Source of the DNA: Panorpa germanica
Taxonomy: Eukaryota > Arthropoda > Insecta > Mecoptera > Panorpidae
Direction: 5' to 3'
NCBI GenBank assembly: GCA_963678705.1
Contig: CAVMBN010000174.1
Span: 1-64,000 of the forward strand
DNA length: 64,000 bases
In this document: positions 1 through 64,000 of the stretch, piece after piece
Layout: the number at the start of each line of letters is the position of its first letter
Position numbering within the stretch: position 1 is the first letter of the stretch
Made by a program: the position numbers and the translations under genes
The notes under the pieces: generated by a model
Database searches by the model: none
What the model saw: only the letters and a program-made list of their open reading frames with translations
What the model was told of the DNA's origin: nothing

Positions 1-850
1 GGTAATGCGGCTGTAGGATAAAAGTCTGGAGACGATACCAAATATATTGCCAAAGAGATAAATGCATATATGCATAAGCTCTGGCAAGACAGATGGGACT
101 TAATACAAAAAGGAAGACCTACGTATTGGTTTACAAGGACGTTAATATTGCTTTGCAACACAAGTGGTTCCTATCTACTATGTGTGTGATCGGCTCCTGC
201 TACTTTAGGTAAAAAAAGTGATTAAAAGTGAGAAATTAATTACGGAAAAACATTAAATAAATTATATGAATACTTTTTCAAACGAAAAGTATTTAAGTTT
301 GTATTACATTTGTGTTAATTTACCCTAAACAAAGTGTTTTTACAAAAGTTTGACAGTTGGAAACCAGTGTTAAAAACGAATTTTTCATTACGCGTACACG
401 CGGTCTTATAAACATAACTTTAAAATTGTAACTTTGATGTTTGATATAAGACTTTAATAAGTGCGAAAGACAAAACAAGTGATAATAATTAGGTTAGTGT
501 TAGTGCTTAAACATCAAGTGGTTAAGAAAATCAAGAAATTTGTAGAGCTATATAAGGAGGACCTCATATAAACACTACAAATATACGGAAGACAAAAGGT
601 TGCCGCCCACTATCAAGTTAGTCGATTAACATTACCTATAAATAATATTAAAACATAAAAATTAGTTTATATAAATGCGTGTTTTAAATAATAAAGAGAG
701 TGTATTAATTGTTATAAGTGATTAAGTGAACATTATATGCGGTTTTCTTGAAAATAGTGATTGATCGTTCATGAACGTTCAATGGTAACAAACAAATGGT
801 AAGTAATTAAGCATAAGTACAAGTATGTACATGAGATATTTATAGAAATT
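1..850 (+). repeat. Satellite array, partial first unit
   Basis: This is the tail of a 1.58-kb satellite unit cut by the window edge. It starts in the C-terminal part of the R1-like remnant (readable LWQDRWDLIQKGRPTYWF near 80-135). It then runs through the AT-rich non-coding half: the palindrome-like CGCGTACACGCG (about 391), the GTTCATGAAC palindrome (about 768) and the donor-like ATGGTAAGTAA (about 797). The same order recurs in all later units. Confidence 0.9.
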
Positions 851-1790
851 CAGTGTGCCTTTGATAATGTCTGGTGGCCAAGTGACCTTCAAAGAATTAG
901 ACCGGCAAAAACCTCTAGGTACGTCTACTGCGCTATGGAGAACTATTTTCATTGTCGAACATTAATTTTACAAACCGATTACCGTTCCATGAAAAGGCAA
1001 CTATCTAAAAGTTGTCCTCAGCGATCCGTAATTGGGCCTGAGCTCTGGAACATGGTATTTGACGAGAACAGTGTTTCTTACTCGAAAGGTTGTGTAAACG
1101 TATGTTTTGCCAACAATAATGTGATCCTTATCGGTGCAAATAGTACAGAACAACTAGAAAGCCGTTCTCGACCTGCTATAGATAAAATCTGTAGTTTCTT
1201 GAAGCTACAAAGCTACGAAACAAATACGGTAACAACGAATGATAAACTTGTAACACACCTTGCGCGTGTCACAAGGACGGAATGAAGCTTAAACTCGGCA
1301 ACTATGCCGACACTATACAAGAGGGCATTTATGCCAATGGTTGTGTATTGTGCTTCGGCATGGTATTACAAGATCAATCTTCCAGATCTTCCATGCAAAG
1401 AACTATGTTATTGACGATAACGCGTTGTTGCAGAACTGTATCTACAGAAGTGGTGCAGGTGATATTAGGGACAATTCCTTTAGATTTAAATATCACTCAT
1501 GCACTTACTCAAGTACAAATTACGCTAGAACTAAAAAAATCAAATTTTGATGATTTAAAACTAATGCGACAAATTTCGAGGATTTAAAGTTATTGCGGCT
1601 GTAGGATAAAAGTCTAGATACGATACCAAATATATTGCCAAAGAGATGAATGCATATATGCATAAGCTCTGGCAAGACAGATGGGACTTAATACAAAAAG
1701 GAAGACCTACGTATTGGTTTACAAGGACGATAATATTGCTTTGCAACACAAGTGGTTCCTATCTACTATGTGTGTGATCGGCTCCTGCTA
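851..1790 (+). pseudogene. R1-clade non-LTR retrotransposon pol remnant (representative of every unit)
   Basis: The plus strand reads as the second half of an R1-type ORF2. RT motif A appears as AFDNVWWP. It is followed by SKGCPQRSVMGPELWNMVFD (consensus of units), which matches the R1 'GCPQGSVLGP' block. Next come a degraded active-site box FANDN where FADD is expected, then CRTVSTEVVQVILGTIPLDL and a C-terminal LWQDRWDLIQKGRPTYWF. The Asp upstream of AFDNVWW is Glu, and stops and a frameshift separate the blocks. Endonuclease and N-terminal RT are absent from every unit. The remnant therefore cannot work and survives as part of the satellite monomer. Family assignment is by motif recognition. 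Confidence 0.85.
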
Positions 1791-2438
1791 CTTTAGGTGA
1801 AAAAAGTGATTCAAAGTGAGAAATTAATTACGGAAAAAAAAAAAAAAAATTATATGAATACTTTTTCAAACGAAAAATATTTAAGTTTGTTTTAAATTTG
1901 TGTTAATTTACCCTTAACAAAGTGTTTTTACAATAGTTTGACAGTTTTAAACCAGTGTTAAAAACGAATGTTTCATTACGCGTACACGCGGTCTTATAAA
2001 CATAACCTTAAAATTGTAACTTTGATGTTTGATATAAGACATTAATAGGTGTGATAGACAAAAAAAGTGATAATAATTAGGTTAGTGTTAGTGCTAAAAC
2101 ATCAAGTGGTTAAGAAATTCAAGAAATCTGTAGAGCTAGATAAGGAAGACCTCATATAAACACTACAAATATACGGAAGACAAAAGGTTGCCGCCCACTA
2201 TCGAGTAAGTCGATTAACATTAACTATAAATATTATTAAAACATAAGAATTAGTTTATATAAATGCGTGTTTTAAATAATAAAGAGAGTGTATTAATTGT
2301 TATAAGTGATTAAGTGAACAATATATGCGGTTTTCTTGGAAATAGTGATTGATCGTTCATGAACATTCAATGGTAACAAACAAATGGTAAGTAAGTAGGC
2401 ATAAGTACAAGTATGTACATGAGATATTTATAGAAATT
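851..2438 (+). repeat. R1-derived satellite unit 1 (1588 bp)
   Basis: A full unit, counted from the conserved CAGTGTGCC anchor to the next one. The first 0.95 kb is a decayed R1-clade pol fragment and the rest is AT-rich non-coding sequence. This copy keeps a 116-codon open stretch over the RT core (935-1285). It carries a poly-A tract at about 1836 and the private change 'AACAATAATG' in the YADD-box region. The anchor spacing to the next unit is 1588 bp. Confidence 0.92.
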
Positions 2439-4022
2439 CAGTGTGCCTTTGATAATGTCTGGTGGCCAAGTGATTTACAAAGAATAAAACCGGCAAAAAC
2501 CTCAAGATACGTCTACTGCGCTATGGAGAACTATTTTCATTGTCGAACATTAATTTTACAAACCGATTACCGTTCCATGAAAAGACTATCTAAAGGTTGT
2601 CCTTAGCGATCCGTTATGGGGCCTGAGCTCTGGAACATGGTATTCGACGAGAACTGTGTTTCTATTTCAAGAGGTTGTGTAAACGTATGTTTTGCCAACG
2701 ATATTGTGATTCTTATCAGTGCAAATAGTACAAAACAACTAGAAAGCCGTTCTCGACCTGCTATAGATAAAATCTGTAGTTTCTTGAAGCTACAAAGCTA
2801 CGAAACAAATACGGTAACAACGAATGATAAACTTGTAACACACCTTGCGCGTGTCTCAAGGACGGAATGAATCTTAAACTCGTCAACTATGCTGACACTA
2901 TTGAAGGGGGCATTTATGCCATTGGTTGTGTGTTGTGCTTCGGCATGGTATTACAGGATCAATCTTCCAGATCTTCCATGCAAAGAACTATGTTACTGAC
3001 GAGGACGCGTTGTTGCAGAACTGTATCTACAGAAGTGGTGCAGGTGATATTGGGGACAATTCCTTTAGATTTAAAAATCACTTATGCACTTACTAAAGTA
3101 CAAATTACGCTAGAACTGAAAAAATCAAATTTTGATGATTTATAATAATGCGACAAAATTCGAGGATTTAAAGTTAATGCGGCTGTAGGATAAAAGTCTG
3201 GAGACGATACCAAATATATTGCCAAAGAGATGAATGCATATATGCATAAGCTCTGTCAAGACAGATGGGACTTAATACAAAAAGGAAGACCTACGTATTG
3301 GTTTACAAGGACGATAATATTGCTTTGCAACACAAGTGGTTCCTATCTACTATGTGTGTGATCGGCTCCTGCTACTTTAGGTAAAAAAAGTGATTCAAAG
3401 TGAGAAATTAATAACGGAAAAAAATTAAATAAATTATATGAATACTTTTTCAAACGAAAAGTATTTAAGTTTGTTTTAAATTTGTGTTAATTTACCCTAA
3501 ACAAAGTGTTTTTACAAAAGTTTGACAGTTGGAAACCAGTGTTAAAAACGAATTTTTCATTACGCGTACACGCGGTCTTATAAACATAACCTTAAAATTG
3601 TAACTTTGATGTTTGCTATAAGACATTAATAAGTGTGATAGACAAAAAAAGTGATAATAATTAGGTAAGTGTTAGTGCTAAAACATCAAGTGGTTAGGAA
3701 TTTCAAGAAATCTGTAGAGCTAGATAAGGAAGACCTCATATAAACACTACAAATATACGGAAGACAAAAGGTTGCCGCCCACTATCAAGTAAGTCGATTA
3801 ACATTAACTATAAATAATATTAAAACATAAGAATTAGTTTATATAAATGCGTGTTTTAAATAATAAAGAAAATGTATTAATTGTTATAAGTGATTAAGTG
3901 AACAATATATGCGGTTTTCTTAGAAATAGTGATTGATCGTTCATGAACATTCAATGGTAACAAACAAATGGTAAGTAAGTAGGCATAAGTACAAGTATGT
4001 ACATGAGATATTTATAGAAATT
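2439..4022 (+). repeat. R1-derived satellite unit 2 (1584 bp)
   Basis: Same architecture as unit 1. It lacks a few bases just before the GCPQ block ('AAAGACTATC' for AAAGGCAACTATC), a change shared with unit 3, so units 2 and 3 form a sub-lineage. The RT core is open over 84 codons (2616-2870). The donor-like ATGGTAAGTAAG is intact at about 2384 of the preceding unit and again near 3968. Confidence 0.92.
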
Positions 4023-5607
4023 CAGTGTGCCTTTAATAATGTCTGGTGGCCAAGTGACCTTTAAAGAATTAGACCGGCAGACACCTCTAGGTACGTCTAC
4101 TGCACTATAAAGAACTATTTTCATTGTCGAAATTTAATTTTACAAACCGATTGCCGTTCAATGAAAAGACTATCTAAAGGTTGTCCTTAGCGATCCGTAA
4201 TGGGGCCTGAGCTCTGGGACATGGTATTCGACGAGAACTGTGTTTCTCACTCAAGAGGTTGTGTAAACGAATGTTTTGCCAACGATAATGTGATCCTTAT
4301 CGGTGCAAATAGTAGAGAACAACTAGAAAGCCGTTCTCGACCTGCTATAGATAAAATCTGTAGTTTCTTGAAGCTACAAAGCTACGAAACAAATACAGTA
4401 ACTACGAATGATAAACTTGTAACACACCTTGCGCGTATCACAAGGACGGAATGAAGCTTAAACTCGGCAACTATGCCGACACTATAGAAGGGGGCATTTA
4501 TGCCATTGGTTGTGTGTTGTGCTTCGGCATGGTATTACAGGATCAATCTTCCAGATCTTCCATGCAAAGAACTATGTTATAGACGATAACGCGTTGTTGC
4601 AGAACTGTATCTACAGAAGTGGTGCAGGTGTATTTGGGGACAATTCCTGTAGATTTAAATATCACTCATGCACTTAATCAAGTACAAATTACGCTAGAAC
4701 TGAAAAAATCAAATTTTGATGATTTAAAATTAATGCGACAAATTTCGAGGATTTAAAGTTAATGCGGCTGTAGGATAAAAGTCTGGAAATGATACCAAGT
4801 ATATTGCCAAAGAGATGAATGCATATATGCATAAGCTCTGGCAAGACAGATGGGACTTAATACAAAGAGGAAGACCTACGTATTGGTTTACAAGGACGTT
4901 AATATTGCTTTGCAACACAAGTCGTTCCTATCTACTATGTGTGTAATCAACTCCTGCTACTTTAGGTGAAAAAAGTAATTAAAAGTGAGAAATTAATTAC
5001 GAAAAAAAATTAAATAAATTATATGAATACTTTTTCAAACGAAAAGTATTTAAGTTTGTTTTAAATTTGTGTTAATTCACCCTAAACAAAGTGTTTTTAC
5101 AAAAGTTTGACAGTTGGAAACCAGTGTTACTAACGAATTTTTCTTTACGCGTACAAGCGGTCTTATAAACATAACCTCAAAATTGTAAATTTGATGTTTG
5201 ATATAAGACATTAATAAGTGCGATAGACAAAAAACGTGATAATAATTAGGCTAGTGTTAGTGCTAAAACATCAAGTTGTTAAGAAATTCAAGAAATCTGT
5301 AGAGCTATATAAGGAAGACCTTATATAAACACTACAAATATACGGAAGACAAAAGGTTGCCGCTCACTATCAAGTAAGTCGATTAACATTAACTATAAAT
5401 AATATTAAAATATAAGAATTAGTTTATATAAATGCGTGTTTTAAATAATAATGAGAGCGTATTAATTGTTATAAGTGATTGAGTGAACAATATATGCGGT
5501 TTTCTTGGAAATAGTGATTGATCGTTCATGAACATTCAATGGTAACAAACAAATGGTAAGTAAGTAGGCATAAGTACAAGTATGTATATGAGATATTTTT
5601 AGAAATT
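4023..5607 (+). repeat. R1-derived satellite unit 3 (1585 bp)
   Basis: Shares the pre-GCPQ deletion with unit 2. Its downstream part (about 4780-5030) carries a set of rare variants: TACCAAGTATATTG, ACAAAGAGGAAG, AAGTCGTTCC and GTAATCAACTCC. These reappear together only in the unit at 49826-51404, on the other side of the 32-kb mobile-element block. Confidence 0.92.
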
Positions 5608-7200
5608 CAGTGTGCCTTTGTTAATGTCTGGTGGCCAAGTGACATTCAAAGGACTAGACCGGCAAAAACCTCTAGGTACGTCTACTGCGCTATGGAAAAC
5701 TATTTTTATTGTCGAACATTAATTTTACAAACCGATTACCGTTCCATGAAAGGGCAACTATCTAAAGGTTGTCCTCAGCGATCCGTAATGGGGCCTGAGC
5801 TCTGGAACGTGGAATTTGACGAGAACTGTGTTTCTCACTCGAAAGGTTGTGTAAACGTATCTTTTGCCAACGATAATGTGATCCTTATCGGTGCAAATAG
5901 TACAGAACAACTAGAAAGTGTCCTCGACCTGCTATAGATAAAATCAGTAGTTTCTTGAAGCTACAAAGCTACAAAGCTACAAAACAAATACGGTAACAAC
6001 GAATAAAAAACTTGTAACACACCTTGCGCGTTTCACAAGGACGGAATGAAGCTTAAACTCGGCAACTATGCCGACACTATACAAGGGGGCATTTATGACA
6101 AAGGTTGTGTATTGTGCTTCGGCATGGTATTACAGGATCAATCTTCCAGATCTTCCATGCAAAGAACTATATAATTGACGATGACGCGTTGTTGCAGAAC
6201 TGTATCTACAGAAAAGGTGCAGGTGATATTAGGGACAATTCCTTTAGATTGAAAAATCACTCATGCACTTACTCAAGTACAAATTACGCTAGAACTGAAA
6301 AAATCAAATTTTGATGATTTAAAATTAATGCGACAAATTTCGAGGATTTGAAGTTAATGCAGCTGTAGGATAAAAGTCTGGAGACGATACCAAATATATT
6401 GCCAAAGAGATGAATGCATATATGCATAAGCTCTGGCAAGACAGATGGGACTTAATATAAAAAGGAAGACCTACGTATTGGTTTACAAGGACGTTAATAT
6501 TGCTTTGCAACACAAGTGGCTCCTATCTACTATGTGTGTGATCGGCTCCTGCTACTTTAGGTAAAAAAAGTAATTAAAAGTGAGAAATTAATTATGGAAA
6601 AAAATTAAATAAATTATATAAATACTTTTTCAAACAAAAAGTATTTAAGTTTGTTTTAAACTTGTGTTAATTTACCCTAAACAAAGTGTTTTTACAAAAG
6701 TTTGACAGTTGGAAACCAGTGTTAGAAACGAATTTTTTATTACGCGTATACGCAGTCTTATAAACATAACCTCAAAATTGTAACTTTGATGTTTGATATA
6801 TGACATTAATGTCATAATAGTTAGAAAAGTGATAATAATTAGGTTAGTGTTAGTGCTAAAACATCAAGTGGTTAAGAAATTCAAGAAATCTTTAGAGCTA
6901 TATCAAAAAGAACTCATATAAACACTACAAATATACGGAAGACAAAAGGTTGCCGCCCACTATCAAGTAAGTCGATTAACATTACCTATAAATAATATTA
7001 AAACATAAGAATTAGTTTATATAAATGCGTGTTTTAAATAATATAGAGAGTATATTAATTGTTATAAGTGATTAAGTGAACAATATATGCGGTTTTCTTG
7101 GAAATAGTGATTGATCGTTTATGAACATTCAATGGTAACAAACAAATGGTAAGTAAGTAGGCATAAGTCCAAGTATGTACATGAGATATTTATAGAAATT
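5608..7200 (+). repeat. R1-derived satellite unit 4 (1593 bp)
   Basis: Full unit. It has a short local duplication, 'AGCTACAAAGCTACAAA' near 5959-5985, which also occurs in the unit at 8785 and accounts for much of the extra length. The RT core is open for 81 codons (5692-5937) and then stops because of a deletion in the region after GANSTEQ. Confidence 0.92.
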
Positions 7201-8784
7201 CAGTGTGCCTTTGATAATGTCTGGTGGCCAAGTGACCTTCAAAGAATTTGACCGGCAAAAACCTCTAGGTACGTCTACTGCGCTATGGAGAACTATTTTT
7301 ATTGTCGAACATTAATTTTACAAACCGATTACCGTTCCATGAAAAGACAACTATCTAAAGGTTGTCCTCAGCGATCCGTAATGGGGCTGATCTCTGGAAC
7401 ATGGTATTCGACAAAAACTGTATTTTTTACTCGAAAGGTTTTGTAAACGTATGTTTTGCTAAAGATAATGTGATCCTTATCGGTGCAAATAGTACAGAAC
7501 AACTAGAAAGCCGTTTTTAACCTGCTATAGATAAAATCTGTAGTTTCTTTAAGCGACAAAGCTACGAAACAAATACGGTAACAACGAATGATAAACTTGT
7601 AACACACCTTGCGCGTGTCACCAGGACTGAATGAAGCTTAAACTCGGCAACTATGCCGACACTATACAAGGGGGCATTTATGCCAATGGTTGTGTATTTT
7701 GCTTCGGCATGGTATTACAGGATCAATCTTCCAGATCTTCCATGCAAAGAACTATATTATTGACGATAACGCGTTGTTGCAGAACTGTATCTACAGAAGT
7801 GGTGCAGGTGATATTGGCGACAATTCCTTTAGATTTAAAAATCACTCATGCACTTACTCAAGTATAAATTACGCTAGAACTAAAAAAATCAAATTTTGAT
7901 GATTTAAAATTAATGCGACAAATTTCGAGGATTTAAAGTTAATGCGGCTGTAGGATAAAAGTCTGGAGACGATACCAAATATATTGCCAAAGAGATGAAT
8001 GCATATATGCATAAGCTCTGGCAAGACAGATGGTACTTAATACAAAAAGAAAGACCTACGTATTGGTTTACAAGAACGTTAATATTGCTTTGCAACACAA
8101 GTCGTTCCTATCTACTATGTGTATGATCGGCTCCTCCTACTATAGGTGGAAAAAGTGATTAAAATTGAGAAATTAATTACGGAACAAAATTAAATAATAT
8201 ATATGAATACTTTTTCAAACGCAAAGTATTTAAGTTTGTTTTAAATTTGTGTTAATTTACCCTAAACAAAGTGTTTTTACAAAAGTTTGACAGTTGGAAA
8301 CCAGTGTTAAAAACGAATTTTTCATTACGCGTACACGCGGTCTTATAAACATAACCCTAAAATTGTAACTTTGATGTTTGATATAAGACATTAATAAGTG
8401 CGATAGACAAAAAAAGTGATAATAATTTAGTTAGTGTTAGTGCTAAAACATCAAGTGGTTAAGAAATTCAAGAAATCTGTAGAGGTATATGGAAGACCTC
8501 ATATAAGAACTACAAATATACGGAAGACAAAAGGTTGCCGCCCACTATCAAGTAAGTCGAATAACATTACCTATAAATAATATAAAAACATAAGAATTAG
8601 TTTATATAAATGCGTGTTTTAAATATTAAAGAGAGTGTATTAATTGTTATAAGTGATTAAGGGATCAATATATGCGGCTTTCTTTGAAATAGTGATTGAT
8701 CGTTCATGAACATTCAATGGTAACAACAAATGGTAATTTAGTAAGCATAAGTACAAGTATGTACATGAGATATTTATAGAAATT
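7201..8784 (+). repeat. R1-derived satellite unit 5 (1584 bp)
   Basis: Full unit with a heavily decayed RT core: a base is lost in 'GGGGCTGATCTC' and there is a stop in the region after GANSTEQ. The C-terminal R1 remnant and the AT-rich half match the array consensus. It also carries the AAGTCGTTCC variant at about 8100. Confidence 0.92.
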
Positions 8785-10342
8785 CAGTGTGCCTTTGATA
8801 ATGTCTGGTGGCCAAGTGACCTTCAAAGAATTAGACCGGCAAAAACCTCTAGGTACGTCTACTGCGCTATGGAGAACTATTTTCATTATCATACATTAAT
8901 TTTACAAACCGATTACCGTTCCATGAAAAGGCAACTATCTAAAGGTTGTCCTCAACGATCCGGTAATGGGGCCTGAGCTCTGGAACATGGTATTCGACGA
9001 GAACTGTGTTTCTCACTCGAAAGGTTGTGTAAACGTATGTTTTACCAACGATAATGTGATCCTTATCGGTGCAAATAGTACAGAACAACTAGAAAGCCGT
9101 CCTCGACCTGCAATAGATAAAATCAATAGTTTCTTGGAGCTACAAAGCTACAAAGCTACAAAACAAATACGGTAACAACGAATGATAAACTTGTAACACA
9201 CCTTGCGTGTGTCACAAGGACGGAATGAGGCTTAAACTCGGCAACTATGCCGACACTATACAAGGGGGCATTTATGCCAATAGTTGTGTATTGTGCTTTG
9301 GCATGGTATTACAGGATCAATCTTCCAGATCTTCTATGCAAAGTACTATGTTATTGACGATGACGCGTTGTTGCAGAACTGTATCTACAGAAGTGGTGCA
9401 GGTGATATAGGGGACAATTCCTTTAGATTTAAATATCACTCATGTACTTACTCAAGTACAAATTACGCTAGAACTGAAAGAATAAAATTTTGATGATTTA
9501 AAATTAATGCGACAAATTAAAACAGAATAAAAGTCTAGAGACGATACCAAATATATTGCCAAAGGGATGAATGCATTTATGCATAAGCTCTGGCAAGACA
9601 GATGGGACTTAATACAAAAAGTAAAACCTACGTATTGGTTTACAAGGACGTTAATATTGCTTTGCAACAAAAGTGGTTCCTATCTACTATGTGTGTGATC
9701 GGCTCCTGCTACTTTAGGTGAAAAAAGTGATTAAAAGTGAGAAATTAATTATGGAAAAAAATTAAATAAATTATATGAATACTTTTTCAAACGAAAAGTA
9801 TTTAAGTTTGTTTTAAATTTGTGTTAATTTGCCCTTAACAAAGTGTTTTTACAAAAGTTTGACAGTTGGAAACCAGTGTTAAAAACGAATTTTTCATTAC
9901 GCGTACACGCGGTCTTATAAACATAACCTTAAAATTGTAACTTTGATGTTTGATATAAGACATTAATAAGTGCGATAGACAAAAGAAGTGATAATAATTA
10001 GGTTAGTGTTAGTGCTAAAACATCAAGTGGTTAAGAAATTCAAGAATGGAAGACCTCATATAAACACTACAAATATACGGAAGACAAAAAGTTGCCGCCC
10101 ACTATCAAGTAAGTCGATTAACATTAACTATAAATAAAATTAAAGCATAAGAATTAGTTTATATAAATGCGTGTTTTAAATAATAAAGAGAGTGTATTTA
10201 TTGTTATAAGTGATTAGGTGAACAATATATGCGGTTCTCTTGGAAATAGTGATTGATCGTTCATGAACATACAATGGTAACAAACAAATGGTAAGTAAGT
10301 AGGCATAAGTACAAGTATGTACATGAGATATTTATAGAAATT
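8785..10342 (+). repeat. R1-derived satellite unit 6 (1558 bp)
   Basis: Short unit. About 25 bp are missing around 9517-9530, where the 'TTTCGAGGATTTAAAG' stretch is lost. A further piece is lost at about 10047 ('TCAAGAATGGAAGACC'). It carries the same AAGCTACAAAGCTACAAA duplication as unit 4. Confidence 0.9.
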
Positions 10343-10377
10343 CAGTGTGCCTTTGATAATGTCTGGTGGCTAAGTGA
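10343..10377 (+). repeat. Satellite unit 7, start only, broken by the copia/prominin block
   Basis: Only the first 35 bases of a unit remain (motif A region, AFDNVWW). The sequence then switches to prominin-like sequence read on the minus strand. The satellite resumes at 12697 at a different point of the unit, so about 0.6 kb of the unit is missing. This is not a clean insertion. Confidence 0.8.
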
Positions 10378-11114
10378 TATTATAGCACCGCCGGCATCTA
10401 AAGATTTTTCAAGCCCTTTTTGAACTTCATCAAAATTGTCGAATAAGATATGTCTAACATGCTTTGCTGTACTCTCCAAATATTTCACAGAATCTCTTAA
10501 AGCGATTCTGACAGAGTTAGGAGCTAGTTTAATACCATCTTCCATATAACTGTTTGTAACAAAAGCTACAACAACACCAAATAGCATGGCAGTCGCTACC
10601 CCTATTAACAGCAACCCCAAAATGACTCGTCGGCAAGTGTTATGTTTTTTTTTTTATCAAAGAGTTGTGTTCTCGCACCACAAGAACCAGCACAACGATA
10701 GCAACAGAAACAAAATCCAATAATTGGCATCAAAATAGCAATAAGTAAACCTAGAATAACGATCACAATCAAGAATGCATAGTGTGATGCTAAAGTGGTC
10801 CATTGTGTAGCAAAATCACCAACCACGAAATTGCCGTCCTTCACAGTTAAAAAGCCATCTGGAACTGCTTTTTCACCGACAACTGCATTGAGAACCACGT
10901 GTCTCCAATTATACAAGGGTGCCATCCCCTTAGCGCTGAACGCTGTGCTAGCTTCGTATTTTGCATGGCTTTGGTATTCTGTGAATTCAACCTTGCCTAA
11001 GTCGATGGCCCTTTCCAATAACTCGACCACTTCTTTCCTATTACTATGTTGACTACTTCCACCACTCAATAATGTAGTTAATATTATAAAAACAAATAGT
11101 TTTAATTTAGCCAT
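10377..11114 (-). pseudogene. Prominin-like N-terminal fragment, intronless and frameshifted
   Basis: Read on the minus strand from ATG at 11114. It has a signal peptide (MAKLKLFVFIILTTLLSG), an extracellular stretch, a first membrane segment (residues about 113-135), a Cys-rich turn (FCFCCYRCAGSCG) and, after a one-base frameshift, a second membrane segment (VILGLLLIGVATAMLFGVVV). This order is that of the N-terminal part of prominins, pentaspan glycoproteins of membrane protrusions. The frameshift lies in a run of 11 T on the plus strand (about 10645-10655); 12 would restore the frame. Otherwise about 245 codons are open, with no intron visible. The fragment stops at the satellite junction, so the other loops and membrane segments are missing. 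A retrocopy or a piece carried by the neighbouring copia relic is likely. A single large host exon is the alternative. Confidence 0.72.
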
Positions 11115-11659
11115 TTTATATTTTTTTTTTTTATTTCAGCACGTATTTTTGATTGTTTGTTTTTTTTTTTTTAATTATTTACATTATATGTACCAGTTGC
11201 ACCTTGTTATTCTTTGGTTTGTTTTCAGATTTTTCTGATAGTTTTTTTTTTTATGTTACCACATTGTCAATATTTAAGACCAAGAAAATAAACAAAAAGA
11301 TTTTCATAAATATAACACTTATATAAATAAACTACAATAATTATATAATTTTATGAAGCACAATTAATATTTATATATCACTTTTAATATATATTTCAGT
11401 TATATTTGTATATATTTTATAACAAAGAAATATATACTCATTGAGCACTACATCTCCCGTCTATCGTCCGACATTTTTGTTTTTATTATTTTACCAAACA
11501 GATCAGAGAATGACCCGAGACCACAGTAGTCAGAGTCAATTGTCAATGCTCTCACCCGGCTGTGTCTTGCCAAACTCCGGTCCGGTGTATCGAACCCGAG
11601 GGCATAGTATTAAATACTCGGTGCCCATTGTTCGAACCTGGGACCACAGTGTATTGACG
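11115..11659. other. Non-coding spacer between prominin and copia fragments
   Basis: I see no gene here. Three runs of 12-13 T (about 11122, 11159 and 11248) lie upstream of the prominin ATG on its strand. On the minus strand at about 11595-11640 there are two B-box-like sequences, GGTTCGAACAATGGG and GGTTCGATACACCGG. This hints at a tRNA-derived SINE relic, but I find no clear A box. Confidence 0.4.
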
Positions 11660-12293
11660 TTATAGCTTTAACCGTCTCGGTCAATGTAGAACCTTCGGTT
11701 TGTGCAAATCCCTTAGCACAAAGTCTCGATTTGAACCGTGAACCCGTTGACTCTTCCTTTATTCGGAACACCCATTTACTGCCGATCACTTTGGCATTTG
11801 GAGGTTTGTCTATCAATGTCCAGGTTTCATTTTTCTTATGAGCATCAAGCAGACCGGAGAGCAGCAATGTCCCGAGCCACTCATCGTCCACTTTAAAGCC
11901 AATGTTGCGCAGCTTGTGAGCTGTTGACATAATTTTGCTCACATACTCTTCTATACTTTGACATCCACTGAGCGATGTGTTACATAAATCACGCAGAAGG
12001 CCAACTCGGCGTGTAAGTCCTGAGTCGTCAAACGCTGCGGCCAATTTGTCCCAAACTCTTTTGGCCGTGTTTTCCTCTTGGATATGAACGTAATTGATCG
12101 GATCAACCAGAAGAATTAACTTTGTTTTCGCTTTTGTATCACGTTTTGAATCTGTGGGTGACTCCGGGTTAACCTCAATACAATCCCATAATTCTTCGTG
12201 TTGTAGGTATGTTTTAACTGCAAATTGCCAAGTCGAATAGTTTTCACGGCCGGTTAACTTCTCGATTAATGCCAGTGAATTATTCGATGCCAT
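11660..12293 (-). pseudogene. Ty1/copia Gag fused to the start of reverse transcriptase by internal deletion
   Basis: From ATG at 12293 on the minus strand, the first 150 residues are a copia-type Gag: 'LTGRENYSTWQFAVKTYL', then 'KRVWDKLAAAFDDSGLTRR' and 'LLRDLCNTSLSGCQSIEEYV'. At about 11843 the reading frame passes directly into the opening of a copia RT (ETWTLIDKPPNAKVIGSKWV, then KSRLCAKGFAQTEG). The zinc knuckle, protease, integrase and most of RT are missing. The fusion is in frame. The frame runs on into unrelated sequence and stops at 11610. An LTR and primer-binding site lie immediately upstream, so this is the 5' end of a deleted element. Confidence 0.82.
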
Positions 12294-12435
12294 TTTTATT
12301 CGTTGAGAACACTTTAAACACAAAAAAACAGAAACAGTTTTAACAGTCACGTTTTTTTTTTAAGTTATGTTCACCACACTAAAAGTCTTTATTCACTTTT
12401 TGAAAAACACTTACTAAACGTCTCTGGATTTATCT
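12294..12435 (-). other. Copia leader between primer-binding site and Gag start
   Basis: Short untranslated leader of the copia relic. It contains a run of 10-11 T on the plus strand at about 12351. No reading frame is seen. Confidence 0.5.
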
Positions 12436-12447
12436 GGGCCCATAACC
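12436..12447 (-). other. Copia primer-binding site
   Basis: On the minus strand GGTTATGGGCCC directly follows the LTR end. This matches the type of primer-binding site known for copia, complementary to an internal part of initiator tRNA-Met, used by a half-tRNA primer. Its position next to the LTR supports the reading. Confidence 0.7.
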
Positions 12448-12696
12448 TGTTAAATTTAGCAGAGATAAACTATTAATTTATATTAATCAGGTTTATTATA
12501 TTTAACAAAATGTACAATAGCATTAAGATCTCACGGAGTATATAATACATAGTAGGACGGTATTTACAGAGTATAGTATTAACTACATAGTAGGACGGTA
12601 TTACAGAATACAGTATTACCTACAGTACTACCGAGTATAAAAACAAAGATAGAATAGTGTCAATACCGAGAGGTAGCGCTAAATTTAAATCCAACA
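12448..12696 (-). repeat. Copia 5' LTR (249 bp)
   Basis: Read on the minus strand, it starts TGTTGG at 12696 and ends AACA at 12448, as LTRs start TG and end CA. The ends are also mirror-like (ATTTAAATTTAGCG and GCTAAATTTAACA). A short repeat, ACATAGTAGGACGGTATT, occurs twice inside (about 12548 and 12581). The satellite begins right beyond 12696. No matching 3' LTR is present. Confidence 0.7.
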
Positions 12697-13671
12697 ATAT
12701 TGGGGACAATTCCTTTAGATTTAAAAATCACTCATGCACCTACTAAAGTACAAATTACGCTAGAACTGAAAAAATCAAATTTTGATGATTTAAAATTAAT
12801 GCGACAAATTTCGAGGATTTAAAGTTAATGCGGCTGTAGGATAAAAGTCTGGAGACGATACCAAATATATTGCCAAAGAGATGAATGCATATATGCATAA
12901 GCTTTGGCAAGACAGATGGGACTTAATACAAAAAGGAAGACCTACGTATTGGTTAACAAGGACGTTAATATTGCTTTGCAATACAAGTGGTTCCTATCTA
13001 CTATGTGTGTGATCAGCTAATGCAACTTTAGGTAAAAAAAGTGATTAAAAGTGAGAAATTAATTACGGAACAAAATTAAATAAAATATATGAATACTTTT
13101 TTAAACGAAAAGTATTTAGGTTTGTTTTAAATTTGTGTTAATTTACCCTAAACAAAGTGTTTTTACAAAAGTTTGACAGTTAGAAACCAGTGTTAAAAAC
13201 GAATTTTTCATTACGCGTATACGCGGTCCTATAAACATAACCTTAAAATTGTAACTTTTATGTTTGATATAAGACATATTAAGTGCTGTAGACAAAAAAA
13301 GTGATAATAATTAGGTTAGTGTTAGTGCTAAAACATCAAGTGGTTAAGAAATTCAAGAAATCTGTAGAGCTATATAAGGAAGACCTCATATAACACTACA
13401 AATATACGGAAGACAAAAGGTTGCCGCCCACTATCAAGTAAGTCGATTACCATTAACTATAAATAATATTAAAACATAAGAATTAGTTTATATAAATGCG
13501 TGTTTTAAATAATAAAGAGAGTGTATTAATTGTTATAAGTGATTATGTGAACAATATATGCGGTTTCCTTGGAAATAGTGATTGATCGTTCATGAACATT
13601 CAATGGTAACAAACAATTAGTAAGTAAGTAGGCATAAGTACAAGTATGTACATGAGATATTTATAGAAATT
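12697..13671 (+). repeat. Satellite unit 7, resumed part
   Basis: The satellite restarts inside the R1-like remnant at 'ATATTGGGGACAATTCC' (IPLDL block) and continues through the C-terminal remnant and the AT-rich half to the next unit anchor. The donor-like site is mutated here (AACAATTAGTAAGTAAG at about 13612). Confidence 0.9.
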
Positions 13672-14600
13672 CAGTGTGCCTTTGATAATGTCTGGTGGGC
13701 AAGTGACCTTCAAAGAATTAGACCGGCAAAAACCTCTAGGTACGTCTACTGCGCTATGGAGAACTATTTTCATTGTCGAACATTAATTTTACAAACCGAT
13801 TACCGTTCCATGAAAGGCAACTATCAAAAGGTTGCCCTCAGCGATCTGTAATGGGGCCTGAGCTCTGGAACATGGTATTCGACGAGAACTGTGCTTTTTA
13901 CTCGAAAGGTTGTGTAAACGTATGTTTTGCCAACGATAATGTGATCCTTATCGGTGCAAATAGTACAGAACAACTAGAAAGCCGTTCTCGACCTGCTATA
14001 GATAAAATCTGTAGTTTCTTGAAGCTACAAAGCTACGAAACAAATACGGTAACAACGAATAATAAACTTGTAACACACCTTGCGCGTGTCACAAGGACGG
14101 AATCAAGCTTAAACTCGGCAACTATGCCGACACTATACAAGGGGGCATTTATGCCAATGGTGGTGTGTTGTGCTTCGGCATTGTATTACAGGATCAATCT
14201 TCCAGATCTTCCATGCAAAGAACTATGTTATTGACGATGACGCGTTGTTGCAGAACTGTATCTACAGAAGTGGTGCAGGTGATATTTAGGACAATTCCTT
14301 TAGATTTAAAAATCACTCATGCACTTACTTAAGTACAAATTACGCTAGAACTGAAAAAATCAAATTTTGATGATTTATTATTAATGCGACAAATTTCGAG
14401 GATTTAAAGTTAATGCGGCTGTAGGATAAAAGTCTAGATACGATACTAAATATATTGCCAAAGAGATGAATGCATATATGCATAAGCTTTAACAAGACAG
14501 ATGGGACTTAATACAAAAAGGAAGACCTACGTATTGGTTTACAAGGACGTTAATATTGCTTTGCAACACAAGTGGTTCCTATCTACTATGTGTGTGATCG
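13672..14600 (+). pseudogene. R1-like pol remnant with the longest open RT stretch
   Basis: In this unit 153 codons are open (13773-14234), because the TGA that follows 'RVTRTE' in most units reads TCA here. The frame continues as SLNSATMPTLYKGAFMPMVV, the R1-type region before the TVSTE block. The FANDN active-site box and the Asp-to-Glu change in motif A are still present, so it is not functional. It shows that the recurrent TGA splits one original frame. Confidence 0.75.
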
Positions 14601-14810
14601 GCTCCTGCTACTTTAGGTGAAAAAAGTGATTAAAAGTGAGAAATTAATTACGGAAAAAAATTAAATAAATTATATGAATACTTTTTCAAACGAAAAGTAT
14701 TTAAGTTTGTTTTAAATTTGTGTTAATTTACCCTAAACAAAGTGTTTTTACAAAAGTTAGACAGTTGGAAACCAGTGTTAAAAACGAATTTTTCATTACG
14801 CGTACACGCG
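13672..14810 (+). repeat. Satellite unit 8, truncated by the 32-kb mobile-element block
   Basis: The unit runs normally to ATTACGCGTACACGCG and stops at 14810, where Polinton terminal sequence begins. On the far side of the block the satellite restarts at 47054 in the RT region. About 0.85 kb of a unit is therefore missing across the block. Confidence 0.9.
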
Positions 14811-15470
14811 AGTAGTGTTATAAAGCCGGTTCTGAGACAGTTTAGAAGTTGAGTTGGAAATTATTAGGGTAGGGATGCATTTAGATCACGATATGAAGAG
14901 GGGGCGTGGCTAGACTTATAAGAATGTGAAAGGGGGGTAAGGGTGGGGATGCATTAAGTTCATATGATCAAATGTCATGTATGGGATGTATTGCTATTGG
15001 TTTAGAAGATGATGACGTCATTACAGCTTTTATTTGTTGGTACAATCTCTACAATACGCAAGGTTGTGAGTGAGAAAGCAGTAGCGGTAAAGAGTGAGAT
15101 AGCGATTGTAATAATTATGTGTGTGTTGGTATTGGTGTAGAAGATATAACGTAATTATTGCATTCTTCGTCAATTTCCGGAAGCCAATCGTTTATGTTCG
15201 TATCCTCGATGTAGCTGTGGATGCAGTCAGTATAAGATCATATTAGCATATTTCTTATTATTGGTTATAAGATGATAACGTTAATATATATTCCCACTTA
15301 TGCATTTTTATGCATGTATGCATATGTAAGGAGGTTCTGTTGTTGGAGGTGGTATTTAATATGGAGTGGTAGAGATGGTAAATTAATGCATAAATGTCAT
15401 TTAAATAGAGATGATGTTGAGATGTAATTACAGAGTAATGTTTTCTTAGTTCAAGCTAAAGTTTAATAGT
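14811..15470 (+). repeat. Polinton 1 left terminal region
   Basis: Non-coding left end of the element. It holds the GTGGCTA-rich terminal block, a stretch GTGAGATAGCGAT also found in element 2, and sequence just before the acidic-protein gene (GTTTTCTTAGTTCAAGCTAAAG) that is almost the same as in element 2. No gene was seen before 15471. Confidence 0.75.
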
Positions 15471-15827
15471 ATGAACGGATTTAAGAATATTCCAGGCGTA
15501 TCATGGTTATTGGATTCGGGGGATATACGCGTCGGCATTGACAGTGAAGATAGATATTATGTGCAAGATATAACTGACGATTTTGATATAGATGACTGTG
15601 ATCCAAAGGATATGACGGATGAAGAAAAGAAGACATACGAGAAAATTATAGAGAGTTATGCTGATTAAATAATAATAGGTCACGAAGAAATTAAAATACA
15701 GGAAGAAGATTCTGATGTGAAAATCATAGAATTATTTGACGATGATAATGAAGTTATTGAAATATTAGACTCTGACGATGAAATTGTAGAAGTGTTAGAC
15801 TCTGATGACGAAATTGTAAAAGTATAA
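15471..15827 (+). pseudogene. Small acidic Polinton terminal-repeat protein, copy with internal stop
   Basis: Starts MNGFKNIPGVSWLLDSGDIR and is open for 65 codons to a TAA at 15666-15668. Element 2 has GAA there, so the stop is one substitution. In the same frame the acidic repeat tail follows (IIELFDDD, EVIEILDSDD, EIVEVLDSDD, EIVKV) to a second stop at 15825. The protein has no family I recognise. Its position, just inside the terminus and before the polymerase, is the same in both Polintons of this window. Confidence 0.7.
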
Positions 15828-15936
15828 CATAGTGATTAATGCATATTTTTTTAATGTAAAATTATATAAATAAATGAACTTTTAAAAACAATTGTGATTT
15901 ATATTTTGATTTTGAAACTGAAATATATAAGTTACA

Positions 15937-18900
15937 ATGGATAGCGGTTGTAAAATTATTAAGCATATGAGAAAAATTATTGAACACTTAAATAGTTCAA
16001 ATTATTCAAGTATTTAGTGGAAAAAGTGGTCTGATTATAATAAAATTAATATAAGATTATTAAATAAGTTATTAAAAAATAATAATAAAAATACCTATTC
16101 AATTGGATATAAACGAAGTGTTGAAAGCAATATAAGTGTATTAAAACATTTTCAAACATTGTTAGAAAATAAAGAAAAAATTGGAAGAGGAACTATAAAT
16201 ACTTCAAAATGTAGCGATCGAATTAAATGGCAGGAAATAAATTCATCATTTAAAGGACGTGTTAGAACAGGAGTGTTAATTAATTTAAGTCACATTGATC
16301 CATTACAATTTTTAAATGATGCATTTTATATGTTTGCATCTAGAATTAAAAATGCTCTTAAAAATCATAGTGCTTTAAAAGTTAATGTAATTTTTTGTGG
16401 TGAATTTGTTTTACCATCAGCTAAAGAAGAAGAACATATATTTGAATACAATTATTTTAATACTAAAAATAATGAAATTTTTGTATCAACAGAATTAAAA
16501 CATTGGTATAAGAAAAATGTTATTGATGTTGTATTAAAATATTTAGAAACTTTTCAAGAAAATCAAAGTGGATGGGCTCTATGTAAAATAGTGAATATGA
16601 TAGTAAATATAAATCAATTTGTTCCATTTTATGGTTCATCATTTATTGACTTACTAGTTGAAATAAGACGAAAAAAGGCTGTTATAAATGTTCAGAATGA
16701 AGATGATAAATGTTTTGTATGGGCAGTATTATCAGCACTTTATCCATCAAAAATTCATGGCGACAGAGTATCATCTTATAAGAAATATATAAATTGTCTT
16801 AATTTAAATGGTATTAAATTTCCAATGACGTTATCACAAGTTTTAAAATTTGAAAAACTAAATAATATATCAATCAATGTGTATATTTTAAAAAAGAACA
16901 AGAAAACATTTGTAACTATTCCTGTATATGTTAGTAAAATATATGAAAGTAAACATATTCATTTTTTAATGATTCAAAGTGATTCTGAATTTAAAGAAAA
17001 AGAAGAAGAAGAAGAGGATGAACAAGATGTTGTTGAAAGTAATAATGAGGAATGCGACAATAAAATAAAATTTAATTTTTGTTGGATAAAGAATTCATCA
17101 AGACTTGTTAGTAATCAACTTTCAAAAACAAATTGTAAGAAATTTATATGTGATCGATGTTTACATTTCTTTAGAGATGAGTGCAAGTTTAGGGAACATT
17201 TACAAGACTGTGTTAGATTAGGACTGAGACCAGTTAAACCGATAATGCCAGTTGAAAATTCTAATATACTTGAGTTTAAAAACTTTAAGAGAAAAATTAG
17301 AAATGCATGTGTTATTTATGCAGACTTTGAAAATATATTGGATAGTAATGTGACAAATATTGAAACCAAGGGGGTATATCAAACACATATTGCACATAGC
17401 GTTGGATATTATGTAAAATATTCATATGATGACTCTAAATCTTATTATAATAGTTATCGTGGTGAAGATTGCGTTCAGTGGTTTGTAAATGAATTAAAAG
17501 AGATTGCTTATAATGTTGAGGATATAATAAAAAATGTATTACTAATGAAAACATTGACGGCTCAACAAAAGATGGAATATTTAAATGCACTAAATTGTCA
17601 TATATGTGAAAAACCGTTCAAACAAGACCGTGTTCGAGATCATTGTCATTTAACAGGAAATTAATGAGGACCAGCTCATAATGAATGTAATTTAAATTAT
17701 AATGAAAGTTATGTGATTCCAATAATTTTTCACAATTTATCATCTTATGATTCACATTTTATAATAATTGATTTAGCTACTGGAATAAGTGGAAGAACTT
17801 CTTTGCTACTAATTAATAAATAAAAATATATTTCATTTACGAAATATGTGTATGGAACTAATATTTCATTAAGATTTATTGATTCATATCGATTTATGGC
17901 TAGTTCTTTAAATAATTTGGCATCATATTTACCAAATAATAAACTTAAAATTTTAAAATCAGAATTTAACATGTTAAGCAATGAAAAATTTAGTATGTTA
18001 AGTAAAAAAAGTGTATTTCCTTATGATTATATAAATTCCTGGGAAAAGTTAAATGAGACAGCTTTACCACCTCAGGATAATTTTTTTAATTTATTAAAAA
18101 AGCACAAGATGTATGGAATACATTTCATATCAAAACACTTGGTGAATATTCCGATTTGTACTTAAAAACCGATGTGTTATTACTTTGTGACATATTTGAA
18201 AATTTTCGAGATAATTGTTTAGACAAGTATAAATTAGATCCAGTGCATTATGTTTCTGCTCCTAGCTTAGCATGGAATTCTATGTCAAAAATTACAAAAA
18301 TTAAACTTGAATTGTTTACTGATATAAATATGTGGCTATTTATAGAGAAGGGTATCAGAGGTGGTATAAGTCAATGTTCAAACAGATATGCAGAGGCCAA
18401 TAACAAATATATGACTGACAAGTATAAACCTGAATTACCTTCTAAATATCTAATGTATTTTGATGTTAATAACTTATACGGTCATGCAATGTCTCAATTC
18501 CTACCATATGGAAATATTAAATGGTTAAACAACCAGGAAATATTGGAAATAAGTAATACTATATGCAATTTGTCCGAAACTAGCAATACTGGTTACATTT
18601 TAGAAGTAGATTTAACTTATCCTCAAAGTTAACATAATCTCCATAAAGATTAACCGCTTTGTCCTGAGCATTGTATTACACCAGGAAGTAAACATAAAAA
18701 ACTTTTAACTACTTTATATGATAAGGAGAAACATATAATTCATTATAGTAATTTAAAGCAATGTATACATTTAGGAATGCAAGTATCAAAAATACATCGA
18801 GTTTTAAAATTTAGTCAATCACCGTGGCTAAAAAACTATATCGATTTAAATACAGAAAAAAGAAAAATGGCTACTAATGATTTTGAATAGAACTTGTATA

Positions 18901-19706
18901 AATTAATGAATAATAGTGTATTTGGTAAGACAATGGAAAATGTTAGAAAACATCGTGATATAAAATTAAAAACAAATTGGGGTGGTCGATATGGAGTAAA
19001 AAGTTTAATAGCACGACCTAATTTTCATAGCCGAACAATTTTTAATAAAAATGTTGTAGCTATTGAACTTTTAAAACCTAATATTACATTTAATAAACCT
19101 ATATATGTTGGCTTTTCAATATTAGATTTATCTAAAACAGTAATGTATGATTTTCATTATAATTATATGCAAAAAGAATTTTTTAATAATAATTTTAAGT
19201 TATTATACATTGATTCTGACTCGTTAATTTATGAAATTATTACATCAGATATTTATGAAACTATAAAACGCGATATAAGTAAGCTTGATACAAGTGATTA
19301 TAAAGAAAACAATCAATATAATATTCTCCGTGTAAATAAAAAGGTATTGGGTTTAATGAAGGATTAAAATAACGGTAAAATTATGACTCACTTTATAAGA
19401 CTAAGATCGAAAATGTATACAATAAAGGTTAATAATAATGACATTATAAAAAAAATAAAAGGAATAAAGACAAGTGTAGTAAGAAACCATATTTCTTTTG
19501 AAGATTATGAAATTTGTTTGAGAACTTTTAATGAAAAAAATTGTACTCAGAGAGGAATAGTTTCAAAATTGCATAATGTGTACTCCATTAAACAAACAAA
19601 AATTGCTTTAAGTCGTTTTGATGATAAACGGTGTTTTATAAAAAACAGTACAGATACTTTGCCTTGGGGTTTCGATAATTTAAGTGATAGCGATTTATTG
19701 TTATAA
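15937..19706 (+). pseudogene. Polinton protein-primed DNA polymerase B, broken
   Basis: A family B polymerase of the protein-primed type used by Polintons for self-replication. From ATG 15937 the frame has a stop at codon 27 (16015), then is open 16159-17664. Exonuclease motifs are readable: VIYADFENIL, LRFIDSYRFM and YLKTDVLLL. Polymerase motifs are also present: [12 protein letters not shown] (motif A), [13 protein letters not shown] (motif B) and [11 protein letters not shown] (motif C, YxDTDS type). A zinc-binding-like CHICEKPF...DHCHLTGN block lies at about 17590-17664. Breaks include tandem TAA TGA at 17662-17667, a stop at 17821, a frameshift near 18150, and stops at about 18630, 18888 and 19365. 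Motif C has Ser for Thr. Confidence 0.88.
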
Positions 19707-19829
19707 GTATATTTTTAATGTAAAATAAATACATATTTATAATAACCAGTAGTTTTATTTATTTAAAATGTTATACAATATTTTTAGCATCTATCCAACT
19801 GTTATGAGATTTATCTAAACCTAACCACT

Positions 19830-20699
19830 TTACAAAACTTTTTTTCCTTTTTTCTGTAAAACTTTCTCAACTAGATATATATCTGGATATTTTGTTTTTT
19901 GTAGTTCTTGTTCGTAAAACGCGCCTGCAATTGATTGGCCATGAGAATCATTAAGTAAATATGTGACTGGATTAGTTAGTTGTACTTTTGATATAGTAAA
20001 TATTTCGGTACCCCAGTAAGGAGTATACCCTTTTGCAAATAATGATTTGGTTTTGCTTAAGCGAACATAATCTCCAACTTTATAGACACTTAAACCGACC
20101 CTTTTTATCCTATTGTATACATTTCCTAATAATTTTTTTTCATTTTTTATTGATACTTGAGATGGCTTCATATTAATTGTTGAATGATGAGTATTATTAT
20201 ATTTGTTAACATGTGCATCAATGTTATTAATCCAATTATAGTTGCCTTTTATACTAAAATCTTTCCACATAGCATTTTTTAGAGTTCTATTAAATCTTTC
20301 AACTATGGATGCTTTCATATTACTAAATGTACTATAATGGTTTATGTCATAATAATTTGTTACTTTTTTAAATTGAGAGTTATAAAATTTTTTTCCGTTA
20401 TCTGTTTGTAAGTTTTTCGGAACCTTATTTTTATTTTTTATTAAAATATTTTCAAATGCAACAGTAACTTTTTTTGCAGATTTTGATTTTACTGGAACTG
20501 CCCATGCATATTTAGAAAATATATCAGTTACTGTGAGTAAATACTTGTAACCTTTGTTTTCTTTTGCATACGGAATCATTTCTACTAAATCAGCTTGCCA
20601 ACTTTCATTTAGACCTTTTATGATTACATGTCTTCGCTTATAGTTTTTACGTGCAGGTTTATGTAACTCATTAATTATACCTATTTTTGTTTTGCTCAT
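19830..20699 (-). CDS. Polinton retroviral-like (DDE) integrase
   Basis: 289 codons, convergent with the polymerase (124 bp between stops). The catalytic triad is readable: Asp37 (SWQADLVEM), Asp100 (LQTDNGKKF) and Glu134 (ASIVERFNRTLK), with the last two 34 residues apart as expected for DD35E enzymes. The C-terminal part (VYKVGDYVRLSKTKS, then FYEQELQ) looks like the SH3/chromo-like tail of Polinton integrases. The N-terminal zinc-binding segment of the family is missing or lies in the broken upstream region. It is the only long intact gene of element 1. Without partners and the right terminus it has no obvious substrate here. Confidence 0.85.
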   Translation of the reverse strand: MSKTKIGIINELHKPARKNYKRRHVIIKGLNESWQADLVEMIPYAKENKGYKYLLTVTDIFSKYAWAVPVKSKSAKKVTVAFENILIKNKNKVPKNLQTDNGKKFYNSQFKKVTNYYDINHYSTFSNMKASIVERFNRTLKNAMWKDFSIKGNYNWINNIDAHVNKYNNTHHSTINMKPSQVSIKNEKKLLGNVYNRIKRVGLSVYKVGDYVRLSKTKSLFAKGYTPYWGTEIFTISKVQLTNPVTYLLNDSHGQSIAGAFYEQELQKTKYPDIYLVEKVLQKKGKKVL

Positions 20700-20743
20700 A
20701 CTTATTATTATTACACAAAATTTATCAAGGACTAATATCTAAA

Positions 20744-20953
20744 CTATGTTTTGTTTTTAATTCTGTAATTATTGTTGCAATTTTTTTTATTTACTTCAAT
20801 AATGTTTTGAAAGTTATTAATATAAGCATCATTAATATATTTCTCTGCAGCTTTTAAACGTCTATCTATAATAATTAAATCATTTTTTGATACTGTTTCG
20901 TGCCGAGTAATTTTTTTCTTATGTATGTGTCCTCCAAATTTGTTAATAGTCAT
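20744..20953 (-). CDS. Hypothetical small Polinton protein
   Basis: 69 codons, MTINKFGGHIHKKK at the start, Lys/Asn-rich, with a likely helical middle (LIIIDRRLKAAEKYINDAY). It lies just upstream of the integrase on the same strand. I do not recognise the family. The length and start are plausible but it could be a fragment of a longer protein. Confidence 0.4.
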   Translation of the reverse strand: MTINKFGGHIHKKKITRHETVSKNDLIIIDRRLKAAEKYINDAYINNFQNIIEVNKKNCNNNYRIKNKT

Positions 20954-21009
20954 GTTACTTACATGAGTAGTTATAAATTAATGAAAAAGAAGGGAATGTG
21001 TTTAAGTAC

Positions 21010-21357
21010 TTATATAATAATAATATTAGCTTCTTTTAATTCTTCAACTATTGAAATAATTTCATTGTCATGTGATGTATTGCCAGCCCATTTTGAACTA
21101 TATAGTAATCCTAGTCTATCAACTAATTCGTTTGGATTATCCCAATAAATGAAATCTTTTGGATTTTTATTGAAAGTCATATAATTTGGAATAAGACTTT
21201 TGAAACCTTTACCAAAACGTTTAAGATTTAGTAAAATAACTGAGGACGTACGCTGCAAAAGTCTAGATCGAACGTTTTGCAATTTTTCTAAAGAATATGG
21301 TGTTGAAGACGCTGGGTCACTTAATTTTGTTTGAGGAGGAAATAATAACGATATAAT
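21010..21357 (-). pseudogene. Hypothetical Polinton protein, N-terminus lost at junction
   Basis: The minus strand is open from near the gypsy junction to a stop at 21010. It contains 'PPQTKLSDPASSTPYSLEKL' and later 'WDNPNELVDRLGLLYSSKWA' and GNTSHDNEIISIVEELKEAN. From memory of Polinton-rich insect genomes the NELVDRL...HDNEIISI block is common upstream of Polinton genes, but I cannot name a function. The true start was probably removed by the junction at about 21360. Confidence 0.45.
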
Positions 21358-21360
21358 TTA

Positions 21361-21887
21361 TATATTTGGTACCATTCGTGTTGGTGCTACTACATAGTCA
21401 TTTCTATCTGTTTTTTCATTACTTTTCTTATACAGTATACCCCTATCATCTAAATAATATTCATTTTTCTCCATATACTTAGTTTGCGTTATTAATTGTT
21501 TAATATGGGAATCACTAGCTTGTTCATTTTTAATTTAACACCAATCCCAATATGGATCTTCTTCAGCTGCTACGGCTGCAATACTTTCTGTTTCTATTCT
21601 ACTAAATGCATCGACATTACCGTGTTTTACCCCTGGCCTATAAATAATATCAAAATCGTAATCTGCTAAAGTTAAAGCCCACCGTGCTAATCTACTTTTC
21701 ATTGGATCTTTCATAGTCATTAACCAACATAATGATCGGTGATCTGTTCGAATCTTAAATTTCTTACCATATAAATATGTACGAAAATGTGATAAACTCC
21801 ATAAAATCGCTAAACATTCCCTTTCTGTGGTTGAGTAATTTTTCTTACATTTATTTAATTTACGAGAAGCGTATGCGACAGGACGTT
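21361..21887 (-). pseudogene. Ty3/gypsy copy A: RNase H and start of integrase
   Basis: Reads RPVAYASRKLNKCKKNYSTT, then FKIRTDHRSLCWLM and YRPGVKHGNVDAFSRIE, the RNase H and linker of a Ty3/gypsy Pol. After an in-frame TAA (21535) it continues with YYLDDRGILYKKS and VVAPTRMVPNI, the zinc-finger approach of the integrase. It ends at about 21360 at the Polinton 1 junction. It joins in frame with the sequence left of 31972 once the second Polinton is removed (DGVER, then RPVAYAS). Confidence 0.85.
21882..21887 (+). other. Target-site duplication GACGTT, left
   Basis: GACGTT directly precedes the Polinton 2 terminus and is repeated directly after the other terminus at 31967-31972. Removing the element and one copy restores an open gypsy Pol frame. 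Confidence 0.9.
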
Positions 21888-24270
21888 AGTAGGGTAGTAG
21901 AGCGGGTTCTGGCTTAAATTTGAAATTGAGTTGGAAATTATTGGAGGTGGGGATGCATTTAGGTCACGATATGCAGAGGGGGCGTGGCTACACTTGGAAG
22001 AATGTAAAAGGGGGTAATAGTGGGGTGAGGAGTGAGGTGGCGTGGCTAGACAATGGGGGGTAATAGTGGGGTAATATGAAAGAGTGAGATAGCGATATTA
22101 ATTATTACGTGTGTGTGTTAGTATAAGCAATAGTGGTAAAGAGTGAGATACCGATATTAATTCTTATGTTTGATTTGTTATTGGTTATAAGATTATGACA
22201 GTGTTAAATTATTTATAACAGTGTATTTATAGCGCATTCTTTCGAAATTTGCAAACAGCACATGTTCTCATGCCTTCGAATGTAACTTGAAGCACACGTG
22301 TTAGCCGGCGTCAGCACATGTTGTCATGAGAACTTCGTATATAAATTATTCTTATGCAATATGATAAAACAATATTTTCCAAACGTAGACAAATTTTTTG
22401 TTATACATTTTATGTTTTAGTTAAATGTTGGGTCGGATTGGGTATTGTTGTATTAGATTATTGATTTAAGTATACTAAAAGTTATAATATACGTACATTA
22501 TATCATTGATGATTGTCAAAGCATACAGTTATTTTTTTATGTGTTGTAATAATCATAAAGTCTTATAAGTCAGACAATGGTGTTGTTTTACATATATGAG
22601 GTTATAACACCACAGTAACTGTTAAAATAGTAGGAAAATATTTTATTATACAAATTTATTAGGTAGCGGTTTGATCCATATGTATGAGGCTATATAGGTT
22701 GTGGATAATAGTAGAATCACAATTAGCTAAACCAAAAGCTCTAACTTAAGTTGAAACAAACTTTTTAAAATAAAACTGCTCGAAGGGTCGGGGCCCCCGA
22801 GAATTTTATTTATTTTGAATGCGCGGGGATCATAGAATTAAGAATTGATAGTCTGATGGTAAATATATTATAGTATTAAATAAGTAAAGTGCTACCCTGT
22901 TAAATTTTTATATTATAATTTATATATAAGTTTAAGAATATGATTGTTGAGCGTAAGACCTATGTAACGGGATTCTGTTGGTGGAGGTGGTAAATTCATG
23001 TATAAATGTCACTTAAATAGAGATGATGTTGAGCTGTAATTACAGAGTAATATTTTCTTAGTGCAAGCTAAAGTTTAATAGTATGAACGGATTTAAGAAT
23101 ATTCCAGGCGTAACATGGTTATTGAATTCGGGAGATATACGCGTCGGCATTGACAGTGAAGATAGATATTATGTGCAGGATATAACTGACGATTTTGATA
23201 TAGATGATTGTGATTCAGATGATTGTGATTCAGATGATATGACGGATAAAGAAGAAAAGAAGACATACGAGAAAATTATAGAGAGTTATGCTGATGAAAT
23301 AATAATAGGTCACGAAGAAATTGAAATACAGGAAGAAGATTCTGATGTGGAAATCATAGAATTATTAGACGATGATAATGAAGTTATTGAAATATTAGAC
23401 TCTGACGATGAAATTGTAGAGGTGTTAGACTCTGATGACGAAATTGTAGAGGTGTTAGACTTTGATGACGAAATTGTAAAAGTATAACATAGTGATTAAT
23501 GTATATTTTTTATGTAAAATTATATAAATAAATGAACTTTTAAAAGCAATTGTTATTTATATTTTGATTTTGAAACTGAAATATATAATTTAAAATGGAT
23601 AACGGTTGTAAGATTATTAAGCATATGAGAACAATTATTGAACTGAAAAGTAATGCATTTAAGGTTGGGTTTTGAAATAAGTTTTAATTTTAATAAATAT
23701 TTTAATCATACATTGAATTTACATGACTTGAACAATATGAATACAAAATTGCATGACTTAACCAAATATGGGCACAAAATTTTTATAGTACACTTTTATA
23801 GAAATTAAGACATAGTACATAAACCCATTACCAAACAGTTTAACTCGGTCTCGGTTTGATTCGGTCAAGTTCGTCGATTCTCGTCATTTGCTATTTCATT
23901 TGACAGTTGTTACATTGTTTCGTTCCATACACTTATAAAAAATAGTTTTAGATACATTCTTTTATCTCAAGTTATATTTAAATAATAAATATATATAATA
24001 AAATATTATATTCTTGTCTGAGCGACGAGTATTTTGAGCAATACCGTTAGTAGGTTAAAGCATATTATTTCTTCGCATATTATGATTTCTTAGCTATATT
24101 TAAAAACTTAAAAAGGCTCTACATTACGCCTGATATAATGCAGCACTTTATACAGCTTCATACATGTTTCTCATACGCACTCAAATAATACATTTTAGGG
24201 TATCAATAACTAACCCTATATATTCACAGGATGTTCTTATAAAACTGTCTTATTTATATAATAAACTGTA
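21888..24270 (+). repeat. Polinton 2 left terminal inverted repeat (2.38 kb)
   Basis: Matches the complement of 29595-31966 almost base for base, apart from small differences. After the GC-rich end block come AT-rich sequence without genes, the acidic-protein gene (23083-23487) and the first 16 or so codons of a polymerase gene (ATG 23595, MDNGCKIIKHMR). Sequence unrelated to element 1 then runs to the end of the repeat. At 24000-24270 there is no gene. Confidence 0.9.
23083..23487 (+). CDS. Small acidic protein with tandem SUMO-interaction-like motifs (left copy)
   Basis: 134 codons, complete. Residues 1-40 (MNGFKNIPGVTWLLNSGDIR start) form a hydrophobic/aromatic head. Residues 40-65 are an Asp-rich spacer with a short repeat (DDCDSDDCDSDD). 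After a Lys/Glu helix-like stretch comes a tail of 10-residue repeats: VEIIELLDDDN, EVIEILDSDD, EIVEVLDSDD, EIVEVLDFDD, EIVKV. Each repeat is a hydrophobic V/I-x-V/I-L core followed by acidic residues and Ser, the form of a SUMO-interaction motif. No known family is recognised. An AATAAA-like signal follows at about 23525. SUMO binding is an inference from form only. Confidence 0.65.
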   Translation: MNGFKNIPGVTWLLNSGDIRVGIDSEDRYYVQDITDDFDIDDCDSDDCDSDDMTDKEEKKTYEKIIESYADEIIIGHEEIEIQEEDSDVEIIELLDDDNEVIEILDSDDEIVEVLDSDDEIVEVLDFDDEIVKV

Positions 24271-24936
24271 TTATGTACGCATACTCATACAATAATATGT
24301 CTATGCATATATATATATATATTAGAGCTCTTATGACCAGTGTTAATTATATAAGAACTAGCTGTCCCGGCCACGCGTTGCTGTACCTAACGTTTTTGTC
24401 ATATTACATTACATAGCGCCATCTATTGAATATTTACTCAATCTAGTCAACAGATTTCGATTTACTCAACAGAATATTTACTCAATCTAGTCAACAGATG
24501 TCGCCATCATCGTCGCCCGATGTCATATGTCATATACAGATAATTAATAGACAAATAATTAGCAATAAGATAAATAAATTGAGATGTAAGCTATCCTATC
24601 TTTCAAGTTGGGTCAAACTGCACACGGTGTACAAATTTCATTAAAATCGGTTAAGTAGTTTAGGAGTCCATAGGGGACAACACAGTGACACGTAATTTAT
24701 ATATATTAAGATTATATATAACAAAACATTACTAATAAAATATGTGTATCTTATTTTATATGGATGTATTAAAACATTAAATCTTATAATAATAAAACTC
24801 AATGGTTTGTGTTTATATATTATTATTTATTTATAAATATGCTATTTTTCAATTGTTATATAAATATACATTTTAATTATCTTAACTAAAACAGATATAA
24901 ATTTATACAAAACTTAAACTTAACTTAAAATTAGTA
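24271..24936. other. Polinton 2 internal non-coding region with a degenerate interspersed repeat
   Basis: Contains an AT microsatellite (about 24307-24330). From about 24355 to 24720 there is a repeat of a form widespread in insect genomes: it starts ACTAGCTGTCCCGGCC, includes TTTCATTAAAATCGGTTAAG and GTGACACGTAATTTATATAT, and ends in ATTAAGATTA. I read it as an RTE-type or SINE-like remnant. A 33-bp stretch, ATATTTACTCAATCTAGTC, is duplicated inside it (about 24430 and 24474). No gene. Confidence 0.5.
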
Positions 24937-27900
24937 CTAAATTTTATAATGTCCATGTGCTAAAGTACTTATACCATCAGTTAATACATAACTTTTATTA
25001 TCATTTCCACTAAGACCTACTTTACTTATCATTTGAGTATAAATTGTATGCTTAATAGATTTAAAGGTATTCATTGTGATCAATAATATGTTATCCTGAG
25101 ATAAACAATTTACATAATCTTTAATATTGAATTTGTTTACAATATTTTTCTTAATTCCTTTTGCTTTAGCTGTGCATGAACCCTCAATATCAATTGCATA
25201 CATTTTTGACCTTAACCTAACAAACTCCCAAATTATACTACTCGCGCATTCATCTTTCATTAAGCCTAATTTAGCTTTGTTCATTAAAGGTAATGAAAAT
25301 TCATTATTAAATGGATAATTAGATGTATCAAATTTATCTAGATTACACTTAATATCGTCATATATATCATCTGTTTTAATTTGATATATTAATGAATCTG
25401 TATCTGTATACAACAATTTAGCATTACCTTTATAGATTTTTTTTGATGAAATCATAATAAAAATCGTATATTAAAGTTTTTTGATATATCAAGTACACTT
25501 TATCCTAAATACAATGGTTTATTATAAAAAACTTTAAGTTTTTGCATTTGAATAGCAACTAAGTTTTCATGAAATATAGAACAACTATGATAGTTTGGTT
25601 TACTTATAAGTGTATTAGCACCCATTGTTTTTCCTATATTATCCCAATGAGTTATTAACTTTACATCAACACGTTTATCTACATTTTCCATTGTTTTACC
25701 ATAAACTGAATTATTCATTATTTTAAAAAAGTTTTTTCTCAAATGTATTTGCAGAGTTCTTTCTTTTTAATGTATTTAGATCAATATAACTTTTTAACCA
25801 ATCAGACTGTTTAAATTCCAAAATTCTATGAATTTTATCTATTTTCAGATTATTTTTAAGACATTGCTTTAACGATCTATTGTGAAGCACATAATTATAC
25901 TTGTTATTTAGATTTGGTATTAATTTAACGTCATTTGTTTTAATGCAAGGTGGTTTAATATTTTCGGCACAGAAAGGTAGATCATTGTGTTCATCGTGCA
26001 AATAATTAGGATATCTTAAATCGACTTCTAATATATAACCAACATCTGAGTTATCTTCAATAGCTTTAGTTATTTGCATCCCAATACATTAAATATTGAG
26101 AATCTTTATTTAAATCATAATTGGACATATATTTATTATTTGCAATTCCATGTCTGTGAGAGCATTGTGATATTCCACCTCTTATACCTTTTTTTAATAA
26201 AATGTAACATATCAATATTTGTTAAAAGTTCTAATTCAATACTTGTATAATTTAACATAGCATCCCAAGAAAGTCCTGGTGCTGTATAATATTGACAGGG
26301 ATCTAAATTATATGTTTTATAGCAAAATATCTGTTAACAACAGAACATCGATCTTTAAATATAAGTCTGAATATTCCCCCAATGTTTTCATTTCAAATGC
26401 ATACCAAACCATTTTGGCATGATTGTAATCATCGTCAGATATATTACAGCCATTAAGTGAGCTATAAAAATTATTTTGAGATGGCAAGTCAGATTCATTA
26501 AGCATATCCCTACTATTCACATATTCATAAGGAAATACACCTTTACGTTTTAATAAATTGAAATGATTTTCATTCGGATAGAATTTTTTAATTCAAAAAA
26601 TTGTTCTGATAATAAATTTTTTGCAAGTGTTTCTAAACTAGAATGCATAAATCGTAAAGAATCAATAAATCTAAGTTTAATATGGCAGTTATGAACTTTA
26701 TCATTTTTATCGACTTTTGATTCCACCAAAATATGTTTCGTAAAAGATATATACTTTTCCTTATTTTCTGGAATAACTTCAATTTTTTCACTATCATTAC
26801 CTAATTCTTTTACAATTATATGGCTATCGTAATTACTTAAGTTATGGAATATGACAGGTATAAACTTTGGAATTGTAAATTTTAAATTGCAATGATTATG
26901 AGCAGCTCCTCGGTAATTACCAGTTAAATGACAATGATATAACACTTTATCACCATTGAGGATACCTTCACAAATATGACAAATAGAAGCTTCATCATAT
27001 TCCTGTTTTTGCCAATCAGATAATTTATTTAAAGGCTTCACTTTATTTAAGACTTTATAAATTTGTTTAGCGTCTTCAGTTATTGTTTCAATAAATACTT
27101 TAACGCAATTAATACCTCTGTACGTATCAGTTATTGTTTCAATAAATACTTTAACGCAATTAATACCTCTGTACGTAACAAACTTACTTAAGGAATCATT
27201 AAAGGAACATTTAATATAATAAGCAAAAGAATATGGTTCATGAATTTGAATAATATTTGAAAATGATGTATATTATATGTTTTATAGCACACATCTCGAA
27301 AATTTTCAAAAATATCTGTTAACAACAGAACATCGATCTTTAAATATAAGTCTGAATATTCCCCTAATGTTTTCATTTGCAATGCATACCAAACCATTTT
27401 GGCATGATTGTAATCATCGTCAGATATATTACAGCCATTAAGTGAGCTATAAAAATTATTTTGAGATGGCAAGTCAGATTCATTAAGCATATCCCCACTA
27501 TTTACATATTCATAAGAAAATACACCTTTACGTTTTAATAAATTGAAATGATTTTCATTCGGATAGAATTTTTTAAATTCGAAAAATTGTTCTGATAATA
27601 AATTTTTTGCAAGTGTTTCTAAACTAGAATGCATAAATCGTAAAGAATCAATAAATCTAAGTTTAATAAAGCAGTTATGAACTTTATCATTTTTATCGGC
27701 TTTTGATTCCACCAAAATATGTTTCGTAAAAGATATATACTTTTCCTTATTTTCTGGAATAACTTCAATTTTTACACTATCATTACCTAATTCTTTTACA
27801 ATTATATGGTTACAATTACTTAAGTTATGGAATATTACAGGTATAAACTTTGGAATTGTAAATTTTAAATTGCAATGATTATGAGCAGCTCCTCGGTAAT

Positions 27901-28765
27901 TACCAGTTAAATGACAATGATCTATCACCATTGAGGATACCTTCACAAATATGGCAAATAGAAGCTTCATCATATTCCTGTTTTTGCCAATCAGATAATT
28001 TATTTAAAGGCTTCACTTTATTTAAGACTTTATAAATTTGTTTAGCGTCTTCAGTTATTGTTTTCAATAAATACTTTAACGCAATTAATACCTCTGTACG
28101 TAACAAACTTACTTAAGGAATCATTAAAGGAACATTTAATATGGTTCATGAATTTGAATATTATTTGAAAATGATGTATTAGTTTCAGGATAACAAGTAC
28201 TAATGGGTTTTAATAATGTTTCAAAATCTCCATATATCACAAATGGAACGCGTAATTGATTCTTATGATTATCGAATTGTTAAATGTTTTGAGATATCAT
28301 ATTACCCAATTTATCTTTAGCGTTATACTTAGAAGGAAGGATTGTATATATCTTATTGCAATCATATTCTAAATTTCTATTTAACTGATCTTCTGTGTTA
28401 AAAAATGAAAAGCATCCATCACACAAAAATTGTTTACTAGTATGCTTAGTGAATTGACTTCTAATTAATCTTGATATATTTTTAATCCAACAATAATGTC
28501 CATTACTCAAATCTTCAATATACAATAAATTAACATGTTGTTTCTTCTTTTTAGATGTATAATGCAACGGTCCCACAATGAAATTATTTTCAAGTCCATA
28601 AACATTCACACTTATATCATTATTCTTTTCAAATGGTCTAATATCTTTTAATTTCATCGGTAATTCTATACCATTTGAATTAAGTACTTTTGAATAATGT
28701 GGATATGATGTAACTCTATCCATACTTTTTGATGCTGGATACAATGCTGAAGTTATAGCCCACAT
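24937..28765 (-). pseudogene. Polinton 2 DNA polymerase B, broken and internally duplicated
   Basis: Minus-strand polymerase of the same family as at 15937, but of a clearly different sequence lineage. Readable parts in order: MWAITSALYP (28765), a Cys-rich FLCDGCFSFF, exonuclease VIYGDFETLL, CHICEGILNGD/HCHLTGNYRG, FIDSLRFMHSS, YLKIDVLLLTDI, MYWDANN (motif A, then a stop and deletion), IMNNSVYGKTMEN (motif B) and LLYTDTDSLIY (motif C intact). The N-terminal 160 residues or so are missing. A block of about 0.95 kb carrying HCHLTGN to the LLLTDI region is present twice. It is not translatable as one protein. Confidence 0.85.
26311..28180. repeat. Direct tandem duplication of about 0.95 kb inside Polinton 2 polymerase
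   Basis: 26311-27275 and 27276-28180 repeat the same polymerase segment. Anchors such as TATGTTTTATAGCA (26311, 27276) and CATTTTGGCATGATTG (26411, 27394) recur with a spacing of about 0.97 kb. The copies differ by substitutions and indels, for example a 19-base loss near 26324. A further small duplication, CAGTTATTGTTTCAATAAAT (about 27077 and 27126), lies at the junction. Confidence 0.85.
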
Positions 28766-29047
28766 AAAGCAAGCTTAATCATTATTTACTACATTTACTA
28801 TAGCCTTTTTATCTTTAACTGACAAAAGAATGTTAATTATTAGGTATTATTATACTTTTGCTGTATATGAACATGAATTTCAAAAATAAACAATTACACA
28901 AAATAATATTTCGATTTTCTTTTTATCTAAACTAGAAACACTTTAAAGACTGCGTTCATTAACAATGTATAGTGGATTTTATTATTTCTGCAGGATGTCA
29001 TCTCACTTGCTGACACTAAAGGTTATATTTGATAACCATGACTTAAA
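28766..29047. other. Polinton 2 internal non-coding sequence
   Basis: AT-rich sequence upstream of the polymerase remnant. It starts where the polymerase homology is cut (CFMWAITSALYP). I see no gene and no repeat in it. Confidence 0.4.
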
Positions 29048-29262
29048 AGGCTCCTATTTTGTAACTGCTTACCTGACAGCTGATAACTTCTGACAATTTT
29101 TCAAAGGCCTATATTTTACAAATTACGCTACTCATACCAGTTCCAAGGTATAGGATCCGTGTTGCTTTTTATTTAATGTCTTCTGATAGTTTTGTCTTAA
29201 CTTACATAGCTTAATTTAGAAAATATATAGACGTCCGGTAAACAGTTAGAAAATAGGAGCCT
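29048..29262. mobile_element. Putative MITE (215 bp)
   Basis: Imperfect terminal inverted repeats of about 26 bp. The left end starts AGGCTCCTATTTTGTAACTG and the right end closes with CAGTTAGAAAATAGGAGCCT, with three mismatches in the arm. There is no coding capacity and no clear target duplication, so the superfamily is open. Confidence 0.5.
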
Positions 29263-29594
29263 CATTTCTGTAAAAGTATGTTTATAAAGTTGGCTACCAG
29301 AACCTCAAATATTTAGTTATTTTTTAATATATTGCAATACAATAAGAGATATTTACACATCTATCGTAACTATTTCAATAATTTATATATTTGTTATTTT
29401 ACTATCTCTTTTATATAAGTGTCTAAAGCAAAAGAAAGTACACTATGCAGAGAATCTATAGAATATTAACATCTCAACATTGTATATGATGTAGAGTAAT
29501 GTATTAGAAACAAAAAGTGTTTAGCAAAAAAAGGTTAACTACAAACGTGGTTTATAGTTAATAATAATTACAAACAAAGGTTTAAGTGATACAA
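29263..29594. other. Polinton 2 internal non-coding sequence before right inverted repeat
   Basis: AT-rich sequence in which I see no gene or terminal motif. It ends at TACAGTTTAT, where the inverted repeat begins. Confidence 0.35.
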
Positions 29595-31966
29595 TACAGT
29601 TTATTATATAAATAAGACAGTTTTATAAGAACATCCTGTGAATATATAGGGTTAGTTATTGATACCCTAAAATGTATTATTTGAGTGCGTATGAGAAACA
29701 TGTATGAAGCTGTATAAAGTGCTGCATTATATCAGGCGTAATGTAGAGCCTTTTTAAGTTTTTAAATATAGCTAAGAAATCATAATATGCGAAGAAATAA
29801 TATGCTTTAACCTACTAACGGCATTGCTCAAAATACTCGTCGCTCAGACAAGAATATAATATTTTATTATATATATTTATTATTTAAATATAACTTGAGA
29901 TAAAAGAATGTATCTAAAACTATTTTTTATAAGTGTATGGAACGAAACAATGTAACAACTGTCAAATGAAATAGCAAATGACGAGAATCGACGAACTTGA
30001 CCGAATCAAACCGAGACCGAGTTAAACTGTTTGGTAATGGGTTTATGTACTATGTCTTAATTTCTATAAAAGTGTACTATAAAAATTTTGTGCCCATATT
30101 TGGTTAAGTCATGCAATTTTGTATTCATATTGTTCAAGTCATGTAAATTCAATGGATGATTGAAATATTTATTAAAATTAAAACTTATTTCAAAACCCAA
30201 CCTTAAATGCATTACTTTTCAGTTCAATAATTGTTCTCATATGCTTAATAATCTTACAACCGTTATCCATTTTAAATTATATATTTCAGTTTCAAAATCA
30301 AAATATAAATAACAATTTCTTTTAAAAGTTCATTTATTTATATAATTTTACATAAAAAATATACATTAATCACTATGTTATACTTTTACAATTTCGTCAT
30401 CAGAGTCTTACACCTCTACAATTTCGTCATCAGAGTCTAACACCTCTACAATTTCATCGTCAGAGTCTAATATTTCAATAACTTCATTATCATCGTCTAA
30501 TAATTCTATGATTTCCACATCAGAATCTTCTTCCTGTATTTCAATTTCTTCGTGACCTATTATTATTTCATCAGCATAACTCTCTATAATTTTCTCGTAT
30601 GTCTTCTTTTCTTCTTTATCCGTCATATCATCTAAATCACAATCACCTGAATCACAATCATCTATATCAAAATCGTCAGTTATATCCTGCACATAATATC
30701 TATCTTCACTGTCAATGCCGACGCGTATATCTCCCGAATTCAATAACCATGTTACGCCTGGAATATTCTTAAATCCGTTCATACTATTAAACTTTAGCTT
30801 GCACTAAGAAAATATTACTCTGTAATTACAGCTCAACATCATCTCTATTTAGGTGACATTTATACATGAATTTACCACCTCCACCAACAGAATCCCGTTA
30901 CATAGGGCTTACGCTCAACAATCATATTCTTAAACTTATATATAAATTATAATATAAAAATTTAACAGGGTAGCACTTTACTTATTTAATACTATAATAT
31001 ATTTACCATCAGACTATCAATTCTTAATTCTATGATCCCCGCGCATTCAAAATAAATAAAATTCTCGGGGGCCCCGACCCTTCGAGCAGTTTTATTTTAA
31101 AAAGTTTGTTTCAACTTAAGTTAGAGCTTTTGGTTTAGCTAATTGTGATTCTACTATTATCCACAACCTATATAGCCTCATACATATGGATCAAACCGCT
31201 ACCTAATAAATTTGTATAATAAAATATCCTCCTACTATTTTAACAGTTACTGCGGTGTTATAACCTCATATATGTAAAACAACACCATTGTCTGACTTAT
31301 AAGACTTTATGATTATTACAACACATAAAAAAATAACTGTATGCTTTGACAATCATCAATGATATAATGTACGTATATTATAACTTTTAGTATACTTAAA
31401 TAAATAATCTAATACAACAATACCCAATCCGACCCTACATTTAACTAAAACATAAAATGTATAACAAAAAATTTGTCTACGTTTGGAAAATATTGTTTTA
31501 TCATATTGCATAAGAATAATTTATATACGAAGTTCTCATGACAACATGTGCTGACGCCGGCTAACACGTGTGCTTCAAGTTACATTCGAAGGCATGAGAA
31601 CATGTGCTGTTTGCAAATTTCGAAGGAATGCGCTATAAATACACTGTTATAAATAATTTAACACTGTCATAATCTTATAACCAATAACAAATCAAACATA
31701 AGAATTAATATCGGTATCTCACTCTTTACCACTATTGCTTATACTAACACACACACGTAATAATTAATATCGCTATCTCACTCTTTCATATTACCCCCCA
31801 TTGTCTAGCCACGCCACCTCACTCCTCACCCCACTATTACCCCCTTTTACATTCTTCCAAGTGTAGCCACGCCCCCTCTGCATATCGTGACCTAAATGCA
31901 TCCCCACCTCCAATTATTTCCAACTCAATTTCAAATTTAAGCCAGAACCCGCTCTACTACCCTACT
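29595..31966 (-). repeat. Polinton 2 right terminal inverted repeat (2.37 kb)
   Basis: Complement of 21888-24270, about 11 bp shorter, with scattered substitutions (for example GTTGGGTCGG against GTAGGGTCGG near 31434). The high similarity means either a recent insertion or copying between the two arms during protein-primed replication. Confidence 0.9.
30408..30782 (-). CDS. Small acidic protein with tandem SUMO-interaction-like motifs (right copy)
   Basis: Inverted-repeat twin of the gene at 23083. It is 124 codons long because a TTA codon of the last repeats reads TAA at 30408-30410. It therefore ends after the second EIVEV and loses the terminal repeat. The spacer differs (DSGDCDLDD). The head domain is identical to the left copy over its first 40 residues. 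Two gene copies per element follow from placing the gene in the inverted repeat. Confidence 0.62.
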   Translation of the reverse strand: MNGFKNIPGVTWLLNSGDIRVGIDSEDRYYVQDITDDFDIDDCDSGDCDLDDMTDKEEKKTYEKIIESYADEIIIGHEEIEIQEEDSDVEIIELLDDDNEVIEILDSDDEIVEVLDSDDEIVEV

Positions 31967-31972
31967 GACGTT

Positions 31973-33464
31973 CTACTCCATCTTGAACTTGGCTTAGGAT
32001 TGCGCCTAATGCGATTCCTGATGCATCTGTACCTAATATAAATTCTTTACTAAAATCTGGGTAAGCTAAAACTGGCTCAGAACATAACGCGTTTTTTAAT
32101 GCTTCAAAACTTTTCTTTTGTTCAGGTCCCCAAATAAATGTCTCATTTTTGCTTTAAGTCAGTTTTGTTAGGCTTGATGATAATTCTGAAAAATTCTTTA
32201 TAAATCGTCTATAAAATGAAGCTGTCTGTTTTCGGACGCGGATAGTTTTTAATTACTTCTGTTTTTTCTGGATCTGCCTTTACACTATCACTAGAAATAA
32301 TATGACCAAGATATTGCGTTTCTTTATTCATAAATTCACATTTGCTAGGCTTCAATGTCAAACTTGCTTCTATCAAGCGATCGAAAACCTTTTTAATTCT
32401 CTGGATATAATATTATCTACGTAAACTAAACAATGTACTCCGGTTAAACCTGCTAACACTGCATACATAAGTCTCTGAAATGTAGCAGGAGCTGATACTA
32501 ACCCAAACGGCATAACATTAAATTGAAGGTGTAAATCAGGTGTTGAAAATGCTATTAATTCTTTAGATTTTTCGTCCATTTCAATTTGCCAAAATCCCGA
32601 TGCTAAATCTAATTTGGTAAATAAACTTGCTATGCCTAATTTATCAAGAGTGTCTACTAAGTGTGGTAATGCAAAGTAATCTCTTTTTGTTATTGCGTTA
32701 AGACCCCTGTAATCTATGCAAACTCTAACCTTGTTTTCCCCATTTTCTGCTTTCTTATTTTCAAGAACAACATTACTGGACCACGGTGACATTGATGGTT
32801 CTACTATGCCATCTTTAAGCATTTGATCTATATGTTCTCTCAGTACTTGTAACTGCGCGTGTGGAACTCTATATGGTTGTTTAGTTATAGGAGGAATATC
32901 TTGAATTATTATCTTATGTTTAACTATCGAGGTAGTTTTCAATTCTTGACCTTCTGTTAAGAATATGTCGCGATATACGTAAATTAAATTTTCCATTTTA
33001 CTTTGGTCTCTAGCACTTAGATGATTTAACTTTATTTTACTAAAAAGTTCCGTTATTCTCTGTGTTTTATTTATCTCTTCATTCTTATGACTTTTTTGCT
33101 TCCACTGATTTGTAACTTCATGTATAATTTTATCTTCTTTAGCAGTTAAATTATTATAACTTATTTCAATTAATAATTGTATATTTTCAATCCCTGTGTT
33201 TGCTTCTGTTGATCGTACAGCACCAATTAAAATATTTTTAATTTTATGTCGGACGTGTTCTCTTAATAATTCAACTGTTTCAGTATATTTGTTATCATAT
33301 GGCTCTATTATACCTATCTTAGTATTTATTGGTATATTTATATTCTTTTGCCCCTTACATATTGAATTTACACTTCTAACTACTAATACTCCATCTACGG
33401 TCAATTCTGGATTAAAAATCCCATGACCTTCCTTAATGTCTTTTTGAAATGCATGAACATTCAT
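31973..33464 (-). pseudogene. Gypsy copy A reverse transcriptase (second pol ORF)
   Basis: The ORF starts at 33464 (MNVHAFQKDIKEGHGIFNPE) and is open for 363 codons to 32373. RT motifs: KVRVCIDYRGLN (residues 245-256), LFTKLDLASGFWQ (281-293; catalytic Asp286), FNVMPFGLVSAP (315-326) and the active-site box YVDN (348-351), where the second Asp of YVDD has become Asn. After a frameshift, RT and RNase H remnants (LTLKPSKCEFMNKETQYLGH, LGTDASGIALGAI) continue to the Polinton insertion at 31972. Its ATG overlaps the stop of the upstream pol ORF as ATGA, an arrangement also found in copy C. Confidence 0.85.
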
Positions 33465-34860
33465 TTTACATCGGGGCGGAAGCGTTCTTGCTCTAATAAC
33501 CTAACACTATACCGATTACTACTACACGTATGTGCGTCTGATCGCTTTCGAATGGTTTCAGATTTTTTATTCATATTTATGTTTATTTTTTCAACTCGCT
33601 CAGCTGTGTTTATTCTTTTTAACCACTTTCTTTGTAAATTCTTCCATTTCTTTACCTGTTCTTGGACTTTAATATTCTTTTTGTCAATGTTATCTTTTAA
33701 ATCTTTATCATTTTTATTTATTAAACAGTTCATATATCTTTTTTCATCTTTTTCCGATTCGCCATCATAGAATGCTATCTTTATTTTACATTCCGAAAAT
33801 ATATATTCAATCATTTTACTCACTATTTTAAAATCTAATTTATCTTGCCCACATGCTATGTATGGTAATGCAATAAATTTCACTTTATTTTCTAACATAT
33901 GATCCCTTAATTTAATTATTGACAAATATAAATCTGCGTAGAGAGGTTTCTCGTTACTTCTCTTCTTTGTTACTAAATAATATATAAAACGATTTTTATC
34001 TTTTAATATAGCTAATCCCCCCTTTTTCTGTTTCTGTTTCAAAAGCTGCTCAACTCTACCAAATCTTTCTTTAAATTCAACTGCTATTCCTTGTGACATA
34101 CGTAAATCTGAGGCTACACAATGACCCAATGCATACTTGCTAGATGCATTAAACAAATCTCCCTTATTAAAATTTATTTTGCACAACGTCTCTATCGTTG
34201 GAAATCTACTAATTTTCCATTTTAGAAAATCATCAAAACTTTTATAGTCATGCCCTATCTTATCAATTCGCTGATTATTTACTTCTCTTTTTTCGTCAAT
34301 ATTTTCCGTTTCAGTACAACCTATATTTGTACCTTTTCTATTCTTTTCTACGATTTTCCCTGACTTTAATATAATACGCTTTTGCTTTCTAACGATACGA
34401 TTTACATTTTCTCTAATCATATTATTTATATTTAAATTATCTCTCTGAAAATCATGTACAGTATTACGATTAATGTCGTAAATAACGTTTCTATATATTA
34501 AAATACCCTTTCCAAAATCTACAATTATCCCAAATTTACGAAGAAAGTCTAACCCAATTATCCCTGTCCAATTTTCCATATTTTCTACAATTTCAAAATC
34601 AAAAGTCACATTATCCCCAAATAAATCTAACTTTAATTTGCTTTTACCAAGTGTATGTATTTTATTATTTTGTGCATCTCGCAAAATAATTTGCGATTCT
34701 GTAATTTTTTCCGTTTTTTAACATTCTCTAGTTAGTAGGCTGGCGCCTGCACCACTATCTATAAGAACGTTGCAATTTTGACCATTAATTATTAAATTAG
34801 GAAACCATTGATTATCATGAAATGCCGGTACATACAGAGGTGTAAGATTACCCTTTTTAC
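33461..34860 (-). pseudogene. Gypsy copy A protease plus TARG1/OARD1-like macrodomain (first pol ORF)
   Basis: Protease: NVLIDSGAGASLL (Asp-Ser-Gly at 34751-34759), then an in-frame TAA at about 34720, after which 407 codons are open (34684-33461). Residues 35-70 finish the protease (WTGIIGLDFLRKFGIIVDFG). After a basic linker, residues 168-306 (nt 34183-33767) form a macrodomain: NKGDLFNAS, ALGHCVASDLRMSQGIAVEF, FIYYLVTKKRSNEKPLY and FIALPYIACGQDKLDF. This is the layout of TARG1/OARD1, an enzyme that removes ADP-ribose from acidic residues. The two residues used there, a Lys in the TKK segment and an Asp in the GxD segment, are Lys240 and Asp281 here. A basic tail (residues 310-407) follows. 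A domain of this kind is not standard in Ty3/gypsy Pol. Confidence 0.85.
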
Positions 34861-35988
34861 TTATTGAATGGCTTCTACGTCTCGGGTAGTGAGTGAAGCC
34901 ATCAACTCGTTTAAATTATCTTCATAATTATTGGACGCGCGTAAATTTCTTTCTTCAACTTCGCTTGGCTTATTTTCGATGCTTCGAATATTTCTATTAC
35001 TTTGGAAAGTAACTGATTCCTGTCGCTGATTCCTGGCAGGACTACGGCTATCATTATACACTTGCAGGACTCTAACTCTCCCTAATCGGTCATTACTTTG
35101 CTTACGGTTTTCATACCTATTTGAACTGCGATTTCTTTGAAATCGATCTCCTACGTCCTTAACGGGACGTTGAGGACGGCTACGACAGTCTCTCTGAAAA
35201 TGTCCTAATCTGTTACAATTGTAACACCTTACTCCATCTCTTTGCCTATTATTAAACATTCGGCTTTGTGAACCGCTGCGCGAGTTGCTAGGTCGCATAA
35301 ACGATTGATTATTTTGAGATGCGCGATTTACATAATAGTGGTCGGCTCTGTTTATTCGGTTAGTTCCACCTGTAGCAATCTCTGCTACGTAGCCTTGCTT
35401 CGATGAGATTAAATCATCGGTTTCTACCCTTTCTGCAATTTCAACGGCGTTATTAAAACTCTTGGGATCCGCGGCCCCAATAAACTTAGAATATCGCTGC
35501 GATATCCCTTCTTTAAACCTTTTTAAAACGGCTACTTGTAACTCAACTGTAAGCTTCTTTTCTTGCTGTTTATCAGTTGCTTCTGGTACACATTTTGACC
35601 CTAATGCCCATAATCTTTGTAAAAATTTATAAACAGTCTCGTTATGTCTTTGTTTACAACCCCCGAACTCAATTTCTGCTTGTCTCAGAGCAGATAGCCC
35701 TTTTCTGCTATATCTAGACAATAATGCATTACGAATACTTATATAACTACGGTTCTCACTTTAAACCTCCAAATTAGACAAAAGATATTCAGCTACATCA
35801 GGCGACACTTTCGCAAATACGGTAACTGATTGCACCTTATCGGTCTAATCCAACAATTCTGCCATTTGATCCACCGCATTTAAAAATGTTGCTATGCTAC
35901 CTGTACCGTCAAAGAATGGTATATAATTGTATCGTTTTAATTTAGGAATTTCTGGGGCAATATCTACGTTTGTTTCATTAGTTGTCAT
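34861..35988 (-). pseudogene. Gypsy copy A Gag with CCHC zinc knuckle
   Basis: ATG at 35988 (MTTNETNVDIAPEIPKLKR). Two in-frame stops lie in the N-terminal part: TAG at about 35848 in 'ELLD*TDKV' and TAA at about 35762 in 'LEV*SEN'. From 35721 it is open for 286 codons. It contains a capsid-like region (RQAEIEFGGCKQRHNETVYK, FKEGISQRYSKFIG), an Arg/Asn/Ser-rich segment and a zinc knuckle CYNCNRLGHFQRDC (CX2CX4HX4C, about 35205-35225). The stop at 34861 is followed in the -1 frame by the protease. That frame is open backwards through the gag end, so a -1 shift could join them. No obvious slippery heptamer was seen. Confidence 0.85.
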
Positions 35989-36337
35989 TTTAACTATTTG
36001 GAATAAACTTTCAATCAAATAAAATCCTTAAATAAGCTTCAATAAACTACTACAAATATTTTAAAATCTTAGACGTTAAAAGAAAGAGAGAAAAAATAAA
36101 CTATTTTTAAAAGTAAACAATACCTTACACGTTCGCATCGACACTCCTTGGTGAATGCACGTGTTTACAACAAACAAAACAATAAAATAAATAGTGATCT
36201 TTTTTTGCATATTATAATATTTTTTTTCTTTTGTTTTTCTGATTTATTTGTATTTAAATTATAATTTTATTATTATTAAGTGATATTACTAAGAAGTGAA
36301 GTAACTTTTATTTAATTATCACTGGTTAATTAACAAT
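35989..36337. other. Junction region: gypsy leader and I-element 5' end
   Basis: The left part (to about 36130) is AT-rich leader upstream of the gypsy gag on the minus strand. The right part leads into the I-like element on the plus strand, with homopolymer T runs at about 36200-36235. The exact element boundary is not visible and I find no LTR here. Confidence 0.4.
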
Positions 36338-37735
36338 ATGGATATGGAGACTGAACCTCCCGATAAAAATCCTAACAATAAAACCAACTCTGTGACTAAC
36401 AAATCATTTCCTACAGAAAAAACATCCAGTGATATGGCAGAAAACTTAAATAACAATAGTGACAATGTTAAAAAAATTTATAATAATTTATACAACACAG
36501 AAACAAAATAAGACTCGTATAAACTAATGATTGTTAAAAATAATATTGATGGAAATATATTTTTCAGTTCTCTTAAATTAGCAGAAATAATTTGCAAAAT
36601 TATCAATAAATCTAATATAATAGAAATAAAAAAAGTTGGAAGAAATAGAGTAATCGTTCAATGTGCTAATGCAATACTAGCTAACGAAATTACCAAATCA
36701 ACATTGCTGAAAAACAATGGATATGAAGCGTTTATCCCATTTTACTGGTGCACAAAAGTAGTTATTATAAAAGGTGTTGATATAGAATATACGGAAGATA
36801 CAATTTTAAATAATATAGAGGGTCCACCTTTTAAAGTAACGAGAGTGCAAAGGTTAAATCGAAAAATAAGAGTTGACGGAGCTATAAAATATGAACCCAG
36901 TACAACAGTGAAACTTTTTTTTGAAGGACTTGCAATTCCTGCTTATGTTTACATGTGGAGAGTGAGACGAGCATGTGAACCATTTGTACAACAGACAATA
37001 CAATGTTATAATTGTTTTAAATTTGGACATGCAGCCACAAAATGTAAAACAAAAGTAGCAAAATGTTAATTCTGCGGAAGTGAAGATCATTTACGTACTG
37101 CATGCACATCTCCTAACCCGACATGAATAAATTGTAAACTTAACCACGAGGCTACAGACAATGAATGTCCTGAAAAAAAAAGATTAATCAAGATAAAAGA
37201 TCTCATGGCCCAACACAATCTCATTTTTTATGAAGCAAAATTAGAATTAACAGAAAAAAATACAGACTATTAATACTCAGTAAGAACTCAAAACTCTTTT
37301 GAAGCTCTAAACTACAATGAGACTTTTCCAAATATCACTAATAAATACAATAGTATCAACATAATACCAACATACAAACCAAACCCTTTAACCAGAAGAA
37401 CCAATACCAGAGTGAATAAATCAAATACAGGTAACTCATTACAAAGAACTTACGGTCAACCACAACCTACGACATCCACTAAAGAACCAATTCCTAAAAG
37501 AAGAAGAGAAGAGAAGAGGAGAATAAGGGAAGAAAAGAAACCTATCAATGAAGAAAGTGACACATTCCTTAAGAAAACTAATCAAGGAAAAAACAGAAAG
37601 CAAATCAACCAAGAGAAACCTGATATTACAATAAAAAACAATGATAATGATACCTGCTATACATCAATATATAATAAAAATAATGATGACAAAATTAAAG
37701 ATACAAACAAAGACCCTAATATTACATCCTAATCT
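36338..37735 (+). pseudogene. I-like ORF1 (Gag-like, three CCHC knuckles)
   Basis: ATG 36338 (MDMETEPPDKNPNNKTN). One frame runs to 37735 with four stops: about 36509, 37067, 37123 and 37270. Knuckles: CYNCFKFGHAATKC, then one interrupted by a stop (FCGSEDHLRTAC), then NCKLNHEATDNEC. A region rich in Lys, Arg and Glu (PKRRREEKRRIREEKK, about 37495-37545) follows and probably binds nucleic acid. The protein coats element RNA in related families. Confidence 0.8.
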
Positions 37736-37983
37736 CTTAGAAGCTACAAGAAACAAATATCTAGTGTGCAATGGCCAAACTCGTAAGAAAACATAAATAT
37801 ATAAATTAAGTTTATTTTTTAATAAAAACTCTATTCACATCACTAAACCTAATCGGTTAAAAAATTTACTAAAATATTAAATCAACAACAATTATATAAA
37901 CATAAAGAAAAAATAAAATATATAAATAAATCGAAAAACAAGACATCAGATATAAAAGTTAATCATTAATTAAAACAGTTAAA
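37736..37983 (+). other. Spacer between I-like ORF1 and ORF2
   Basis: 248 bp of A-rich sequence without a reading frame. It precedes the ATG of ORF2 at 37984. Confidence 0.5.
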
Positions 37984-40900
37984 ATGATAAATTTTATTCA
38001 ATGGAGTTGCAGAGAAGTCAAATATATTAAAGAGGAACTACAACATATACTACAGAAGCATAACATACATATATGCATACTTTCAGAAACGTTTTTAACA
38101 AAAAATCACAATTTCAACATCAAAGGCTATTTTATTGAAAAAAAGATAGGATACAGAATACAAACTATAATCCCCACGGGGGTGTTGCTATCTTGATACA
38201 TAAATCTATAAAATATAAACGAGTAATGCTAAATAACCCATTTAATTCGGTCGAAATAGTTGGAATAATTATAACAAATAACGAAACTGAGGTAATATGT
38301 ATTTTATCAATCTATGCTAAACCGAATCATAAACTATCTAATTCAAACTGGTCACAGATAAAACAACAAATAGCTGTTCCTGTTATACTGGCTAAAGATT
38401 TTAATGCGACTAATCTTGCTTAAGATATAAACTGTCCAGGTAGTCAGTATGATGGTAACGAATTGTTAGAATTCATAGAAAACGAAAATCTAAATATTAT
38501 CAACGATGATAAACCAACTAGAGTAAGCAATCTCAGTACAAGGGACAGTATATTGGATCTCACATTGGTATCTATGACGTTAACACAACAAATTACTACG
38601 TGGCAAGTTTTTGCAGATAGCTTAGGTAGTGATCATTACCCAATTTTTTTCTGTCTAAATGACAATAATAAAGACCGTTACCGTACATCAGAATATTTAA
38701 CGAGGAGAAATTTCCGAAAAGCAGATTGGGAGAAATATAGCCTTGAAATAGAAAGCAGAATTTCAAACCTTATCACAAATGGAATCACAAGTAATCCCCA
38801 ATATGTTGAAAACAAATACAACCAATTTAGAGATGTTATTAATAATTCGGCAGACATACATATTCCATCTACCAGATTGTATAATATAACTCCTAATAAA
38901 ATAAAACCGTCTTGGTGGGACACAGAGTGCAATAAAATGATAGCTCAAAGAAAATTAGCACTAGCTATTTTTAATAAAAACATGACAATGGCGAATTATT
39001 TAAATTATAAAAAACATTAAGCTAAAACCAGACGATATTTTAGAGCCAGGAAAAAATAGAATGGCAGGATTTCTGCGAGAATTTAAACCCAAACACAACA
39101 ACCAACATTGTCTGGAATAATATAAGAAAAATTAACAATAAAAGCTATAGTACTAAAAGGATAAGTGAAAATGAAAATTTAATTGAAGAATTCATTAATA
39201 AAAAATTTCCACAGAACAACAATTTAAATATTACTACCACCACCACCATAAAAGATACATTCCTAGATAATAACATAAATATAAATGAAGTAAATTTCGC
39301 GTTAAATCATAATAAAAACAGTAGTAAATATCAATATTCAAAGAACATATAGTAAAAATCATTATATGATAGCTGCTTTCATTGACATTGAAGCTGCTTA
39401 TGACAATGTTAATCTTAAAATATTAAAAGAAAAAGTAGAAAACATAGGTATATCTTCCAAAATATCCAACTGGATTATAAACTATTTCCAAAATAGAGAA
39501 ATAACAGTCAGATACAATAATAAGTTAACTGGTCCTATACTATGTAATCACGGAATTCCACAAGGCTCAATATTATCTCCCTTATTATTCAACATATACA
39601 CAGAAAAGTTAACAACACTATCAGATAACAACACAACAGTACTGATGTATGCAGATGACATAGTTATTTATAGTATGGGCCATACACAAGATATAGCTCA
39701 AAACAGATTACAATCAAAATTAAGAAAACTAGATATTTTACTAAAGGAAATCAAATTAAATATATCGTCAGAAAAAAGTAAAATAGTTATATTTACAAGG
39801 CATAGAATAAACTGCAGTCCAAAAATAACCATCAGAAATAAAAATATAACTGTTAGTTCAAATACCAAATTTCTGGGTATATTCTTTGATACGAAAAGCA
39901 CTTGGGCGAAAGAAATTGCACATATTATTACAAATGTCAAAAAGGCTTAAATTTGATGCGATATATAGCAGGATACAAATGGGGCGCACACCCAACAACC
40001 TTAATAAAAATATATAAAGCTATTGTTAGACCGCATATTGACTATTCTAGTACTATGATCTGCACCGCAAATAACTCAAGATTAAAAAAAATTGAAATTA
40101 TACAAAACAAATGTTTAAGAATAATATTAGGTGCGATGGTTTCAACACCAATCCAAATCCTCAACTATCAAACTAATATTCCTCCTGTAAATATCAGAAT
40201 ACAACAAATATCAGACAGTTTCTTTTGTAAAAACAGACATAACCCATGTGGACCCTTAAATACAAGATTATCTAAACTATATGTCCTTTATAATAAACCA
40301 TATTGGACAACTCATAAAAAACCGGCACTTTTAACTAGTTTTAATAGATATAATAACTTAGAGGTACATAACACTATACCATTTTTCAAATTTCCATTAG
40401 AAATAAGCATGACATCAATACATACAGAAATAAATTTGTTCAATAAGAATGACAGTAAGGAAATAACTTATCAAAAATATATGGAATATATAACAAAAGA
40501 TGATATAAACTGGAGTATATGGTTTACCGATGGTTCATTCGAAAAAAACTCTAAAACTGGAGGAATTGGCATTTTCAATTATAATACAGATCAACAGTAC
40601 AAATACAAACTTAACAATATTACAAATTCTTATAATACAGAAATAGCAGCAATTATGAAATTACTAGAAATAATACAAAAAACTGACAATAAAAATATAT
40701 TAATCTTCACTGATTCTCGTAGTGTTTGTGTATCTTTAAATAACAATAAATTCAAAAACAATAATAATAACAAAATATGTTCAATTAAAGAATATCTTTT
40801 AAAAATGGAAAAAAGTGATATCAATGTTAAACTTATTTGGATTCCTGGACATGTAGGCATAAAAGGGAATAAAATGGCTGACAAACTGGCCAAAGAAGCT

Positions 40901-41371
40901 TGTGTAGATGGGGAAATAATCGAAATAAATTGGTCAATAAATGATTCCAAAAAAATAATTAAAGAAAATTGTATGGCAGAATGGCAGAATATATATAATG
41001 AGAAAAGTCAAAGTACTGGAAATTTTTTTTTTGCAGCGAATCAAAAAATACCAACAACCACATGGTTTAATAAAAATCATTCACGGAGATATATTTCAAC
41101 AAATTGTCGAATAAAATCTGGGCATTCTAGATGTCCAGCTCATCTATACAAAATAAATATAAAAGACACACCAAATTGTAGATGTGAAGAAGAAGGTTCT
41201 TTGGACCATATAATTCTAGGGTGTCATCTTTTAGCATCAAAAATTGATAGACTTTTAAATGAATTATGTAATGTAGCACAGTTCCCAGTCAACATGTCCT
41301 GTTTAATGACAAGTGAAGCAACGGCGGAAATAGTAACAAACTTTGTGATAGAAAATAATATAAAAGTGTAA
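37984..41371 (+). pseudogene. I-like ORF2: endonuclease, reverse transcriptase, RNase H, broken
   Basis: Endonuclease (APE type): FIQWSCRE at the start, ICILSETFL, LAKDFNATN (usually GDFN) and LGSDHYPIFF. RT: AAFIDIEAAYDNVN, HGIPQGSILSPLLFNIY and LMYADDIVIYS (YADD at 39648-39659). RNase H: SIWFTDGSFEKNSKTGGIGI, YNTEIAAIMKLLE, ILIFTDSRSV and WIPGHVGIKGNKMADKLA. The C-terminal CRCEEEGSLDHIILGC is a zinc-finger-like motif. Breaks: a frameshift near 38160-38195, a stop at 38421, a stop at 39018 and frameshift near 39055, and a deletion of the N-terminal RT region near 39340. Another frameshift lies near 39940. The last 489 codons are open. Confidence 0.87.
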
Positions 41372-41557
41372 TTTAAGTTAGAATATTTTATTTAGTATGT
41401 ATTTAATTTTAAGTTTAATTTTTTAAAAGAATCAATTTGTTTGTATTTATTAGAATAATTATAATTTATATGTAAATTTTTATATAATTTTACAAATAAA
41501 ACCAATGGCAAGAAGGTTGAATAAGCCAAAGCCTAAATAAAAAAAAAAAAAAAAAAA
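41372..41557 (+). other. I-like element 3'UTR and poly-A tail
   Basis: AT-rich tail ending in GAATAAGCCAAAGCCTAAAT and a run of about 18 A. AATAAA occurs at about 41495. The following base begins gypsy sequence. Confidence 0.7.
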
Positions 41558-42363
41558 TCTACCAAATCTTTCTTTAAATTCAACTGCTATTCCTTAAGAC
41601 ATACGTATTTCTGAGGCTATACAATGACCCAATGCATACTTGCTAGATGCATTAAGCAAATCTCCCTTATTCAAATTTATTTTGCACAACGTCTCTATCG
41701 TTGGAAATCTACTAATTTTCCATTTTAGAAAATCATCAAAACTTTTATAGTCATGCCCTATCTTATCAATTCGCTGATTATTTACTTCTCTTTTTTCGTC
41801 AATATTTTCCGTTTCAGTACAACCTATATTTGTACCTTTCCTATTCTTTTCTACGATTTTCCCTGACTTTGATATAATACGCTTTTGCTTTCTAACGATA
41901 CGGTTTACATTTTCTCTAATCATATTATTTATATTTAAATTATCTCTCTGAAAATCATGTACAGTATTACGATTAATGTCGTAAATAACGTTTCTATATA
42001 TTAAAATACCCTTTCCAAAATCTACAATTATCCCAAATTTACGAAGAAAGTCTAACCCAATTATCCCTGTCCAATTTTCCATATTTTCTACAATTTCAAA
42101 ATCAAAAGTCACATTATCCCCAAATAAATCTAACTTTAATTTGCTTTTACCAAGTGTATGTATTTTATTATTTTGTGCATCTCGCAAAATATTTTGCGAT
42201 TCTGTAATTTTTTTCGTTTTTTAACATTCTCTAGTTAGTAGGCTGGCGCCTGCACCACTATCTATAAGAACGTTGCAATTTTGACCATTAATTATTAAAT
42301 TAGGAAACCATTGATTATCATGAAATGCCGGTACATACAGAGGTGTACGATAACCTTTTTTAC
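41558..42363 (-). pseudogene. Gypsy copy B: protease and truncated macrodomain
   Basis: Minus-strand copy of the first pol ORF. It is cut at 41558 inside the macrodomain by the I-like element's tail. An extra stop lies in 'RMS*GIAVEF' (about 41597). The protease motif LIDSGAGASLL is intact, and the TAA after LLTREC is at the same place as in copies A and C. Both catalytic positions of the macrodomain lie beyond the cut and are missing. Confidence 0.85.
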
Positions 42364-42880
42364 TTATTGAATGGCTTCTACGTCTCGGGTAGTGAGTGAA
42401 GCCATCAATTCGTTTAAATTATCTTCATAATTATTGGACGCGCGTAAATTTCTTTCTTTAACTTCGCTTGACTTATTTTCGATGCTTCGACAATTTCTAT
42501 TACTTTGAAAAGTAACTTGTCGCTGATTCCTGGCAGGACTACGGCTATCATTATACACTTGCAGGACTCTAACTCTTCCTAATCGGTCATTACTTTGCTT
42601 ACGGTTTTCATACCTATTTGAACTGCGATTTCTTTGAAATCGATCTCTTACGTCCTTAACGGGACGTTAAGGACGGCTACGACAGTCTCTCTGAAAATGT
42701 CCTAATCTGTTACAATTGTAACACCTTACCTTATCTCTTTGCCTATTATTAAACCTTCGGCTTTGTGAACCGCTACGCGAGTTGCTAGGTCGCATAAACG
42801 ATTGATTATTTTGAGATGCGCGATTTACATAATAGTGGTCGGCTCTGTTTATTCGGTTAGTTCCACCTGTAGCAATCTCT
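42364..42880 (-). pseudogene. Gypsy copy B: Gag lacking its N-terminal half
   Basis: Keeps the Arg-rich region, the zinc knuckle (CYNCNRLGHFQRDC) and the C-terminus. A stop (CAA to TAA) interrupts it at about 42668. At about 42880 the homology to copy A ends abruptly and non-coding leader follows. Copy C has the identical breakpoint, so the capsid part of Gag was deleted before B and C separated. Confidence 0.82.
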
Positions 42881-43062
42881 CAAATTTCCCTTTATTTTCT
42901 CAAATTAAATTTTCCACTTAATGACCTTTTTCTAAATTATTCAAATTTCTGCCTTTTTTAACATCCCACAATTTTAATATCCCTTTTTAACATATTTCAC
43001 AATTTTAATATCCCATTTTTAAAGGACCTCTTTTTTAACACACCCCACACCTGACACCAAAA
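42881..43062 (-). other. Gypsy copy B leader with primer-binding site
   Basis: AT-rich leader with phrases such as CCCTTTTTAACATATT and CCCATTTTTAAAGGAC. Next to the LTR the minus strand reads TGGTGTCAGGTGTGGGG, a TGG-starting primer-binding site expected to pair with a tRNA 3' end. Confidence 0.7.
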
Positions 43063-43334
43063 TGTAACCCTACCCCTTATATCTACTATCTATATATGGG
43101 GGTAGTAACTTATTTTAAGAGAGCGATTCTACAATCCTCTCTAACGATTGGTTCTTTTATAGTGATCTGGCTCACCTTGAGTCGGATGACCTGAGCTAAT
43201 TGTGGATGTCTTATTTATCTATCAGGACTTAGTACTTCTTCTAATAATATTACATAAATATATTAGGTTTTACTTACTTTTTGTGTTCTGCAGGCTGCTT
43301 TCTCTGCTTTTGAACAATCACTTTATTTTAACGC
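43063..43334 (-). repeat. Gypsy LTR, truncated, between copies B and C
   Basis: Matches 46316-46587 of the complete LTR. It is cut at 'TTATTTTAACGC', where RT sequence of copy C starts. A 13-base tandem duplication, CCCGATGCTAAAT, marks the junction. It serves as the 5' LTR of B and lies at the 3' side of C, so two elements may share one LTR. Confidence 0.8.
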
Positions 43335-44220
43335 TACACCCGATGCTAAATCCCGATGCTAAATCTAATTTAGTAAATAAACTTGCTTTGCCTAATTTAT
43401 CAAGAGTGTCTACTAAGTGTGGTAATGGAAAGTAATCTCTTTTTGTTATTGCGTTAAGACCCCTGTAATCTATGCAAACTCTAACCTTGTTTTCCCCATT
43501 TTCTGCTTTCTTATTTACAAGAACAACATTACTGGACCACGGTGACATTGATGGTTCTACTATGCCATCTTCAAGCATTTGATCTATCTGTTCTCTCAGT
43601 ACTTGTAACTACGCGTGTGGAACTCTATATGGTTGTTTAGTTATAGGAGAAACATCTTGAATTATTATCTTATGTTTAACTATCGAGGTAGTTTTCAATT
43701 CTTGACCTTCTGTTAAGAATATGTCGCGATATTCGTAAATTAAATTTTCCATTTTACTTTGGTCTCTAGCACTTAGATGATTTAACTTTATTTTACTAAA
43801 AAGTTCCGTCATTCTCTGTGTTTTATTTATCTCTTCATTCTTATGACTTTTTTGCTTCCACTGATTTGTAACTTCATGTATAATTTTATCTTCTTTAGCA
43901 GTTAAATTATTATAACTTATTTCATTAAATAATTGTATATTTTCAATCCCTGTGTTTGCTTCTGTTGATCGTACAGCACCAATTAAAATATTTTAAATTC
44001 TATGTCGGACGTGTTCTCTTAATAATTCAACTGTTTCAGTATATTCGTTATCATATGGCTCTATTATACCTATCTTAGTATTTATTGGTATATTTATATT
44101 CTTTTGCCCCTTACATATTAAATTTACACTTCTAACTACTAATACTCCATCTACGGTCAATTCTGGGTTAAAAATCCCATGACCTTCCTTAATGTCTTTT
44201 TGAAATGCATGAACATTCAT
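43335..44220 (-). pseudogene. Gypsy copy C reverse transcriptase, truncated
   Basis: Starts MNVHAFQKDIKEGHGIFNPE at 44220, with a frameshift near 43993, an indel near 43925 and a stop near 43610. It keeps VRVCIDYRGLNAITKRDYFP and LFTKLDLASGF, then ends at the junction, before the active-site box. The ATGA overlap with the upstream ORF (44217-44220) matches copy A. Confidence 0.83.
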
Positions 44221-45616
44221 TTTACATCGGGGCGGAAGCGTTCTTGCTCTAATAACCTAACACTATACCGATTACTACTACACGTATGTGCGTCTGATCG
44301 CTTTCGAATGGTTTCAGATTTTTTATTCATATTTATGTTTATTTTTTCAACTCGCTCAGCTGTGTTTATTCTTTTTAACCACTTTGTTTGTAAATTCTTC
44401 CAATTCTTTACCTGTTCTTGGACTTTAATATTCTTTCCGTCAATGTTATCTTTTAAATCTTTATCATTTTTATTTATTAAACAGTTCATATATCTTTTTT
44501 CATCTTTTTCTGATTCGCCATCATAGAATGCTATCTTTATTTTACATTCCAAAAATATATATTCAATCATTTTACTCACTATTTTAAAATCTAATTTATC
44601 TTGCCCACATGCTATGTATGGTAATGCAATAAATTTCACTTTATTTTCTAACATATGATCCCTTAATTTAATTATTGACGAATATAAATCTGCTTAGAGA
44701 GGTTTCTCGTTACTCCTCTTCTTTGTTACTAAATAATATATAAAACGATTTTCATCTTTTAATATTGCTAATCCCCCCTTTTTCTGTTTCTGTTTCAAAA
44801 GCTGCTCAACTCTACTAAATCTTTCTTTAAATTCAACTGCTATTCCTTGTGACATACGTAAATCTGAGGCTATACAATGACCCAATGCATACTTGCTAGA
44901 TGCATTAAACAAATCTCCCTTATTCAAATTTATTTTGCACAACGTCTCTATCGTTGGAAATCTACTAATTTTCCATTTTAGAAAATCATCAAAACTTTTA
45001 TAGTCATGCCCTATCTTATCAATTCGCTGATTATTTACTTCTCTTTTTTCGTCAATATTTTCCGTTTCAGTACAACCTATATTTGTACCTTTTCTATTCT
45101 TTTCTACGATTTTCCCTGACTTTGATATAATACGCTTTTGCTTTCTAACGATACGATTTACATTTTCTGTAATCATATTATTTATATTTAAATTATCTCT
45201 CTGAAAATCATGTACAGTATTACGATTAATGTCGTAAATAACGTTTCTATATATTAAAATACCCTTTCCAAAATCTACAATTATCCCAAATTTACGAAGA
45301 AAGTCTAACCCAATTATCCCTGTCCAATTTTCCATATTTTCTACAATTTCAAAATCAAAAGTCACATTATCCCCAAATAAATCTAACTTTAATTTGCTTT
45401 TACTAAGTGTATGTATTTTAATATTTTGTGCATCTCGCAAAATATTTTGCGATTCTGTAATTTTTTCCGTTTTTTAACATTCTCTAGTTAGTAGGCTGGC
45501 GCCTGCACCACTATCTATAAGAACGTTGCAATTTTGACCATTAATTATTAAATTAGGAAACCATTGATTATCATGAAATGCCGGTACATACAGAGGTGTA
45601 AAATTACCCTTTTTAC
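44217..45616 (-). pseudogene. Gypsy copy C protease and macrodomain
   Basis: The protease has the DSG motif and the same TAA after LLTREC as in the other copies. The macrodomain is complete in content (GDLFNASSKYALGHCIAS, YYLVTKKRSNEKPL, YIACGQDKLDF). It is interrupted by a TAA at 44694, where copy A has Tyr in 'KPLYADL'. Both TARG1-type catalytic residues, Lys and Asp, are encoded. This is an independent second record of the macrodomain in the family. Confidence 0.85.
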
Positions 45617-46133
45617 TTATTGAATGGCTTCTACGTCTCGGGTAGTGAGTGAAGCCATCAATTCGTTTAAATTATCTTCATAATTATTGGACGCGCGTAA
45701 ATTTCTTTCTTCAACTCCGCTTGGCTTATTTTCGATGCTTTGAATATTTCTATTACTTTGGAAAGTAACTTGTCGCTGATTCCTGGCAGGACTACGGCTT
45801 TCATTATATACTTGCAGGACTCTAACTCTCCCTAATCGGTCATTACTTTGCTTACGGTTTTCATACCTATTTGAACTGCGATTTCTTTGAAATCGATCTC
45901 TTACGTCCTTAACGGGACGTTGAGGACGGCTACGACAGTCTCTCCGAAAATGTCCTAATCTGTTACAATTGTAACACCTTACTCCATCTCTTTGCCTATT
46001 ATTAAACCTTCGGCTTTGTGAACCGCTACGCGAGTTGCTAGGTCGCATAAACGATTGATTATTTTGAGATGCGCGTTTTACATAATAGTGGTCGGCTCTG
46101 TTTATTCGGTTAGTTCCACCTGTAGCAATCTCT
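45617..46133 (-). pseudogene. Gypsy copy C: Gag lacking its N-terminal half
   Basis: Same N-terminal deletion as copy B. It is open from residue MRPSNSRSGSQSRRFNNRQR (46048) through the zinc knuckle CYNCNRLGHFRRDC to the stop at 45617. The -1 frame into protease is again open across the gag end. Confidence 0.82.
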
Positions 46134-46315
46134 CAAATTTCCCTTTATTTTCTTAAATTAAATTTTCCACTTAATGACCTTTTTCTAAATTATTCAAATT
46201 TCTGCCTTTTTTAACATCCCACAATTTTAATATCCCTTTTTAACATATTCCACAATTTTTATATCCCTTTTTTAAAGGACCTCTTTTTTAACACACCCCA
46301 CACCTGACACCAAAA
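46134..46315 (-). other. Gypsy copy C leader with primer-binding site
   Basis: Nearly the same leader as in copy B. The minus strand reads TTTTGGTGTCAGGTGTGGGG directly after the LTR. Confidence 0.72.
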
Positions 46316-47053
46316 TGTAACCCTACCCCTTATATCTACTATCTATATATGGGGGTAGTTACTTATTTTAAGAGAGCGATTCTATAATCCTCTCTAACGA
46401 TAGGTTCTTTTATAGTGATCTGGCTCACCTTGAGTCGGATGACCTGAGCTAATTTTGGATGTCTTATTTATCTATCAGGACTTAGTACTTCTTCTGATAA
46501 TATTACATAAATATATTAGGTTTTACTTACTTTTTGTGTTCTGCATGCTGCTTTCTCTGCTTTTAAACAATCACTTTATTTTAACGCGACACGACCGTTA
46601 AATCTAAGTACTTTACAATTAAAACAATGTATTCATTTACACTTATTTTCTTTATTGAACAATCAATTATTAAATACAATTCTTAAGTAATTCTTTTAGT
46701 AACTTTACATTCTTTAAATTGAAGCGACCGACTAATACCCGAACCACCGACTAAGAGGCGCTTCTCCCTATTTGACGGGGTCTGATTAAACTGACCTTTC
46801 GACTAAGTCTCGACGTACTAACTAAGCTGATCAAGATGGACTGATTTTAGAATCCCTTTTTTCTTAGGTTTGTATAGCTTAAAAAATCTTTGCTTAAACA
46901 TATGAACTCATTTGAACTCTAGCTATGTTTATCTTAAATCCAAATGTCATTTCGTCATCCTTTCTTTGAATATTAGTGTTTGGTTTTAATATAAACTATA
47001 TTTGAAACTTTACGTGCTTTGAATAAAGGATTAGTTAATTAATATTTCGGACA
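46316..47053 (-). repeat. Gypsy copy C 5' LTR (about 738 bp)
   Basis: On the minus strand it starts TGTCCGAAATATTAATTAAC (47053) and ends GGGGTAGGGTTACA (46316). The 5' border is inferred from the TG start and the return of satellite sequence at ACACCTTGCGCG. It has a CATCTTGATCAGC-like stretch at about 46830 and repeated GACTAA words (46725-46815). No gene. Confidence 0.7.
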
Positions 47054-48241
47054 CACCTTGCGCGAGTCACAAGGATGGAATGAAGCTTAAACTCGGCAAC
47101 TATGCCAACACTATACAAGGGGGCATTTATGTTAATGGTTGTGTATTGTGCTTGAGCATGGTATTACAGGATCAATCTTCCAGATCTTCCATGCAAAGAA
47201 ATATGTTATTGACGATGACGCGTTGTTGCAAAACTGTATCTACAGAAGTGGTGCAGGTGATATTGGGGACAATTTCTTTAGATTTAAATATCACTCATGC
47301 TAAGTGCTTACTCAAGTACAAATTACGCTAGAACTGAAAAAATCAAATTTTGATGATTTAAAATTAATGCGACAAACTTCGAGGATTTAAAGTTAATGCG
47401 GCAGTAGGATAAAAGTCTGGAGACGATACCAAATATATTGCTAAAGAGATGAATGCATATATGCATAAGCTCTGGCAAGACAGTTGGGACTTAATACAAA
47501 AAGGAAGACCTACGTATTGGTTTACAAGGACGTTAATATTGCTTTGCAACACTAGTTGTTCCTATCTACTATGTGTGTGATCGGCTCCTGCTACTTTAGG
47601 TGAAAAAAGTGATTAAAAGTAAGAAATTAATTACAGAAAAAAAAATAATAAATTATATAAATACTTTTTCAAACGAAAAGTATTTAAGTTTGTTTAAAAT
47701 TTGTGTTAATTTACCCTAAACAAAGAGTTTTTACAAAAGTTTGACAGTTGGAAACCAGTGTTAAAAACGAATTTTTCATTACGCGTACACGCGGTCTTAT
47801 AAACATAACCTCAAATTTGTAACTTTGATGTGTGATATAAGACATTAATAAGTGCGATAGACAAAAAAAGTGATAATAATTAGGTTAGTGTTAGTGCTAA
47901 AACATCAAGTGGTTAAGAAATTTAAGAAATCAGTAGAGTTTTATAAGTAAGACCTCATATAAACACTACAAATATACGGAAGACAAAAGGTTGCTGCCCA
48001 CTATCAAGTAAGTCGATTAACATTAACTATAAATAATATTAAAACATAAGAATTAGTTTATATAAATGCGTGTTTAAAATAATAAAGAGAGAGCATTAAT
48101 TGATATAAGTGATTAATTAAACAATATATTCGGTTTTCTTGTAAATAGTGATTGATCGTTCATGAACATTCAATGGTAACAAACAAATGGTAAGTAAGTA
48201 GGCATAAGTACAAGTATGTACATGAGATATTTATAGAAATT
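47054..48241 (+). repeat. Satellite unit 9, resumed part
   Basis: The satellite restarts inside the RT region (CACCTTGCGCGAGTCAC) and continues to the next anchor. It has a 4-base insert, 'ATGCTAAGTGC', near 47297 and several private changes in the AT-rich half. Confidence 0.9.
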
Positions 48242-49160
48242 CAGTGTGCCTTTGATAATGTCTAATGGCTAAGTGACCTTCAAAGAATTAGACCGGCAAA
48301 AACCTCTAGGTACGTCTACTGCGCTATGAAGAAATATTTTCATTGTCGAACATTAATTTTACAAACCGATTACCGTTCCAAGAAATGGCAACTATCTAAA
48401 GGTTGTTCTCAGCGATCCGTATTGGGGCCTAAGCTCTGGAACATGGTATTCGACAAAAACTGTGTTTCTCACTCAAAAGGTTGTGTAAGCGTATGTTTTG
48501 CCGACGATAATGTTATCCTTATCGAGGCAAATAATACAGAACAACAAGAAAGCTGTTCTCGACCTGCTATAGATAAAATCTGTAGTTTCTTGAAGCTACA
48601 AAGCTACGAAACAAATATGGTAACAACGAATGATAAACTTGTAACACACCTTGCGCGTGTCACAAAGACGGAATGGAGCTTAAACTCGGCAACTATGCCG
48701 ACACTATACAAGTAGGCATTTATGCCAATGGTTGTGTATTGTGCTTTGGCATAGTACCACAGGATTAATTTTCCGGATCCTCCAAGCAAAGAACTATGTT
48801 ATTGACGATGACGCGTTGTTGCAGAACTGTATCTACAGAAGTGGTGCAAGTGATATTTGGGACAATTCCATTAGATTTAAAAATCACTCATGCACTTACT
48901 TAAGTACAAATTACGCTAGAACTGAAAAAATCAAATTTTGATTATTTAAAATTAATGCGAAAAATTTCAAGGATTTAAAGTTCATGCGGCTGTAGGATAA
49001 AAGTCTGGAGACGATACCAAATATATTGCCAAAGAGATGAATGCATATATGCATAAGCTCTGGCAAGACAGATGGGACTTAATACAAAAAGGAAGACAAG
49101 GACGTTTACAAGGACGTTAATATTGCTTTGCAACACAAGTGGTTCCTATCTACTATGTGT
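48242..49160 (+). pseudogene. R1-like pol remnant retaining FADD and uninterrupted Trp codon
   Basis: 129 codons are open (48326-48715). Unlike all other units the active-site box reads CFADDNVILI, the motif block reads QRSVLGP, and the position of the common TGA is TGG (TKTEWSLNSATMPTLYK). These match the R1 consensus. The unit therefore either descends from an older branch of the monomer or escaped homogenisation. It still has the truncated start and a stop after TLYK. Confidence 0.72.
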
Positions 49161-49825
49161 GTGATCGGCTCCTGCTACCTTAGGTGAAAAAAGTGATTAA
49201 AAGTGAGAAATTAATTACGGAACAAAATTAAATAAATTATATGAATACTTTTTTAAACGAAAAGTATTTAAGTTTGTTTTAAATTTGTGTTAATTTACCC
49301 TAAATAAAGTGTTTTTTCAAAAGTTTGACAGTTGGAAACCAGTGTTAAAAACGAATTTTTCATTACGCGTACACGCAGTCTTATAAACATAACCTTAAAA
49401 TTGTAACTTTGATATTTGATATAAGACATTAATAAGTGCGATAGACAAAAAAAGTGATAATAATTAGGTTAGTGTTAGTGCTAAAACATCAAGTGGTTGA
49501 GAAATTCAAGAAATCTGTAGAGCTATATAAGGAAGACCTCATATAAACACTACAAATATACGGAAGACAAAAGGTTGCCGCCCACTATCAAGTAAGTCGA
49601 TTAACATTAACTATAAATAATATTAAAACATAAGAATTAGTTTATATAAATGCGTGTTTGAAATAATAAAGAGAGTGTATTAATTGTTATAAGTGATTAA
49701 GTGAATAATATATGCATTTTTCTTGGAAATAGTGATTGATCGTTCATGAACATTTAATGGTAACAAACAAATGGTAAGTAAGTAGGCATAAGTACAAGTA
49801 TGTACATGAGATATTTATAGAAATT
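48242..49825 (+). repeat. R1-derived satellite unit 10 (1584 bp)
   Basis: The most divergent full unit. It keeps ancestral-looking codons where other units are mutated and has lost about 20 bp in 'GGAAGACAAGGACG' (about 49092, GRPTYWF region). Confidence 0.9.
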
Positions 49826-51404
49826 CAGTGTGCCTTTGATAATGTCTGGTGGCTAAGTGACCTTCAAAGAATTAGACCGGCAAAAACCTCTAGGTACGTC
49901 TACTGCGCTATGGAGAACTATTTTCATTGTCGAACATTAATTTTACAAACCAATTACCGTTCCATAAAAAGGCAACTATCTAAAGGTTGTCCTCAGCGAT
50001 CTGTGTTGGGGCCTGAGCTCTGGAACATGGTATTCGACGAGAACTGTGTTTCTTACTCGAAAGGTTGTGTAGACGTATGTTTTGCCAACGATAATGTGAT
50101 CCTTATCGGTGCAAATAGTACAAAACAACTAGAAAGCTGTTCTCGACCTGCTATAGATAAAATCTGTAGTTTCTTAAAGCTACGAAACAAATACGGTAAC
50201 AACGAATGATAAACTTGTAACACACCTTGCTCGTGTCACAAGGGCAGAATGAAGCTTAATCTCGGCAAATATGCCGACACTATACAAGGGGGCATTTATG
50301 CCAATGATTGTGTATTGTGCTTCGGCATGGTATTACAGGATCAATCTTTCAGATCTTCCATGCTTAGAACTATGTTATTGACGATGACGCGTTGTTGCAG
50401 AACGGTATCTACAGAAGTGGTGCAGGTGATATTGGGGACAATTCCTTTAGATTTAAAAATCACTCATGCACTTACTCAAGTACAAATTACGCTAGAACTG
50501 AAAAAATCAAATTTTGATAATTTAACATAATGCGACAAATTTCGAGGATTTAAAGTTAATGCGGCTGTAGGATAAAAGTCTGGAAAGGATACCAAGTATA
50601 TTGCCAAAGAGATGAATGCATATATGCATAAGCTCTGGCAAGACAGATGGGACTTAATACAAAGAGGAAGACCTACGTATTGGTTTACAAGGACGTTAAT
50701 ATTGCTTTGCAACACAAGTCGTTCCTATCTACTATGTGTGTAATCAACTCCTGCTACTTTAGGTGAAAAAAGTAATTAAAAGTGAGAAATTAATTACGAA
50801 AAAAAATTAAATAAATTATATGAATACTTTTTCAAACGAAAAGTATTTAAGTTTGTTTTAAATTTGTGTTAATTTACCCTAAACAAAGTGTTTTTTCAAT
50901 AGTTTTACAGTTGGAAACCAGTGTTAAAAACGAATTTTTTATTACGCGTACACGCGGTCTTATAAACATAACCTCAAAATTATAACTTTGATGTTTTATA
51001 TAAGACATAAATAAGTGCGAAAGACAAAAAAAGTGATAATAATTAGGTTAGTCTTAGTGCTAAAACATCAAGTGGTTAAGAAATTCAAGAAATCTGTAGA
51101 GCAATATAAGGAAGACCTCATATAAACACTACAAATATACGGAAGACAAAAGGTTGCCGCCCACTATCAAGTAAGTCGATTACCAATAACTATAAATAAT
51201 ATTAAAACATAAGAATTAGTTTATATAATAGCGTGTTTTAAATAATAAAGAGAGTGTATTAATTGTTATAAGTGATTAAGTGAATAATATATGCAGTTTT
51301 CTTGGAAATAGTGATTGATCGTTCATGAACATTCAATGGTAACAAACAAATGGTAAGTAAGTAGGCATAAGTACAAGTATGTACATGAGATATTTTTAGA
51401 AATT
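49826..51404 (+). repeat. R1-derived satellite unit 11 (1579 bp)
   Basis: Carries the variant block TACCAAGTATATTG, ACAAAGAGGAAG, AAGTCGTTCC, GTAATCAACTCC (50590-50760) shared with unit 3. From about 50890 it has A-type features (CAATAGTTTTACAG), so it looks like a recombinant between a unit-3-like and an A-like repeat. Confidence 0.9.
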
Positions 51405-52960
51405 CAGTGTGCCTTTGATAATGTCTGGTGGCCAAGTGACCTTCAAAGAATTAGACCGGCAAAAACCTCTAGGTACGTCTACTGCGCTATGGAGAACTAT
51501 TTTTATTGTCGAACATTAATTTTACAAACCGATTACCGTTCCATGATAAGGCAACTATCTAAAGGTTGTCCTCAGCGATCTGTAATGGGGCCTGAGCTCT
51601 GGAAAATTGTTTTCGACGAGAACTGTGTTTCTCACTTGAAAGGTTGTGTAAACGTATGTTTTGCCAACGATAATAACTAGAAAGCCGTTCTCGACCTGCT
51701 ATAGATAAAATCTGTAGTTTCTTGAAGCTACAAAGCTACGAAACAAATACGGTAACAACGAATGATAAACTTGTAACACACCTTGCGCGTGTCACAAAGA
51801 CGGAATGAAGCTTAAACTCGGCAACTATGCCGACACCATGCAAAAGGGCATTTATGCCAATGGTTGTGTATTTTGCTTCGGCATGGTATTACAGGAATAA
51901 TCTTCCAGATCTTTCATGCAAAGATTTATGTTATTGACGATGACGCGTTGTTGCAGAACTGTGTCTACAGAAGTGGTGCAAGTGATATTAAGGACAATTC
52001 CATTTGATTTAAAAATCACTCATGCACTTACTCAAGTACAAATTACGCTAGAACTGAAAAAATCAAATTTTGATGATTTAAAATTAATGCGAAAAATTTT
52101 AAAGAATTAAAGTTAATGCGGCTGTATTATAAAAGTCTGGAGACGATACCAAATATATTGCCAAAAAGATAAATGCATATATGCATAAGCTCTGGCAAGA
52201 CAGATGGGACTTAATACAAAAAGGAAGACCTACGTATTGGTTTACAAGGACGTTAATATTGCTTTGCAACACAAGTGGTTCCTATCTACTATGTGTGTGA
52301 TCGGCTCCTGCTACTTTAGGTGAAAAAAGTGATTAAAAGTGAGAAACTAATTATGGAAAAAAATTAAATAAATTATATGAATACTTTTTCAAACGAAAAG
52401 TATTTAAGTTTGTTTTAAATTTGTGTTAATTTACCCTAAACAAAGTGTTTTTACAAAAGTTTGACAGTTGGAAACCAGTGTTAAAAACGAATTTTTCATT
52501 ACGCGTACACGCGGTATTATAAACATACCTCAAAATTGTAACTTTTTTGTTTGATATAAGACATTAATAAGTGCGAAAGACAAAAAAAGTGATAATAATT
52601 AGGTTAGTGTTAGTGCTAAAACATCAAGTGGTTAAGAAATTCAAGAAATCTGTAGAGCTATATAAAAAAGACCTCATTTAAACACTACAAATATACGGAA
52701 GACAAAAGGTTGCCGCCCACTATCAAGTAAGTCGATTAACATTAACTATAAATAATATTAAAACATAAGAATTAGTTTATATAAATGCGTGTAATAAGTA
52801 ATAAAGAGAGTGTATTATTTGTTATAAGTGATTAAGTGAACAATATATGCGGTTTTCTTTGAAATAGTGATTGATAGTTCATAAACATTCAATGGTAACA
52901 AACAAATGGTAAGTGAGTAGGCATAAGTACAAGTATGTACATGAGATATTTATAGAAATT
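51405..52960 (+). repeat. Satellite unit 12, type A (1556 bp)
   Basis: Type A of the higher-order repeat. A 31-base deletion removes the region after the active-site box (AACGATAATAACTAG). It also has GGAATAATC for GGATCAATC and AATTTTAAAGAATTAAAG. The next A unit starts 3143 bp downstream. Confidence 0.92.
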
Positions 52961-54547
52961 CAGTGTGCCTTTAATAATGTCTAGTGGCCAAGTGACCTTC
53001 AAAGAATTACCTGGTAAAAACCTCTAGGTACGTATACTGCGCTATGGAGAACTATTTTCATTGTCGAACATTAATTTTACAAACCGATTACCGTTCCATG
53101 AAAAGGCAACTATCTAAAGGTTGTCCTCAGCGATCCGTAATGGGGCCTGAGCTCTGAAACATTGTATTCGACGAGAACTGTGTTTCTCACTCGAAAGGTT
53201 GTGTAAACGTTTGTTTTGCCAACGATAATGTGATCCTTATCGGTGCAAATAGTACAGAACAACTAGAAAGCCGTTCTCGACCTGCTATAGATAAAATCTG
53301 CAGTTTCTTGAAGCTACAAAGCTACGAAACAAATACGGTAACAACGAATGATAAACTTGTAACACACCTTGCGCGTGTCACAAGAACGGAATGAAGCGAA
53401 AACTCGGCAACTATGCCAACACTAGACAAGGGGGCATTTATGCCAATGGTTGTGTATTGTGCTTCAGCATGGTATTACAGGATCAATCTTCCAGATCTTC
53501 CATGCAAAGAACTATGATATTGACGATGACGCGTTGTATTAGAACTGTATCTACAGAAGTGGTGCAGGTGATATTGGGGACATTTCCATTAGATTTAAAA
53601 ATCACTCATGCACTTACTCAAGTACAAATTACGCTAGAACTGAAAAAATTAAATTTTGATGATTTAAAATTAATGCGACAAATTTCAAGGATTTAAAGTT
53701 AGTGCGGCTGTAGGATAAAAGTCTGGAGACGATACCAAATATATTGCCAAAGAGATTAATGCATATATGCATAAGCTCTGGCAAGACAGATGGGACTTAA
53801 TACAAAAAGGAAGACCTACGTATTGGTTTACAAGGACGTTAATATTGCTTTGCAACACAAGTGGTTTCTATCTACTATGTGTGTGATCGGCTCCTGCTAC
53901 TTTAGGTGAAAAAAGTGATTAAAAGTGAGAAATTAATTACGGAAAAAAATTAAATAAATTATATGAATACTTTTTTAAACAAAAAGTATTTAAGTTTGTT
54001 TTAAATTTGTGGTAATTTACCCTAAACAAAGTGTTTTTTCAATAGTTTTACAGTTGGAAACCAGTGTTAAAAACGAATTTTTTATTACGCGTACACGCGG
54101 TCTTATAAACATAACCTCAAAATTATAACTTTGATATTTTATATAAGACATAAATAAGTGCGAAAGACAAAAAAAGTGATAATAATTAGGTTAGTGTTAG
54201 TGCTAAAACATCAAGTGGTTAAGAAATTCAAGAAATCTGTAGAGCAATATAAGGAAGACCTCATATAAACACTACAAATATACGGAAGACAAAAGGTTGC
54301 CGCCCACTATCAAGTAAGTCGATTACCATTAACTATAAATAATATTAAAACATAAGAATTAGTTTATATAATAGCGTGTTTTAAATAATAAAGAGAGTGT
54401 ATTAATTGTTATAAGTGATTAAGTGAACAATATATGCGGTTTTCTTGGAAATAGTGATTGATCGTTCATGAACATTCAATGGTAACAAACAAATGGTAAG
54501 TAAGTAGGCATAAGTACAAGTATGTACATGAGATATTTATAGAAATT
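52961..54547 (+). repeat. Satellite unit 13, type B (1587 bp)
   Basis: Type B marker changes: GAAGCGAAAACTC, CCAACACTAGACAAGG, CTTCAGCAT and CGTTGTATTAGAAC, all shared with unit 15 and with no others. The RT core has a stop in 'GAGCTCTGAAAC'. Confidence 0.92.
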
Positions 54548-55794
54548 CAGTGTGCCTCTGATAATGTCTGGTGGCCAAGTGACCTTCAAAGAATTAGACC
54601 GGCAAAACCCTCTAGGTACGTCTACTGCGCTATGGAGAACTATTTTTATTGTCGAACATTAATTTTACAAACCGATTACCGTTCCATGATAAGGCAACTA
54701 TCTAAAGGTTGTCCTCAGCGATCTGTAATGGGGCCTGAGCTCTGGAAAATTGTTTTCGACGAGAACTGTGTTTCTCACTCGAAAAGTTGTGTAAACGTAT
54801 GTTTTGCCAACGATAATAACTAGAAAGCCGTTCTCGACCTGCTATAGATAAAATCTGTAGTTTCTTGAAGCTACAAAGCTACGAAACAAATACGGTAACA
54901 ACGAATGATAAACTTGTAACACACCTTGCGCGTGTCACAAAGACGAAATGAAGCTTAAACTCGGCAACTATGCCGACACCATGCAAAAGGGCATTTATGC
55001 CAATGGTTGTGTATTTTGCTTTGGCATGGTATTACAGGAATAATCTTCCAGATCTTCTATGCAAAGATTTATGTTATTGACGATGACGCGTTGTTGCAGA
55101 ACTGTATCTACAGAAGTGGTGCAAGTGATATTAAGGACAATTCCATTTGATTTAAAAATCACTCATGCACTTACTCAAGTACAAATTACGCTAGAACTGA
55201 AAAAATCAAATTTTGATGATTTAAAATTAATGCGAAAAATTTTAAAGAATTAAAGTTAATGCGGCTGTATTATAAAAGTCTGGAGACGATACCAAATATA
55301 TTGCCAAAGAGATAAATGCATATATGCATAAGCTCTGGCAAGACAGATGGGACTTAATACAAAAAGGAAGACCTACGTATTGGTTTACAAGGACGTTAAT
55401 ATTGCTTTGCAACACAAGTGGTTCCTATCTACTATGTGTGTGATCGGCTCCTGCTACTTTAGGTGAAAAAAGTGATTAAAAGTGAGAAATTAATTATGGA
55501 AAAAAATTAAATAAATTATATGAATACTTTTTCAAACGAAAAGTATTTAAGTTTGTTTTAAATTTGTGTTAATTTACCCTAAACAAAGTGTTTTTACAAA
55601 AGTTTGACAGTTGGAAACCAGTGTTAAAAACGAATTTTTCATTACGCGTACACGCGGTCTTATAAACATAACCTTAAAATTGTAACTTTGATGTTTGATA
55701 TAAGACATTAATAAGTGCGATAGACAAAGAAAGTGATAATAATTAGGTTAGTGTTAGTCCCATACAGTCTTGGTGCAGGCCTGGTTCAGTACTG

Positions 55795-56030
55795 TAAATA
55801 TCTGGGCCAAGTATGCACACCAGTCTTGGCCCAGCTTTGGGAATAGCCTGGAATGATAACATCGTGCCAGGCTTGGTTGTCAAGATTGGGCCAAGCTAGA
55901 TCGTCAAGGCTGGGCCATGCTTGATTACCAGAGTTGGGCCAAACTTGATCACCAATACTAGGCCAATTTTGATCCCCAAGGCTAGGCCAAGCTTGATCAC
56001 CAATACTGGGCCAGATTTGTATACCAGTTT
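55795..56030 (+). repeat. Left subterminal 24-bp repeats
   Basis: Runs of 24-base units of the form AAGGCTGGGCCATGCTTGAT plus TACC, next AGAGTTGGGCCAAACTTGAT plus CACC, then three more in register (about 55870-56030). Looser copies lie nearer the end. They are of the kind that bind transposase in several superfamilies. Confidence 0.75.
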
Positions 56031-56616
56031 TGGATTAAAAAAATTTAATAAAAGCGTAAGCTAATTTTAATTAGCGCATGCTTTAAGACACAAATAATTA
56101 CATCCATATACTTAAATTAAATTTATTTAATTATTTAAATTATGAGATAACATTCATATGACATTAATTTTCAAAACATACTAAGATTTATATTTTAGTC
56201 GACATCTTTGTTTATAATAAAATACCCAACATCACAAATATCATTATTAATTGTACTGATAAGAACCTAAGAACTAACAAGTTCAAAATATATTTTTTTT
56301 AAAGTAATGCTTATTTATAATAATAGATGTGATTAGTAATATTTTATTAATAAATATTACTGTATCTAATAACAAGACAGGTACTCTGATACTTGATTTT
56401 CAATTAGCACTTTGTTATAGATATATATCACAAATATTATTACTGATCGTACTGATAAGAACTTAAAAACTAACAAGATCAAAATATATTTTTTAACGTT
56501 ATGCATAGTTAAAATAATAGATGTAATTATTAATATTTAATTAATAAATATTACTATGTCTAATAACAAGGCCGGTACACTGAGATTTACTTCTTAATCA
56601 ACGCTTTTTTCCCATA
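56031..56616. other. Transposon internal non-coding region with a duplicated segment
   Basis: An AT-rich segment occurs twice: about 56240-56400 and 56445-56605. Each has ACTGATAAGAAC, ACTAACAAG, AAAATATATTTTTT, AATAATAGATGT and TAATAACAAG in the same order. The copies are diverged. No gene. Confidence 0.7.
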
Positions 56617-57589
56617 CTATAAGGTAAAAGGCCCAGTTTCTGATAGTATATCATTTTGTAGGCCTTTTTTTCCTCGCTGTGCTCGTCCACCGTCCCTGTC
56701 GCCTGCATCAGATAAAAATTTACTGCCGATAGTCAAAATTTTTATTTTATCCTTTGCATCATGATATTTTGCCTGGATAAATTCTGAAAAAAATGAAATC
56801 GCAATCAGTAAATCACAATTACTTTTCAACTTGAATGTTGCAACTTACCTTCCATCAGTTTGGACGACTCAGTTTGATTGAAAGCTTTCTTACCAACTCC
56901 TTTCATTATTCTTCCACATCCACTGTACTCTAATTGCACATTTTTTTTCAGCAGCTTTGTCATTACCGCTGAAATATCATCTTCATAATTCGTGTGTCCA
57001 GCAGCTACCATCTTGAATATCTCTTTCTACAAATATACGTGTATAATTAATTACCAAGTTATCAATAATCAATAACTATTGATGAATAGTAAACATAATG
57101 CGTACCACGGCATCTTGTGTGTCTTCTTTTGTATTAAGATCCCCTTCAAACTTGAGAAAACATTCAATACTGTCAAACGGTAAATCTTTACCTATTTCTT
57201 TCGAAGCTTGAGTTTTCTCTAGTAATTCCGCTTTGTATTCTACAGCTCGCAAAATCTTGTCGTACCTGTTCGATACCGTTATAGGCTTTGTTTCATTTTA
57301 TCACATTCTCTTACCACGCATTTTTTAATGAATTTTGCAAAACCATCATTGTCGGTTATCCCTAGAAATTGTACGATAACTATAATAGTTTTTCATTGCT
57401 ATCACTGGAATCAAAATATTTATTATTACACACTGATGAACCACCTGGTTCTGGAATGTTATTAGAAACATTGTTTTTATTCACATCACTATTAATAGTT
57501 TGATCACTAACATTTGGTTGAGTAATGTTTGAGTTGGTTAGTTTATTTGAAACTTTGCTTGTTTTGTGTAACGCGTGCCACTTTTTCAA
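56617..57589 (-). CDS. Spliced transposon gene with DUF4806-like domain
   Basis: Minus-strand exons inferred from frame and splice signals: about 57270-57107 (LRAVEYKAELLEKTQA, FLKFEGDLNTKEDTQDAV; donor GTACGC), 57026-56849 (acceptor TTTGTAG; MVAAGHTNYEDDISAVMTKL, VQLEYSGCGRIMKG; donor GTAAGT) and 56783-56617 (acceptor TTTTTTTCAG; FIQAKYHDAKDKIK). The pattern of an acidic FE..L start, a G-x-N-x-x-D-x-I core and a YSG-x-GR-x-x-K end resembles the DUF4806 family, frequent in insect transposon proteins and of unknown function. An upstream low-complexity Ser/Asn segment (57589-57380) ends in a stop and may be another exon or decayed. The start is unknown. Confidence 0.5.
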
Positions 57590-58264
57590 TCAAAAATACG
57601 AGTCAGACATAGTTATAATATTAATAATAAAACATTTAAATCATACGTAATATATTAAATGACTAATATTAAATGTACAATAACAAATAAATAGAGAACA
57701 TTTGACTGCTTCCACACAGACACTTGTATATAATATATATAATATATTAATTATTAAATAATATATTAATTATATTAATTATTTTATAATATTTAATATT
57801 ATTTCTGATGCTAAGATGCTAGCAAGTTGACTGCTTGACGATTTAGTTAATAATGTCTGTTTTAAGTCCGAACATGATAGAACGTAATATCGGCATAGCA
57901 GATGGTTGTAACACAAAAGGCACCGCTCAGAGAGAGCGTTGTATATGTGTGTATCAAAACAAAATAAATAACAAAAAAAATGTTTGACAAAAAAAATCTT
58001 AAAACTAACAATAAAATAAGAAATAAAGGCAAGATATTTATATATAAGATATAACTATCGCATGCGTTTATGAACACCCTCTGTTGGTATAAATTCCTAG
58101 TTTAATGACTTCCTCTATTGGCGTTAATTCAAATATTATCAATGCTATGAAGCATTTGTTTACAACAAGATTCTGAAGTATTAATAAAAATTATTTTTAA
58201 AACAATTTTTTATTTATTGTGAGTAAATTTCTGTTTATTAATGAGCTTAATTACATAGTGTTCA
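57590..58264. other. Transposon internal AT-rich region
   Basis: I see no gene. There are TA-rich tracts at 57725-57800 and A-rich tracts at 57960-58010. It lies between the DUF4806-like gene and the right subterminal repeats. Confidence 0.4.
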
Positions 58265-58600
58265 GTTTCCTAGTGTTGGCCCAAAGTTGGGTGAATTAAG
58301 AAATGACCAAGACTCGATTTCCCAGTATTGGGCCAAGTCTAAATCACCAAAAAATGGCTCAGGCTTGGTTGACTGATCCTGGTTCAAAGCTGGGTCACCG
58401 TAGTATGGCCAGAGCTAAGATTTTCAGTGTTGGCCCAAAGTTGGGTGAGTTAAGAAATGGCAAAGACTTGATTTCCCAGTCGTGGCCCAAGATAGGGTGA
58501 ACAAAGGATTGGCCAAGCCTGAATTATCCAAATTTAAACCAATCTTGGCGCGCCGAAGTCTGGTTTCCCGTGACTGGGTCACGCTTGGCCCCGTTGTCAT
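58265..58600 (+). repeat. Right subterminal repeats
   Basis: Repeated words TTGGCCCAAAGTTGGGTGA (58275 and 58432, in a 157-base duplicated stretch), GGGCCAAGTC, GGCCAGAGC and GGCCAAGCC. They mirror the left subterminal repeats in content. Confidence 0.7.
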
Positions 58601-58972
58601 ACTACGGGGACTCCTGTATGGGTAGTGCTAAAACATCAAGTGGTTAAGAAATTCAAGAAATCTGTAAAAATATATAAGGAAGACCTCATATAAACACTAC
58701 AAATATACGGAAGACAAAAGGTTGCCGCCCACTATCAAGTAAGTCGATTAACATTAACTATAAATAATATTAAAACATAAGAATTAGTTTATATAAATGC
58801 GTGTTTTAAATAATAAAGAGAGTGTATTAATTGTTATAAGTGATTAAGTAAACAATATATGCGGTTTTCTTGGAAATAGTGATTGATCGTTTATAAACAT
58901 TCAATAGAAACAAACAAATAGTAAGTAAGTAGGCATAAGTTCAAGTATGTACATGAGATATTTATAGAAATT

Positions 58973-60560
58973 CAGTGTGCTTTTGATAATGTCTGGTGGC
59001 CAAGTGACCTTCAAAGAATTAGACCGGCAAAAGCCTCTAGGTACGTCTACTGCGCTATGGAGAACTATTTTCAATGTCGAACATTAATTTTACAAACCGA
59101 TTACCGTTCCATGAAAAGGCAACTATCTAAAGGTTGTCCTCAGCGATCCGTAATGGGGCCTGAGCTCTGGAACATGGTATTCGACGAGAACTGTGTTTCT
59201 CACTCGAAAGGTTGAGTAAACGTTTGTTTTGCCAACGATAATGTGATCCTTATCGGTGCAAATAGTATAGAACAACTAGAAAGCCGTTCTCGACCTGCTA
59301 TAGATAAAATCTGCAGTTTCTTGAAGCTACAAAGCTACGAAACAAATACGGTAACAACGAATGATAAACTTGTAACACACCTTGCGCGTGTCACAAGGAC
59401 GGAATGAAGCGAAAACTCGGCAACTATGCCAACACTAGACAAGGGGGCATTTATGCCAATGGTTGTGTATTGTGCTTCAGCATAATATTACAGGATCAAT
59501 CTTCCAGATCTTCCATGCAAAGAATTATGATATTGACGATGACGCGTTGTATTAGAACTGTATCTACAGAAGTGGTGCAGGTGATATTGGGGACAATTCC
59601 ATTAGATTTAAAAATCACTCATGCACTTACTTAAGTACAAATTACGCTAGAACTGAAAAAATTAAATTTTGATGATTTAAAATTAATGCGACAAATTTCA
59701 AGGATTTAAAGTTAATGCGGCTGTAGGATAAAAGTCTGGAGACGATACCAAATATATTGCCAAAGAGATGAATGCATATATGCATAAGCTCTGGCAAGAC
59801 AGATGGGACTTAATACAAAAAGGAAGACCTACGTATTGGTTTACAAGGACGTTAATATTGCTTTGCAACACAAGTGGTTCCTATCTACTATGTGTGTGAT
59901 CGGCTCCTGCTACTTTAGGTGAAAAAAGTGATTAAAAGTGAGAAATTAATTACGGAAAAAAATTAAATAAATTATATGAATACTTTTTTAAACAAAAAGT
60001 ATTTAAGTTTGTTTTAAATTTGTGTTAATTTACCCTAAACAAAGTGTTTTTTCAATAGTTTTACAGTTGGAAACCAGTGTTAAAAACGAATTTTTTATTA
60101 CGCGTACACGCGGTCTTATAAACATAACCTCAAAATTATAACTTTGATGTTTTATATAAGACATTAATAAGTGCGAAAGACAAAAAAAGTGATAATAATT
60201 AGGTTAGTGTTAGTGCTAAAACATCAAGTGGTTAAGAAATTTAAGAAATCTGTAGAGCAATATAAGGAAGACCTCATATAAACACTACAAATATACGGAA
60301 GACAAAAGGTTGCCGCCCACTATCAAGTAAGTCGATTACCATTAACTATAAATAATATTAAAACATAAGAATTAGTTTATATAATAGCGTGTTTTAAATA
60401 ATAAAGAGAGTGTATTAATTGTTATAAGTGATTAAGTGAACAATATATGCGGTTTTCTTGGAAATAGTGATTGATCGTTCATGAACATTCAATGGTAACA
60501 AACAAATGGTAAGTAAGTAGGCATAAGTACAAGTATGTACATGAGATATTTATAGAAATT
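58973..60560 (+). repeat. Satellite unit 15, type B (1588 bp)
   Basis: Shares all type B markers with unit 13 (GAAGCGAAAACTC, CGTTGTATTAGAAC). Private changes: a stop in 'GGTTGAGTAAACG' and mutated donor-like site in the preceding AT-rich half (AAATAGTAAGTAAG at 58916). Confidence 0.92.
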
Positions 60561-61281
60561 CAGTGTGCCTTTGATAATGTCTGGTGGCCAAGTGACCTAC
60601 AAAGAATTAGACCGGCAAAAACCTCTAGGTACGTCTACTGCGCTATGGAGAACTATTTTTATTGTCGAACAATAATTTTGCAAACCGATTACCGTTCCAT
60701 GATAAGGCAACTATCTAAAGGTTGTCCTCAGCGATCTGTATTGGGGCCTGAGCTCTGAAAAATTGTTTTCGACGAGAACTGTGTTTCTCACTCGAAAGGT
60801 TGTGTAAACGTATGTTTTGCCAACGATAATAACTAGAAAGCCGTTCTCGACCTGCTATAGATAAAATCTGTAGTTTCTTACAGCTACAAAGCTACGAAAC
60901 AAATACGGTAACAACGAATGATAAACTTGTAACACACCTTGCGCGTGACACAAAGACGGAATGAAGCTTAAACTCGGCAACTATGCCGACACCATGCAAA
61001 AGGGCATTTAAGCCAATGGTTGTGTATTTTGCTTTGGCATGGTATTACAGGAATAATCTTGCAGATCTTCCATGCAAAGATTTATGTTATTGACGATGAC
61101 GCGTTGTTGCAGAACTGTATCTACAGAAGTGGTGCAAGTGATATTGGGGACAATTCCATTTGATTTAAAAATCACTCATGCACTTACTCAAATACAAATT
61201 ACGCTAGAACTGGAAAAATCAAATTTTGATGATTTAAAATTAATGCGAAAAATTTTAAAGAATTAAAGTTAATGCGGCTGT
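60561..61281 (+). repeat. Satellite unit 16, type A, cut
   Basis: Type A markers present (31-base deletion, GGAATAATC). The unit breaks at GCGGCTGTA, where an inverted transposon fragment is inserted. Confidence 0.9.
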
Positions 61282-61423
61282 ATCTTGTTAGTTTTTAAGT
61301 TCTTATCAGTACGATCAGTAATAATATTTGTGATATATATCTATAACAAAGTGCTAATTGAAAAGCAAGTATCAGAGTACCAGTCTTGTTATTAGAAACA
61401 GTAATATTTATTAATAAAATATT
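61282..61423 (-). mobile_element. Inverted 142-bp fragment of the 55759-58622 transposon
   Basis: Reverse complement of about 56339-56479, with few differences (for example AGAAACAG for AGATACAG). It has no transposon ends and no target duplication. The satellite on its two sides is out of register, so it is filler at a rearrangement junction rather than a transposition. Confidence 0.85.
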
Positions 61424-62791
61424 GTGTTTCTCACTCGAAAGGTTGTGTAAACGTATGTTTTGTTAACGATAATGTGATCCTTATCGGTGCAAATAGAACA
61501 GAACAACTAGCAAGCCGTTTTCGACCTGCTATAGATAAAATCTGTAGTTTCTTGAAGCTACAAAGCTACAAAACAAATACGGTAACAACGAATGATAAAC
61601 TTGTAACACACCTTGCGCGTGTCACAAGGACGGAATGAAGCTTAAACTCGGCAACTATGCCGACACTAAACAAGGGGGCATTTATGCCAATGGTTGTGTA
61701 TTGTGCTTCGGCATGGTATTACAGGATTATTCTTCCAGATCTTCCATGCAAAGAACTATGTTATTGACGATGACGCGTTGTTGCAGAACTGTATCTACAG
61801 AAGTGGTGCAGGTGATATTGGGAACAATTCCTTTATATTTAAATATCACTCATGCACTTATTCAAGTACAAATTACGCTAGAACTAAAAAAATCAAATTT
61901 TGATGATTTAAAATTAATGCGACAAATTTCGTGGAATTAAAGGTAATGCGGCTGTAGGGTAAAAGTCTGGAGACGATACCAAATATATTGCCAAAGAGAT
62001 GAATGCATATATGCATAAGCTCTGGCAAGGAAGATGGGACTTAATACAAAAAGGAAAACCTACGTATTGGTTTTCAAGGAAGTTAATATTGCTTTGCAAC
62101 ACAAGTGGTTCCTATCTACTATGTGTGTGATCGGCTCCTGCTACTTAAGGAGAAAAAAGTGATTAAAAGTGAGAAATTAATTATGGAACAAAATTAAATA
62201 AATTATATGAATACTTTTTCAAACGAAAAGTATTTAAGTTTGTTTTAAATTTGTGTTTATTTACCCTAAACAAAGTGTTTTTACAAAAGTTTGACAGTTG
62301 GAAACCAGTGTTAAAAACAAATTTTTCATTACGCGTACACGCGGTCTTATAAACATAACCTTAAAATTGTAACTTTGATGTTTGATATAAGACATTAATA
62401 AGTGCGATAGACAAAAAAAGTGATAATAATTAGGTTAGTGTTAGTGCTAAAACATCAAGTGGTTAAGAAATTTAAGAAATCTGTAGAGCTATATAAGAAA
62501 GACCTCATATAAACACTACAAATATACAAAAGACAAAAGGTTGCTGCCCACTATCAAGTAAGTCGATTTACATTAACTATAAATAATATTAAAACATAAG
62601 AATTAGTTTATATAAATGAGTGTTTTAAATAATAAAAAAAGTGTATTAATTGTTATAAGTGATTAAGTGAACAACGTATGCGGTTTTCTTGGAAATAGTG
62701 ATTAATCGTTCATGAACATACAATGGTAACAAACAAATGGTAAATAAGTAGGCATAAGTACAAGTATGTATATGAGATATTTATAGAAATT
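61424..62791 (+). repeat. Satellite unit, resumed after the filler
   Basis: Restarts at GTGTTTCTCACTCGAAAGG in the RT core of a unit that lacks the A-type deletion and continues to the next anchor. Together with unit 16 it makes an irregular spacing of 2231 bp between anchors. Confidence 0.88.
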
Positions 62792-64000
62792 TAGTGTGCC
62801 TTTGATAATGTCTGGTGGCCAAGTGACCTTCAAAGAATTAGACCGGCAAAAACCACTAGGTACGTCTACTGCGCTATGGAGAACTATTTTCATTGTCGAA
62901 CATTAATTTTACAAACCGATTATCGTTCCATGAAAAGGCAACTATCTAAAGGTTGTCCTCAGCGATCCGTAATGGGGCCTTAGCTCTGGAACATGGTATT
63001 CGACGAGAACTGTGTTTCTCACTCGAAAGGTTGTGTAAACGTATGTTTTGCCAACGATAATGTGATCTTTATCGGTGCAAATAGTACAGAACAGCTAGAA
63101 AGCCGTTCTCGACCTGCTATAGATAAAATCTGTAGTTTCTTGAAGCTACAAAGCTACGAAACAAATACGGTAACAACGAATGATAAACTTGTAACACACC
63201 TTGCGCGTGTCACAAGGACGGAATGAAGCTTAAACTCGGCAACTATTCCGATACTATGCAAAAGGGCATTTATGCCAATGGTTGTATATTTTGCTTCAGC
63301 ATGGTATTACAGGATTAATCTTCCAGATCTTCCATGCTAAGAACTATGTTATTGACGATGACGCGTTGTTGCAGAACTGTATCTACAGAAGTGGTGCAGG
63401 TGATATTGGGGACAATTCCTTTAGATTTAAAAATCACTCATGCACCTTCTCAAGTACAAATTACGCTAGAACTAAAAAAATCAAATTTTAATGATTTAAA
63501 ATTAATGCGACAAATTTCGAGGATTTAAAGTTAATGCGGCTGTATGATAAAAGTCTGGAGACGATACCAAATATATTGCCAAAGAGATGAATGCATATAT
63601 GCATAAGCTCTGGCAAGACAGATGGGACTTAATACAAAAAGAAAGACCTACGTATTGGTTTTCAAGGACGTTAATATTGCTTTGCAACACAAGTGGTTCC
63701 TATTTACTATGTGTGTGATCGGCTCCTGCTACTTTAGGTAAAAAAGTGATTAAAAGTGAGAAATTAATTACGGAAAAAAATTAAATAATTTATATGAATA
63801 CTTTTTCAAACGAAAAGTTTTTAAGTTTGTTTTAAATTTGTGTTAATTTACCCTAAACAAAGTGTTTTTACAAAAGTTTGACAGTTGGGAACCAGTGTTA
63901 AAAACAAAATTTTCATTACGCATACACGCGGTCTTATAAACATAACCTCAAAATTGTAACTTTGATGTTTGATATAAGACATTAATAAGTGCTATAGACA
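62792..64000 (+). repeat. Satellite unit 17, cut by the window end
   Basis: Standard unit start (anchor mutated to TAGTGTGCC). It has an open RT core (62993-63226), a stop in 'GGGGCCTTAGC' and a normal C-terminal remnant. The window ends in the AT-rich half. Confidence 0.9.

What the first reader, a model, noticed from the sequence alone, without database searches (positions are those of the whole stretch)
33767..34183. TARG1/OARD1-like macrodomain inside a Ty3/gypsy Pol, with both catalytic residues
Between protease and RT of gypsy copy A lies a macrodomain whose conserved segments (GDLFNAS, ALGHC, RMSQGIAVEF, YYLVTKKR, CGQDKL) match the TARG1/OARD1 class. That class removes ADP-ribose from Glu/Asp. 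The Lys and Asp used in catalysis by that class are both present (Lys240, Asp281 of the ORF). A second copy (44217-45440) has them too, and a third has the N-terminal part, so it belongs to the family rather than being a chance insertion. An element-encoded ADP-ribosyl hydrolase could oppose host PARP-type defence or DNA-damage signalling during integration. I do not know of this domain as a standard part of Ty3/gypsy Pol.
Basis: partly seen in the sequence, partly recalled or inferred. Interest (0 to 1): 0.92.

Follow-up and report, generated by a model that had tools for sequence, protein, structure and literature searches.

The report
Retrotransposon Pol carrying an ADP-ribose eraser
Jumping genes of a probably insect genome carry, inside their polymerase protein, a domain related to a cellular enzyme that strips ADP-ribose marks, and in the families tested its sequence looks constrained by selection, so it probably helps the element against or around this signalling system.

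Summary
Residues 180-317 of the copy A ORF (window 33767-34180, minus) match human OARD1/TARG1 (E 8e-36), with the catalytic Lys84 and Asp125 counterparts. The window's copies are broken members of a Ty3/gypsy family (F1). Its assembly holds at least 56 F1 loci at 85% identity or more, nine with frames of 1571-1638 aa; one such copy reads gag/PR-macro-RT-RNaseH-IN. Six further lineages examined carry the domain between PR and RT or between RNaseH and IN, one beside a Baculo_F-type env; a Pol from another source has it after IN. In family F2, 64 of 65 RT copies have it. Synonymous changes are in excess in F1, F2 and F8; two copies have identical LTR stretches. The dyad is kept in 38 of 39 F1 loci and 18 of 18 long-frame F2 copies read, but lost in F4 and F8; two relatives of F7 lack the domain. 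Most likely: a Pol-borne, particle-packaged ADP-ribosyl hydrolase. Activity is untested.

The parts
33767..34180 (-). TARG1/OARD1-type macrodomain of gypsy copy A (P0001 residues 180-317)
   Evidence: (E 8e-36 to 4j5r)
33965..33967 (-). codon of Lys251 = OARD1 Lys84 (catalytic)
   Evidence: alignment; coordinates computed from the ORF start at 34717
33842..33844 (-). codon of Asp292 = OARD1 Asp125 (catalytic)
   Evidence: alignment; coordinates computed from the ORF start at 34717
34448..34858 (-). aspartic protease of copy A: DSGA part, then a TAA at 34718-34720, then the C-terminal part (IIGLDFLRKFG); ends approximate
   Evidence: sequence, read by eye; Pfam finds the protease in the F1 copy on C21
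33461..33766 (-). linker between macrodomain and RT; its 3' end runs out of frame (SVRLLEQ..)
32373..33500 (-). pre-RT region and RT of copy A
   Evidence: RVT_1 E 3e-20
34861..35990 (-). gag of copy A with CCHC zinc knuckle; two in-frame stops near the N-terminus; start approximate
31971..32372 (-). RT/RNaseH part of copy A up to the Polinton insertion
   Evidence: 31971-32347 matches L078 2602-3001, 90%
21360..21882 (-). RNaseH part of copy A on the far side of the Polinton
   Evidence: 96.9% to the F1 copy on C21, L078 2076-2598
21883..31971 (.). Polinton-like element with long inverted ends, inserted into copy A; 6-bp target duplication GACGTT
43348..46592 (-). gypsy copy C (gag N-terminus deleted); macrodomain at 44523-44933 interrupted by a TAA
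41555..43339 (-). gypsy copy B; macrodomain N-terminal part only (41555-41698), cut off at the poly-A end of a LINE

Best explanation
Several Ty3/gypsy lineages of this (probably insect) genome have built a TARG1-class macrodomain, descended from cellular ADP-ribosyl hydrolases, into Pol. It is made as part of Pol, packaged in the particle and probably released there by the element's protease. With its Lys/Asp dyad it would remove ADP-ribose from Glu/Asp side chains or nucleic-acid ends on the element's own particle, cDNA or integration complex, or on host proteins near it, and so counter PARP activity during reverse transcription and integration. Shown: domain identity by sequence, placement in Pol, presence in nearly all RT copies of families F1 and F2, conserved dyad there, a deficit of nonsynonymous change (clearest in F2), recent insertions. 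Inferred: expression, packaging, cleavage, catalytic activity, substrate, benefit.
For: Homology E 8e-36 over the whole domain. F1 copy on C21 in one 1638-aa frame with PR-macro-RT-RH-IN. F2 PR-RT-RH-macro-IN in a 1389-aa frame with 649-bp LTRs identical to each other. 64 of 65 F2-type RT copies and 41 of 44 F1 RT copies are linked to the domain. Lys84 in 39 of 39 and Asp125 in 38 of 39 F1 loci read (one Glu); both in 18 of 18 F2 copies with the 1389-aa frame. Distinct changes: those 18 F2 copies, chosen by frame and not by domain similarity, 16 synonymous/12 nonsynonymous (neutral nonsynonymous fraction 0.74, p 6e-4); F1 31 copies 35/59 (p 0.002); the earlier top-scoring sets gave F2 28/22 (p 1e-5) and F1 26/37 (p 0.002). 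Pairwise dN/dS in F2: macro 0.18 against 0.16 for RT/RH; in long-frame F1: macro 0.33 against 1.94 for the following linker. A host TARG1-like gene is split into three pieces by intron-like gaps, while the element copies are uninterrupted. TARG1 acts on Glu/Asp-linked and nucleic-acid-end ADP-ribose (PMC7050489, passages).
Against: F4 lost both catalytic positions, F8 the Asp and the GCG loop, F7 the GCG loop, yet their frames are open and the F8 domain still looks constrained. Two relatives of F7 have no detectable domain. The binding-loop Gly41 is Ser in most element copies, and Gly121 is Ala in F1. Some subsets show no significant bias: the 8 long-frame F1 copies alone 7/11 (p 0.12), F2 against F6 2/6, the 9 added F1 copies alone 19/37 (p 0.058). 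The loci were the best-scoring ones by protein similarity, which favours conserved copies; one search was run to lessen that for F2, less so for F1. The three copies in the window itself show no constraint (A against C: 14 nonsynonymous, 3 synonymous). No structure model and no activity data.
Confidence: 0.55

Rival explanations
1. The domain is a reader, not an eraser: it binds ADP-ribose or poly-ADP-ribose on chromatin and steers the integration complex, as chromodomains do for chromoviruses (recalled).
For: In most lineages examined it lies next to integrase: RH-macro-IN in F2, F3, F5, F6, F7, F8, and after IN in P0012. F8 stays constrained after loss of the catalytic Asp.
Against: F1 and F4 have it between PR and RT. 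F8 and F4 have also lost loop residues that bind ADP-ribose in known macrodomains (recalled). Near-strict conservation of the Lys/Asp dyad in F1 and F2 is not needed for a reader.
Confidence: 0.2
2. The domain keeps only a structural or spacer role in Pol (folding, cleavage spacing, or a new ligand), with ADP-ribose chemistry a relic.
For: Active-site decay in F4, F7 and F8 and a very weak copy in L090, in open frames; F8 constrained nonetheless.
Against: The dyad, Gly43 and Gly123 are kept in F1, F2, F3, F5 and P0012, whose domains are only 28-45% identical to each other; a mere spacer would not keep them.
Confidence: 0.15
3. Neutral passenger: a host sequence captured and carried along without function.
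For: The window's own copies drift; N1 and N2 lack the domain; F2 against F6 and the 8 long-frame F1 copies alone show no significant bias.
Against: Deficit of nonsynonymous change in F1, F2 and F8, presence in 64 of 65 F2 RT copies, long open frames through the domain in nine F1 loci.
Confidence: 0.06
4. Artefact: mis-assembly or chance similarity.
For: None found.
Against: Matches in long Pol frames at dozens of loci on many contigs and in a protein from another sequence source.
Confidence: 0.01

Closest known systems
TARG1/OARD1 (C6orf130), ALC1-like macrodomain class
   Same: Full-length domain homology (46% over 138 residues for the window copy), catalytic Lys84/Asp125 counterparts
   Different: Here part of a retrotransposon Pol, not a free protein; Gly41 is Ser in most element copies and Gly121 is Ala in F1; some element copies lost the dyad
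Ty3/gypsy (Metaviridae) Pol
   Same: PR-RT-RNaseH-IN order, CCHC gag (F1, F4), LTRs; F5 with a Baculo_F-type Env as in errantiviruses (recalled)
   Different: Extra enzyme-like domain between PR and RT, between RNaseH and IN, or after IN
Macro domain ORFs of fish Epsilon-like endogenous retroviruses (Basta et al. 2009, as cited in PMC4977317, passage seen; Basta not seen)
   Same: Macro domain carried by a retroelement
   Different: Described there only as additional open reading frames in vertebrate ERVs; class and placement not given in the passage; not Ty3/gypsy Pol
Orchid Ty3/gypsy elements with an m6A demethylase domain (PMC9289625, passages) and retrotransposons with DNMT (PMC5890265, abstract)
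   Same: Retrotransposons that captured a host enzyme acting on a regulatory mark
   Different: Different enzyme and mark, different hosts
Retroviral dUTPase inside Pol (recalled)
   Same: Accessory enzyme at a Pol domain junction, including RNaseH/IN
   Different: Unrelated enzyme; analogy only
Banna virus VP5 macrodomain (P0011)
   Same: About 47% identity to F1 and F2 domains, dyad present, same MS-x-G loop
   Different: A seadornavirus (double-stranded RNA) protein; common origin not resolved

Membership tests
TARG1/OARD1 macrodomain | Significant full-domain sequence match | tested here: met
   E 8e-36, residues 180-317 against chain residues 7-144
TARG1/OARD1 macrodomain | Catalytic Lys84 and Asp125 | tested here: met
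   F1 Lys 39 of 39, Asp 38 of 39; F2 10 of 10 and 18 of 18 (overlapping sets); not met in F4 and F8
TARG1/OARD1 macrodomain | ADP-ribose binding loops (MGAG and GCG) | tested here: inconclusive
   F1 has MSQG and ACG; Gly43 and Gly123 kept, Gly41 to Ser, Gly121 to Ala
TARG1/OARD1 macrodomain | Macrodomain fold in a model | not testable with these tools
TARG1/OARD1 macrodomain | Hydrolysis of Glu/Asp-linked ADP-ribose | not testable with these tools
   needs an assay
Ty3/gypsy LTR retrotransposon | PR, RT, RNaseH, IN in Ty3/gypsy order | tested here: met
   F1 copy on C21, L036 plus L078; in window copy A, PR, RT and RNaseH are present, IN was not recovered
Ty3/gypsy LTR retrotransposon | Paired LTRs and a primer-binding site | tested here: met
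   F2 L060: 649-bp LTRs 100% identical, followed by TTTGGTGTCAGAAGTGGGAT (that this is a PBS-type motif is recalled). F1 C21 copy: at least 372 bp identical. Not found for window copy A
Errantivirus-like element (F5 only) | Baculo_F-type envelope ORF after Pol | tested here: met
   L063 ORF 1442-3322, E 6.8e-61; infectivity not tested

The most novel reading that the evidence does not exclude
Ty3/gypsy elements captured TARG1-type ADP-ribosyl hydrolases at least three separate times, at three different Pol junctions including an Env-bearing lineage. The domain then decays or is lost in some sister lineages, the mark of an ADP-ribosylation arms race between retroelements and an animal host outside vertebrates.
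Probability: 0.45. Interest if true: 0.92.

Novelty: new variant of a known kind. Interest (0 to 1): 0.82.

Why it matters
Erasing ADP-ribose to counter host PARPs is familiar from coronaviruses and alphaviruses (recalled), and the ALC1-like class also serves bacterial toxin-antitoxin pairs (DarTG, PMC7050489, passage). If retrotransposons with a selected TARG1-type domain do the same, ADP-ribosylation becomes a front line against transposons, and the question is testable with one small domain. It also gives a marker (macrodomain inside Pol) for a survey of all arthropod genomes, and a natural series of intact, decayed and lost active sites.

Tried and rejected
Considered and rejected: chance similarity (E 8e-36); a host gene with a gypsy insertion (the domain lies in long Pol frames at many loci); a capture peculiar to the window's broken copies (long frames elsewhere). 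Single against multiple origin was tried by tree: one clade of eight element rows is not rejected (p-AU 0.149, built without F4, F8, F8b and P0010), so the number of captures rests on position and RT clade only and is not shown. A viral-contig scan gave 27 loci, best 37% identity; 21 of the 27 contigs are over 50 kb, which points to DNA viruses or phages; none was annotated here. A third protein search with the P0012 domain found only itself, so spread of the Pol-borne domain beyond this genome rests on P0012 alone. N1 and N2 were checked as families without the domain; their long RNaseH-IN spacer was tested with filters off and gave no match. L089, an RT relative of F1 and F4, showed no macro match in the 2 kb fetched; L090 showed a weak one. 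The profile was built with the domains of F1-F8, so matches in those loci are by construction; only L085, L086, L089 and L090 are tests.

Full report
Observation. The ORF at 33461-34717 (minus, 418 aa) contains all quoted motifs. Its residues 180-317 align without gaps to human OARD1/C6orf130 chains at E about 8e-36. Pfam's general Macro model scores it below cut-off (E 0.024), so routine annotation could miss it. Lys84 and Asp125 of OARD1 correspond to Lys251 and Asp292. Upstream lie the second half of an aspartic protease and, beyond a TAA, its DSGA motif and a CCHC gag. Downstream, in another frame, lies an RT.

State of the window's copies. Copies A, B and C are 97-99% alike. B and C share a gag deletion that A lacks. 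All three have the TAA in the protease region, and A and C share the frame break before RT. C has a further TAA inside the macrodomain. B is cut off inside it at the poly-A end of a LINE and has a TAA there. A against C shows 14 nonsynonymous, 3 synonymous and 1 stop change over 419 codons (summed over its four rows), so these copies drift. Copy A runs on through RNaseH: a Polinton-like element with 98.8% identical inverted ends and a 6-bp duplication GACGTT splits it, and both halves match adjoining stretches of a long-frame relative.

The family in the genome. The window is the start of a 169-kb contig in a 464-Mb assembly. A search with the macrodomain scored 150 of 585 candidates, so counts are lower bounds. 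At 85% identity or more there are 57 rows, two of them one copy, so 56 F1 loci; nine have open frames of 1571-1638 aa. One of these, on C21, was scanned in pieces: gag CCHC; PR-macro-RT; RNaseH-integrase zinc finger-rve-integrase C-terminal domain. At least 372 bp of its two LTRs are identical. Of 44 F1-like RT copies (84% identity or more), 41 have a macro match upstream: 15 exactly 1021 nt away, one as far as 3063 nt; three have none in the scored list.

Other lineages. F2 (L060): gag-position ORF without a Pfam match, then PR-RT-RNaseH-macro-IN in a 1389-aa frame, LTRs of 649 bp identical. Of 65 F2-type RT copies (74% or more; 18 with the 1389-aa frame), 64 have a macro match downstream, 34 of them exactly 841 nt away (macro rows). 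F6 (L064) is a broken relative of F2 with RNaseH-macro-IN. F3 (L061): RT-RNaseH-macro-IN, IN broken. F4 (L062): gag, PR-macro-RT-RNaseH-IN, 1526 aa. F5 (L063): RT-RNaseH-macro-IN followed by a 626-aa Baculo_F-type envelope ORF. F7 (L075) and F8 (L076): PR-RT-RNaseH-macro-IN; the Pfam Macro model does not score the F7 and F8 domains, which were recognised in the OARD1 search and alignment. Counting F2 and F6 as one, these are six lineages beside F1, each read at one or two loci. A protein from another source (P0012, 1191 aa, source tag lgn, which I take from recall to be Logan) has PR-RT-RNaseH-IN-macro.

Host gene. A locus on C19 (L080) holds three pieces of a TARG1-like gene separated by intron-like gaps, with MGSG in the first loop and a C-terminal part that resembles the flea protein P0007 by eye. 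It was the only match among the 150 scored that I recognised as a host gene of this class; not every match was inspected. Pfam Macro found two other host macrodomain genes, which I take for MACROD- and GDAP2-like (names recalled). The element copies read through the domain without gaps, as expected of capture by way of RNA.

Trees. RT-RNaseH identities between the eight lineages with the domain are 39-63%. In the RT-RNaseH tree (rooted at its midpoint) F1 with F4 form one clade (96/94); F3, F5, F7 and F8 with the macro-free N1 and N2 form another (99/97); F2 and P0012 lie outside both. N1 and N2 (L085, L086) are sisters of F7 (100/99) and share with it, by eye, a spacer segment, so loss of the domain is the simplest reading there. 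The macro tree has no resolved backbone, and one origin for the element domains is not rejected (p-AU 0.149). Three positions in separate RT clades suggest several captures or moves, but this is inference.

Selection and active site. Distinct changes among copies. In the loci that scored best by protein similarity: F2 macro 28 synonymous and 22 nonsynonymous in 11 copies (p 1e-5); F1 26 and 37 in 22 of 30 loci, those with a 444-nt match (p 0.002); the long-frame F1 copies alone 7 and 11 in 8 copies (p 0.12, not significant); F8 against F8b 13 and 9 (p 5e-4); F2 against F6 2 and 6 (no signal). Because such loci favour conserved copies, I read all 18 F2 copies with the 1389-aa frame: 16 and 12 (neutral nonsynonymous fraction 0.74, p 6e-4), and added nine further F1 copies: 35 and 59 in 31 copies (p 0.002), 19 and 37 in the nine alone (p 0.058). 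Pairwise dN/dS on the best-scoring sets: F2 macro 0.18 against RT/RNaseH 0.16; long-frame F1 macro 0.33, PR and linker 0.36, following linker 1.94, RT 0.10; the F2 downstream value of that call (0.58) came from a poor alignment and is not used. Copies are related, so the p-values are rough. Lys84 is kept in 39 of 39 F1 loci read and Asp125 in 38 (one Glu); both in 18 of 18 F2 copies. F4 has Arg and Cys in place of the dyad, F8 lost the Asp and the GCG loop, F7 the GCG loop only. L090 holds a much weaker match between PR and RT.

Mechanism. TARG1 removes ADP-ribose from Glu/Asp and from nucleic-acid ends and can release whole polymers (PMC7050489, passages). A domain made as part of Pol should reach the particle and be present at reverse transcription and integration. 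I therefore favour removal of ADP-ribose from the element's own particle, cDNA ends or integration complex, or from host proteins around it. Decayed active sites in F4 and F8 show that this need is not universal; reader and structural roles remain rivals.

Known work. Literature searches (open-access library only, listings seen) showed no report of a macrodomain in an LTR retrotransposon Pol. One review passage mentions macro domain ORFs in fish Epsilon-like endogenous retroviruses (PMC4977317), and two papers show capture of other host enzymes by retrotransposons (PMC9289625, passages; PMC5890265, abstract). The kind (a retrotransposon with a captured host enzyme) is known; this enzyme class inside Ty3/gypsy Pol, at several junctions and apparently under selection, appears new within these searches.

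Noticed in passing
window 1-10400, 12697-14813, 47051-64000: Arrays of repeated units about 1.58 kb apart, mostly 91-97% alike, holding a fragment of a reverse transcriptase.
   Followed up: no
window 21883-24272 and 29593-31971: Long inverted ends (98.8%) of a Polinton-like element nested in gypsy copy A, with 6-bp target duplication.
   Followed up: partly
window 15367-20738: Parts of a second Polinton-like element: a long plus-strand ORF that reads like DNA polymerase B by eye (no Pfam match) and a minus-strand rve integrase.
   Followed up: no
P0011 (Banna virus VP5), residues about 437-574: TARG1-type macrodomain with the catalytic dyad and the same MS-x-G loop as the elements.
   Followed up: partly
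L063 1442-3322: Open Baculo_F-type envelope ORF after a macrodomain-bearing Pol.
   Followed up: partly
G000 C121, about 44557-58150: A neighbour set of F1 copies resembling the window's own, one 99% identical in the domain; may be a duplicated or alternative copy of the region.
   Followed up: no
window 10605-11135: Fragment of a prominin-like host gene.
   Followed up: no
L064: Two F6 parts about 6.05 kb apart in direct repeat, both with RNaseH-macro parts.
   Followed up: no
G000, several contigs: Thirteen of the 150 scored RT matches to F1 lie in frames of exactly 1652 aa, the frame length of F8; whether they carry the F8-type domain was not checked.
   Followed up: no
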